Virus record (IMG/VR): IMGVR_UViG_3300031839_000850
Coordinates: 1-40,556 of that record
DNA: 40,556 bases
Source: a virus
Direction: 5' to 3' (one strand)
Shown: positions 1 to 40,556 of the stretch, piece after piece
Numbering within the stretch: the first letter of the stretch is position 1
Layout: each line of letters opens with the position of its first letter
Program-made: the position numbers and the translations under genes
The notes under the pieces: generated by a model
Told to the model about the DNA's origin: nothing
The model's input: the letters and a program-made list of their open reading frames with translations, nothing else
Database searches by the model: none

Positions 1-58
1 TTGAACCTGCGACCAATCGCATATAAGACGACTGCTCTTACCACTGAGCTACACCCGT
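1..58 (-). tRNA. tRNA-Ile(UAU), 3' part cut by window edge
   Basis: Reverse strand shows the acceptor 5' strand, D arm (GCTCAGTGG..GAGC), an anticodon arm GTCGT / GCGAT around the loop CTTATAT, and the beginning of the T arm (GCAGGTTCAA). Loop positions 34-36 read TAT, which decodes AUA (Ile). The 3' end lies outside the window. It starts 1 nt after the CCA of the neighbouring tRNA-Arg, so both probably come from one transcript. Confidence 0.85.
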
Positions 59-59
59 A

Positions 60-136
60 TGGCACGTCCTGTTGGATTCGAACCAACGACCCTCGGCTTA
101 GAAGGCCGATGCTCTATCCAACTGAGCTAAGGACGC
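60..136 (-). tRNA. tRNA-Arg(UCU) with encoded CCA
   Basis: Full cloverleaf on the reverse strand: acceptor GCGTCCT / AGGACGT, D arm, anticodon stem TCGGC / GCCGA with loop CTTCTAA (anticodon TCT), and T arm GTTGG TTCGAAT CCAAC. Discriminator G is followed by encoded CCA at 60-62. A consensus promoter ends only a few bases upstream (145-173), so the predicted transcript starts almost at the tRNA 5' end. Confidence 0.95.
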
Positions 137-144
137 ATGTATAT

Positions 145-173
145 ATTATAGTCGCTCTTAGTTATTTTGTCAA
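145..173 (-). promoter_or_regulatory. Sigma-70 consensus promoter for tRNA-Arg/tRNA-Ile
   Basis: Reverse strand: TTGACA (168-173), 17 bp, TATAAT (145-150), both boxes perfect. The predicted start is near 138, about 2 nt before the tRNA-Arg 5' end. The -35 box lies beside the stop codon of the gene ending at 162. Confidence 0.85.
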
Positions 174-551
174 TGGCTTTTCGGCCAAAATAGAATACTT
201 TAACGTAGGTGAGATGTTAGAGTATTCAAACTTCTCAAACTCATCTTCCTTGCGATCCTTGAATGTGTGGCCAATGATGAACATCTTACCCACCAGATCA
301 CTCTCAGGGTCAGTTACCACCCAGAACGTGTGCTTCATGCCACGTTCGCGATGCTTGCACATGACGCCGGTCCCTTTTGGGATCACACCACTGTGCCAAA
401 ACTGAGATACGTTACCTTCCCTATCTCGCCAGTAGTGTGGGATGCCCGTGGCTTGCTCCACAGTCTCAAACATCTCGAGATTGATGAATGGCACATCGGC
501 ATCATTGCGAAACCAGCCGGAAGTTCTGTTCCTAACCTTTGCTTGTTTCAT
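162..551 (-). CDS. Hypothetical protein, 129 aa
   Basis: I do not recognise the family. The middle contains IPKGTGVMC followed by ERGMKH, which matches IPQGTELWC..ERGMRH in the 69-aa protein at 12932-13141, so the two look like paralogues of a small beta-rich domain. The start ATG overlaps the stop of the upstream gene (TAATGA). Its own stop sits inside the spacer of the tRNA promoter. Cytosolic; no signal or membrane segment. Confidence 0.75.
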   Translation of the reverse strand: MKQAKVRNRTSGWFRNDADVPFINLEMFETVEQATGIPHYWRDREGNVSQFWHSGVIPKGTGVMCKHRERGMKHTFWVVTDPESDLVGKMFIIGHTFKDRKEDEFEKFEYSNISPTLKYSILAEKPLTK

Positions 552-751
552 TATGCAACCTGTGTCAAAGAAAGATCCTGTGGGAAGTATACGATATGAT
601 TACCGGGCATGATGGCAAACGGATCTTGGCCTTCCTCTGCATACTTCTCGATGAACTCAACCCATGCATGATCCTTACTATGGCGAGCGGATACAAATGT
701 AAACGTCCCCATCAGATCATCTGAGCCTCTGTAAATTACTGTATATGTCAT
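551..751 (-). CDS. Hypothetical protein, 66 aa
   Basis: Small protein, aromatic-rich and mildly acidic, with no recognised domain. A good ribosome site (AAGGAGAAACA) precedes the ATG. It lies directly downstream of tRNA-Met, whose encoded CCA ends at 768, so its mRNA is probably released by tRNA 3' processing. It is coupled to the next gene by a TAATGA overlap. Confidence 0.75.
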   Translation of the reverse strand: MTYTVIYRGSDDLMGTFTFVSARHSKDHAWVEFIEKYAEEGQDPFAIMPGNHIVYFPQDLSLTQVA

Positions 752-767
752 TGTTTCTCCTTTTTAG

Positions 768-844
768 TGGTGGGCTCTCTCGGGCTTGAACCGAGGACCA
801 TCCCGTTATGAGCGGGGTGCTCTGACCAACTGAGCTAAGAGCCC
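768..844 (-). tRNA. tRNA-Met(CAU) (elongator; Ile2 possible)
   Basis: Cloverleaf: acceptor GGGCTCT / AGAGCCC, loop CTCATAA with anticodon CAT, T arm CTCGG TTCAAGC CCGAG, discriminator A, encoded CCA at 768-770. Fully paired acceptor position 1-72 argues against an initiator. A lysidine-modified Ile2 tRNA cannot be excluded, but tRNA-Ile(UAU) nearby makes it less needed. Confidence 0.9.
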
Positions 845-1113
845 TTTTTAAAGTTAAATATTTCCAACTCGTTGTTCTCAACTGCTTCTTCGTAATCCAG
901 ATGTTCAGGCCATATCTCAATCTCCATACTGTGACCGGTTAAATCAAAATAGCGAGATAAGACATCAATCATTCCTTGTTTGCCAGTGAGCCCAACAATA
1001 TCCTCATAAAGTTCAAGGTTCTCGTGATAAAAATCACAATCGTCAATAAACCTATGTAAGTCTGAGGCCGTTGGATTTGTTTCACAGCCGATTTCATAGT
1101 TAAAGTTTGCCAT
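835..1113 (-). CDS. Hypothetical acidic protein, 92 aa, between two tRNAs
   Basis: No family recognised; acidic, with a YEDIVGLTGKQG stretch that is probably helical. It begins 10 nt after the tRNA-Lys CCA and its stop codon lies inside the 5' end of tRNA-Met, so processing of the two tRNAs would excise almost exactly this message. I see no Shine-Dalgarno before the ATG (the upstream leader is only CTTAATTAAT), so translation may be leaderless-like. Coding bias looks like that of neighbouring genes. Confidence 0.65.
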   Translation of the reverse strand: MANFNYEIGCETNPTASDLHRFIDDCDFYHENLELYEDIVGLTGKQGMIDVLSRYFDLTGHSMEIEIWPEHLDYEEAVENNELEIFNFKKGS

Positions 1114-1123
1114 ATTAATTAAG

Positions 1124-1198
1124 TGGTGGGTCGTCTGGGATTCGAACCCAGAACCTATTGGTTAAAAGCCAAGTGCTCTGCCGTTGAGCTAACAACCC
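1124..1198 (-). tRNA. tRNA-Lys(UUU) with encoded CCA
   Basis: Acceptor GGGTTGT / ACGACCC, D arm GCTC..GAGC, anticodon stem CTTGG / CCAAT around CTTTTAA (anticodon TTT), T arm CTGGG TTCGAAT CCCAG, discriminator A and encoded CCA at 1124-1126. Confidence 0.95.
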
Positions 1199-1204
1199 GT
1201 TATA

Positions 1205-1372
1205 TTATTTTACCATAGAATCTAGTTCTTGTGCTGCGACATTCTTGCCGGCATCAAATTGTTTTACAATCTCATTTCTGAGCATTTTTACTTTTAGTGG
1301 GTTGCTTGCTGCCCAATCCAGAGCGCCGAATGCGATGGCTGGGATAAGGATAAATCTAAGTAGTGTGTTCAT
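1205..1372 (-). CDS. Small membrane-anchored protein, 55 aa
   Basis: Short gene between tRNA-Lys and tRNA-Leu. ATG at 1370-1372 follows AGGAG by about 8 nt; stop TAA at 1205-1207. The N-terminus (MNTLLRFILIPAIAFGALDW) is a likely membrane segment or uncleaved signal, followed by a charged amphipathic tail ending in SMVK. No family recognised. The position between two tRNAs suggests co-expression with them. Confidence 0.7.
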   Translation of the reverse strand: MNTLLRFILIPAIAFGALDWAASNPLKVKMLRNEIVKQFDAGKNVAAQELDSMVK

Positions 1373-1392
1373 GTTGTTGCTCTCCTGTTAAG

Positions 1393-1479
1393 ATGGTAGC
1401 TGATGCGAGACTCGAACTCGCAAGCCCAAAGGGCGGGAGATTTTAAGTCTCCTGTGTATACCGATTCCACCAATCAGCC
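1393..1479 (-). tRNA. tRNA-Leu(UAA) with encoded CCA
   Basis: Class II tRNA with long variable arm: acceptor GGCTGAT / ATCAGCT, anticodon stem GGAGA / TCTCC around CTTAAAA (anticodon TAA), variable arm CGCCCTTTGGGCT, T arm GCGAG TTCGAGT CTCGC, discriminator A, CCA at 1393-1395. First tRNA after the promoter at 1488-1516. Confidence 0.94.
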
Positions 1480-1487
1480 ATGTTTTT

Positions 1488-1516
1488 AATATACCTTGTT
1501 CGTTATCGGTTGTCAA
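1488..1516 (-). promoter_or_regulatory. Sigma-70-like promoter for tRNA-Leu and downstream genes
   Basis: Reverse strand: TTGACA (1511-1516), 17 bp, TATATT (1488-1493). The predicted start near 1481 lies just before the tRNA-Leu 5' end at 1479, the same geometry as the tRNA-Arg promoter. Confidence 0.8.
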
Positions 1517-1522
1517 GGGGTT

Positions 1523-1762
1523 TTATAATTTAGCTATTTCGTCTTCTAGAAAGTAACGGGTTGAGCCATCGGTACAGAGAACAACATAGACATGTTCTCC
1601 AAAATAATGTGGCTGGTAATCTACATGTGTAACGACACCAACGTATGTTGGCGGATCGGGAACATCTTCTGGGTAAAGGGCTTTGTAGTATAGGTATTCC
1701 ATAAAGTCGTAGGCACCCACGACAAGATCCCCAACCTTAAAAACTGATTTACGATTGCCCAT
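1523..1762 (-). CDS. Small 'KVGDLV' family protein, 79 aa
   Basis: Starts with a basic tip, then FKVGDLVVG, a tyrosine-rich insert, VGVVTHVDY, a beta-strand pair and a terminal YFLEDEIAKL. The order (K/Q-VGDLV, then GxVxxV, then an aromatic strand and a closing acidic helix) recurs in genes at 2508, 3182, 39361 and partly 12932, and suggests an SH3-like small beta barrel. Function unknown; such folds often bind nucleic acid or protein, but that is inference. Confidence 0.75.
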   Translation of the reverse strand: MGNRKSVFKVGDLVVGAYDFMEYLYYKALYPEDVPDPPTYVGVVTHVDYQPHYFGEHVYVVLCTDGSTRYFLEDEIAKL

Positions 1763-1783
1763 ATCATAAGTAGTGGACGCCCC

Positions 1784-2437
1784 TCAGTTTCGTTTTATTT
1801 TAATATGACGCTCTTCTACGAAGAAAGGAAGCGGAGAGCCCACGGCCAACACTTGGTAGCGTTTGGCACCCTTGGCGGCAGAGAGAATCTTATCATCAAT
1901 CTTGATAATTATTCCACCTCGAGTATTGAAGTTGTTGATGGTGGACTTCCTGATAGAGTACGACGGTCCCAAATCTCCGGGGTGGGTGCCAAAATCTGCC
2001 ACATGCCCATCAAAGTTGGCTCGGCCAGTTACCAAATCTCCCGATGAATACTTGGAGGAGGCTTCATATTCTGCAATTACCTTCTTGGCATACTTGTTGT
2101 CCAGCATACGCAAGAAGCGACTGCGCTCAGGCACCTTGTTCGCCAAGATGGTGCTGGCCAACTCTTTGTAATAGGCTTGCCGGTCGTAATAGTTTGCAAG
2201 GAGATGACCCCTAGTTGCGTATTCTTCGCGGTATACCTGCTCCCAAGATTCGTGGCTCTTCTGTTGCTCGGGAGTGTTTCGGCTTAAAACCGTTTCCAGC
2301 ATTTCGGTTTGTCTTGATGACAGCTTGCGGTCGCGACTGAGTTGGAGGACAATAGATTCCAAAAAATCCCTATCCCAACCAGAGCAAACGGAAAGAGTAA
2401 GAGATGATTCTATTTTTTCGATGAGGGCACTGGGCAT
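1784..2437 (-). CDS. Hypothetical two-domain protein, 217 aa
   Basis: No named family. Residues 1-60 hold GWDRDFLESIVLQL followed by LSSRQTEML, a short helical pattern that I associate with small phage proteins of unknown role. Residues 60-130 are charged helices; from about 130 the chain becomes beta-rich with SGDLVTG and ends very basic (HIKIKRN). Ribosome site AAGGAAAAGATA precedes the ATG. A possible promoter lies 20 nt upstream. Confidence 0.75.
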   Translation of the reverse strand: MPSALIEKIESSLTLSVCSGWDRDFLESIVLQLSRDRKLSSRQTEMLETVLSRNTPEQQKSHESWEQVYREEYATRGHLLANYYDRQAYYKELASTILANKVPERSRFLRMLDNKYAKKVIAEYEASSKYSSGDLVTGRANFDGHVADFGTHPGDLGPSYSIRKSTINNFNTRGGIIIKIDDKILSAAKGAKRYQVLAVGSPLPFFVEERHIKIKRN

Positions 2438-2457
2438 TATCTTTTCCTTACCCTATA

Positions 2458-2486
2458 AATATAACACTGAAAAACTTCGAGCGCAA
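2458..2486 (-). promoter_or_regulatory. Weaker sigma-70-like promoter
   Basis: Reverse strand: TTGCGC (2481-2486), 17 bp, TATATT (2458-2463), just before the gene starting at 2437. The -35 box is poor. A separate TTGACA at 2495-2500 has no -10 box at proper distance. Confidence 0.4.
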
Positions 2487-2507
2487 GTGTTTTTTGTCAA
2501 GCAAATG

Positions 2508-2897
2508 TCAGTATGCTTTAAGCCACTCGGCGGGGAACCACCCGGAACTAGAATAAACTGCGTCTGCCTGATACGTAGATGGGCGCTTTGACCACCTGAC
2601 GAAGGCGAATCGCTTTTTTAGTTTTCCCTTGAAGGCTGTATTGTACAAGAAGAAATCAAAAATTAAATCAGGATTGTCGGAGCGAGAGCACATAGTTTGT
2701 TTGAATTCGTCCCTGCGTCTCCAATCCTTAATAGAATATTCTCGGTAAATTTCCATCACCGTCTCGGCGTCGGCGTCCATAAGCACGCTTACATCATCGC
2801 AGTATTCTGTGACTATACCCATCCCCTTTGACCTTCGTCGGTATAGGCACACCAAATCCCCAACTTTAAGACTTAGTGTTTTTTTTATCTTAGTCAT
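2508..2897 (-). CDS. 'KVGDLV' family protein, 129 aa
   Basis: N-terminal LKVGDLVCLYRR..GMGIVTEY matches the small beta-barrel pattern of 1523-1762. The second half contains FFLYNTAFKGKLKKRFAFV and a C-terminal GWFPAEWLKAY, the position where paralogues have their closing segment. A 50-residue insertion separates the two halves. The ATG follows GGGGA, inside the end of the upstream gene (8-nt overlap). Function unknown. Confidence 0.75.
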   Translation of the reverse strand: MTKIKKTLSLKVGDLVCLYRRRSKGMGIVTEYCDDVSVLMDADAETVMEIYREYSIKDWRRRDEFKQTMCSRSDNPDLIFDFFLYNTAFKGKLKKRFAFVRWSKRPSTYQADAVYSSSGWFPAEWLKAY

Positions 2898-3189
2898 CTG
2901 TCCCCGATTTTACAACAGCGGCGATATATCCAATCGGAACTTTAATGACCACTGCGCGCCATCCGCGCCACTTGGGTAGGATCTCAAACAATGGGAAATC
3001 TGGCTTCTGTGGTAGAATAGCCTGACTGGGGTCTAAGACCTCAACCATTACCTGCAAAATGTGACCGCCGTCGTCTGACACAACCTTGGCGTCGTGGACG
3101 CATTCGCAATAACTGTCCACAAAATTCATAACAGAAGAAATTGCCTCTTCTTTGGTTGCTTTTTCACCTGTAAAAAATATATTAGCCAT
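2890..3189 (-). CDS. Hypothetical protein, 99 aa
   Basis: No family recognised. Helical N-terminus (ATKEEAISSVMNFVDSY) then alternating beta strands. Start supported by GGAG 7 nt upstream of the ATG; overlaps both neighbours by 8 nt, so it is translationally coupled within the small-gene run. Confidence 0.75.
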   Translation of the reverse strand: MANIFFTGEKATKEEAISSVMNFVDSYCECVHDAKVVSDDGGHILQVMVEVLDPSQAILPQKPDFPLFEILPKWRGWRAVVIKVPIGYIAAVVKSGTDD

Positions 3190-3445
3190 TATTTACTCCG
3201 TCGCTTAAAATTTCATAGTGATCATATTCGGTATCCAGTACATACCATCGTGCGTCATCGTATGTGGCAACTATAAAGTGACTGGGGCTTTTTGGGGAAA
3301 CTTTCAAAACTATACCGTACTTGTAAATAGGCTCTCGTCCAACTAATACGTCGCCAGATGCCTCATAAGATGCATGAGAAACTATCCACCTTACCAAATG
3401 TCCCACTTGAAGCATTACATAGTAAGTATGCTGATAGACATTCAT
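3182..3445 (-). CDS. 'QVGHLV' family protein, 87 aa
   Basis: LQVGHLVRWIV, then YGIVLKV, an aromatic strand (ARWYVLDTEY) and HYEIL reproduce the order of the KVGDLV family, here with His replacing Asp. No other domain. Overlaps the downstream gene by 8 nt. Start ATG lies 3 nt after the upstream stop; the ribosome site is weak (GAAAGAA). Confidence 0.72.
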   Translation of the reverse strand: MNVYQHTYYVMLQVGHLVRWIVSHASYEASGDVLVGREPIYKYGIVLKVSPKSPSHFIVATYDDARWYVLDTEYDHYEILSDGVNNG

Positions 3446-3448
3446 TAT

Positions 3449-3712
3449 TCATTCTTTCAGGCCTGTTTTCAAAATTGTTGCCTGAGCGGCGTCGGATAAG
3501 TATTTTACTTTGACATCCATCTCGCCCTTAAATACATTTCGCAACAGTGTCAGCGTTGGCCTCTGGATCCCGTCTGGATGCTTGACGTAAACCCCAGTGG
3601 CTCCCGTGTTACAGAGCTTAAGTGCGTCTCGGTGAACCGCCTTGATCGAAGAATAAACACCATGCAAGGCACCGTCTGACTCAAACAAACAATATATATT
3701 GATATTGGTCAT
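3449..3712 (-). CDS. Hypothetical protein, 87 aa
   Basis: No family recognised. Begins with a beta strand and a helix (SIKAVHRDALKLCN), then a basic beta-rich tail. The pattern 'IYxLFESDGALxGVYSS' resembles small phage proteins of unknown role. Ribosome site GAGGATAGG before the ATG. Confidence 0.72.
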   Translation of the reverse strand: MTNINIYCLFESDGALHGVYSSIKAVHRDALKLCNTGATGVYVKHPDGIQRPTLTLLRNVFKGEMDVKVKYLSDAAQATILKTGLKE

Positions 3713-3721
3713 AGCCTATCC

Positions 3722-3973
3722 TCACTGTACCGAGTCGTCAAAATCAAGCATAGAAGTTATACTGTAAGCTCTCTCGATAATAGCGAGGTCAGCCTCACAT
3801 TGCTTTACGAGATCTAAATCACCCGTTATTTTTGCCATTTGAAGTTCGAACTCGCATTCTTTTTGCTTCTCAATAGTCTCCATTAGCAGGCTTGAAAAGT
3901 ATAATCCGTGAGATAACTTTTCGATAGCGACTGACGCAGACAGAAAGGGCCCAGTTGTTACTAAGTCTCTCAT
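3722..3973 (-). CDS. Hypothetical helical protein, 83 aa
   Basis: Almost entirely helical, with MRDLVTTGPF at the start and a charged coiled segment (ETIEKQKECEFELQMAK). I place the start at the ATG at 3971-3973 because it forms an ATGA overlap with the upstream stop, as elsewhere in this run; a GTG seven codons earlier (3994) is also open, and neither has a well-spaced ribosome site. Function unknown. Confidence 0.65.
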   Translation of the reverse strand: MRDLVTTGPFLSASVAIEKLSHGLYFSSLLMETIEKQKECEFELQMAKITGDLDLVKQCEADLAIIERAYSITSMLDFDDSVQ

Positions 3974-4212
3974 CTTCCCTTGCAACCCCCGCACCCCTTG
4001 GTCTTGCTAAGTTGCTTTCTTTCTTGTCGCTCTAATTCTATTTTCTTAAATTTATCTATCTTATCTTCTATGTATTTTCCGTCACCAAACGCACGGATAA
4101 AATTATGTTCGCGATTAAAAGCGCCACATAGAACCACTTGTTGAGTAGGGGAGTACAACAGGTACTCACCCGGAAAAACCTTAGAGCTATCATTTATCTC
4201 CGTAAAATTCAC
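3970..4212 (-). CDS. Hypothetical protein with C-terminal CGGC tail, 80 aa
   Basis: GTG start at 4212 chosen because AAGAGGAG lies 4-5 nt upstream; an earlier in-frame GTG (4230) lacks this. Beta-rich N-terminal half (GEYLLYSPTQQVVLCGAFN), basic helix, and an end KGCGGCKGR whose CxxC may bind metal. Overlaps the nucleotidyltransferase gene by 23 nt. Confidence 0.68.
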   Translation of the reverse strand: MNFTEINDSSKVFPGEYLLYSPTQQVVLCGAFNREHNFIRAFGDGKYIEDKIDKFKKIELERQERKQLSKTKGCGGCKGR

Positions 4213-5134
4213 TTGACTCCTCTTGAACACTCATCATATCATCATATGCTCTCTTCTTTAAGTCATTTAAGAATCCTAGTGTATCATTTCTTCGTAAAAT
4301 CTTAAATGCTATATTTTCCACTGAAAATTCCTGGAGAGCACTTTCAAGGCCAGCACGACGCATGTTTCTAATCTTTGTTTTAATACGATCGATATTTTTT
4401 AACGCCAGCTCATGCTTGCCAGACGTGATAAGGTTGGATATGATATTCACTTGAAATTCTATATCTTCCGCTTTCATGCGAGCAGACGGGAAATCGATAC
4501 TGCTTCGATACTGCTTTGGCTTATTGATCCACTCATTGCGCATGAGTGAGTAAATGCCTGACGACTTATGTGATTCCCCCACGTCCTCCACATATATCTC
4601 AACATCATAGCCTTTCATTTTGATGTCGTGGTCATTGTTCCATTTCATTCGAGCGTTATCAAAAAATGACTTGACGAGCTGCTTGTTTTCATCAACCTGC
4701 AAGAAGTCTACGATTATATGCAAATCAACATCCGAGTAATTGGACCAGTTATAGTTAGCTAGTGAGCCAGTCAGTGTGATGTCCCTTATCTTCACTGGAA
4801 CTGGGAGCCCTTCGATAAAGTCCTTAGATATTTCTATCAAGCGTTGGCGAATCTCTTCGTTTATTTCAAGACCATCCCAAATTTGAGGCTCGAGTGTGTC
4901 ATGGGTGTCGAATGATTCGGGCTCTACTTCCTCGCCCATCGCACCGAAGCCCGGTGGTGCGCTCTTAGAGCGTGCATTAGGCGGCTTCTGATCGAAAGGG
5001 GCGCCACCACTCTTCTGGGGGCCAGTTTGAGTGTATTGGTTCCTCTTCTTTACGTAGCCTTTCCGTACTTTCTTTTGATATGCTTCGAGTTCCTGTATGG
5101 AGTCTACGAAGTCTCGCCAATTGCTTCCGTTCAT
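4190..5134 (-). CDS. Nucleotidyltransferase-fold protein, 314 aa
   Basis: Residues 119-143 carry the polymerase-beta superfamily signature: GS at 123-124, then DVD at 135-137 in YSDVDLHI, with a third acidic strand (YDVEIYVED) near 176-184. These are the metal-binding residues of enzymes that transfer NMP groups. Residues 25-90 are a basic, Pro/Gly-rich linker; the last 100 residues are helical. The substrate is unknown; related genes occur in marine phages. The ATG has no ribosome site: only 13 nt (ACTATTTATTATT) separate it from the upstream stop. See the motif feature at 5137-5147. Confidence 0.82.
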   Translation of the reverse strand: MNGSNWRDFVDSIQELEAYQKKVRKGYVKKRNQYTQTGPQKSGGAPFDQKPPNARSKSAPPGFGAMGEEVEPESFDTHDTLEPQIWDGLEINEEIRQRLIEISKDFIEGLPVPVKIRDITLTGSLANYNWSNYSDVDLHIIVDFLQVDENKQLVKSFFDNARMKWNNDHDIKMKGYDVEIYVEDVGESHKSSGIYSLMRNEWINKPKQYRSSIDFPSARMKAEDIEFQVNIISNLITSGKHELALKNIDRIKTKIRNMRRAGLESALQEFSVENIAFKILRRNDTLGFLNDLKKRAYDDMMSVQEESSEFYGDK

Positions 5135-5136
5135 AA

Positions 5137-5147
5137 TAATAAATAGT
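5137..5147 (-). promoter_or_regulatory. Possible late-promoter-like motif ACTATTTATTA
   Basis: Reverse strand ACTATTTATTA fills the 13-nt gap before the gene at 5134. The identical 11-mer lies upstream of the acidic protein gene (17850-17860), and ACTATTTACT upstream of the 1135-aa gene. A single-box, late-type promoter is one explanation. Confidence 0.35.
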
Positions 5148-5819
5148 CTACCAAGAAGATAAAGCTACTCTCTTCCAAGTGTCTATGCTTACGCAAACAT
5201 AAATATAGTTTGCATCCCATCTAATCTCACCGGGTACTCCAAAGTCGCTGGCGCTTGATGGCGTGCTGCTGTTTCTAATTCGGATGGCATTGTCGTTAAT
5301 ATCTAACGCCAACTCAGGCTGATTAGTTTTTATACCTATCTTGTCGGCCGAGCCATCGACAAACAACATGTGTGTTTGATTGTCTGATTCAACTCGAAAG
5401 TCCACCAAAGACTCGGAGCCTTCGTTGACCACCACTTCTGGTACGGCGCCGTCGATGCGCAGACCTTCTCGGGTGGTACCCTGATCATTTACCTTCATAA
5501 CAATATGCTTGTTCACTGTTTGGTTGTGGATAACAAAATTGTCAGAATCATTGACTCCAATTTTTGCTCGGTTGGCTCCATCTTCCCTAAACTGAATGTT
5601 TGCTTCATGATCGCCGCTGGTGCCGTCTATTGTTAATAGCTCATCTGGATCAGGGACAGTGGTGCCGATGCCGACTACGGTACCGGACACAATGAGCACG
5701 CTGCTGCCGCTGGCTACAAGTGCAATATAATCTTGATCGAAATCTACCTGTGTATTGTCGTCACCTTCATAGTCAATGTCTCCAAAGTTTCTTCTTCCAA
5801 CTGAATATTTATAAGCCAT
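5148..5819 (-). CDS. Tail-fibre-like structural protein, 223 aa
   Basis: Repetitive beta-rich protein with fibre-type motifs: VGIGTTVPDPDELLTIDG (about residue 50) and DKIGIKTNQPELALDIN (about 160) are two copies of the 'IGIGTxxPxxxLDI' element common in phage fibres and adhesins. The C-terminus GEIRWDANYIYVCVS..W is typical of marine phage fibre ends. It is short and may be a trimeric accessory fibre. Ribosome site AGGAGAGTGAATA; coupled to the upstream gene by a 1-nt overlap. Confidence 0.78.
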   Translation of the reverse strand: MAYKYSVGRRNFGDIDYEGDDNTQVDFDQDYIALVASGSSVLIVSGTVVGIGTTVPDPDELLTIDGTSGDHEANIQFREDGANRAKIGVNDSDNFVIHNQTVNKHIVMKVNDQGTTREGLRIDGAVPEVVVNEGSESLVDFRVESDNQTHMLFVDGSADKIGIKTNQPELALDINDNAIRIRNSSTPSSASDFGVPGEIRWDANYIYVCVSIDTWKRVALSSW

Positions 5820-6202
5820 TATTCACTCTCCTGTGTTTTATCGACTGTGCCATCTTGGCGATATAATCTCTGTTCTCCGTCCTCAAACGTGATGATAGTA
5901 TTGTTTGTTAGGTGACTTGTCACGTGAATCTTAATGAAGTCATCAAAAGCATCGAAGAAAGCAATCGAACCACGGGGGGCCGGCGTTAACCAGTGGATAA
6001 CTGTGTGTCCTGTCGCAAAGGTGGCGCCCTCGATGACGATACCTTCGCCAGAGATGCCTGTCTCGTCATGCTGGCGACATGCGGTAAAAGTTCTGATACC
6101 TTCTGGTGCTCTGTTGCTCGGCTTCTTCGGCTTAAGATCCTCCGGCTCCGGCGACACAACATCGTCTGCTGTCATCAAAGACGCAACTGTTTCGTCAATC
6201 AT
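5819..6202 (-). CDS. Hypothetical phage beta-domain protein, 127 aa
   Basis: Residues 45-105 contain DETGISGEGIVIEGATF, HTVIHWLTP and FDDFIKIHVTSH, which fit the small phage domain pattern SGxSGxGxVxEG...VxxW...VxxxH seen in many tailed phages, function unknown. N-terminal 40 residues are a proline/lysine linker. Good ribosome site AAAGGAGAA. The location beside the fibre-like gene suggests, but does not prove, a virion or assembly role. Confidence 0.72.
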   Translation of the reverse strand: MIDETVASLMTADDVVSPEPEDLKPKKPSNRAPEGIRTFTACRQHDETGISGEGIVIEGATFATGHTVIHWLTPAPRGSIAFFDAFDDFIKIHVTSHLTNNTIITFEDGEQRLYRQDGTVDKTQESE

Positions 6203-6426
6203 TTCATTTCTCCTTTGCTTTCGTCCGACATTGCCTCAATGGCTTCTTCGCGAAGTGAGTCTGGTGTCTTCTCACCTCCGCTGGTGTCTATATTTCTTTC
6301 TTCAAAATTCTTTCGCATAATGTCCTTAACGGTCTTTAACGTAGTTTGCATCTGGCAGATTTGTTCATCTAACATTTTAAGACGGTTTAGCATATTTGTG
6401 TAGTGACACTTGTCCTCTTTGCTCAT
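6199..6426 (-). CDS. Small coiled-coil protein, 75 aa
   Basis: Start placed at the ATG 6424-6426, preceded by AGAGAGGAAA in the end of the protease gene; an upstream in-frame start (6459) would overlap that gene. Residues 8-50 are a heptad-like helix (LNRLKMLDEQICQMQTTLK). C-terminal part acidic. Ends with an ATGA-type overlap with the next gene. Function unknown. Confidence 0.7.
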   Translation of the reverse strand: MSKEDKCHYTNMLNRLKMLDEQICQMQTTLKTVKDIMRKNFEERNIDTSGGEKTPDSLREEAIEAMSDESKGEMK

Positions 6427-6428
6427 GT

Positions 6429-7214
6429 TTATTTTCCTCTCTTTAATATCGGAGACCAATCAATTCGATAATGAGGCACCACGAGGATCACGTTCTCTAA
6501 AACATCTATACCATACTCAGTGTGCCCAACATCAATCGCAACTATGTACCCCATTATCTTTCCTTTTGAATTGAACACACCTGAACCACTTGACCCAGAC
6601 CACGCATAAGAATTAAAATACACATACTCATCTGTTGAGATTCCCATGACTCTTCCACTCAGTGTGACAGGTCCTATGGTATTGGGATAGCCTGTATAAA
6701 CAAGCGGTTCTAGTGGGGACATCGTCTGTATCCATTCCCTGTTTTTTGTGACAAAATCTTGTGGAAATTTTATGGGCTTCCGATTTATTATTTCTTCCAC
6801 CAACAGTATAGCATAATCATTACGATCGTCATATGAGATTATTTCATCACATGGGTACAGTGTTCCATCAACTTCTACCTGAATCATCTTACACGAAAGA
6901 GTTGCGATTCCATGCCTTACAGTCAGTATAAAATGCTCGTCTCTATGCTTAAAGTATGTTCCGGTTGCAACCGAGACATGACCAGCGTTGGGAGTATAGG
7001 ATACAATCCTAACTGCACTGTTGATCGATCTTTTTACACCTGCTCGGGCAGCAACAGGGAACGAGTTAGACATACTGTCTATTGATCTAAATTCTGCGTG
7101 CGTTGGTATGCGGTTTTGCGTAAGATGCATGTGTGTTATACCCAAGGAAACCAACATCGCTGCTAAGGCGACCATGGCAAGTTGAGATATAATTTTCACA
7201 TATTTCTTAAACAT
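6429..7214 (-). CDS. Trypsin-like serine protease with N-terminal membrane anchor, 261 aa
   Basis: Chymotrypsin-fold protease. His in LTVRHGIA (about 101), Asp in RNDYAILLV (133) and Ser in SGSSGSGVF (about 209) give the full triad; GYP..GPVTLSGRV between them is typical of trypsin-like trimming proteases. Residues 8-30 form a signal peptide or anchor, so the enzyme probably acts outside the cytoplasmic membrane. Substrate unknown. It may help breach or modify the host envelope, or process virion proteins; both are inference. Start weakly supported by AGGTTTGA. Confidence 0.87.
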   Translation of the reverse strand: MFKKYVKIISQLAMVALAAMLVSLGITHMHLTQNRIPTHAEFRSIDSMSNSFPVAARAGVKRSINSAVRIVSYTPNAGHVSVATGTYFKHRDEHFILTVRHGIATLSCKMIQVEVDGTLYPCDEIISYDDRNDYAILLVEEIINRKPIKFPQDFVTKNREWIQTMSPLEPLVYTGYPNTIGPVTLSGRVMGISTDEYVYFNSYAWSGSSGSGVFNSKGKIMGYIVAIDVGHTEYGIDVLENVILVVPHYRIDWSPILKRGK

Positions 7215-7215
7215 T

Positions 7216-10200
7216 TCAAACCTGCATTTGGTAACTGAAGAAAACTGGTACCTGCTCTAAGCCAGCCTTCTTTGCGAACCAGACAACATCCTCATTTCCT
7301 GTGATTCTTACCCTGCCGTTCTTGCCGACTGCCACATACACTGGATTTTCAGCGCCGTTCTTTATAAAATACTGGTAGTCTGCATCAAAAGCATCTTTCG
7401 GGTTGCGGTATACTCTTGATAAATATGGCAATAGCTCCTCTGTGTCCACCATCACGTGATATTGCATATTCGCATTTGCCATGGGCCTGTCGTAGTCCAT
7501 GACACCACTTGCGGCCCAATCGTCTGCTACCTGCTGCACAGACAGGCTGGGGGTGCGCACAGGGCCGCTACCATAGCGAACAGCGCCAAGGGCGCCTGCA
7601 ACGCCTCCAAAGGGCAGCGAAAGCTCGTTAAGCGGTGTTCTATCAGCCGAGTTTATATTTCCTATGCGAAGCACTCTGAGGCCTCGGATGCGCGTCAGGG
7701 CCGGTAACAACACCCTATCTTTGTATCTTTGGCGACTAACGGAGCCCATCAATTCAAATTTAATCTCAAAAGACCCAACAGTGGAGTTGCCCACTCTCTT
7801 GGTGTCTCCCATAGTGCGAACCGTAGTTACTCCCTCGATACCTCTAATCTCAGTTTGTGTGTCTTGAAGTTGGCCACCGACATCTTTTGAAAGCGAAACA
7901 TCAATAGTAACTTTATAGGTCCGTAAATCATATCCGGGATCAATCTCGTTGAGTAACTTATCAATCCTGCTGATCTGATCCTCGACGCTTTCGTTGCGCG
8001 TAACCATTTTGACAGGCTGTCCGCCCATCGATGCTACTTGGTGCGGCACAAGCTCATCAAACATAACAGGCGCACCTGTGTTGTTATCAATCTGACCCAT
8101 GTCAGAGTAAGAGCGGAAGTTGTTTTGTACTATCGGAATAAGAAACTTGGCCACCATGATGTATCTTTCAGCTTCACCCATGTCAGAATAGTTGGCCTCA
8201 AACCATTGTAAGATAGTGACTATTCTATTTGCAACTTCACCAGCGGAACCATCAGCATCAATTCTTCCATAAGTTTCTATACCTCTGTTGATGAGATCCT
8301 GTATCTCTTGATTACTCATCACCTTATCTCTGCGTTTATTAATCTTCTCGCTGTGATCTTCGAGAGCCATGGCGATAATCTTATCAGCAGCAGCAGTCAC
8401 AAGCTCTTCGTTCTCGTTCAAGAACGCTGCGATCTCTTGGATAATCTCAAACTCTTCTGGGGGTGATTGGGGGTTGACGCGCATGCGATACAGCCATTTG
8501 ATTTTTATAAGCGGGTATCGCTCTCGGCTGCCGTCTGGGCGGTAGTTTACGTCTTGGAATATAACAAAGTCAGTGTCGTCTGCTAAGACCATCGTCGGAT
8601 TAGCATCACCATACTTATCACCGAAGTCAAGTTTCTGTTGTCCGGGCGCACTAGCCTTAGACTTTAAGTGCGTTGTGATGGCGCTTGATAACTCTCTCGC
8701 GAACTGAACTGAGTAATCATTTGTTCCTCGCATGTTGGCAAAGTTAAACCTTGGTCCGTACCCAAATATCTCAGCGAACACCGCATCAGGGTTCACACCC
8801 ATACGGTTACCTGTTCCTGTTCCATACATCTGTGCTCTCGCAGAGTCAAACTTGCCTGTGTACGAATGAAGCGGTTGACCATCGTCGGCAGTCCAGTCAA
8901 ACTCAAGACCGCCTTTGTCCTGCTTGACGTGCCACTTGTCGAGGTTTGTGAGCTTCATTAACTCTTCTCGGGAGCGATCGTAGGTGCTCTTCGCCGTGTA
9001 GCCGCCAGCAGCAAGGTTCTGTCTAATTTGCTCTTTGTAGGTAGGCGCGTCGTCTTCCTCAAACGCCAGCATGACGTCAACAAATTCGTCAAAATCTGGC
9101 ACCTCGCCATCTTCGTCGGCTGTAAAGTTTTGATTACTGTGCAAGGAAATGACCAAGTGAACCGTAGCCTCGCGATCTGGATCTATCTCGTCGCCCTCTG
9201 GTTGAGCACTGACGAGTTTTCTTAGGCTGATGTCCCAGTCGCCATCATCACCCGGCATATCATAAATCATGTCATCAATACCAAGTTCTTCAACAAACGC
9301 GCGAAGTCCGCTGTAATCACGTGGGATCTCTTTAAAATCTTGCGGATTGTCAGCTATGTAGAACATGTCAGTTGTGCTGTAATCGGGCCAACCAAGATCA
9401 ATCTCAAATTCATATCTTGCGCTGGCATAGCAGTAAATGTCATTCATCTCTTCTTCAAGATTATAACCAACGTCACCATATTCAAGCTCGTCTCGGTTGT
9501 CGGTGTAGCGGTCCAGCACACCTGCACAGTAATCTTCTGCTTTCTCTAAGCGGTCTTCAATAGAGCCGTGGAAGTTTGCGTTGGTTTCTTGGCTGAGATA
9601 CTCAATCATCTCTTGTATGCCTTCCTGATCGCCTGAGTGCTCGCCTGTCTCTTCTACGTTCTCGACACGCATGTTGTTAATGAACCAAGCGATATGATCC
9701 CATGTTTTTTCATCTGGTGCGTCGTTACTGCGTCCTTTGATTTGGTAGACTGTGTTCTCATATTCGCTGTAAGTCATTGTGACATAGGACGATGATGCCT
9801 TGCGCTTGCCTTGGCGCTTGCGGAGGGACACTAATACGCCGCGAGAGTCAGAGCCGCAGTGTCCCATTCGCTCACCTTCTATGGAGCAGTTAGACACCTG
9901 CAAGTTATACCAGTACGAACCATCTTCAAAGGTGTGGAGGATGTTGTCTGGATCTTCTCGGTTCTCCAAGTCATCCATTGCAGTTTGATAGGCGTTGTCA
10001 ATATCATCGCCCTTGATCAACTCATAGTTCGTCGGCTCATCGTTGAGCCATGAGAACAACTCGTTATATCTGCCCCAGTATGTTCTCCACTCGCCGAGCA
10101 TCTGCTCATTGATATATTCTTTTACAACCTCAACCTTCTCGGAAGGCACACCTGCTTTGCTCAGTGCCTTCAATGCTTTCATAAATGTCTTGCGCCAAGT

Positions 10201-10623
10201 GCCGGCAGGCTTCGCCCACGCTTGCTTTATATTGTCTGCGACGAATGCGATCTTCTTGTTTTGCTCGATGGTTTCGTCGTCGTATGTGGCGCGTGGAGTT
10301 ATACGGACGGCGCTCGCATCATATGGCTCGACTGTGCGTGCAGCTACCGGGCTGTGTGTGGCGCGTGGAAGCTGTATCTGATCTGGGAACATCCGCTCCA
10401 TCTGGTTCAACCAGTTCTGTTGGACGCTATCAATGTAGCCGGGGTTGCCCAGCTTGTGTTCTTTCCAGTTATTGCCTGCGTACGTCTTTGACTTCTCGGG
10501 AGCATTCGGCATGCCTTCCTCGATAAAATCAACGATGATCTCGGGCAAGCCGATGTCGCGCAAGCCCTCCGTTAAAACATTATCTTTAAGATAATTAAAC
10601 CAGTTCCCTGTAGAAATATCCAT
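7216..10623 (-). CDS. PcfJ-like multi-domain protein, 1135 aa
   Basis: Largest protein after the polymerase. Residues 238-320 match the PcfJ-like pattern: SNCSIEGERMGHCGS (HCG at 255-257), then VSLRKR, a beta strand with S-Y-V-T-M-T and QIKGRSN. PcfJ-type domains are common in large mobile-element and phage proteins, role unknown. About residues 900-1010 form a ferredoxin-like segment (IRGIEGVTTVR). The C-terminus (NPVYVAVGKNGRVRITGNE, then KAGLEQVPVF) resembles the ParB/sulfiredoxin fold but with GNED in place of the usual catalytic GxHR. It could be a polyvalent protein delivered with the genome. Ribosome site TTGGAGAAAATAA. Confidence 0.8.
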   Translation of the reverse strand: MDISTGNWFNYLKDNVLTEGLRDIGLPEIIVDFIEEGMPNAPEKSKTYAGNNWKEHKLGNPGYIDSVQQNWLNQMERMFPDQIQLPRATHSPVAARTVEPYDASAVRITPRATYDDETIEQNKKIAFVADNIKQAWAKPAGTWRKTFMKALKALSKAGVPSEKVEVVKEYINEQMLGEWRTYWGRYNELFSWLNDEPTNYELIKGDDIDNAYQTAMDDLENREDPDNILHTFEDGSYWYNLQVSNCSIEGERMGHCGSDSRGVLVSLRKRQGKRKASSSYVTMTYSEYENTVYQIKGRSNDAPDEKTWDHIAWFINNMRVENVEETGEHSGDQEGIQEMIEYLSQETNANFHGSIEDRLEKAEDYCAGVLDRYTDNRDELEYGDVGYNLEEEMNDIYCYASARYEFEIDLGWPDYSTTDMFYIADNPQDFKEIPRDYSGLRAFVEELGIDDMIYDMPGDDGDWDISLRKLVSAQPEGDEIDPDREATVHLVISLHSNQNFTADEDGEVPDFDEFVDVMLAFEEDDAPTYKEQIRQNLAAGGYTAKSTYDRSREELMKLTNLDKWHVKQDKGGLEFDWTADDGQPLHSYTGKFDSARAQMYGTGTGNRMGVNPDAVFAEIFGYGPRFNFANMRGTNDYSVQFARELSSAITTHLKSKASAPGQQKLDFGDKYGDANPTMVLADDTDFVIFQDVNYRPDGSRERYPLIKIKWLYRMRVNPQSPPEEFEIIQEIAAFLNENEELVTAAADKIIAMALEDHSEKINKRRDKVMSNQEIQDLINRGIETYGRIDADGSAGEVANRIVTILQWFEANYSDMGEAERYIMVAKFLIPIVQNNFRSYSDMGQIDNNTGAPVMFDELVPHQVASMGGQPVKMVTRNESVEDQISRIDKLLNEIDPGYDLRTYKVTIDVSLSKDVGGQLQDTQTEIRGIEGVTTVRTMGDTKRVGNSTVGSFEIKFELMGSVSRQRYKDRVLLPALTRIRGLRVLRIGNINSADRTPLNELSLPFGGVAGALGAVRYGSGPVRTPSLSVQQVADDWAASGVMDYDRPMANANMQYHVMVDTEELLPYLSRVYRNPKDAFDADYQYFIKNGAENPVYVAVGKNGRVRITGNEDVVWFAKKAGLEQVPVFFSYQMQV

Positions 10624-10639
10624 TTATTTTCTCCAACAG

Positions 10640-10649
10640 AGTAAATAGT
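10640..10649 (-). promoter_or_regulatory. ACTATTTACT motif upstream of the PcfJ-like gene
   Basis: Reverse strand ACTATTTACT, about 17 nt before the ATG of the 1135-aa gene, one base from the motif at 5137-5147 and 17850-17860. A role as a late-promoter box is a guess. Confidence 0.3.
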
Positions 10650-10651
10650 TG

Positions 10652-10981
10652 CTATCTTTTATAATCATCTTCCAATCTTACAACGTCGTTTAAATGAGGA
10701 GTGCTTACCTCCACAATCTCTACTGCGGTCTCGTTCGCACCAAAGCGGTGAACTTGATGCGGGACCACGTGAAACGCCTCTCCCGGCAAAAACTTCTGGA
10801 TGTTATCGTTCTCGTCGTAGTTATACAAAATACCCTTAATAACGTAGACCGTCTCTTCTTTTGTCTCATGGTATTGTTTCGACAAACGATGACCAGCATT
10901 GATGTGTAAAACTTTACCAACGTAATCTTTTGTCTCTGCCCAGATAATTTCGTGTCCCCACGGTTTTTCAACTCTTCTCAT
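10652..10981 (-). CDS. Cupin, mannose-6-phosphate isomerase type, 109 aa
   Basis: Single cupin barrel resembling the C-terminal domain of type II mannose-6-phosphate isomerase: KPWGHE at the N-terminus, INAGHRLSKQYHETKEETVY (metal His and Glu), and VPHQVHRFGA for motif 2. The family converts mannose-6-P and fructose-6-P or binds sugar nucleotides; a stand-alone domain of this length may be a sugar-phosphate or ligand-binding cupin. It could serve surface sugar metabolism. Ribosome site GGAGATAAC. Confidence 0.83.
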   Translation of the reverse strand: MRRVEKPWGHEIIWAETKDYVGKVLHINAGHRLSKQYHETKEETVYVIKGILYNYDENDNIQKFLPGEAFHVVPHQVHRFGANETAVEIVEVSTPHLNDVVRLEDDYKR

Positions 10982-10982
10982 G

Positions 10983-11333
10983 TTATCTCCAAAATAATTG
11001 TACTGCCACGATTATAAACGATAATACCACACACACCATAGTTTTTACAGTGAACATGCTTTCATTTAAGAAAACCCACGTTAAAAGAGGAAATGTCAGG
11101 TAAGACATGGTGAAAATTAAAAAGCGGGGGCCCCACACTTCTCCCCACTCTTCGTAACACAGCTTGATACCGTACCAGAAACATATACCTGTCGGGACAG
11201 AGAACATTATAGCGGCGAAGAGAGGCTTGTCTTTCCACCAGTCCCACACAAATTGTGAGTTCAATTGAAACCAACCAAGCGTCTGACCGATTGCAAACAA
11301 TAGGCACGCTAATAGAATATTAAAAGTTGGCAA
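10983..11333 (-). CDS. Four-helix membrane protein, DMT-like, 116 aa
   Basis: About four hydrophobic helices: residues 4-22, 36-56, 68-88 and 96-114. The layout, with WFQLNSQFVWDWW between helices 1 and 2 and NESMFTVKT before the last helix, fits a half-size drug/metabolite transporter-like protein found in marine phages. TTG start at 11333 chosen because AAGGAAG lies 6 nt upstream; it overlaps the upstream stop. Transport substrate unknown. Confidence 0.72.
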   Translation of the reverse strand: MPTFNILLACLLFAIGQTLGWFQLNSQFVWDWWKDKPLFAAIMFSVPTGICFWYGIKLCYEEWGEVWGPRFLIFTMSYLTFPLLTWVFLNESMFTVKTMVCVVLSFIIVAVQLFWR

Positions 11334-12096
11334 CGATCACTTCCTTTGCTTTGGCCTCGTCGGTAGTAGGTCTTCCCCACTGGTCAACGAAGTATAGTTT
11401 TTGGTTTTTAAAATACTTGGCGACACTCCGGGTGTAATGGTAGAGCAGCGCAGTTTTCTTTTCGCTCGTTTCCATGAAGTCTTTTAGCCTGTGTGTGTCG
11501 ACAAAAGTCTCGTCATAAGTTAAGCTATTGATATCGCTCTCTACATTTTTTAGATAATTCAGAGTAAAATCACCCACTGGCACAAACACGTAATCGCATC
11601 TACCATCGATAGATTCCATGCTGTCCACAAAGTTTTCAGGCTTGTTGTACACCACCATCAAGTTTTCAAAAGATACTTGTCTTAGATTAGCCATGGCCAG
11701 TGGATTATGGCTATCTGGGGTGAACTCACCTCGCGAGACAAAGCCGCCCTTGGAATACTTGTTCAGCAAAAAGAAAATACCAGCCCTCAAAAAAGGATCC
11801 CTATACTCAGGCAAAGTTTCCTGCAAGTAGTAAAATACACCGGGATCTTCGATATTGTCGAAGTGCATTGCTACCTTCTGTACTTGCTCAGCATTCATAC
11901 TAAGGCATGTCCAAAATTCATAGATGGAGTATTTGTTGGTGTGCGAGACCACGTACCTATTACTCATCGCCAAAGGTATTTCGACGCCACCGTTATACAT
12001 CAGAAAAGAATGTATCACAGATTTCTCTGGGAACATCTTTTTGAGGGTCGATAACGACTTAAATTCTCTAGCTGCCAGTTTCAGAGGAGTTTTCAT
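11320..12096 (-). CDS. Degenerate D12-class DNA adenine methylase-like protein, 258 aa
   Basis: The order of segments follows D12 (Dam-type) methylases: a short N-terminal fold with MYNGGVEI where the EPFxGGG AdoMet loop should be (34-40), SNRYVVSH..YSIYEFW, a recognition segment FFLLNKYSKGGFVSRGEF (108-125, equal to the usual 'LNKxxFNGLxR'), then CDYVFVPVGDF at 167-177 where DPPY is expected. Both catalytic motifs have been replaced, so it is probably inactive, perhaps a DNA-binding blocker. The resemblance is by eye and needs a profile search. Confidence 0.6.
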   Translation of the reverse strand: MKTPLKLAAREFKSLSTLKKMFPEKSVIHSFLMYNGGVEIPLAMSNRYVVSHTNKYSIYEFWTCLSMNAEQVQKVAMHFDNIEDPGVFYYLQETLPEYRDPFLRAGIFFLLNKYSKGGFVSRGEFTPDSHNPLAMANLRQVSFENLMVVYNKPENFVDSMESIDGRCDYVFVPVGDFTLNYLKNVESDINSLTYDETFVDTHRLKDFMETSEKKTALLYHYTRSVAKYFKNQKLYFVDQWGRPTTDEAKAKEVIVANF

Positions 12097-12646
12097 CAGC
12101 GTTTTCCATCACTCTTGACAATCTATTTCTCAAAACGTCGGCAGCTTCTTGCTCATCTTCGGTCATGTTGTCGGAGTCCATCTTCTGTTGCATGTGAGAC
12201 ATTACCTGCATCATCTGGGACTGTAAATCCTTCACATTCATGTCACCATTTGCAAACGGGGCGGCGGCGCCGGCGCTCTTTGCATCTGGGTGCTGTGCAA
12301 GGAAAGGAGACTCTTCCGCCGTAGGTGCGGTGGTTGGCGCCTCGACTGCCGGAGACTGTGCTGGCGGGGAGATATTTTCGCTTTTCATACGTAAATATCC
12401 GCTGATAATCCTTTGAAGATCATCGAGCACTTGATCTGACTTTGACAAAGATTTTCGTATATTATCGATGCCTTCCCACCCCTCTGTTGTTAGGTTGTTG
12501 TCGTTAGAGGACAGCTGTGTGTAGAAATCCTTGGCGTTTGCGATGTGTTGATTTGACTTCTCGATCAGTCTATCGATCTCCGATGGCAATTCATCAAGTT
12601 CGATTGAAAATTGAATGTTTACTCTGGTTGCTTCTTGGTTACTCAT
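12068..12646 (-). CDS. Hypothetical helical protein, 192 aa
   Basis: Helical N-terminus (IDRLIEKSNQHIANAKDFY), a disordered Pro/Ala/Thr linker at about 93-130, and a methionine-rich C-terminal helix (LQSQMMQVMSHMQQKM). No family recognised. Ribosome site AAAAGGATAAA. Overlaps the D12-like gene by 29 nt, so the pair may be co-translated. Confidence 0.72.
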   Translation of the reverse strand: MSNQEATRVNIQFSIELDELPSEIDRLIEKSNQHIANAKDFYTQLSSNDNNLTTEGWEGIDNIRKSLSKSDQVLDDLQRIISGYLRMKSENISPPAQSPAVEAPTTAPTAEESPFLAQHPDAKSAGAAAPFANGDMNVKDLQSQMMQVMSHMQQKMDSDNMTEDEQEAADVLRNRLSRVMENADENSSETGS

Positions 12647-12647
12647 T

Positions 12648-12938
12648 TTATCCTTTTATCAGTGTTCTGTTTTGGTTTAGTGTTTTTTCGATCATCTGTG
12701 GTGTTCCCACGACAATAATCTCGGTACCCGACTGCCCACGATTGATGGTCAGCTTGGTAAATCTATGTGACTTAGAGAGATCCGGAGGGAGGGCGCCATC
12801 CTCGTTCAACTGTTGCATTCTGGACTCTTCTCTGATCATAACAACGTGTTCTGGATTCACAAAAACTTCTCGAATCGTAAAATCTCGGTTACTCGTTAAG
12901 GTATTGTTCTGACATATCTCGGTAAGTTTAACTAACAT
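12648..12938 (-). CDS. FlbD-like small protein, 96 aa
   Basis: Begins MLVKLTEI and contains NPEHVVMIREE, then TKLTINRGQSGTEIIVVGTP, ending in a helix: the same order as the FlbD family (LT...vNp..I..I...T.v.l..G....v.es..eV). FlbD proteins are small cytosolic proteins of flagellar operons with unclear function; similar genes occur in phages. ATG chosen with GGAGCAAGG upstream. Confidence 0.72.
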   Translation of the reverse strand: MLVKLTEICQNNTLTSNRDFTIREVFVNPEHVVMIREESRMQQLNEDGALPPDLSKSHRFTKLTINRGQSGTEIIVVGTPQMIEKTLNQNRTLIKG

Positions 12939-13141
12939 CCTTGCTCCATTGGGTATACATCTCTTCTTTTCACATTCCAGTGCATTCCGTTGGCGTAAAC
13001 GCGATATATGTACTGGCTTCGCGTGTTCATGTAAACGCCGGCAACTGGCTTTTCAGCAGTTCGGTGTCTCATGCCTCTTTCAGTCTCACACCACAGTTCT
13101 GTTCCCTGTGGGATGTGGACTAAATCTCCTTGTTGCATCAT
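12932..13141 (-). CDS. Small beta protein, paralogue of 162-551, 69 aa
   Basis: MQQGDLVHIPQGTELWC then ERGMRHR, matching the IPxGTxxxC..RGMxH block of the 162-551 protein and the QxGDLV start of the KVGDLV family. The end NVKRRDVYPMEQ fits a last strand plus helix. Two adjacent ATGs (13141 and 13138) are both plausible after GGAGG. The stop of groEL lies within this start. Confidence 0.7.
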   Translation of the reverse strand: MMQQGDLVHIPQGTELWCETERGMRHRTAEKPVAGVYMNTRSQYIYRVYANGMHWNVKRRDVYPMEQGC

Positions 13142-14727
13142 TTATCCTCCGTTTGAATGATACCATAATTGGTAGTTATCAGAGTGCCGGCACAACTGGC
13201 TGCGTTTTTGAGCGCCGACAGTGTAACCTTTACAGGATCTATAATACCATCTTCTAAGAGGTTTGTCAACTTATTAGCTCTAAAATCCCAACCATCGCTG
13301 GTATTGGCGTTCAATACCTTTTCGACAATCAGGTCTGGTGAGCAGCCTGCGTTTGATGCCATCTGTCTAATCGGCTCGTGACATGCTGCGCGGACGACTG
13401 CCATACCAGCAGCCAAATCGTTTGCTGACACTTCATTCTCCGTTGTCACACAGAGGCTCTCGGAAGCGCGCAATAATGAGGAACCACCACCGGGTACAAT
13501 CCCGGAATCTTGGGCCGCTTTTACAGCCTCCAAGGCATCTTCAATGCGATGTTTCTTCTCAGTCATCTCGACCTCAGTGGCGCCACCTACTCGGATTACA
13601 GCCACACCAGAAGCAAGTCGAACAATTCTTTTTTGAATCACGTTGCAGGCCTCCAAGTCCTCTGTTGCTTCAATCTGTGCTTTGAGCGAATCAATCTTGA
13701 CTTCAATCGCTTCCACGTCCGCACTTCCACCAACAAAGATCGTGGACGACTTTGTACTCTCCACAAACTTAGATGTGCCAAAGTCGACCATCTGAATGTC
13801 TACAAGTTTCTTGCCGGACTCCCGAGACATGAAGGTGGCACCCACTGAAACGGCCAAATCTGAGAGTGTACTTCTCCTCTCTTCTCCGTATGCCGGTGCC
13901 TTGATGGCCGCAACCTTCATGGTACCCCGCATCGCATTCATAATAAGCGCCGCAAGTGCTTGGCCATCGATGTCATCCGCAACCACAATCAATGGGCGAC
14001 CTTCTCGCGCAACCATCTCGAGTGCCGGCAGGATTTGCTCAACGGTGCTGATCTTCTGATCTGTAACCAAGATGAGTGGCTCGTCGTGGTGCATCACCGC
14101 ACGACGTTCGTCGGTTATAAAAGCACCAGCGGTGAAGCCGCTATCGAATGAAAAACCCTCTGTAATGTCCAGAACCGTGTCTGTTGACCGTGACTCTTCA
14201 ATGGTTATTGAGCCATCTTGCCCTACCCTATCAAAAGCCATTGCGATGAGTTTTCCGATAGCTCGATCATTGTTAGCCGAGATTGTTGCCACGTGTTCAA
14301 TGTCTTCAACACTCGTTACCGGAGTGGCCATTGTTTTTAGATTAGACGAGACCTCTCGAACAGTCAGGTCTATCCCTCTCTGTATCTCTACGGGAGAAAG
14401 ACCGCTCGCCAAGAAGCGCTGTGACTCTCGCAAGATAGCTCTGGCCAGAACAGTTGACGTGGTAGTGCCATCGCCTGCGCTGTTGTTAGTTTCGATTGCT
14501 GCTTGCTTAATGATCTCGGCGCCGGCATTCTCAAAAGGATCGTCCATGGATACGAACTGTGCCACTGTGACCCCATCTTTTGTGATGAACGGGGTGCGAC
14601 CCTTTTCTTGTAATAGGACGTTTCTGCCGCGTGGACCGAGCGTGGATGCCACATTGTCTGCTAGCTTATTTGCTCCATCCATGATTTTTTGTTGTAGTGA
14701 TTGATTATCGTCGTATTCTCGACTCAT
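13138..14727 (-). CDS. groEL: Chaperonin GroEL (Hsp60)
   Basis: ATP-dependent protein-folding chamber subunit; 529 aa against about 548 for the bacterial form. Key residues are present: TLGPRGRNV and DGVTVA with Asp51, AGDGTTT (84-90) for ATP, VGGATEVEMTEKK, and RIEDAL carrying the hydrolytic Asp. The C-terminus lacks the GGM repeats of cellular GroEL. A perfect promoter (14754-14782) precedes it. It needs a co-chaperonin, and a GroES-like gene is at 32972-33238, 18 kb away. Possible role: folding the phage's large proteins such as the capsid subunit. Confidence 0.97.
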   Translation of the reverse strand: MSREYDDNQSLQQKIMDGANKLADNVASTLGPRGRNVLLQEKGRTPFITKDGVTVAQFVSMDDPFENAGAEIIKQAAIETNNSAGDGTTTSTVLARAILRESQRFLASGLSPVEIQRGIDLTVREVSSNLKTMATPVTSVEDIEHVATISANNDRAIGKLIAMAFDRVGQDGSITIEESRSTDTVLDITEGFSFDSGFTAGAFITDERRAVMHHDEPLILVTDQKISTVEQILPALEMVAREGRPLIVVADDIDGQALAALIMNAMRGTMKVAAIKAPAYGEERRSTLSDLAVSVGATFMSRESGKKLVDIQMVDFGTSKFVESTKSSTIFVGGSADVEAIEVKIDSLKAQIEATEDLEACNVIQKRIVRLASGVAVIRVGGATEVEMTEKKHRIEDALEAVKAAQDSGIVPGGGSSLLRASESLCVTTENEVSANDLAAGMAVVRAACHEPIRQMASNAGCSPDLIVEKVLNANTSDGWDFRANKLTNLLEDGIIDPVKVTLSALKNAASCAGTLITTNYGIIQTEDK

Positions 14728-14753
14728 TAGTACCTCTGAGTTATGTACATATT

Positions 14754-14782
14754 ATAATCTCTTTTAAGAATTATGTCAAGCT
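14754..14782 (-). promoter_or_regulatory. Sigma-70 consensus promoter for groEL
   Basis: Reverse strand: TTGACA, 17 bp (TAATTCTTAAAAGAGAT), TATAAT; both boxes perfect, located between the stop of the 428-aa gene and the groEL start. Confidence 0.88.
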
Positions 14783-14785
14783 TTT

Positions 14786-16072
14786 TTATTCAATATCATC
14801 GGGCGCTGGGGGCGCAGCTAGTTGCGATTGGAGGGTTTTTTGAATCTCGATAGAGTCTTGAATCGCTTTCTCACCGGAGTTAATCGCCGTACTTCGTTTC
14901 TCGACCAAGAAATATCGATTGATATTCTCAGACAGTTCCTTCGTAGCAGTAAAAAGCTGCATAATTTCAGCGTTTAGTTTATCCATGTGTAGTCTGGCAA
15001 CCTTCACTATTTGCTCCTCAGAGTATGGTAGTTCACCCAAGATTGTGACACCTATCATATCTTTCAGGGTTCCCGATTTTAACTGAGGTACCGAAAGGCT
15101 CCACTGGTAGCCACCGTCTCCCTTGCCACCTTCGTTGATTGGCTGCTGTTCGGGCTCTGCTTCCGGCTCTTGCGGTGGCGCCAGATCCACTTGGGTCGCC
15201 ATTTTCTTTTTTCTAACCGTTTGGCTGTAGCCGCGAGTCTGTTGCAGCAATTCATATCTCTCAGGCCATGTTTCTTGGTTCATAATGTATTTGATAGAAT
15301 CCTCAGTGCTCAGATCCATGTCTCGAAGTTGAAGCAAATCGGTATTTTTCATTCCACCCTTCGCAGTGGTAACGAGGGCCCTCATAAAATTATCTTGAGT
15401 GAATGTAAATTTCTCAATCATCATGCCACCGGATTCTTTATCTTTTCTTGCAACGATATAAACCATCTCACCGAATTCATCAAGACCGTCAACCAAGTTA
15501 GTAAAACTACCCTCAACCATTGTCTTTGGGCCAAGTAGTTTAAGGCTGATTGGAACCGCCTTGTCGGTACCCTCAAAACCAATCAGATCCTGAATGGGAA
15601 GGTTCCCCTTGGCTGATATCTCTGCCTCTTGTGTTCCTTGAAGAAGCGCGGCTAGCCAGCCTTCAAATACAAATCCTGCGGATGACGCATTGAAGCTATG
15701 AATCACGGCTTTTAATGATTCTAGGATAATGATAGAGGAGATGATCCGGCGGGGCGATGTGATTCTGCTATTTGGATCCACGATACGTTGAAGAAACTGA
15801 AGCTTGCCTTCGATGGTTCGGCCGCCACCAATTGCATTAAACAATTTGGTGATTTGCTGTCTTTCCATGGAGTTGGGATCTCCCCACGCCTCAGTTGGGG
15901 TAAACTTTGGCAAGGACAAGACAAACTCTCTTGCCGAGTCAGAAGCCATTTCCGTAACCAAGGGCTTTGCGGACGACTTTGCGACCATTTCGTAAACAAA
16001 GTCCAAGATACCGTCGTCAGATTCCTTCTCTTCTCTTACTTCGATAAACATATCTTTATAATATTGTGACAT
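14786..16072 (-). CDS. Hypothetical 428-aa protein next to ClpP, possible nuclease-like core
   Basis: No sure family. Residues 130-180 run SSAGFVFEGWLAALLQG, then LPIQDLIGFEG and VPISLKLL; the spacing of Glu137, Asp162 and Lys178 resembles a PD-(D/E)XK fold with Ser in place of the acidic residue before Lys. A proline-rich linker follows (about 300-320), then a helical tail (KLNAEIMQLFTATKELSENIN). Located downstream of the acidic protein and ClpP-like protease, so it may be a virion or packaging-related protein. Ribosome site AGAGGAATAAGA. Confidence 0.7.
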   Translation of the reverse strand: MSQYYKDMFIEVREEKESDDGILDFVYEMVAKSSAKPLVTEMASDSAREFVLSLPKFTPTEAWGDPNSMERQQITKLFNAIGGGRTIEGKLQFLQRIVDPNSRITSPRRIISSIIILESLKAVIHSFNASSAGFVFEGWLAALLQGTQEAEISAKGNLPIQDLIGFEGTDKAVPISLKLLGPKTMVEGSFTNLVDGLDEFGEMVYIVARKDKESGGMMIEKFTFTQDNFMRALVTTAKGGMKNTDLLQLRDMDLSTEDSIKYIMNQETWPERYELLQQTRGYSQTVRKKKMATQVDLAPPQEPEAEPEQQPINEGGKGDGGYQWSLSVPQLKSGTLKDMIGVTILGELPYSEEQIVKVARLHMDKLNAEIMQLFTATKELSENINRYFLVEKRSTAINSGEKAIQDSIEIQKTLQSQLAAPPAPDDIE

Positions 16073-16083
16073 TCTTATTCCTC

Positions 16084-16752
16084 TTAAATTATAATATCTG
16101 CGATTCCGTATTCAACCGCTTCCTCAGCAGATAAATAGACGTTAACTTTGCGTTCCAGTAACTTTTTAAGCTGTTTTTTGCTCAGGTTAGTCTCCGCCAC
16201 CAAGCAATCAATGTACATCTGCTGGATCTGTTCAACAGCTTCCATCTCATTGATAAGGTTGTGCAACGGACCATGACTACCCGCAATCACAGAGTGTATC
16301 ATGACACGGCAATTGCGGCCTATTTGGCGTTTACCCTTGGTGCCAGCGGCCAATAAGATAACTCCAGCTGACATAACTTTTCCAAGTCCAATCGTGTGTA
16401 TCTCAGTCCTCTCTCTCACTTGACGCATCACATCGTACATGCCGAACATATCATCGGCGGATCCACCATAGGTTGAGATATAGAAACTAATGGGTGTTTT
16501 CGTTTTGTTGAGCTTGTTGACCTCATCAAGATATAACATCGCGTGAATTAGCTCAGCTACTCTTTCCTCGGAGACATCCGCAAACAAGCCAATGCTACGT
16601 AAATCCGGCTCTTTGCGTTGTGGGCCCATCTCCTCCATTAAAGCCTGGGCTATCTCTTTTTCCAGTTCCGCCATCTGCTCAGCGCGCTTTGCGTCTGATT
16701 TAGCACCAGCACCCTCTTTGATACCAATCAAGTCTTTAAGTTTATCAATCAT
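16084..16752 (-). CDS. ClpP-like protease 1, Asn in catalytic triad
   Basis: ClpP/crotonase-fold serine protease, 222 aa. Start placed at ATG 16750-16752, after GGAGG; an earlier TTG (16767) is less likely. Segments: PISFYISTYGGSADDMFGMY (oxyanion), GKVMSAGVILLAAG with Ser128, CRVMIHSVIAG with His153, and VNVYLSAEEAVEYGIAD near the end. The residue aligned to ClpP Asp171 is Asn204. Listeria ClpP1 also has Asn there and works only with its partner, so hetero-oligomerisation with the protease at 24454-25059 is conceivable. In phages ClpP-like enzymes can be capsid maturation proteases; the acidic protein upstream fits that. Confidence 0.88.
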   Translation of the reverse strand: MIDKLKDLIGIKEGAGAKSDAKRAEQMAELEKEIAQALMEEMGPQRKEPDLRSIGLFADVSEERVAELIHAMLYLDEVNKLNKTKTPISFYISTYGGSADDMFGMYDVMRQVRERTEIHTIGLGKVMSAGVILLAAGTKGKRQIGRNCRVMIHSVIAGSHGPLHNLINEMEAVEQIQQMYIDCLVAETNLSKKQLKKLLERKVNVYLSAEEAVEYGIADIII

Positions 16753-17153
16753 TTGCCCATCCTCCAAAAATCAAGAGCTTCTTCTTTGTGCTGTTGAAGG
16801 TGATTCATTGCGGTTCTCCAATCGTCAAATTCGAGGCCCGGCTTAAATGCGTCAGGAGTCTGCAACAATAGCTGTTCTATTGTTTTCTTTTTGAAGTGCT
16901 CAATTTCTAGCACACACTTGTCTTCAAAAGACTTTACAGTGTCTTTATCTTGCTTCGTTTCTTTCAAGTATTTGTTCATCATCCTTTCCGACATCAAGTA
17001 ATTTTCAATTGCCCTCACAGCCATCAATAAATAGATGACTCGACTTGATTTAATCAATTTTAATGAGATGCGTGCAGTGTTCAAAAAATAAAAAGTCTTA
17101 CAGGTTGTGTAACCAAAAATAAAAACTAAGGCGTGTAGCCACCATATATCCAT
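16749..17153 (-). CDS. Small membrane protein, 134 aa
   Basis: Hydrophobic helix at about 4-25 (MDIWWLHALVFIFGYTT...), a possible second helix at 38-50, then a charged helical cytosolic tail. Similar short anchor-plus-helix proteins occur in marine phages, function unknown. Strong AGGAGG before the ATG. First gene after the terminator/promoter at 17163-17220. Ends in ATGA with the ClpP gene. Confidence 0.75.
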   Translation of the reverse strand: MDIWWLHALVFIFGYTTCKTFYFLNTARISLKLIKSSRVIYLLMAVRAIENYLMSERMMNKYLKETKQDKDTVKSFEDKCVLEIEHFKKKTIEQLLLQTPDAFKPGLEFDDWRTAMNHLQQHKEEALDFWRMGK

Positions 17154-17162
17154 GTGCCTCCT

Positions 17163-17192
17163 AAAAAATAACCACTGGAAGTCCAGTGGTTA
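17163..17192 (-). terminator. Rho-independent terminator after the acidic protein gene
   Basis: Perfect 10-bp stem (17169-17178 with 17183-17192), 4-nt loop, followed on the reverse strand by a run of six U (17163-17168). It lies 30 nt after the stop at 17222, the clearest terminator in the window, as expected for a highly expressed gene. Confidence 0.9.
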
Positions 17193-17220
17193 TCTTAACG
17201 GATCGTAAACCAAATGTCAA
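17192..17220 (-). promoter_or_regulatory. Promoter overlapping the terminator stem
   Basis: Reverse strand: TTGACA (17215-17220), 17 bp, TAAGAT (17192-17197). Predicted start near 17185 falls inside the terminator hairpin, so RNA made here carries only part of the stem and would not terminate. Confidence 0.6.
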
Positions 17221-17221
17221 G

Positions 17222-17821
17222 TTATTTGTTAGTAAGTCTCTTCATGATGCGCTCAGCGAGGGCATCAACTACTTGCTCTTCATTGTTTTTGGCTTGAAGT
17301 CGTGCTGCAACGCGGCGGGCAACTTCGTTGACGATGTCCTCTTCCATCATGGGAGCTTCCATCTCGTCTTCTTCGGCATCCATAGCCATGTCTGCGTCCA
17401 TCTCAACGTCCGCGTCCATATCGGCGGCCATGTCATCGTCCATGTCATCGTCTTCGTCGTCCATCTCAGTAGACACTGGTTCGCCCAGAACGTCTTCTAA
17501 TGCACCTTCAAGTGCAGACATGAAGTCATCAACCGAGACCATATCTTTGCCGCCACCGGCGTCCATGTCAGCACCCATGTCCATATCCATATCCATGTCC
17601 ATGTCACCTAACTCAGCGCCTTCTTCATCGGCCTCTGCATCTTCTGCACCTAATTCGTCTTCTGTCGCGTCGAGTTCGCCTTCGAGTTCGTCTTCTTCAT
17701 CACGGGCGCCGGGCATCTCGCCGTACATTTCTGCTATCTTGTTGTCACCGATAGGTCGGAGTTCAGCAAGCTTCATGAAGCTGCGGATCTCGGATTCGGT
17801 TAAAAGGGGTTTACGAGCCAT
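17222..17821 (-). CDS. Very acidic Asp/Met-repeat protein, 199 aa
   Basis: Low-complexity acidic centre (roughly 35-160) with DMDMDMDMDMG and DMDDDMAADMDAD runs between folded ends: LLTESEIRSFMKLAELRPI (5-25) and a helical C-terminus (EEQVVDALAERIMKRL). Acidic, scaffold-like proteins of this plan occur near capsid genes of marine phages, with the N-terminal 'LTExxIRxFMKLA' block. Directly upstream of the terminator and the ClpP-like gene. A scaffold or core role is inferred. Preceded by AAGGAGAAAG and the ACTATTTATTA motif. Confidence 0.78.
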   Translation of the reverse strand: MARKPLLTESEIRSFMKLAELRPIGDNKIAEMYGEMPGARDEEDELEGELDATEDELGAEDAEADEEGAELGDMDMDMDMDMGADMDAGGGKDMVSVDDFMSALEGALEDVLGEPVSTEMDDEDDDMDDDMAADMDADVEMDADMAMDAEEDEMEAPMMEEDIVNEVARRVAARLQAKNNEEQVVDALAERIMKRLTNK

Positions 17822-17849
17822 CTTTTCTTTCTCCTTGAAAATGAGTCAA

Positions 17850-17860
17850 TAATAAATAGT
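17850..17860 (-). promoter_or_regulatory. ACTATTTATTA motif upstream of the acidic protein gene
   Basis: Reverse strand ACTATTTATTA, about 30 nt before the ATG at 17821 and identical to the motif at 5137-5147. The sequence to the left (ACTTTACAGAATACTAA) has no good -35/-10 pair. Confidence 0.35.
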
Positions 17861-17886
17861 TTAGTATTCTGTAAAGTCTACGATTT

Positions 17887-18135
17887 TTACCAATAGTTGG
17901 TACGACGTTTCATCTTAAGTAGGGCCTTCTCTTCAATTTGTTTGACCCTTGCAAATGAAATTCCTAAGCGCTCCCCCACTTGTCGCAGGGTGAGGGAGCC
18001 TTTTTCGTAGACCGAAACGAGAGTACAGTTGTGCTCCTCTTCGTAATCGATCCACATTCTACAATCCTCGTGAGGACAGCTTTCTTCTAGTTCTATGCAC
18101 TTTCGCGAGCATGGCCTAAGTCCATCACAATTCAT
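17887..18135 (-). CDS. Sigma-70 region 4-like protein with cysteine cluster, 82 aa
   Basis: Residues 48-75 (SLTLRQVGERLGIS, ARVKQIEEKALLKMKRR) are a sigma region 4 helix-turn-helix, the part that reads the -35 box. Before it are Cys 3, 9, 13, 20, 25 and 37, which may bind zinc, plus CRMWIDYEEEHNC. There is no region 2, so it cannot act as a full sigma factor; it may redirect or tune host RNA polymerase at the TTGAC boxes found here. Start overlaps the upstream stop; GAGGAG lies 11 nt before the ATG. Confidence 0.85.
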   Translation of the reverse strand: MNCDGLRPCSRKCIELEESCPHEDCRMWIDYEEEHNCTLVSVYEKGSLTLRQVGERLGISFARVKQIEEKALLKMKRRTNYW

Positions 18136-18464
18136 AAGTCAGGGTGCTCCTCGGCTATTAAGTCAAACAAATCATCAATCTGCTCATTTGAAAACCCGGC
18201 GTCACTGTTTACTTGTTGGCCTTTCTTGCGTAGCTTTTGTGATTTATTCTTCTTTTTGACAGACTGTTCTTTTATATCATCCACAAAACTTAATATCCTT
18301 TCATCTTGTTGTAGGTATCCAGTGATCATGGCTCTAAAAAAGTGAGACTGTTTCAAATCATCGTGGCGCAGCCTGACAATTAATTGAGCATGCCTGTGAT
18401 CATTTTCTGTAAACACTATCTTCTTGTTAAGTTTGCCATAGTTCACCTCTTGTGTGTCTACCAT
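18132..18464 (-). CDS. Hypothetical basic protein, 110 aa
   Basis: N-terminal half KIVFTENDHRHAQLIVRLRH then QSHFFRAMITGYLQQD looks like a strand plus two helices, the order of a ribbon-helix-helix DNA-binding unit; the second half is very lysine-rich. Similar short proteins occur in marine phages beside the region 4-like gene, so a regulatory role is possible. Overlaps the upstream gene by 7 nt and the downstream one by 4. Confidence 0.68.
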   Translation of the reverse strand: MVDTQEVNYGKLNKKIVFTENDHRHAQLIVRLRHDDLKQSHFFRAMITGYLQQDERILSFVDDIKEQSVKKKNKSQKLRKKGQQVNSDAGFSNEQIDDLFDLIAEEHPDL

Positions 18465-19498
18465 GCCCTGCTCCGAATGTGCGTACCGCTTTCTGACAGT
18501 CCTGAATTGGTCTGCCTGATAAACTCTGCCACACTGGCTAGTTCAGGTATTGTTCGCGCGCCACTATATGAAAGGCCCGATCGAATGCCATTCTTTAAGT
18601 CTTCAAATATTCTGCTTACGGATCCCCTATAAGGTATTCTGGCGGAAACACCCTCGAAAGAAGAATATTTCCCACGCCAACCAATCTGGGCTTCTTTGGA
18701 TGCCATTCCGCGATAAGTCTTCCATCGGCTGCCGTCAGACTCCTCGATAACTTTACCGGGAGTCTCATCGGTTCCCGAAAGCAGAGAGCCACACATGACA
18801 GCATCAGCACCAGCAGCCAAAGCTTTAACAATGTCTCCGGAGTTTCTAATGCCACCATCAGCAATAATTGCTACGTCTCTGTCAGTCTGAGCACACTCAA
18901 AAACAGTATGGAGACCCGGTACGCCGTGTCCGGTTTGGATTCGGGTAGAACAGATGGAGCCACCACCAATGTTGCACCTAACAGAATTGGCACCCCAATC
19001 AGCAAGATCGTTAACACCTTTTAGTGTTGCGACATTGCCTGCCATAATATGAAGGTCGGGACCGAACTCGGAACGCAGGTTTGTTATTGCCTCTTTCATC
19101 ATCAAGTGGTGACCATGGGCGACATCAATACACAGGAAGGTTGCGCCGGCCGACACCACAGCAGTGGCGCGGTCCATAAAATCACCAGTCACTCCGACAG
19201 CAGCACCGATCACAATAGTGCCATCGCCTTGTGCTGCGGCCAAATCACGTGCCATTGAGACGTATCTTGCCTCGAGCATGGGGGTGTTATAGCGGTGGAC
19301 AACTGCGGTGCCTCCTGCGTGCCCTATGGCAGCCGCCATGCGAGACTCGGAAACCGTATCCATCGGTGAAGCCAAAACAGGAAATTGTAACTTTAATCCG
19401 TTTGTCAAGTCTGTATCAATGGATACCTCCGATCGACTGCGGATGTCTGAGTATCTCGGACTCAGCAATACATCATCGTAAGATAGGCATTCTTTCAT
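18458..19498 (-). CDS. guaB: IMP dehydrogenase-type enzyme without CBS domains, 346 aa
   Basis: TIM-barrel IMPDH/GMP reductase family. [10 protein letters not shown] and SPMDTVSES open the barrel; catalytic loop GGGSICSTR at about 177-185 with the nucleophilic Cys; [20 protein letters not shown] and YRGMASKEA; flap [12 protein letters not shown]. The sequence after the Cys and in the DGGIR strand is closer to IMPDH (IMP to XMP) than to GMP reductase, though the length resembles GuaC. The usual Gly-Pro-Gly-Ser reads GGGS here. It would raise GTP supply for phage DNA. It follows the thioredoxin-like gene with GGAGGA in its last codons. Confidence 0.88.
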
Positions 19499-19870
19499 TT
19501 ATTTCTCCTCCATGATGAAATCTTTAATATATTTGGTGGTGTACCATGTTTTCTCGTTGGGTTCAGAGGGATCTGATAAAATTCTCACTCTTGGCTTCAT
19601 GTCCGAAGCATATGTTTTAATCATAGTTATGGTTGGTACGCCATTGAATTTTAACCTCTTCTCAATCATCTGATTGTCATCGACATTGAACGCAAAGAAG
19701 TGTAGATCTGAAAAATCTTCCTCGTTCGAGATGTCCATGTAGTATTCCTGCAAACTGTGGCACAGGTGACAGTCGTTAGAATAAAACTTGACAACGCATG
19801 TGGAATCTTCTTTTACCTTGCCTGTTAAAATCTTGTTTAAAGCCTCTATTGATAACCTATTCACACTCAT
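19499..19870 (-). CDS. Thioredoxin-like protein, 123 aa
   Basis: Start at ATG 19868-19870; an upstream extension in frame would lie inside the zinc-finger gene. Fold: CVVKFYSNDCHLCHSLQ with CHLC at 34-37, FFAFNVDDN, and cis-Pro in FNGVPTITMIK. It can be a disulfide reductase; a class II ribonucleotide reductase at 33455-35422 would need such a donor. It is upstream of guaB and translationally coupled. Confidence 0.85.
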   Translation of the reverse strand: MSVNRLSIEALNKILTGKVKEDSTCVVKFYSNDCHLCHSLQEYYMDISNEEDFSDLHFFAFNVDDNQMIEKRLKFNGVPTITMIKTYASDMKPRVRILSDPSEPNEKTWYTTKYIKDFIMEEK

Positions 19871-20105
19871 CTTCGAGTACCCCCTTTGCCTTTGCAATAC
19901 ACTGTGGGCAGAATAATCTAACCACTTCTTGGTGCACCACAACGTTCCATGATTGCACCATCTCTTTGTCCTTCTTGTCAAATGGTTCCGTGCATGCACT
20001 GCACTTGTCCGGCAGTTTGCTGAACCCACTCATCTTGCTGGCAATCGCATCACTGGCGTTGGCGCCAGCTTGCTTTGTCATTGCTCTACGTTGTTTCCGG
20101 TTCAT
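19857..20105 (-). CDS. Small zinc-ribbon protein, 82 aa
   Basis: MNRKQRRAMTK basic start, then CSAC at about 37-40 and CPQC at about 67-70, a four-cysteine zinc ribbon. Start at 20103-20105 after GGAAAGAAG; the longer in-frame reading would overlap the gene at 20086. Such small zinc proteins are common in phages, target unknown. Overlaps the thioredoxin start by 14 nt. Confidence 0.75.
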   Translation of the reverse strand: MNRKQRRAMTKQAGANASDAIASKMSGFSKLPDKCSACTEPFDKKDKEMVQSWNVVVHQEVVRLFCPQCIAKAKGVLEDECE

Positions 20106-20451
20106 CTTTCTTCTTTCCTTTTCGGCTACGTCTATACGAGGAAGATCGCTTAGCCAATTCTTCACCGCGAATCTCTTTGCTATCAGCTTCTTCCTTCTCC
20201 TGTGCCTTTTGTTTTTCTTTCTCTTGCTCTGCTTTGACCTCAGCCTCGATCTCTGCAAGAATGGTGGGTACGTACTGCTGAAGAGTCAACATGGCTCCTT
20301 CAAACTGCACAAGTGTGATCGCATTCTTCACTATCTCATCGGTGGTGCCTTCGGCAGCAGGGCGCCTATAAAGGTCTTTGATGATTCCATAGTGTTCCAG
20401 AGCGCGGGACCGCAATCTCATAATAGCTGCATTCATAATTTCTTCGGACAT
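20086..20451 (-). CDS. Hypothetical coiled-coil protein, 121 aa
   Basis: Helical N-terminus, then a long Glu/Lys helix (LAEIEAEVKAEQEKEKQKAQ) and a basic end. No family recognised. AAGGAGGAACT gives a strong start. Overlaps the zinc-ribbon gene by 20 nt. Confidence 0.75.
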   Translation of the reverse strand: MSEEIMNAAIMRLRSRALEHYGIIKDLYRRPAAEGTTDEIVKNAITLVQFEGAMLTLQQYVPTILAEIEAEVKAEQEKEKQKAQEKEEADSKEIRGEELAKRSSSYRRSRKGKKKDEPETT

Positions 20452-20460
20452 AGTTCCTCC

Positions 20461-20934
20461 TTATCGATTGATGCTTTCTACTCGCCAAAGTTCTTCCCCT
20501 CCATCGAACACTACAACAGCAGAGGGGAAGGGAGCGCTGTTGGTGCTGTCACCGAACTTAAGTCGGCCTTTTACAAAGTGAATCTCAGATGCCTTCATGA
20601 CATGCTCATGCCAATACTTGGTATCGGTTCGCGCTGGAATAAGCATCACTACTTTGGTGTGCTCGTTTTGCGCAGAGAGCCTCGCTTTCTCAATCCACCT
20701 ATCAATACCCCGGCCATACGGAGGGTTGACAAACACCGTGTGGCCGGTCCAATCCTTCGACAAGCCGTTTTCTGCTTCGGTGTAGAAGTTTGCACACTTG
20801 GTATTATGTGGACTGGCGCATGGATCCAAATCAAATGGGCCAAAGCGCCAGCTTAGCTTATCAAAAAATTCTTGTGGTGTTGCCCAGTTACCTGTCTTGG
20901 AACTGAACATGGTTTGTTGTGTTTCTTTATTCAT
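20461..20934 (-). CDS. dam: Phage DNA N6-adenine methyltransferase (Dam-type), 157 aa
   Basis: Matches the short phage Dam family: TGNWATPQEFFDKL, FDLDPCAS (34-41), ANFYTEAENGLSKDW, VFVNPPYGRG with NPPY at 70-73, and APFPSAVVVFDGG. It methylates adenine in DNA, probably guarding phage DNA from restriction or from its own nuclease. AAGGAAAACA before the ATG. Just downstream of the Eco57I-type methylase, so two active methylases are adjacent. Confidence 0.92.
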   Translation of the reverse strand: MNKETQQTMFSSKTGNWATPQEFFDKLSWRFGPFDLDPCASPHNTKCANFYTEAENGLSKDWTGHTVFVNPPYGRGIDRWIEKARLSAQNEHTKVVMLIPARTDTKYWHEHVMKASEIHFVKGRLKFGDSTNSAPFPSAVVVFDGGEELWRVESINR

Positions 20935-20942
20935 TGTTTTCC

Positions 20943-22352
20943 TTAAAAGTTATATGTTTTAAAAAGTTCTTTTGAGATGCCATACCATCCCCCGCTTAGA
21001 CTCTTGCCGCGTTGTGTTATCCAATCGTATAGTTGTTCTGTTTCAAAAAGTTTCTGTATCTCCGCTAGCGTGGTATCCTCATTTGGGAAGATCGCGTAAC
21101 CAGAGATGTAAAGTTCTTTCTCGCTGCTAGACCTGAGTGTCAGCTTCTCTTTGTGCATGGGCGGCACCAGCAGTTTCTCTTTGTTGTTCGCAAGACCTTG
21201 TGTTCTCCCATAGCCGTGCCACTTTGCAGCATCAATCTTACCTTTATCTCTCTTTAACAAAAGATCCTTGTGCTTTTGCAGATAGTTGTGTGCTAGTGGG
21301 TACATGGCCTTGAAATCAACCTCGTCGATAAGATTATTGGCCTCATCATATGGAAAGATAATATATGTGTTTTCTTTAACTTGTGATATCTTACTAGCCT
21401 TAATACACTTTCGAAGGGCGGCTCGCTCTATCTCTTGAGTTCCCAGTTTGGTTTCAAAAATACAAGTTGACTTGCTTGATTCAGCCAATACCTCTCCAAA
21501 ATAAACTTTATCACAGAGAGTCGCTAGGCCAACCTTGATATCACAATAGTCTAATAGATTTTTTGTGCTGTTCCCTGATTTGAAAGTTAGTCCTGAAAAC
21601 ATATGTGATTCCGTAGACTCATCATAACACACCCCTATCGGTGTGTCAACAATGTCGTTCGAAAACTTCATATTTGATGATTCCTTACCAAGCATTGTTA
21701 CTATTGAGGTATAAGTTTGGACCCCATCAAACACGAGTTTCTCTTTGAAGTCCACAAGCTCACTCACAAGCCGTTCATCATACAAATATTGACGGAGCTT
21801 TTTTGTTCCCTTGTTTCGAATCCAACTGTTGGGGCAAATCATTCCCACAATCTTCTTGCTCTTGGCAAACTTCTCGAAGAAAGCAATATAAATATCCGTG
21901 TCACCTTCGCAAAAATCAAATGATTCCTGTAAAAACTCTCGCGTCTGTATGTCTAGGTTCTGAATTCTTACGTAAGGAGGGTTGGTGACAATGATATCAA
22001 AGCGACCGTAATCCTCTTTGAGGGAATTTGCATGCCAAACATTGCAGTGGGGCATGAGCCCCTTCAAAACCCCTAGGGCATCCGCATCTAAATCAAACCC
22101 GTAGATGTATTTTCTGCATACCTCATCAAACTCCAAGTCCCAACGATCAGCGATCTTGCGTGCCATGTCGTATAAAAAGACACCAGTACCACAACATGGA
22201 TCGACAATTTTAGGGATAGATTCTTCACGCCAAGCAGATAAAGCCGAGCTATTGATCCAGTCTACGATATGAGATGGAGTATAGATTATCCCTAGGTTCT
22301 TCTTTTTTTCCTCTGGGACTTGCTTGGTGTACTCGTAAAAATCTTTATGCAA
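20943..22352 (-). CDS. Eco57I/TaqI-type N6-adenine DNA methyltransferase, 469 aa
   Basis: GIIYTPSHIVDWI, AdoMet motif IVDPCCGTGVFL (51-57), FDLDADAL and catalytic FDIIVTNPPYVRI (NPPY at 124-127) mark a type I/IIG-like adenine methylase; the C-terminal 200 residues are a target-recognition-like region (LVPPMHKEKLTLR). No helicase or nuclease domain is fused. A putative nuclease gene overlaps its start by 8 nt. TTG start at 22352 with AAAGGTTG upstream. Confidence 0.9.
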   Translation of the reverse strand: MHKDFYEYTKQVPEEKKKNLGIIYTPSHIVDWINSSALSAWREESIPKIVDPCCGTGVFLYDMARKIADRWDLEFDEVCRKYIYGFDLDADALGVLKGLMPHCNVWHANSLKEDYGRFDIIVTNPPYVRIQNLDIQTREFLQESFDFCEGDTDIYIAFFEKFAKSKKIVGMICPNSWIRNKGTKKLRQYLYDERLVSELVDFKEKLVFDGVQTYTSIVTMLGKESSNMKFSNDIVDTPIGVCYDESTESHMFSGLTFKSGNSTKNLLDYCDIKVGLATLCDKVYFGEVLAESSKSTCIFETKLGTQEIERAALRKCIKASKISQVKENTYIIFPYDEANNLIDEVDFKAMYPLAHNYLQKHKDLLLKRDKGKIDAAKWHGYGRTQGLANNKEKLLVPPMHKEKLTLRSSSEKELYISGYAIFPNEDTTLAEIQKLFETEQLYDWITQRGKSLSGGWYGISKELFKTYNF

Positions 22353-22935
22353 TCTTCAACCTTTCGATAGCTTCTCGAAGCTTCTCTGTTCCTTCAATAT
22401 TATAAGCCATCTGACCACTCAAGTCAAACCTAATCTTGCAAAAGCTGACAAAAGAACCATCTTCAAGATAACTGTTCCACCGCTTCTCTGCTCGCGAGGT
22501 ATCAGGAATTTTTGTGACTTCCATCTTCTGACCATTGGGAACCGTCTTGGGCACCCAATCGATCGTGATGACTGATACTCCCTCGTGCATGGGCAGATCT
22601 TTGATGCGGCCAACTTCGCCTTCAAGCGTGTTTGCGTAGTTTTGACGATTCTTGTTGTAAGACTTCTGGACGGCTTTCAAGAGAATCGCTGCTTTAAATT
22701 CGCCATCCCTATAAGCCAAAACATCAACTGTGAAGGTTTTGCCACGAGCGCAGGGAATTCTCTTTTCAGTTTTAAAGTGCCACCCCTCTTTGGGAGAGAG
22801 GACACTCTTAAAAATTTGAATAACTTCCTCATTCAGAACGTCTGTTGTTTTGCTGCTGCGACTGCCGGTCTCTCCAAGGTGGTGCCTCATTGAGTTGCAC
22901 GCTAACCACGGCTTTACGTATTCAGGATTATTCAT
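22345..22935 (-). CDS. Putative restriction nuclease paired with the methylase, 196 aa
   Basis: Start ATG 22933-22935 after GGGAG; an earlier Met would overlap dUTPase more. Residues about 65-110: RGKTFTVDVLAYRDGEFKA then AILLKAVQKSYNKNRQNY and LEGEVGRIK, the Asp...Lys order of the PD-(D/E)XK fold, with Leu where Glu is usual before the Lys. This, the overlap with an adenine methylase and the small size suggest a type II restriction-modification pair, but activity and site are unknown. Confidence 0.62.
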   Translation of the reverse strand: MNNPEYVKPWLACNSMRHHLGETGSRSSKTTDVLNEEVIQIFKSVLSPKEGWHFKTEKRIPCARGKTFTVDVLAYRDGEFKAAILLKAVQKSYNKNRQNYANTLEGEVGRIKDLPMHEGVSVITIDWVPKTVPNGQKMEVTKIPDTSRAEKRWNSYLEDGSFVSFCKIRFDLSGQMAYNIEGTEKLREAIERLKIA

Positions 22936-23383
22936 CCGTACTCCCGAGGGCTCCATCGCCCCTATTGCTGATTGTCATTGGGTGAGCATACAGATCGGAC
23001 TCTTCTGCTAAGACTGGTCGAAAGTGAACCACTGGTGTTAGAACCAACTGTGCGATCTTGTCGCCGTCTGCGACCACTTGGAGTTCGCTTCCCACATTGT
23101 GCAGATTGATAAAGACTTCCCCATCATAGCCGGAATCTATAACACAAGCCCCAACTATCAGAGATTTCTTTGCTGCTATGCTGCTTCGATTCTTTACCTC
23201 CAACATGTATCCGTGAGGTACCCCGAACTTCAATCCTGTTTCGAAGATCTTGCTGTCTCCGGGATTCAGGATCACCGAAGTTGGCTTAGTTGGAGAATAG
23301 AACACATCCAATCCAGCATCAGACGGATTTGCGCGATCAGGGTTATTAGCGTTCGGACGAACTTTTGCGTATTCTAAAATCAT
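22928..23383 (-). CDS. dut: dUTPase (trimeric type), 151 aa
   Basis: Hydrolyses dUTP to dUMP and PPi, keeping uracil out of phage DNA. All five motifs are visible: DAGLDVF, NRSSIA, VIDSGYDGEV, GDKIAQLVL, and NRGDGALGSTD, which lacks only the last Gly. Length equals E. coli Dut. Start overlaps the upstream stop (TAATGA); end overlaps the nuclease gene. Confidence 0.96.
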   Translation of the reverse strand: MILEYAKVRPNANNPDRANPSDAGLDVFYSPTKPTSVILNPGDSKIFETGLKFGVPHGYMLEVKNRSSIAAKKSLIVGACVIDSGYDGEVFINLHNVGSELQVVADGDKIAQLVLTPVVHFRPVLAEESDLYAHPMTISNRGDGALGSTDE

Positions 23384-23628
23384 TAGCTATTGGTCCCATC
23401 AAAAAGTTTAAAGTTATCGTACACCTCTTCGATATCAAACTTGCCCTTGAACAGGCGATATGCTTTCACCGCTGCACGGATTTCATCTGTAGAAAGATAC
23501 CCGTTGTTCCGGAACTCGGTACGCAATTCACGGCGCTGCTCCTTGTACGGCTCCATCGCCTCTTCAATCGCATTAAGGCTGCGAATGTATTCCTTTACGT
23601 ATTGCTTCTTTTGTTCTGTTGTGGACAT
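23383..23628 (-). CDS. Hypothetical helical protein, 81 aa
   Basis: Start ATG at 23626-23628, after AGGAGGG; an in-frame GTG at 23649 would lie almost at the transcription start. All-helical and charged: EAMEPYKEQRRELRTEF, LSTDEIRAAVKAYRLFKG. Resembles small phage proteins of unknown role; a distant likeness to DNA-bridging helical proteins (GapR type) is only a guess. First gene of the promoter at 23654-23682. Confidence 0.75.
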   Translation of the reverse strand: MSTTEQKKQYVKEYIRSLNAIEEAMEPYKEQRRELRTEFRNNGYLSTDEIRAAVKAYRLFKGKFDIEEVYDNFKLFDGTNS

Positions 23629-23653
23629 GAGCCCTCCTTTTATCAACACTTAT

Positions 23654-23682
23654 ATTATAACAAGTCATATGTGATGAGTCAA
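23654..23682 (-). promoter_or_regulatory. Sigma-70-like promoter for the dUTPase block
   Basis: Reverse strand: TTGACT (23677-23682), 17 bp, TATAAT (23654-23659). Predicted start about 20 nt before the ATG at 23628. Confidence 0.83.
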
Positions 23683-23687
23683 GGGCT

Positions 23688-24419
23688 TTATGGGAAATTT
23701 ATTCCGAAAAGATGGTGCATGAATCTTTTGATCACCATATCCTTCTCTTCTTCTGTCTCACATTCTGAGAATACGTAGTTGTATGTTTTCTTACCAGCAT
23801 CAATAGAGGTGTTGAGTCCTTCTATCTCTTTCTTCATCCAACGAATCTGTTGTGGGTAATTTCTTGGACTCTTTATGTTAAGCTCTTTGGCCAACTCGAG
23901 AAGTATAAAATACTGTCTCTTATCAAGGGCCCTCTTCGCTTCGTTAAACTTGGTTACTTTTCTTTGTTTTTCGACCGAGGACAGGTTTGGATCAAGTTTG
24001 TCAGGGTGCAACTGCATAGCTATTTTTCTAAACAGCTTGTTGAATGAATCATACATCTCCTGCTCATCTTGGGTCATTTGGTATTCGCCCGTTGTCTCTT
24101 CGGCTTGCTCTGGTGATGTGGAGTATACCGGCGGCTCCATGTATCTTACAATCTGCTGATGCATGTCGCTTAAAGCTTTTGCAGTTGTTTCAAGGTTCTG
24201 CTCGTTGTTGTCAAGACCATAGAGCCCCCTGATGCGCTCTGCGTTCTGATCATTCAAGCCATCGATGTCGAGGTTTAGTCTCTCGCAAAAATCACCGTAA
24301 TGTTCGTGAAATTCTGCTGCCCCTTCTTTTACGATAGCCTGGACGTATTCATTTTCTTCATGCAGGTAACTAAGTTTACTCAGCAGCCTCTGCCATCTTA
24401 TTTTTTGTGTTGCTGACAC
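23688..24419 (-). CDS. J-domain protein, 243 aa
   Basis: Residues 120-180 hold a J-domain: EMYDSFNKLFRKIAMQLHPDKLD with HPD at 138-140 and KFNEAKRALDKRQYFILLEL. The flanking regions are helical and unknown (LSYLHEENEYVQAIV, 120 residues before). J-domains activate Hsp70 ATPase, so it probably recruits host DnaK to a phage target. GTG start after GAGGG. Lies near the ClpP-like protease 2. Confidence 0.82.
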   Translation of the reverse strand: MSATQKIRWQRLLSKLSYLHEENEYVQAIVKEGAAEFHEHYGDFCERLNLDIDGLNDQNAERIRGLYGLDNNEQNLETTAKALSDMHQQIVRYMEPPVYSTSPEQAEETTGEYQMTQDEQEMYDSFNKLFRKIAMQLHPDKLDPNLSSVEKQRKVTKFNEAKRALDKRQYFILLELAKELNIKSPRNYPQQIRWMKKEIEGLNTSIDAGKKTYNYVFSECETEEEKDMVIKRFMHHLFGINFP

Positions 24420-24453
24420 GCCAGTCCCTCACTATAAGTAGCCGGCGTATCCT

Positions 24454-25059
24454 TTACTTGAAGTCAAATCTAACGACTGTGTTGATTTTCATTTCGGGCA
24501 CGTGTAAGTGGTTGGCAAGATTGTGCTTTTTACACTCATCGGATTCCAAAAACCAGTCGGCGTGTCCCTTTTCGTGCACTATATCTAGAAAGTGATCCTT
24601 GTGTTTTCCACAGTTCTCAGCCATCATATGGTAAATCTTTTTATTGAGACGCTCAGTTTCTTCGGCGGATGCTTTGATTTCTTCTACTTTGCCGCGGTCC
24701 ATCGAACTAACATCGTGGATCATAACAGTTGCATTTGGGTCCATATATCTCATCCCCTCTGCACCAAAACTAAACAAGACAGCACCACAAGACATCGCCT
24801 TGCCTTGTACAATAGTAGCAACAGGTATCTTAGAGTGCTGAATGTCTGAAATCATCGACATCAAGCTGTACACCTGACCGCCATAGCTGTCAATTATAAT
24901 CGGAAGTACAGGCTGTCCTGTATTTTGTGCTTTCGTGACAGCAGCAGAAAACGCTTTAGCTGATGGTTCATCAAACTTGTTTAGTCTGATAACTACTGGT
25001 AGGTCATCGATAAGTTTCGGCTCTTTCAAAAGCGGGCTGAATGTTTTTAGTATGTTCAT
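24454..25059 (-). CDS. ClpP-like protease 2, complete triad
   Basis: Second ClpP/crotonase-fold protease, 201 aa. PIIIDSYGGQVYSLMSMI, GKAMSCGAVLFSFG with Ser90, NATVMIHDVSS with His115, and ADWFLESDE with Asp168 in the position aligned to ClpP Asp171. This copy keeps the full Ser-His-Asp triad, unlike the paralogue at 16084-16752. It has no propeptide-like N-terminus. Possible roles: degrading host proteins with host ClpX/A, or capsid maturation. Follows dnaE closely; AGGATAAAAC ribosome site. Confidence 0.88.
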   Translation of the reverse strand: MNILKTFSPLLKEPKLIDDLPVVIRLNKFDEPSAKAFSAAVTKAQNTGQPVLPIIIDSYGGQVYSLMSMISDIQHSKIPVATIVQGKAMSCGAVLFSFGAEGMRYMDPNATVMIHDVSSMDRGKVEEIKASAEETERLNKKIYHMMAENCGKHKDHFLDIVHEKGHADWFLESDECKKHNLANHLHVPEMKINTVVRFDFK

Positions 25060-25062
25060 GTT

Positions 25063-28000
25063 TTATCCTAGGAGTTTGAAGTTTCTCCACATAGCGAAGG
25101 TTGAGAAGCCCCAATTTTCATCGTAGTCCAGCTTCGCCATGTAGGGTCTGTTGAGTTGGATGCGATCCTTGTTAGGATTTACTCCCCAACATCTAATTCT
25201 AGTTAGTTCGTTATTAGAATCAATGACTTCTAAAATCCAATATAGCTTACCCTTTTTGGTTTTTCGCTCAGTTACCTTGCGTGGAATAAACCAACAAACT
25301 TGAAGCTCTGGATCAAACTCCGAGATGGGAGGAATAAACCGATCTTGTAGCTTTTGAATAGTTTCCGGGGTGATAACTAAGTTCATTGGGAAAATGCCAG
25401 TCAGTTCCGTCTTAAAGTGAATAATTTCTTCTTCGGAAAAATCACCCTCCGGCTTGTACAGATCGAGATTCTCTTGGAACTTTTTGAGATTCTTTGGTCT
25501 TTCGACCACACAAGCAGACCAGAAGTGCTTGCGACCAGTGAACCGATCATCTACAATGTTGTCAAGAGCCCCGCCGCGACACAAGGCATCGATAGCCTTC
25601 TTGTTCAGCTTAGAGTAAGAGACGCCTTCGCGGAATAGCAAGTCTTCTGCGTTCATGAATGGGCGATGATCAAGTAACTGCTCGATCGCAGCGGTGCCTA
25701 GGCCCTTGATGGACGACAGCGGCTGAATCAACGTAAGGCCATCGTCACTGATTTCCCACACCATGCCTGACTTGTTGATGTCCAGTGGTGCAATCTTGAA
25801 GCCGTACTGCTTGGCAATGTTGATGGCCTTCTCTTTGCGGCTCTCAGGCTCCTTGTCCAAGAATGCAGCCATCCACTCTGCTGGGTAGTAGTTCCATAGC
25901 CACGCACACTGGAATGAAATGATGGAGTAGCTAACGGCATGGGACTTGTTAAAACCATACCCCGAGAAGTACTCGAACTTGTCCCAGAGTGCTTGAGCTT
26001 CGTCTTGCCTAATCTTGTTTGCTGCGCAGCCCTTGATAAACTTATCGTGCAACTTACCTTTCACAGAGCCCTTGCCGGTACCCTTCTTGGTCAACACCTT
26101 GCGAAGCATATTACCCTCATCGAGAGTCAAACCGCCAAGCTTGTGGGCCAACAACGCAATCTGCTCCTGAAAGATAAGGAACCCAAAGGTCTCTTGTGTG
26201 ATATCATGCGCATCGTCGTTCAAGTACTTGATGTAATGTGGATTCTCCTTCGCCTCAACATATTCATCATGGACATTAGCTGCCAGCGGACCCGGCCGGT
26301 AGATAGAAGTAATAGCAGACACATCAATGATGTTTCGCGGCTTCGCACGAACGCAGAACTTCTGAGCACCCTGCTCTGTGAACTGGAAGATACCAGCCCA
26401 CTTTCCTGTATGGAAAATGTTTTCGTAGACTTGCTGATCATTCAAATCGATGATATCTGGGTGCAAGGTTTGCTCGTAGTAGTCTCGAATTTGTGCGAAC
26501 GTTGGATTCTCGACGTTATGGTGACGTTTGAGAATGTGATAGATCGCACCCTCCATCATCTTAAGTGTCGATAGACCCAGCAGATCGAACTTAATGAATC
26601 CCATGGGTTCGAGATGGCGCACGTTTTGGCCCTCAGCCCACGGTGCCTGTCGCACACCTCCGGAGTTAATCAAAGGCATACTCTCATCCAAGTTTTCTGC
26701 AATAACAACTCCACCAGCATGGCGGGAGCAAGAGCGGACCTGACCAACCAAGCCTTCGACGTGAGTTTTAACTGCCGGATGCTTGTCGAGATAGGAGCGC
26801 AGAGTCGGCGAAAACTCGATGACCTCCTCCCACGTTGGAGTATACACACCAGCCTTGATGCCATGCTTCTGCTTAGCAAATGGAGTGGCCTCACGCATCA
26901 TGATAGATGTTACCGTGTTGACCTCTGTAAATGGAATGTTGTACAACTTGGAAATGTCCTTGATCAAAGACTTGAGTTGTAGCGTATTCCAGTTGGAGAT
27001 AGGGGCGACACAATCTTCTCCCCACATCTCAACAAGCTTCTCCTTCAAAGACATGGAATCCGATACATCGTAATCGATATCCGGATAGTCGGTTGCATCC
27101 GAGCGCAAGAAGCGAGAGAAGAGCAGACCATTCTTAATAGGATCAACCTGTGTGATGTTTAGCGCGTATGCCACCAGCGAGCCAGCAGCGGAGCCGCGGC
27201 CGGGACCGGTGAGCATCATGTCAGTCGCGACATCAGTGATCGACTTCATGGTCAGGAAATACTTTGAGAAACCACGATCATCGATGACATTGAGTTCTTG
27301 ACGAAGGCGACTTGTATATTCCTTATTCTTGTGTAGACCCTTGTCTTTTAAGCCTTCAAGGGCAAAGTTAACGAGTGCCTGTGTTGCTGTAAAACCAGCA
27401 GGAACGACGAACTCAGGTAGCCTAACCGTATTATCGGGCAAGAAATTGTCGATCCTATCGAACGCAATGCGATGACTCTGTTCAATGCTTTGCAAAATCA
27501 AATCATCATCGTAGTCAAAGCCCTGCTCAGAAGAGTACTGCTTGTAGCTCTCCCACATCTGATCTCCATTCTTGGGATACAACTCGTAGCCGATCTCCTC
27601 AACACCATCTGGAAGTTGCGATTCCTCTTCCGCCCATGATGGGCGGCCTTTGCCAAGCCAGCCAAGGCGCTTGTAAAGCTCTCTGTCCTTCCAAGCATCA
27701 GGGTTGGGGTAGTGGCTATCTGCCGTAGTAAGAAGGGCTACATCAAACTCCTGAGCCACTTGAATGACATACTTGTTTAGTTCATGCTGTTCCTTGATAT
27801 TATTCCATTGGATCTCGGCATACCAGCGATCACCGAAAATGTCGACCATACGACGGGTGGATTCGCGCATAGCTTCCAGTACGGCTTCGGTGCCATCTTC
27901 TCGGTTCTCCCAGTAGTTACCGGCATACACCCCACCAAGACAAGCAGAAGAAGCAATAATGCCTTCATTGTACTTCTTGAGTAGTTTGTAGTCGATGCGT

Positions 28001-28494
28001 GGATAGCGATAAAAGTTCTCCGGCTGATATGATTCGGATACCAATTTAAATAGATTATTAAGCCCTGTTTGGTTCTGAACCAGTAGAACAAGGTGGCGAC
28101 GTCGCTTCAAGATACCTTGAATCTTTTTGCTGTCGCCCTCATCTTCAACAGTAGCGCCCGATTGGGCATCCTTTTTGATAGCGCGGGCCTTCTTCTTATC
28201 TTCCATGGCCTGATTGTATGCATCGTGCCACTCATCGATAGATGGTGTGAAGTATGCCTCACAGCCAAAGATAGGCTTGAATTCCTTGCCGGCCTCCTGC
28301 ATCCTCTTGGCATGTAGTACCTGATATGCTAGCCCGTTCATGTTACCATGATCGGTTAGCGCCAGTGCGTCACAGCCATTCTCGTACGCAAAATCCATGT
28401 GGGCTTGCGGGTACCCAATAGCATCAAAAATAGAGCCTGCCACAGAATGTGCATGCAGGCCAACGAACTTAATCTTGGATTGTTTACGATCCAT
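25063..28494 (-). CDS. dnaE: DNA polymerase III alpha subunit (DnaE-type), 1143 aa
   Basis: Main replicative polymerase. PHP domain at the N-terminus (VGLHAHSVAGS, LALTDHGNMNG, GCEAYF, TADSHYP). Palm: GPGRGSAAGSLVAY (about 430), DYPDIDYDVSD with the metal Asp pair (about 468), and IKFDLLGLSTLK (about 634). Fingers, a helix-hairpin-helix region and a C-terminal OB fold (RIRCWGVNPNKDR) follow. It is close to the full bacterial length but the very C-terminal tau-binding part looks reduced. No clamp, loader or primase is in this window. GAGGAGG before the ATG; promoter just upstream. Confidence 0.97.
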   Translation of the reverse strand: MDRKQSKIKFVGLHAHSVAGSIFDAIGYPQAHMDFAYENGCDALALTDHGNMNGLAYQVLHAKRMQEAGKEFKPIFGCEAYFTPSIDEWHDAYNQAMEDKKKARAIKKDAQSGATVEDEGDSKKIQGILKRRRHLVLLVQNQTGLNNLFKLVSESYQPENFYRYPRIDYKLLKKYNEGIIASSACLGGVYAGNYWENREDGTEAVLEAMRESTRRMVDIFGDRWYAEIQWNNIKEQHELNKYVIQVAQEFDVALLTTADSHYPNPDAWKDRELYKRLGWLGKGRPSWAEEESQLPDGVEEIGYELYPKNGDQMWESYKQYSSEQGFDYDDDLILQSIEQSHRIAFDRIDNFLPDNTVRLPEFVVPAGFTATQALVNFALEGLKDKGLHKNKEYTSRLRQELNVIDDRGFSKYFLTMKSITDVATDMMLTGPGRGSAAGSLVAYALNITQVDPIKNGLLFSRFLRSDATDYPDIDYDVSDSMSLKEKLVEMWGEDCVAPISNWNTLQLKSLIKDISKLYNIPFTEVNTVTSIMMREATPFAKQKHGIKAGVYTPTWEEVIEFSPTLRSYLDKHPAVKTHVEGLVGQVRSCSRHAGGVVIAENLDESMPLINSGGVRQAPWAEGQNVRHLEPMGFIKFDLLGLSTLKMMEGAIYHILKRHHNVENPTFAQIRDYYEQTLHPDIIDLNDQQVYENIFHTGKWAGIFQFTEQGAQKFCVRAKPRNIIDVSAITSIYRPGPLAANVHDEYVEAKENPHYIKYLNDDAHDITQETFGFLIFQEQIALLAHKLGGLTLDEGNMLRKVLTKKGTGKGSVKGKLHDKFIKGCAANKIRQDEAQALWDKFEYFSGYGFNKSHAVSYSIISFQCAWLWNYYPAEWMAAFLDKEPESRKEKAINIAKQYGFKIAPLDINKSGMVWEISDDGLTLIQPLSSIKGLGTAAIEQLLDHRPFMNAEDLLFREGVSYSKLNKKAIDALCRGGALDNIVDDRFTGRKHFWSACVVERPKNLKKFQENLDLYKPEGDFSEEEIIHFKTELTGIFPMNLVITPETIQKLQDRFIPPISEFDPELQVCWFIPRKVTERKTKKGKLYWILEVIDSNNELTRIRCWGVNPNKDRIQLNRPYMAKLDYDENWGFSTFAMWRNFKLLG

Positions 28495-29378
28495 TATTCC
28501 TCCTCAGTATATGGTATCTTAACATGTGTATGGGGCTTTGTCAACTCATGATAAGGCTTTTTTATAACGTGATCAGAACCCAAGTAGGAAAGATAACCTT
28601 CCCACTGGGTACAATCGTAAAACCATTCTACTTCTAGCTTATCGGCGGCGGCGGCGCTTATCTTTAGAGGCTGGAATATCTCGCTCAGAGGGAAGGAGCG
28701 TGCTGTCCATCTCTGACTCAGCGGCAGCTTCTCCGAAGGGTACTGCTGGCCGGGTAAAGGGGGTAAATATTCCCGTGATGTGGTTTGGTTGATGTGGCGT
28801 CTGCATAATTTGAAATCTTCTCCTGTCATAGTAAAAGAAATAGGCAGATTATCTTTTACCGTTTTGTTTTTATATATCAAGAAAAAGTTCTTTTTCTTGT
28901 TTTTAATGCTTTTTCTGTGTTTTCTTATTACTTCTACATCAAAAATACCCATTGGAAAAGAAATATAATATTTCTGAGGTACTATCCATTGTGAAAGTTT
29001 ATAAGATGTTCTCCAAGCACTATGTATCCCATGAATCACAGACCACCCATAAGAATCCCGCTTATCGCGGTCTTTGGGGTGGATGGGTACGTAGTAAATA
29101 GGCACTTCTTTTCGTTGTTCTCTATAAAACTTGCTAAAATCTCGCTTGTAATAAACCGGATCATAGACCCATTCCCCCACAACATTTCGAATGAGGGGGA
29201 TCATATCATCATTGGCCACAATCCAGATTGTACTACAACCAGCCATGGCACATTCATATACTGATTTTTGAATAGCACAGAACCCATTGTCCACTGGCAC
29301 TAGAACCTCTGGATAGGTGTTGTCGTGGTCTGTCTTGATGTTCGCAATGGGAACTATGCCCGCTAAGTGTAGTCGCAT
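28494..29378 (-). CDS. Putative NTP-transferase (NDP-sugar pyrophosphorylase-like) protein, 294 aa
   Basis: N-terminal 60 residues (LAGIVPIANIKTD, VPVDNGFCAIQKSVYECA, GCSTIWIVANDDMI) follow the start of nucleotidyl/glycosyl-transferase A folds, where the first loop binds NTP. The usual GxGxR signature loop is not visible, so catalytic activity is uncertain. Next part: VGEWVYDPVYYKRD, YYVPIHPKDRDKRDSYGWSV. The family appears in marine phages, function unproven. It is coupled to dnaE by a 1-nt overlap. No good ribosome site before the ATG. Confidence 0.68.
   Translation of the reverse strand: MRLHLAGIVPIANIKTDHDNTYPEVLVPVDNGFCAIQKSVYECAMAGCSTIWIVANDDMIPLIRNVVGEWVYDPVYYKRDFSKFYREQRKEVPIYYVPIHPKDRDKRDSYGWSVIHGIHSAWRTSYKLSQWIVPQKYYISFPMGIFDVEVIRKHRKSIKNKKKNFFLIYKNKTVKDNLPISFTMTGEDFKLCRRHINQTTSREYLPPLPGQQYPSEKLPLSQRWTARSFPLSEIFQPLKISAAAADKLEVEWFYDCTQWEGYLSYLGSDHVIKKPYHELTKPHTHVKIPYTEEE
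28516..28544 (-). promoter_or_regulatory. Sigma-70-like promoter for dnaE
   Basis: Reverse strand: TTGACA (28539-28544), 17 bp, TAAGAT (28516-28521), inside the end of the upstream gene, 22 nt before the dnaE ATG. Confidence 0.75.
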
Positions 29379-30250
29379 GTTAGTTTTTCAAATTTGCCGA
29401 GACCTACATGACCCAAAGAATCTATCAGCTCCTCAATGGTCACATCTGGACACCTAATATTCGGGACCTGCTTGTATTCAGGCTCGTTCAACAGTGATCG
29501 GTCTCTGTAAATGTGTGACGTCTTTATTCTGTAGTGTTTTGGTCGGCCGTTTGGCGTGTAGCCGTTTAGCGGGCCCTTGATTCCGTTGTCATCCAGAATC
29601 TTTTCCATCTTGAAGCGAGCAATGGTCTCTGAGTAGTCGGGATCAGAAAGCTGTTTCTCAGTCAATACTGACACAAGACAAGCGTCTTTAACGCCAGTAT
29701 TCCCATCAATTCTGTCAGATGAATAGAACCATATCTCGCCCACAAAATCATCGCCTGTGGATATGTAATCAATTTCATGTTTTCCTCCTTTGTGGAACGC
29801 TATGTAATCATAACACAAGTAACTAGAAGCCTGCAAGCTGATGGGCATTGCTAACCCAGAAACACTGCTATCTCCAAAATAATGACAAGCATCAAAACTA
29901 AATTCATATATTTTGGAGTATTCGTTTGTGCAGACAATTTTCTCTCCATCATATCTTATATTATCACAAAAATTGCTTAGTGGCAAGTTTCCCTGTAAAG
30001 ATAACAGGAACGTTATTCTCTCCCATAGCAAAACTTTTGGTATTCCAACTTCTTTGAAGCCATCTGGCGTTTTAAGTATTTGATTTATAGGTGGTATACC
30101 TATCGAGTCAAACTCAATCAGAGGATTAAAATAATCAAAGCGAAACGGTCGAACTGGTCGCGAGAAGAATAAGGGAAACTTGTTTACGTATGCGTACATC
30201 GCAGCGCGCAAGCCCCCACCGATGACCACATTTTCGTAATGTGGTTTCAA
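29363..30250 (-). CDS. Rossmann-fold (FAD/NAD(P)-binding-like) protein, 295 aa
   Basis: Opens with NVVIGGGLRAAMYAYVNKF, a glycine-rich dinucleotide-binding loop (GGGxxA). The rest lacks other recognisable FAD-enzyme motifs; SYLCYDYIAFHKGG and IWFYSSDRIDG are mixed alpha/beta. Perhaps a flavin-dependent oxidoreductase fragment or a divergent phage family. TTG start at 30250, with AGAAGG 5 nt upstream; overlaps the previous stop. It overlaps the downstream gene by 16 nt, so the two may work together. Confidence 0.65.
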   Translation of the reverse strand: MKPHYENVVIGGGLRAAMYAYVNKFPLFFSRPVRPFRFDYFNPLIEFDSIGIPPINQILKTPDGFKEVGIPKVLLWERITFLLSLQGNLPLSNFCDNIRYDGEKIVCTNEYSKIYEFSFDACHYFGDSSVSGLAMPISLQASSYLCYDYIAFHKGGKHEIDYISTGDDFVGEIWFYSSDRIDGNTGVKDACLVSVLTEKQLSDPDYSETIARFKMEKILDDNGIKGPLNGYTPNGRPKHYRIKTSHIYRDRSLLNEPEYKQVPNIRCPDVTIEELIDSLGHVGLGKFEKLTCDYT

Positions 30251-31419
30251 TTTTGCCTTCTAAAACCCAGGAAAAACGCTGACAAGAAAGCCAAATACCA
30301 TGGCGCTCGAGCAATTGTTGAACAGCCGCTCTCCTTCGGACTAGGTGATGTCGCCTTAACTGTGCCCGTGTCGGGGTCGTCGCCGTCACCTGTATCACGA
30401 TCAATGCCTGTGTCCTCTTGGTCAAGCACGATTCTCTCTTCTGGCTCTTCCTCTGGCTCTGGCTCTTCTTCGGGTGGCAAAAAGAATGGCTGTGAGATCG
30501 TAACGTCATTGAGTGTCACACCAAGTTCGTAGTGGAACGGATCATACCACCCAATATCATAGTTGCCAAGAAAGTTAAGGCTATCAATGCGGAACGGCAT
30601 ACCCTCTTCAACTTGAATACTCAAAAAATACTCGTGATATGCTGACTGACGCTCACGCTCACCTAAGTTTAGATACATATCCCAAGCCATCAAATCTGCA
30701 CGACCATCAACATACACGTCCCACTCGTATAGTGTGACCTCGTACTGAGTATTGACTGAATACTCTGACGAGTGGTAGCCCTTAACTTGAAGCTCTCCCT
30801 CGGTCTCGACTTCATATCCGTCTTCATCCAGCTTGTATTCTCCGTGAATCATAGCCGCGCCTTCTGAGTCAGAGCCAATGCCATACTTGTTCTCAAACGT
30901 GACTTGGCTATACGCATCGATCCCGTAAGACTCAAAGGGTACAGACCAGTCCCAACGGAAAGCACCTTGTTCTCGCTCAATGTCAGTCATCGCCTCGACA
31001 CTGATGACGGGGTGCTCGCCCCAATCGCTCCACTCGTCTGCCCACAGCTTACAGTTTGAGCCTCGTGCCCAATCCCACGGAGCATAGTAGCAGTTATCTC
31101 CGGGTGTCGAGCGCGTCTTAATCACGGCGACATAAAAGTCAGTGCCGCGATCGATAGACGATTCAAACCAAAAGAACTCGACAATAGCATCAATGCTGTT
31201 GTCAAGAATGTCGGAGTTGCCAAGGTAGAGTGTGTTGCCCTCAAAAAAAGCATACGGGTATGTGCCTTCCTCTCCACTAATATCAATGGCGTCCTCAAAC
31301 GTCACGTCGATGTCGCCCGTCAGGATTGACGCTCCTGTATAAGATGTGTCCGAAGCACTCAGTGATCCGGCGTGTGCAGTGCCGGAAAGGCACAGCGAAA
31401 GTAGTAAGCTAGTAAACAT
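30247..31419 (-). CDS. Secreted protein with MYXO-CTERM-like C-terminal signal, 390 aa
   Basis: Signal peptide LLLSLCLSGTAHA (cleavage after about residue 17). A large beta-rich body with many aromatic and acidic residues (YYAPWDWARGSNCKLW, about 110-125) is followed by an acidic EEPEPEEEPEE linker and DTG motifs (334-355: EDTG, RDTG, PDTG). The end is SGC at about 364-366, a hydrophobic stretch (WYLAFLSAFFLGF) and RRQN. This Cys/hydrophobic/Arg layout is that of MYXO-CTERM-type signals, which are processed and sorted to the surface. Function unknown; possibly a host surface protein picked up. TTAGGAG before the ATG. Confidence 0.78.
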   Translation of the reverse strand: MFTSLLLSLCLSGTAHAGSLSASDTSYTGASILTGDIDVTFEDAIDISGEEGTYPYAFFEGNTLYLGNSDILDNSIDAIVEFFWFESSIDRGTDFYVAVIKTRSTPGDNCYYAPWDWARGSNCKLWADEWSDWGEHPVISVEAMTDIEREQGAFRWDWSVPFESYGIDAYSQVTFENKYGIGSDSEGAAMIHGEYKLDEDGYEVETEGELQVKGYHSSEYSVNTQYEVTLYEWDVYVDGRADLMAWDMYLNLGERERQSAYHEYFLSIQVEEGMPFRIDSLNFLGNYDIGWYDPFHYELGVTLNDVTISQPFFLPPEEEPEPEEEPEERIVLDQEDTGIDRDTGDGDDPDTGTVKATSPSPKESGCSTIARAPWYLAFLSAFFLGFRRQN

Positions 31420-31440
31420 GTTTCTCCTAATGTTTAATCA

Positions 31441-31469
31441 AGTATAACTTAGTTAAGCCAAGATGTCAA
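31441..31469 (-). promoter_or_regulatory. Sigma-70-like promoter for the secreted-protein block
   Basis: Reverse strand: TTGACA (31464-31469), 17 bp, TATACT (31441-31446). It starts immediately after the stop of the metalloprotease gene at 31470. Confidence 0.8.
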
Positions 31470-32000
31470 CTATCTTTTTTTGATGCCCGAAGAGTCGTAG
31501 CCACCCAGCGCCCACATTGGGTGCATGATGTGGTATTTCTGTCTATAATGTTGCCAACCTAGGGCGTGACCCATCTCATGTTCCAGTACGCGGTCTTTTC
31601 TTGCATTTTTCGGGAGAATAAAAATTTTAGCCTTGACGATCTCGGAAGTTTTACGATCCGTATATAGACGAGTCGCTGCCATATGAGAGCCATCAAAGCC
31701 ACCGTCTGGTATGGATATCAGTATCTCTCCGTATTTTGGGTTCATGCAGTTTATGGGGGAACCTCCATAAACTCCGTCAAATGTATACCCGAGGCGTTCC
31801 CAGTATTTTGTCGCCTGTGTTGCTCGCATTACCGATACTCCGGAGTCGGCACAAACACGAACCGTAGGCTCCATCTTCCATCTGTATCTCTGTTCAGGCT
31901 TTCCTATCGCCCTGAGATCATAGGTGTATCTGTCAGATACCTCATACGCGGAAGGACCATGCACGGAAGGACCGCATAGTAAAATAATAAGTAATGCCAC
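31470..32000 (-). CDS. Secreted HExxH metalloprotease (metzincin-like), 176 aa
   Basis: Signal-like N-terminus (ALLIILLCGPSVHG). Zinc site HEMGHALGWQH at 141-151 and downstream IMHP (158-161) serving as Met-turn, as in metzincins. A single Cys pair (50 and 85) may form a disulfide outside the cell. Function inferred as envelope or extracellular proteolysis during infection or lysis. GTG start at 32000, poorly supported by ribosome site. Sits between amidase and the promoter of the MYXO-CTERM-like gene. Confidence 0.82.
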   Translation of the reverse strand: MALLIILLCGPSVHGPSAYEVSDRYTYDLRAIGKPEQRYRWKMEPTVRVCADSGVSVMRATQATKYWERLGYTFDGVYGGSPINCMNPKYGEILISIPDGGFDGSHMAATRLYTDRKTSEIVKAKIFILPKNARKDRVLEHEMGHALGWQHYRQKYHIMHPMWALGGYDSSGIKKR

Positions 32001-32030
32001 ACACTAACTATGAGCCACTATCTTTATTCT

Positions 32031-32957
32031 TTATTTTTTCCAGTCCAAAAAATTAATGCCATGCTCTGCTTCTTCAAGCAGAGTCTTGATATCCAAACCT
32101 GCGCAGTCTATTTTGCGTTTGCTGACATGGTAGTGGCTAACAAATCCTTGAAAATCCCCGTAGGCCACATCTTGCTCATACTTCGTAGACGTTTTTCCAA
32201 ACTGATTTAGTGGAGTCTCGTAGGGTATCTCAGCGGCTGAGTGTATCGCCTTCCATAAAGCCTTCAAGGCTTCTATTTGGACCGGGTAGAACCCAAGGAA
32301 CGGTTCGAGCATTCTCCCGTGAACCCAAGCGTCTTCTATTATCGGTCGTTCACCGAAGCCATGCTTTGTATACCAGTCTTGATATCTTGGATAATAAGCA
32401 TTAGAAATTTCAACACCTATGGATGGGCGGTTTGTTCTACTTGAGCCGGCATGCCATGCTGCGTGTTGCACATCCATTGTTTGATATATGGTTCCGTCGT
32501 TGTCAATTAAAAAATGCACCGAGGCACCTCTGCGATCCAGAACACCCTGACACGACTCTGAACTTAAACAAACGTCCCAGTGATTTACAAAGTAGCGGAT
32601 CTTTCGCTTTGGTCGGCCGGAGTAATCGTAATAGTTTCCAGAAGGTGTTTCTATGCCACCTTTCTCTGACCATAAAACAAATTTATCCCACTCTATCGGA
32701 AAAAAATCACCGTTATACACAACATAATTCGAATACTGACAATCTGAGGGCTTATAGGAATCTATCTTAACCTGTCGCTCTGTCCACAGTCTACGAAATG
32801 TTGTGGGTCCACAGAGACCGTCGGCTGGGATATTATGGGCCCTTTGCCATTTTTTAATTGCTCTTACGAGCTTATCATCGTAATACTTCTCACCAAACCA
32901 TGAAGGCTCCCAGCCGAGCTTTTTGGCGGAAGCCTCGTTGTAAAAGTTTTTGTCCAT
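32031..32957 (-). CDS. N-acetylmuramoyl-L-alanine amidase (endolysin), 308 aa
   Basis: N-terminal peptidoglycan-binding module (LVRAIKKWQRAHNIPADGLC, GPTTFRRLW, residues 30-58) and an amidase_2/PGRP catalytic domain (YFVNHWDVC with His126; HAAWHAGSSRTNRPSIGVEI; later FVSHYHVSKRKIDCAG with the second His and Cys zinc ligands). It cleaves the stem-peptide amide of murein. No signal peptide, so it would need a holin, not identified here. AGGATCC before the ATG. Confidence 0.93.
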   Translation of the reverse strand: MDKNFYNEASAKKLGWEPSWFGEKYYDDKLVRAIKKWQRAHNIPADGLCGPTTFRRLWTERQVKIDSYKPSDCQYSNYVVYNGDFFPIEWDKFVLWSEKGGIETPSGNYYDYSGRPKRKIRYFVNHWDVCLSSESCQGVLDRRGASVHFLIDNDGTIYQTMDVQHAAWHAGSSRTNRPSIGVEISNAYYPRYQDWYTKHGFGERPIIEDAWVHGRMLEPFLGFYPVQIEALKALWKAIHSAAEIPYETPLNQFGKTSTKYEQDVAYGDFQGFVSHYHVSKRKIDCAGLDIKTLLEEAEHGINFLDWKK

Positions 32958-32971
32958 CGACGGATCCTAGT

Positions 32972-33238
32972 TTAGCTAATAATTCCAACAACATAATTGT
33001 CTAGAATAACGCTGTAATTAGTGGCGCCGATGGTTATTTCCTCCATCATAGACTTGTCGATTACAATTTTACTGGAAGGTGCCAACTTAAATCTAACATC
33101 TTCTGCCACCTCCTTGACCTCAACCGTTGCATACCTCTCCTCTGGGGGCTGGTAGTCTTCTGGCAATACAACTAGTGACTCCCTAATCTCTTCTCTCTTT
33201 TCTTCTACTAAAATATATCTATTTACTGGTTTAAACAT
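32972..33238 (-). CDS. groES: GroES-like co-chaperonin, 88 aa
   Basis: Small beta-barrel plan of GroES: FKPVNRYILVEE at the start, a mobile loop region ESLVVLPEDYQPPEERYATV, and the closing strands ATNYSVILDNYVVGII. The loop carries VVLP instead of the GGIVL of bacterial GroES, as in divergent phage co-chaperonins such as T4 gp31. It probably caps the GroEL encoded at 13138-14727. AAGGAG 7 nt before the ATG. Confidence 0.8.
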   Translation of the reverse strand: MFKPVNRYILVEEKREEIRESLVVLPEDYQPPEERYATVEVKEVAEDVRFKLAPSSKIVIDKSMMEEITIGATNYSVILDNYVVGIIS

Positions 33239-33458
33239 CTCTTATCTCCTTGTGAATTAGTTTTTCTTGTATAAAGTATTCTTCCTTCGTTAGGAATGCA
33301 TCTCTTCTTTTACCGCACCTCTTGCAAACCATGGTTAGGTGAACGTTTTCTCCCAACATAGTCCGAACAGGGCCGCGCGGAACATAGTAACAGCTAATAT
33401 TAAGTTTACCACATGTTGCTTTAAGTTCCCTTTTGTCCATTAAGTGGTTAAAATTCAT
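33231..33458 (-). CDS. Small cysteine protein, zinc-ribbon-like, 75 aa
   Basis: Four cysteines: ATCGKL, ISCYY, and CKRCGK. The stretch VCKRCGKRRDAFLTKEEYF looks like a zinc knuckle followed by a helix. No function known. Overlaps the ribonucleotide reductase stop and the groES start (8 nt). Confidence 0.75.
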   Translation of the reverse strand: MNFNHLMDKRELKATCGKLNISCYYVPRGPVRTMLGENVHLTMVCKRCGKRRDAFLTKEEYFIQEKLIHKEIRDV

Positions 33459-35422
33459 ATCTCACACGTATCATTAGTGCAGAATTTTGTACCGGCGCCG
33501 GCTTCATCGGTGTCGATGCGCTGAATCGGGGTTACCTTTGAAGACATTTCGAGATACTTCTTTTTTGTGATTGGCTCATATGGAGCCTGCTTGTAGCCGG
33601 TCTCACTGAGCCTTAAGAACGAAACTGCTTTTAGTCTTGTCTCATACATCTCTAATGCGCTTTCAATTTGCTCCGCTTCATCACCCTTGAAGGTGACTGT
33701 GACAGACACTGCGTTATCTGCCCAGTAATACTGATACTGTGCTGCCAACTCGAGCTGCTCCCACATGCTAACATCTTTTTTACCTTTTGTGAAGAATTCC
33801 TCTTTCACAGGAAATTCTACGACAGATGTGTTTGGTGAGTACGCATCATCTTCGATGTGGTATCCCGCCTCACGCAAACTATCTAAAATAGGAGAAGTAT
33901 TGGAAAATCTGATACGGCGAATATAATACTCATCCTCCGGGAAATGGATCCCCGGTGTTGAGCCATTAAGCAGGGACACTGTTCCCGATGGCTTGATTGA
34001 AGTCATCTTGATTGATCGAGGGACACACAGCCAGTTGGAATATTCCTTATCAAGCTCCCGAATGTCCTCATACGCCTCGTCACACCAGTTAAACATTTGG
34101 CGGCGGCCGTGCTTGGCAAAAGCCTGAACAATCCCAGACTGGGACAACCCGATGCGTCGATTTTTGAGCATCTTTGCGTTAGTTTCTGGCCAGTGTGTAT
34201 TCACAAGTGTGACGGTTTTACCGTACAGATATGCACATTTTAGTGTCTTCAAATAGTCATCGTAGTCATCATGCTTAGCAGGAAAGGTCTCTACAAGACA
34301 GCACAACTCTGCGTTGTGCAGGCTCTGTTCAACACAGGGATTGAACCCAACAACCTCAGCATCGTCATAATTGACGCCGTCCTTTAATCTGCCATAAGCG
34401 CGTGCATTTTCAAGCCAGATAGTTCCGGGTTCACCGTTATCCTGAACCTGTGCAGCGTGCCACGAATAATCCATACCAACGGGTGCATTATAAGAGTTGT
34501 TGGAGCCCCATCGGTGATGATAGAGCTTTTCTTGATCGTTCTTCATTTCCAAATAGTGTGTATCAGAATGCTCTCCGAGAGCCAATGCCGCTGAGCGTCG
34601 GACATTGCCGGCAACAACACAGCGACCAATCAAGTTTTCAGTATCAACTATGTCGACAGAACTAATTGATTCGCCAATTCTTGAAGTATACAGTTCTGTT
34701 AAGTTTTTGTGCAACTCTATGAGGGGGCCGGCACCAGATGAGGTACCGCCGAAACCATGAATCGGCGCGCCTTCTGGTCTGATAGCCGAATAGTCAAACT
34801 TCGGAACTTTATAACCCAAGAGAAAACCATCCAATAGGGCATGAACAGAGTCCACCCAGCCTTCTCGCGAGTCATCAATTACAAGGACATCGTTAGTATA
34901 CTGTGGTTCACAAATCGTGACAGTTCCGGCGCCCTTTGTGTCGAATCCAACGCCGACACCTACCATAAGCGCATCCATAATCCAGCCGAAGATGTAGCCA
35001 CCCTTGGTTGATAGATCCGCAGTTGATCTGAAGGCGCAGTTAAACAACGCAGCACCAGTTCTTTCTTTCACGAATTTCGTGCCCATCATCCATAGGCCGC
35101 GGCCGGGTGGGGTCCATTTCAAATTAAACAATCTATCAAAAGCATCCTTCGCTGTGCGCTGTGCCTTTTGGTCATTCCACTCTAACCCTAGACGGATGAC
35201 ATGCTCTTTCTGTATATCAAACATGCCTTCGATGACGCGCCGGCATGTGTGCCACCACTCTTCGGTGCCTGATGTTCCGGGCTCGAATTCACTCAATCTT
35301 CGGGCGTAGGTGCGCTTGAAAGTTACGTAACCAAGGGCGCCCCATGGGACTTCTGCTTCTTTGTATGGCTCAATAAAAGAGTCAGACAATCTGAATCTGC
35401 GGATGTTCTCTACTGTTCTCAT
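33455..35422 (-). CDS. nrdJ: Class II (adenosylcobalamin-dependent) ribonucleotide reductase, 655 aa
   Basis: Monomeric RTPR type. ALFNCAFRSTADLSTKGGY and GVGVGFDTKG near the N-terminus, GNVRRSAALALG, NPCVEQSLHNAELCCLVE at about 357-374 with active-site Cys and Glu, and SIKPSGTVSLLNGSTPGIH. C-terminal FCTNDTCEI gives a swinging Cys pair for re-reduction. Slightly shorter than the Lactobacillus enzyme (739). Makes dNTPs from NTPs; needs B12, so the host must supply it. AAGGAAA before the ATG. Confidence 0.95.
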   Translation of the reverse strand: MRTVENIRRFRLSDSFIEPYKEAEVPWGALGYVTFKRTYARRLSEFEPGTSGTEEWWHTCRRVIEGMFDIQKEHVIRLGLEWNDQKAQRTAKDAFDRLFNLKWTPPGRGLWMMGTKFVKERTGAALFNCAFRSTADLSTKGGYIFGWIMDALMVGVGVGFDTKGAGTVTICEPQYTNDVLVIDDSREGWVDSVHALLDGFLLGYKVPKFDYSAIRPEGAPIHGFGGTSSGAGPLIELHKNLTELYTSRIGESISSVDIVDTENLIGRCVVAGNVRRSAALALGEHSDTHYLEMKNDQEKLYHHRWGSNNSYNAPVGMDYSWHAAQVQDNGEPGTIWLENARAYGRLKDGVNYDDAEVVGFNPCVEQSLHNAELCCLVETFPAKHDDYDDYLKTLKCAYLYGKTVTLVNTHWPETNAKMLKNRRIGLSQSGIVQAFAKHGRRQMFNWCDEAYEDIRELDKEYSNWLCVPRSIKMTSIKPSGTVSLLNGSTPGIHFPEDEYYIRRIRFSNTSPILDSLREAGYHIEDDAYSPNTSVVEFPVKEEFFTKGKKDVSMWEQLELAAQYQYYWADNAVSVTVTFKGDEAEQIESALEMYETRLKAVSFLRLSETGYKQAPYEPITKKKYLEMSSKVTPIQRIDTDEAGAGTKFCTNDTCEI

Positions 35423-35427
35423 TTTGT

Positions 35428-36831
35428 TTATTTCCTTTTTCTGTATTTTTCGTATTTATTTAACAACAGTTCTTTCTGTTGTTTGGGACTGAGCGCAACT
35501 GGATTTCCCGGAATAATAGCCGTTTTGGGATTAGCGCTAACCGTGTTGGTTTTTGGCATTGTTTTTATCTTAACACATGAGGTGTCCATAAATATATCAT
35601 ACACTATTCCATCAGGTCCGTTTCGGTTTTTTGCAATAAAAATCTTGCCGGTATTGTTTTGCTTATCTTCGATAGTGCGAGATACCGACATGATGAAGTC
35701 TGCTACAAAACACTTGTTAAATGCCTCTGAAATCTGCTCCATCGTAATGACCTCAGCATTCAAGCCTGATCGGTTTGTCTGCGATGCTGTCCAAATAGGA
35801 CAATCATATTCATTAGCCATTCCTCTGAGATCTTCATAGATTGATTCAAGCTCTGCTCGTTTTTCTTTTCTAACAACCACTGGTTTGAGCAGATCGCCAT
35901 AATCTACGATAATTAGGCCCGGATTAATTCCGCGTTTGCGCAATTTGTTCAAATGAGCCTTAATAGTGTTGACACTGGCAGATTTTGTAGGGTACTCTTT
36001 TACTATCAGAGTGCCATCGAGATCCTTGATTTCATCATAGATCTCTTCTTTGAAATTCATGAGATCACTCAAAGGATAGCCTGTAATGCAGCTATCATAC
36101 CTGTTTGCAATAACTGTATCCTGCAACTCCAAGGTGTAGTGGATAACCGTCTTTCCCTCTTTTATCGCCTGCGCCCCAAGGTGTACCAAAACCATGGATT
36201 TACCAGCGCCGGTGGGAGCAATAACAACCCCCAATTCATTTCTACCAAGCCCACCACCAACAATGTTGTCAACGTCTTTCCATCCGGTTGTGACCGGCTG
36301 GCGATGTCGAGGCTGGTACCTTACCTCAAAGTCTGCAATAAAGTCGTGGCCAAAGTTAGTTTCAGACCCAAGCCTTAGTGAATCGTTAATAACTTTTGAT
36401 ATTTCATCATACGAAGAAGATTCCAGTAGCCCCACTGAGCGAAGCATGGCTTCTTTAAGATTTTGCTTACGACAAAAATCAAGGGATTTTTCTTTGATGT
36501 ATTCTTCGTTGTCAAGCTCGCTTGTTGTGACTCGTGTAAAATACTCTTTGACTTGCTGTTGTATAACAGCGTCCTCAGAATCCAACTCAGTCTTAAGAAT
36601 TGTTGCAAGGGCATCTGGTGACGGGTGTTTGGAATACCTGTCTCGGTAGGAGGTTATCTTATTGGTAAAAACACGAAGATATTCAAGCTCTAAAAAGTTG
36701 AGATCTAATACTTCGGTTATCTGGTCTGCGAAGGGCCGATCTTGATAAATTAACTGTACCAACCCTTCTTGAAAAGTCTTTCCGTAACGGCCAAAAGTTT
36801 GCCGTTTATCCGTGGCTTTGGAAACGCTCAA
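35428..36831 (-). CDS. DnaB-like replicative DNA helicase, 467 aa
   Basis: RecA-fold helicase. Walker A APTGAGKS at 205-212, Walker B LIIVDYGDLLKP, TASQTNRSG sensor and SEAFNKCFVADFIMSVSR. The N-terminal 170 residues are helical, as in DnaB/T4 gp41. It unwinds DNA ahead of the polymerase. TTG start at 36831 after GGGGG; no better ATG close by. Driven by the promoter at 36855-36882. Confidence 0.93.
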   Translation of the reverse strand: MSVSKATDKRQTFGRYGKTFQEGLVQLIYQDRPFADQITEVLDLNFLELEYLRVFTNKITSYRDRYSKHPSPDALATILKTELDSEDAVIQQQVKEYFTRVTTSELDNEEYIKEKSLDFCRKQNLKEAMLRSVGLLESSSYDEISKVINDSLRLGSETNFGHDFIADFEVRYQPRHRQPVTTGWKDVDNIVGGGLGRNELGVVIAPTGAGKSMVLVHLGAQAIKEGKTVIHYTLELQDTVIANRYDSCITGYPLSDLMNFKEEIYDEIKDLDGTLIVKEYPTKSASVNTIKAHLNKLRKRGINPGLIIVDYGDLLKPVVVRKEKRAELESIYEDLRGMANEYDCPIWTASQTNRSGLNAEVITMEQISEAFNKCFVADFIMSVSRTIEDKQNNTGKIFIAKNRNGPDGIVYDIFMDTSCVKIKTMPKTNTVSANPKTAIIPGNPVALSPKQQKELLLNKYEKYRKRK

Positions 36832-36854
36832 ACGCCACCCCCTGTGAGTTTATA

Positions 36855-36882
36855 ATTATAACAGAACCTACCCATAAGTCAA
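36855..36882 (-). promoter_or_regulatory. Sigma-70-like promoter for the helicase
   Basis: Reverse strand: TTGACT (36877-36882), 16 bp, TATAAT (36855-36860), 24 nt before the helicase start. Confidence 0.78.
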
Positions 36883-37859
36883 GAATTCTGGTTCTCAATT
36901 GCAATCTTATTCAGGTGCAGTTCTAAATCTTTCCAGTTCAATTCTCCAAATCCGTCATCACGCATTTTCTTGATAATCTCTATCTTGTTGAAATTGAACT
37001 CGAAATTCTCAACGGCATTTTTTACAAAATCCTTTGACTGCGGAGAAAGCATGGGAGAATAAAGTTGCATCATTTTGTAATTGTGTGAGATCACCTCTTG
37101 ACCCTCCAAAATGTTGTCGTGAAATTTCAGCTTCTTATCAACCTTCTCGCAGTATGTAATAAGATCGTCGATGGTGTAATCTTTGTCTGCGGCAAGAAAG
37201 CCGAGACGTCTAGCGATTGTCTTGAATCCGACTGCTTTGATACCCGGTAAATTGTCAGATGCATCACCGACCATCGCACGCGCTAGTGCCATGTTACGAG
37301 GATGTACACCAAGCTCTTCAACGATTCGGTTCTTGTTGTACACCGTCTTGCTGACGGGCCGGAATACCACTGTCTCGTCGTCACAAAGCTGGTAGAAGTC
37401 TTTGTCATTCGATATGATAACCTTCTGCCAGCCTCGATACTTTGGTGTTTGAGTCAGATATGAAATTACATCATCTGCCTCAACTTCAGGGATGATAATC
37501 TGCATGATTGGCATCTCATTGAGATATTCCATCAAACGCATCTGTTGCCAAACCTTGTTTTGCATCTCCTCTTCATCGGTTAAGTTCTTTACTGATCGAT
37601 TTAACCTAATCGGCTTGCGTCCGGACTTGTAATCCTTGTTTAAGCTCTTTCTCTTTTGTGAGCCGTTTGGTCCGTCCCAAATAAAAATGATCTCATCTGG
37701 GTTAGAGTCTCTCACAAGCTTCTGCAAAATCTTCAAGGAACCTTTGATGCCGCCACAAGGCTCCCCCTGCATTGTGAGGCTCGGATCCATAATGTATGCG
37801 CGCAAATACAAATTAAGTGAGTCGATCAGTAGTACACGCTTTTGTTCTGTTTTAGTCAT
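36879..37859 (-). CDS. 5'-3' exonuclease / FEN-like nuclease, 326 aa
   Basis: PIN/FEN fold: LLIDSLNLYLRAY, IIFIWDGPNGSQKRKSLN, VEADDVISYL (126-135), SNDKDFYQL (150-158) and GDASDNLPGIKAVGFKTI (helix-hairpin-helix 3' of the metal Asp). Removes RNA primers and flaps at replication forks, as T4 RNase H does. Start AAAGGATGACAGC, ATGA overlap with uvsE. Confidence 0.93.
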   Translation of the reverse strand: MTKTEQKRVLLIDSLNLYLRAYIMDPSLTMQGEPCGGIKGSLKILQKLVRDSNPDEIIFIWDGPNGSQKRKSLNKDYKSGRKPIRLNRSVKNLTDEEEMQNKVWQQMRLMEYLNEMPIMQIIIPEVEADDVISYLTQTPKYRGWQKVIISNDKDFYQLCDDETVVFRPVSKTVYNKNRIVEELGVHPRNMALARAMVGDASDNLPGIKAVGFKTIARRLGFLAADKDYTIDDLITYCEKVDKKLKFHDNILEGQEVISHNYKMMQLYSPMLSPQSKDFVKNAVENFEFNFNKIEIIKKMRDDGFGELNWKDLELHLNKIAIENQNS

Positions 37860-38791
37860 GCTGTCATCCTTTGCTTATTCATTATATCACGGTACTCCAA
37901 AAGCGCAAGTTCTTTGTGCTTAGCCTCAATCATAACATCGAAGTCATTGCCGTAATCGTTGAGTGGTGTGTACACCATATCAGAGTGCGCCTGCGGCTTG
38001 ATCTTGGGATTGCCATGCTCGATCGAACGTGACTCTGCATAGTGAACAACAGGCTTGATATCACCCCATGTCGAGAGTGCCAGCTCGAGAGCTTCTTGCT
38101 CAGTCTGACCGCCGGGGTGCAGCATATGGTGGTGATAGTCAAAGACAATTGGAATACCAATGCGCTTGTACACACCCTCGTACAACTCAAGCGTGGAGTA
38201 CAACGACTCCTTGTCATCATTCTCGACAGTCAAGCGCGAACGCACATTGTCAGGCAGGCGCTCAAAGTTGCGACAGAAGTTGTCAAGAGCGAATGGCTTG
38301 TCGCCGTAGGCGGCACCAACGTGAATGTTGAGCTTGGCATAGGGTGTCTGTGGCAAGCCAATAAGGTCGAACAGATCACCGTGGACAGACAAGTCAGTCT
38401 TGGTAAGCTGGAACACACGCTCTTGTGGGGACGCCAACTTGTTGAATGGTCCGGGGTGTGATGTGAGGCGCATGTTGTGCTGGCGAGCAAAGTTACCAGC
38501 GGATGCAGCGGCAGCGTGGATAGCGCCGAAGTTAGGCATATCCTCTAAGTTGTACTCTGATGCCCACGGAATGATGTCGGAAGACAACCGATAAAAGTAA
38601 ATGTCGTTCTCCAAGTTCCATTGCAGGATCTTGCGCAGATCACGCAAGTTATCCAAGGCAAGTTCTGACGCATATTCAATACCACGCTCCTTGAACGTGC
38701 GCTTGATCATGCTGCGGTTAGTTGTGATACGCTGCGACTTCGGAAGATCGGACAGCGACTTGCAAATGCACGCATAGCCATAGTTACGCAT
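37856..38791 (-). CDS. uvsE: UV damage endonuclease UvsE (UVDE), 311 aa
   Basis: UVDE TIM barrel: LSSDIIPWASEY, MRLTSHPGPFNKLASP, VHGDLFDLIGLP, KLNIHVGAAYGDK, RLTVENDD, GIPIVFDYHHHML, VHYAESRS and KPQAHSDMVY. It nicks DNA 5' to UV dimers using three metals; conserved His, Glu and Asp are present. Protects phage DNA, which fits a sunlit environment. AGGAGGGAAAT before the ATG; promoter upstream. Confidence 0.95.
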   Translation of the reverse strand: MRNYGYACICKSLSDLPKSQRITTNRSMIKRTFKERGIEYASELALDNLRDLRKILQWNLENDIYFYRLSSDIIPWASEYNLEDMPNFGAIHAAAASAGNFARQHNMRLTSHPGPFNKLASPQERVFQLTKTDLSVHGDLFDLIGLPQTPYAKLNIHVGAAYGDKPFALDNFCRNFERLPDNVRSRLTVENDDKESLYSTLELYEGVYKRIGIPIVFDYHHHMLHPGGQTEQEALELALSTWGDIKPVVHYAESRSIEHGNPKIKPQAHSDMVYTPLNDYGNDFDVMIEAKHKELALLEYRDIMNKQRMTA

Positions 38792-38815
38792 ATTTCCCTC
38801 CTATATGCTCTTTAT

Positions 38816-38844
38816 ACTATAACAAAGTAAAGTAACAAAGTCAA
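38816..38844 (-). promoter_or_regulatory. Sigma-70-like promoter for uvsE
   Basis: Reverse strand: TTGACT (38839-38844), 17 bp, TATAGT (38816-38821), in the gap after the coiled-coil gene that ends at 38855. Confidence 0.78.
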
Positions 38845-38854
38845 GCACTTTTAT

Positions 38855-38880
38855 TCATTCTTTGTTCTCCGCAAGTTTCT
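38855..38880. repeat. 26-bp direct repeat, copy A (gene end)
   Basis: The 26 bases at 38855-38880 are identical to 39361-39386. On the coding strand both encode the last residues of a gene, KLAENKE plus stop. Confidence 0.95.
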
Positions 38881-39364
38881 CAAATGCTTCGCTATATTGT
38901 TCCATTACTTTATGTGCTGCTTTAACAGCGGCAGATTCAACTTGATCGACCATCTTGTTTATTTCTTTCTGTTCTCCGTCAATCGCCTTCATTTCTGAAA
39001 CAAGGTCTTCATAGTTCTCAACATAACCACCTTTGGTTCGTCCATCCAATCGGTTTAGAAGGTTGATTGATGCTTCGCCTGCCCACAAATCATCATCTTT
39101 CCACCCGAGAAACTCTCTTGCTTCTGGGAACTCCTTGGTGATTTTGATAATGGTATCATCTAAATCTCTAATCTCATCTGCTGCTCTGCGACAAAGAGAT
39201 TTCAAGCGAATGATTTCTTTTTTTAACTCTCGCTGATAATCAAGTCGCTCTTGTGGAACGCCAGTATCGAGAAAATTATGAACTGATAACTCTCGTTGTA
39301 GTTCTGTATTCTCTTTTTTGAGTTCTTCTACTTGCTTTTTGAGTTCTTTGATTTCGTCAGTCAT
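38855..39364 (-). CDS. Coiled-coil protein, 169 aa
   Basis: Heptad-rich: N-terminal EIKELKKQVEELKKENTELQ (3-22), a second helix (ELKKEIIRLKSLCRRAADEI), a central GYVENYEDLVSEM and a C-terminal helix. No family beyond coiled coil. Ends in KLAENKE, the same residues as the neighbouring gene (see 26-bp repeat). The ATG overlaps the stop of that gene (ATGA). Confidence 0.78.
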   Translation of the reverse strand: MTDEIKELKKQVEELKKENTELQRELSVHNFLDTGVPQERLDYQRELKKEIIRLKSLCRRAADEIRDLDDTIIKITKEFPEAREFLGWKDDDLWAGEASINLLNRLDGRTKGGYVENYEDLVSEMKAIDGEQKEINKMVDQVESAAVKAAHKVMEQYSEAFEKLAENKE

Positions 39365-39386
39365 TCTTTGTTCTCCGCAAGTTTCT
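39361..39386. repeat. 26-bp direct repeat, copy B (gene end)
   Basis: Same 26 bases as 38855-38880; it also carries the ATGA coupling with the gene starting at 39364. Confidence 0.95.
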
Positions 39387-39567
39387 TAACATACGTGCAA
39401 GGCTCTTGAGTCGTCTCTCCATGTGCCCAATGAATAGTCAGGCGGTCATCTAGGTGACCACTGTATGACTTACCATAAAACCCTTCCTCTACTTCAAGCA
39501 CTATCCCAATCCCTACTTCGTTTTTAGAGTATTTGTGCTTTGCTTTTACCAGATCACCGACTTTCAC
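39361..39567 (-). CDS. 'KVGDLV' family protein, 68 aa
   Basis: GTG start at 39567 (GTGA overlap with upstream stop, GGAGAG 6 nt before). VKVGDLVKAKHKY, GIGIVLEVEE, RLTIHWAHGE and C-terminal YVKKLAENKE match the small beta-barrel order of the genes near 1.5-3.4 kb, so the family spans both ends of the window. Longer in-frame reading (from 39594) overlaps the upstream gene. Confidence 0.75.
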   Translation of the reverse strand: MKVGDLVKAKHKYSKNEVGIGIVLEVEEGFYGKSYSGHLDDRLTIHWAHGETTQEPCTYVKKLAENKE

Positions 39568-39776
39568 TCTTCGCTCTCCAGTTTTCTCGCACACTCAACA
39601 GAACAGTTCAACATCGCCAATAAACTATTCCCGCCTGTATAGCCATTTCCCATATCAATTCCGAGAACCTCGCTGGCTTTGAACAAGATTGATTTTTCCA
39701 GTTCTTTACGAGTTGGAAGTTTGAATGTTTTTCCACATACCTTGCACTCTTGATATAGAATCTCAATGTTGTTCAT
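39564..39776 (-). CDS. Small zinc-finger-like protein, 70 aa
   Basis: CKVCGKTFKLP at 11-21 and NCSVECARKL near the end give two CxxC-type pairs, plausibly one zinc site. Starts MNNIE, the same as the next gene, with identical DNA over 16 bases. No function known. Confidence 0.72.
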   Translation of the reverse strand: MNNIEILYQECKVCGKTFKLPTRKELEKSILFKASEVLGIDMGNGYTGGNSLLAMLNCSVECARKLESEE

Positions 39777-39777
39777 T
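39762..39777. repeat. 16-bp gene-start repeat, copy A (MNNIE)
   Basis: Sixteen bases at 39762-39777 are identical to 40337-40352. Each covers the start codon and first residues (MNNIE) of a gene. Confidence 0.9.
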
Positions 39778-40351
39778 CTTTATATCCTCCTTCGTGTAAT
39801 CTTGAACCTCCCGGTAAAACCGCACAACGATAAGAATAAATCCTTTCGCCGTCTTCTTCTCTCATCATAATTGGATCTCCAAAAATAAGATGTTTTCCTT
39901 TGTGTTTCTCGTTAAGTTCGTTTCTGAATCTTTCAGCGAGTTCTGCTGTTAGTCCAACTTCCGCATCCAGAGCATAATAACAATTAGAACAGATTTTCTC
40001 AACTACTTCTTTGTTTGGCGAGGATTCAAAATCATAAACCTGAGTTGTTGCAACACTTGATTCTTCTTCGTCTGGCTTGAAGTAGGTAAATGCGGGAAGA
40101 GCACTTGTTTCGTATGTGAAAGTGAGTGGGCAATCACCTTCTTCAAAAAAACCTGATGATTGGAATATCCTGCGAATTAAAGGAAAACAAATGTATGCTA
40201 ATTGACTTTCATTTACATCTTGGTAAGTAGATAGAATATGTCTTGCTTCATTTTCTAACAATTGACTCATAGAATATTGCTCGTCTTCTGGTAGTTCTTC
40301 TAGAAGCCTTGTTTTCTCCCATTTGTTTTTAATGTCCTCAATGTTGTTCAT
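39773..40351 (-). CDS. Hypothetical protein, 192 aa (weak capsid-N-terminus resemblance)
   Basis: MNNIEDIKNKWEKTRLLEEL, then QLLENEARHIL and YICFPLIRRIFQSSGFF recall the N-terminal region of T4 gp23-type capsid proteins, where a helix plus a P-x-x-R-R motif occurs, but the typical VQPM block is missing. Further on DAEVGLTAELAERFR. I give it no function. GGGAG before the ATG. It may be a capsid paralogue fragment or an unrelated small phage protein. Confidence 0.62.
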   Translation of the reverse strand: MNNIEDIKNKWEKTRLLEELPEDEQYSMSQLLENEARHILSTYQDVNESQLAYICFPLIRRIFQSSGFFEEGDCPLTFTYETSALPAFTYFKPDEEESSVATTQVYDFESSPNKEVVEKICSNCYYALDAEVGLTAELAERFRNELNEKHKGKHLIFGDPIMMREEDGERIYSYRCAVLPGGSRLHEGGYKE

Positions 40352-40352
40352 T
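40337..40352. repeat. 16-bp gene-start repeat, copy B (MNNIE)
   Basis: Identical to 39762-39777 (see copy A). Confidence 0.9.
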
Positions 40353-40371
40353 TTCTTTCTCCCAAAAGGGT

Positions 40372-40394
40372 GTTAGGCAACCAGACCACCTAAC
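40372..40394. repeat. Inverted repeat at end of the edge gene
   Basis: GTTAGG ... CCTAAC, six-base perfect arms around 11 nt, overlapping the stop of the edge reading frame. No U-run follows, so it is not a clear terminator; may shape the end of the message. Confidence 0.45.
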
Positions 40395-40522
40395 TGACTG
40401 TTTCCAGCCCCACCCGCTACAATCGGGGTAACTTCATTTGAAGGAGCGGCAGGGTTCTCACCTGCAATTGACCAAGTATTCCCTTTTAAGACTCTTATTC
40501 CTTGGTCCGGGTCGTATATCAT
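40373..40522 (-). CDS. Short reading frame at window edge, 49 aa or C-terminus of a longer gene
   Basis: Residues such as EMIYDPDQGIRVLKGNTWS and a Gly/Ala/Asn-rich tail ending GGLVA look like the C-terminal end of a phage structural or fibre protein. In the same frame the sequence is open upstream to 40549, where a TGA occurs (40550-40552). The ATG at 40520-40522 has no ribosome site. So it is either a short gene or the end of a gene reached by a frameshift; the window edge prevents a decision. Confidence 0.4.
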   Translation of the reverse strand: MIYDPDQGIRVLKGNTWSIAGENPAAPSNEVTPIVAGGAGNSQLGGLVA

Positions 40523-40556
40523 CTCAGTAGAACCCTGCGTAATACCGCCTCACTCC

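Follow-up and report, generated by a model that had tools for sequence, protein, structure and literature searches.

Methylases carried by phages are commonly interpreted as a protection against restriction by the host. Virus-borne restriction-modification (R-M) systems, in which methylase and nuclease genes are adjacent and the viral DNA is marked, are known from chloroviruses and marseilleviruses (PMC7019647, PMC7253447). Chloroviruses package their restriction nucleases, which degrade the DNA of the host, and for those of marseilleviruses exclusion of competing viruses has been proposed (PMC7253447, PMC7019647). In Eco57I and the type IIG enzymes, nuclease and methylase form one fused chain. 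The CCGG-family nucleases Cfr10I, Bse634I and NgoMIV have an active site with the permuted order D...K...E, instead of D...(D/E)xK (PMC6344858).

The present study concerns a 40,556-base IMG/VR record (the window, i.e., the whole stretch of DNA analysed), in which the gene of a putative PD-(D/E)XK endonuclease, hereafter Nuc, overlaps that of an Eco57I-type adenine methylase and is followed by a Dam gene. The locus shares the adjacency of methylase and nuclease genes with the chlorovirus and marseillevirus systems, but these belong to eukaryotic giant viruses and rely on other enzyme families (e.g., CviAI, GATC), whereas Nuc represents a tailed-phage family without sequence match, adjoined by three alternative methylase families, and marking of the viral DNA is here proposed. 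The window methylase resembles Eco57I as a member of PF07669; unlike in the type IIG enzymes, nuclease and methylase are encoded by separate ORFs, and the methylase (469 aa) lacks a nuclease domain at its N-terminus. In the literature, incompletely covered, no paper was found on the pairing, fold or active site of the Nuc family, and the publications on phage- and cyanophage-borne R-M were general reviews with nothing on this family.

Gene layout of the window

The cassette and its flanks comprise the following features, L001 and L002 being the two closest relatives:

18458-19498: guaB/IMPDH, beyond Dam, with a few small ORFs in between
20461-20934, minus strand: phage Dam adenine methyltransferase (PF05869/TIGR01712)
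20935-20950, minus strand: junction AAGGAAAACA ahead of the Dam ATG, marking the methylase boundary relative to L002
20943-22352, minus strand: Eco57I-type adenine DNA methyltransferase, 469 aa, TTG start (PF07669/N6_Mtase)
22345-22352, minus strand: 8 nt shared by the Nuc 3' end and the methylase start
22345-22935, minus strand: Nuc, putative PD-(D/E)XK endonuclease of 196 residues (PHROG 21547); open frame, ATG at 22935
22928-23383, minus strand: dUTPase, overlapping the Nuc start by 8 nt; also the upstream neighbour in L001 and L002

All three frames of the nuclease, Eco57I-type methylase and Dam cassette outlined in the preliminary description are open on the minus strand. The 8-nt overlap between Nuc and the methylase was borne out, and the two are likely to be translationally coupled through it; Dam, previously placed 9 nt past the methylase, is separated from it by 8 nt (20935-20942). 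A second in-frame ATG upstream of Nuc, at 22956, is located within the dUTPase gene. The identities assigned to both methylases also held. The Eco57I-type enzyme matched PF07669 (2.4e-22), retains intact motifs I (DPCCGTG) and IV (NPPY), and is similar over its whole length to relatives adjoining Nuc in other phages, while Dam matched PF05869 (5e-35) and scored above the curated cut-offs of both PF05869 (121.1 vs 28.1 bits) and TIGR01712 (phage_N6A_met; 99.0 vs 97.05 bits). The cassette had been said to sit between dUTPase and guaB as if native: the flanks are as described, with small ORFs before guaB, but its native status is doubtful, since it occupies other positions in related phages and the tree of the methylase is at odds with that of the polymerase.

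The window also carries a large-phage gene set (13138-14727, 18458-19498, 25063-28494 and 33455-38791), encompassing GroEL, IMPDH, a bacterial-type DNA polymerase III alpha, ribonucleotide reductase, DnaB helicase, an exonuclease, and the UV-endonuclease UvdE (PF03851, 1e-55). The phage is large and probably lytic; seven related contigs, one of 187 kb, gave no integrase match, which is consistent with a lytic life cycle. Downstream of IMPDH in L001 lies a counterpart of an 82-aa window protein (17887-18135, minus strand) matching sigma-70 region 4 (PF04545, 2.6e-9), possibly a small phage sigma-like factor. A very acidic protein with Met-Asp repeats (MDMDMDMDMGADMD...; 17222-17821, minus strand) has counterparts beside similar neighbours in L001 and in another Nuc-bearing contig, L010.

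The Nuc family and its predicted active site

The only family match of Nuc was PHROG 21547, annotated as of unknown function. Searches of Pfam, NCBIfam and PADLOC returned nothing, and those of PDB sequences nothing convincing, with either the single sequence or a 54-member profile, so that naming the protein from sequence alone was abandoned. Profile searches retrieved approximately 100 relatives in viral contigs, as well as relatives in the cyanophages S-CAM7, S-WAM1 and ACG-2014f, and none in GTDB genome contigs or plasmids; a bacterial or plasmid origin was rejected on account of this absence from the contigs and plasmids searched. The sole bacterial-contig relative of the window methylase was weak (21%). 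GenBank entries label the cyanophage genes of this family as hypothetical. The S-CAM7 member (BFVD A0A1D8KTP6), of the same PHROG 21547 family as Nuc, carries the name 'Restriction endonuclease' in a viral structure library, and this database name already points to restriction.

AlphaFold models were obtained for window Nuc (pLDDT 73, pTM 0.75) and for the cyanophage-type member L030 (pLDDT 92.6, pTM 0.88). Both display a helix, three strands, a helix and a strand, i.e., the alpha-beta-beta-beta-alpha-beta order of the PD-(D/E)XK core. Foldseek searches against the PDB returned mainly PD-(D/E)XK enzymes, namely Bax1, BstEII, McrC, EcoT38I, NucS, Can2 and PfoI for the window model, and BstEII, YaeQ, MGME1, DrdV and XisH for L030. 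BstEII (PDB 9ibq) ranked second for the former (E 2.4e-4, prob 1.00) and first for the latter (E 3.7e-3, prob 0.99), with 11-13% identity and TM ~0.3-0.45, values that do not demonstrate homology with Nuc. Because Foldseek TM-scores were low throughout (0.3-0.45), Nuc is assigned to the superfamily only; at this level, the models support its identification as a PD-(D/E)XK nuclease, in agreement with the initial call.

The absence of the usual Glu before the Lys (ILLK) proved to be a family-wide trait, the residue two positions before Lys being always Leu (L85). D, K, E and R are among the residues invariant in 61 unique Nuc sequences and, after adding distant members, the invariant set (window numbering) consists of E57, F68, D71, L85, K87, K95, N96, N99, N102, G106, E107, R110 and two prolines. 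As the four residues persist across the 61 relatives and in the deeper members, the pattern read from the alignment is not due to chance. In the window model, D71 lies on strand 2 (67-76) and K87 on strand 3 (79-88), while the models place the invariant Glu107-x2-Arg110 in the helix following strand 3. The nuclease had been considered divergent: the canonical (D/E)xK is indeed missing, but the protein is not simply degenerate, since the lost Glu has a putative match in the invariant Glu107 of the next helix, as in the permuted D...K...E enzymes. Nuc would share this order with the CCGG family, but no sequence similarity to it was detectable, and the invariant and near-invariant columns of Nuc do not include the R-(D/E)R recognition motif. 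The K-to-E spacing also differs, being 20 residues in Nuc and 14 in NgoMIV, counted from its lysine K187.

Purifying selection acts on Nuc both with and without an adjacent methylase, with dN/dS of ~0.1-0.3 in cyanophage pairs with unsaturated dS.

Methylase neighbours and evolutionary history

Outside the cyanophage group, 11 distinct Nuc loci were recognised (the window, L001, L002, L010, L027, L096, L098, L177, L178, L195 and L214). The first retrieval of L096 and L098 used a methylase query, that of the remaining loci Nuc; a Nuc profile that included these two recovered them again. An adenine-methylase gene lies directly downstream of Nuc in all 11, with a spacing of -20 to +13 nt and mostly overlapping. 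The partner is Eco57I-type in eight loci, Dam in two (L001 and L002) and a PF01555 methylase in one (L195); the pairing with an Eco57I-type enzyme thus recurs in seven distinct viral contigs besides the window. In L096 and L195, Nuc is joined by different methylase families, and the kinds of flanking genes are the same in both, RecA-like upstream and 5'-3' exonuclease-like downstream. Several further contigs have the cassette after DNA polymerase III alpha; in the window it stands between dUTPase and Dam.

In a first set of 52 non-redundant members, the gene directly downstream encoded a PF01555 methylase in 14 cases, mostly overlapping Nuc, an Eco57I-type enzyme in five and Dam in two, with no recognised methylase in 29 and two members left unassigned. 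More than half of the non-redundant cyanophage copies stand alone. Among the Nuc-bearing cyanophage genomes examined that are complete or nearly so, each carries an adenine methylase somewhere: S-WAM1 and G010 (187 kb) have a D12-type Dam elsewhere in the genome, S-CAM7 a PF01555 methylase ~14 kb from Nuc, and ACG-2014f a PF01555 methylase adjoining Nuc, plus D12 types. Since D12-type Dam is frequent in cyanophages (421 records), its presence is weak evidence.

Two other partners were considered and discarded. Dam as a universal protector, with GATC as the target, was rejected, as no PF05869 or D12 Dam was detected in G023, a 187-kb relative with Nuc and an Eco57I methylase, and GATC shows no particular depletion in the window (0.78 observed/expected, a value similar to those of several palindromes). 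Cytosine methylases were dropped because PF00145 had no match in 13 records.

Further genes were observed around these loci. A PurA-like (adenylosuccinate synthetase-like) gene directly follows the Nuc-Eco57I pair in L097 (2048-3073) and L098 (6440-7465), and another lies upstream of Nuc in L178 (2623-3624). A few genes downstream of its pair, L178 has a 319-aa ORF (6824-7783) that contains a methylase-like motif, NPPF, and is without Pfam match. Approximately 3 kb upstream of the pair in L177 (1-1047), a metalloprotease-like N-terminus (HEMCHH) is joined to a PF01555-type methylase-like C-terminus. In L007, from the 735-kb phage LR756501 (4983-7163), a 231-aa ORF (6468-7163) stands tail-to-tail with a distant Eco57I-type methylase; this ORF has an RSNKRT motif like Nuc and a weakly Nuc-like N-terminus (hhalign prob 43%), and the two genes are possibly a remote version of the Nuc-methylase pair.

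The pair is not fixed. L001 and L002, whose Nuc is 73% and 68% identical to that of the window and, in L002, whose polymerase is 87% identical, show the order dUTPase-Nuc-Dam-IMPDH, with Dam directly overlapping Nuc, and no Eco57I methylase was found within these partial contigs of 4.3 and 19.3 kb. The window sequence AAGGAAAACA-ATG before Dam resembles AAGGAAAAATA-ATG of L002, which is the coding 3' end of its Nuc, and this resemblance sets the presence/absence boundary at the methylase. The gene was either gained by the window or lost by L001 and L002; loss is favoured, given that the pair also occurs deeper in the family, with trees that are not decisive.

The grouping of the window and L002 with L177 is rejected by polymerase data (p 5e-6), and that of L010 with L177, a pairing of the polymerase tree, by methylase data (p 8e-4). 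The methylase, and probably the whole cassette, thus moves relative to the phage backbone. In a five-taxon comparison, the histories of Nuc and methylase looked congruent. With L177 and L178 added (seven taxa), methylase data reject the window with L177 (p 1.4e-10), though Nuc is most similar between these two (identities of 50% for Nuc and 39% for the methylase), with no significant support either way; the methylase topology is not rejected when Nuc data are taken alone (p 0.08). Strict co-inheritance is therefore not claimed, and these comparisons make an exchange of methylase partner likely. The pair first noticed in the window is one state of an exchangeable nuclease-methylase module.

Proposed function and alternative readings

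The reading we favour, with somewhat more confidence than doubt, is that Nuc and a companion adenine methyltransferase constitute a phage-borne type II-like R-M module, with Nuc as a sequence-specific endonuclease having a permuted D71...K87...E107 site. Gene layout, predicted fold class, invariant residues and recurrent adjacency were observed; cleavage, a target sequence, protection by methylation and the biological target would follow from this reading. The companion methylase would mark the phage DNA during replication, so that virion DNA is already protected, and Nuc would cut unmarked DNA in the infected cell, i.e., the host chromosome and/or superinfecting DNA. In the window, the companion would most likely be the Eco57I-type enzyme of the overlapping gene; its role may be taken by the neighbouring Dam in the sister phages and by the PF01555 methylase in cyanophages. 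As in type II systems, the two genes lie side by side and the partner has intact motifs. Since the nuclease is kept beside adenine methylases of three families, methylation that spares the phage's own DNA is the simplest use.

The R-M reading is weakened by the persistence of Nuc without the Eco57I methylase in L001 and L002 (partial contigs) and, in 29 of 52 members, with no methylase recognised next to it, as a strict R-M nuclease lacking its methylase should kill its own phage, and by Nuc and methylase identities that do not track each other in L177. The same cases, together with the variation of methylase family between phages and the unchanged catalytic residues and selection in solitary copies, speak for a less probable alternative: Nuc would degrade host DNA blind to the neighbour's methylation, and the methylases would be separate anti-restriction genes in the same variable region. 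T4 endonucleases II and IV degrade host DNA, exploiting another base modification. Shared location alone, however, hardly explains direct and mostly overlapping adjacency to three families in 11/11 non-cyanophage loci, and every complete or near-complete cyanophage genome examined has an adenine methylase, though D12-type Dam is common anyway.

A structure-specific PD-(D/E)XK nuclease of repair, recombination or replication, unrelated to restriction, appears improbable: Bax1, NucS, MGME1 and YaeQ are among the structural matches and the gene preceding Nuc is often DNA polymerase III alpha or RecA-like, but a core replication gene would not be expected to show such patchy presence, varied positions in the genome and recurrent neighbouring methylases, and BstEII is a top match of both models. 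Least credible is a methyl-directed (type IV or DpnI-like) nuclease against methylated host or competitor DNA, which would suit a small nuclease lacking an adjacent methylase in many cyanophage contigs, but not one encoded immediately beside methylases by which the DNA of the phage itself would be marked, nor one without any type IV family match.

Extending the R-M reading beyond the window, we tentatively suggest, with less confidence than for the module itself, an unnamed family of phage restriction endonucleases with a putative D...K...E site, in which the nuclease is kept and the protecting methylase swapped (Eco57I-type, PF01555 or Dam). Lytic phages, including cyanophage isolates, might thereby destroy unmarked host or rival DNA, with solitary copies depending on a phage methylase encoded at a distance. 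The location of a widespread phage nuclease family next to three adenine-methylase families points to some lytic phages restricting DNA themselves, instead of only escaping restriction. As members occur in the sequenced cyanophage isolates S-CAM7 and S-WAM1, host-DNA degradation, superinfection exclusion and tolerance to methylase exchange are directly testable.
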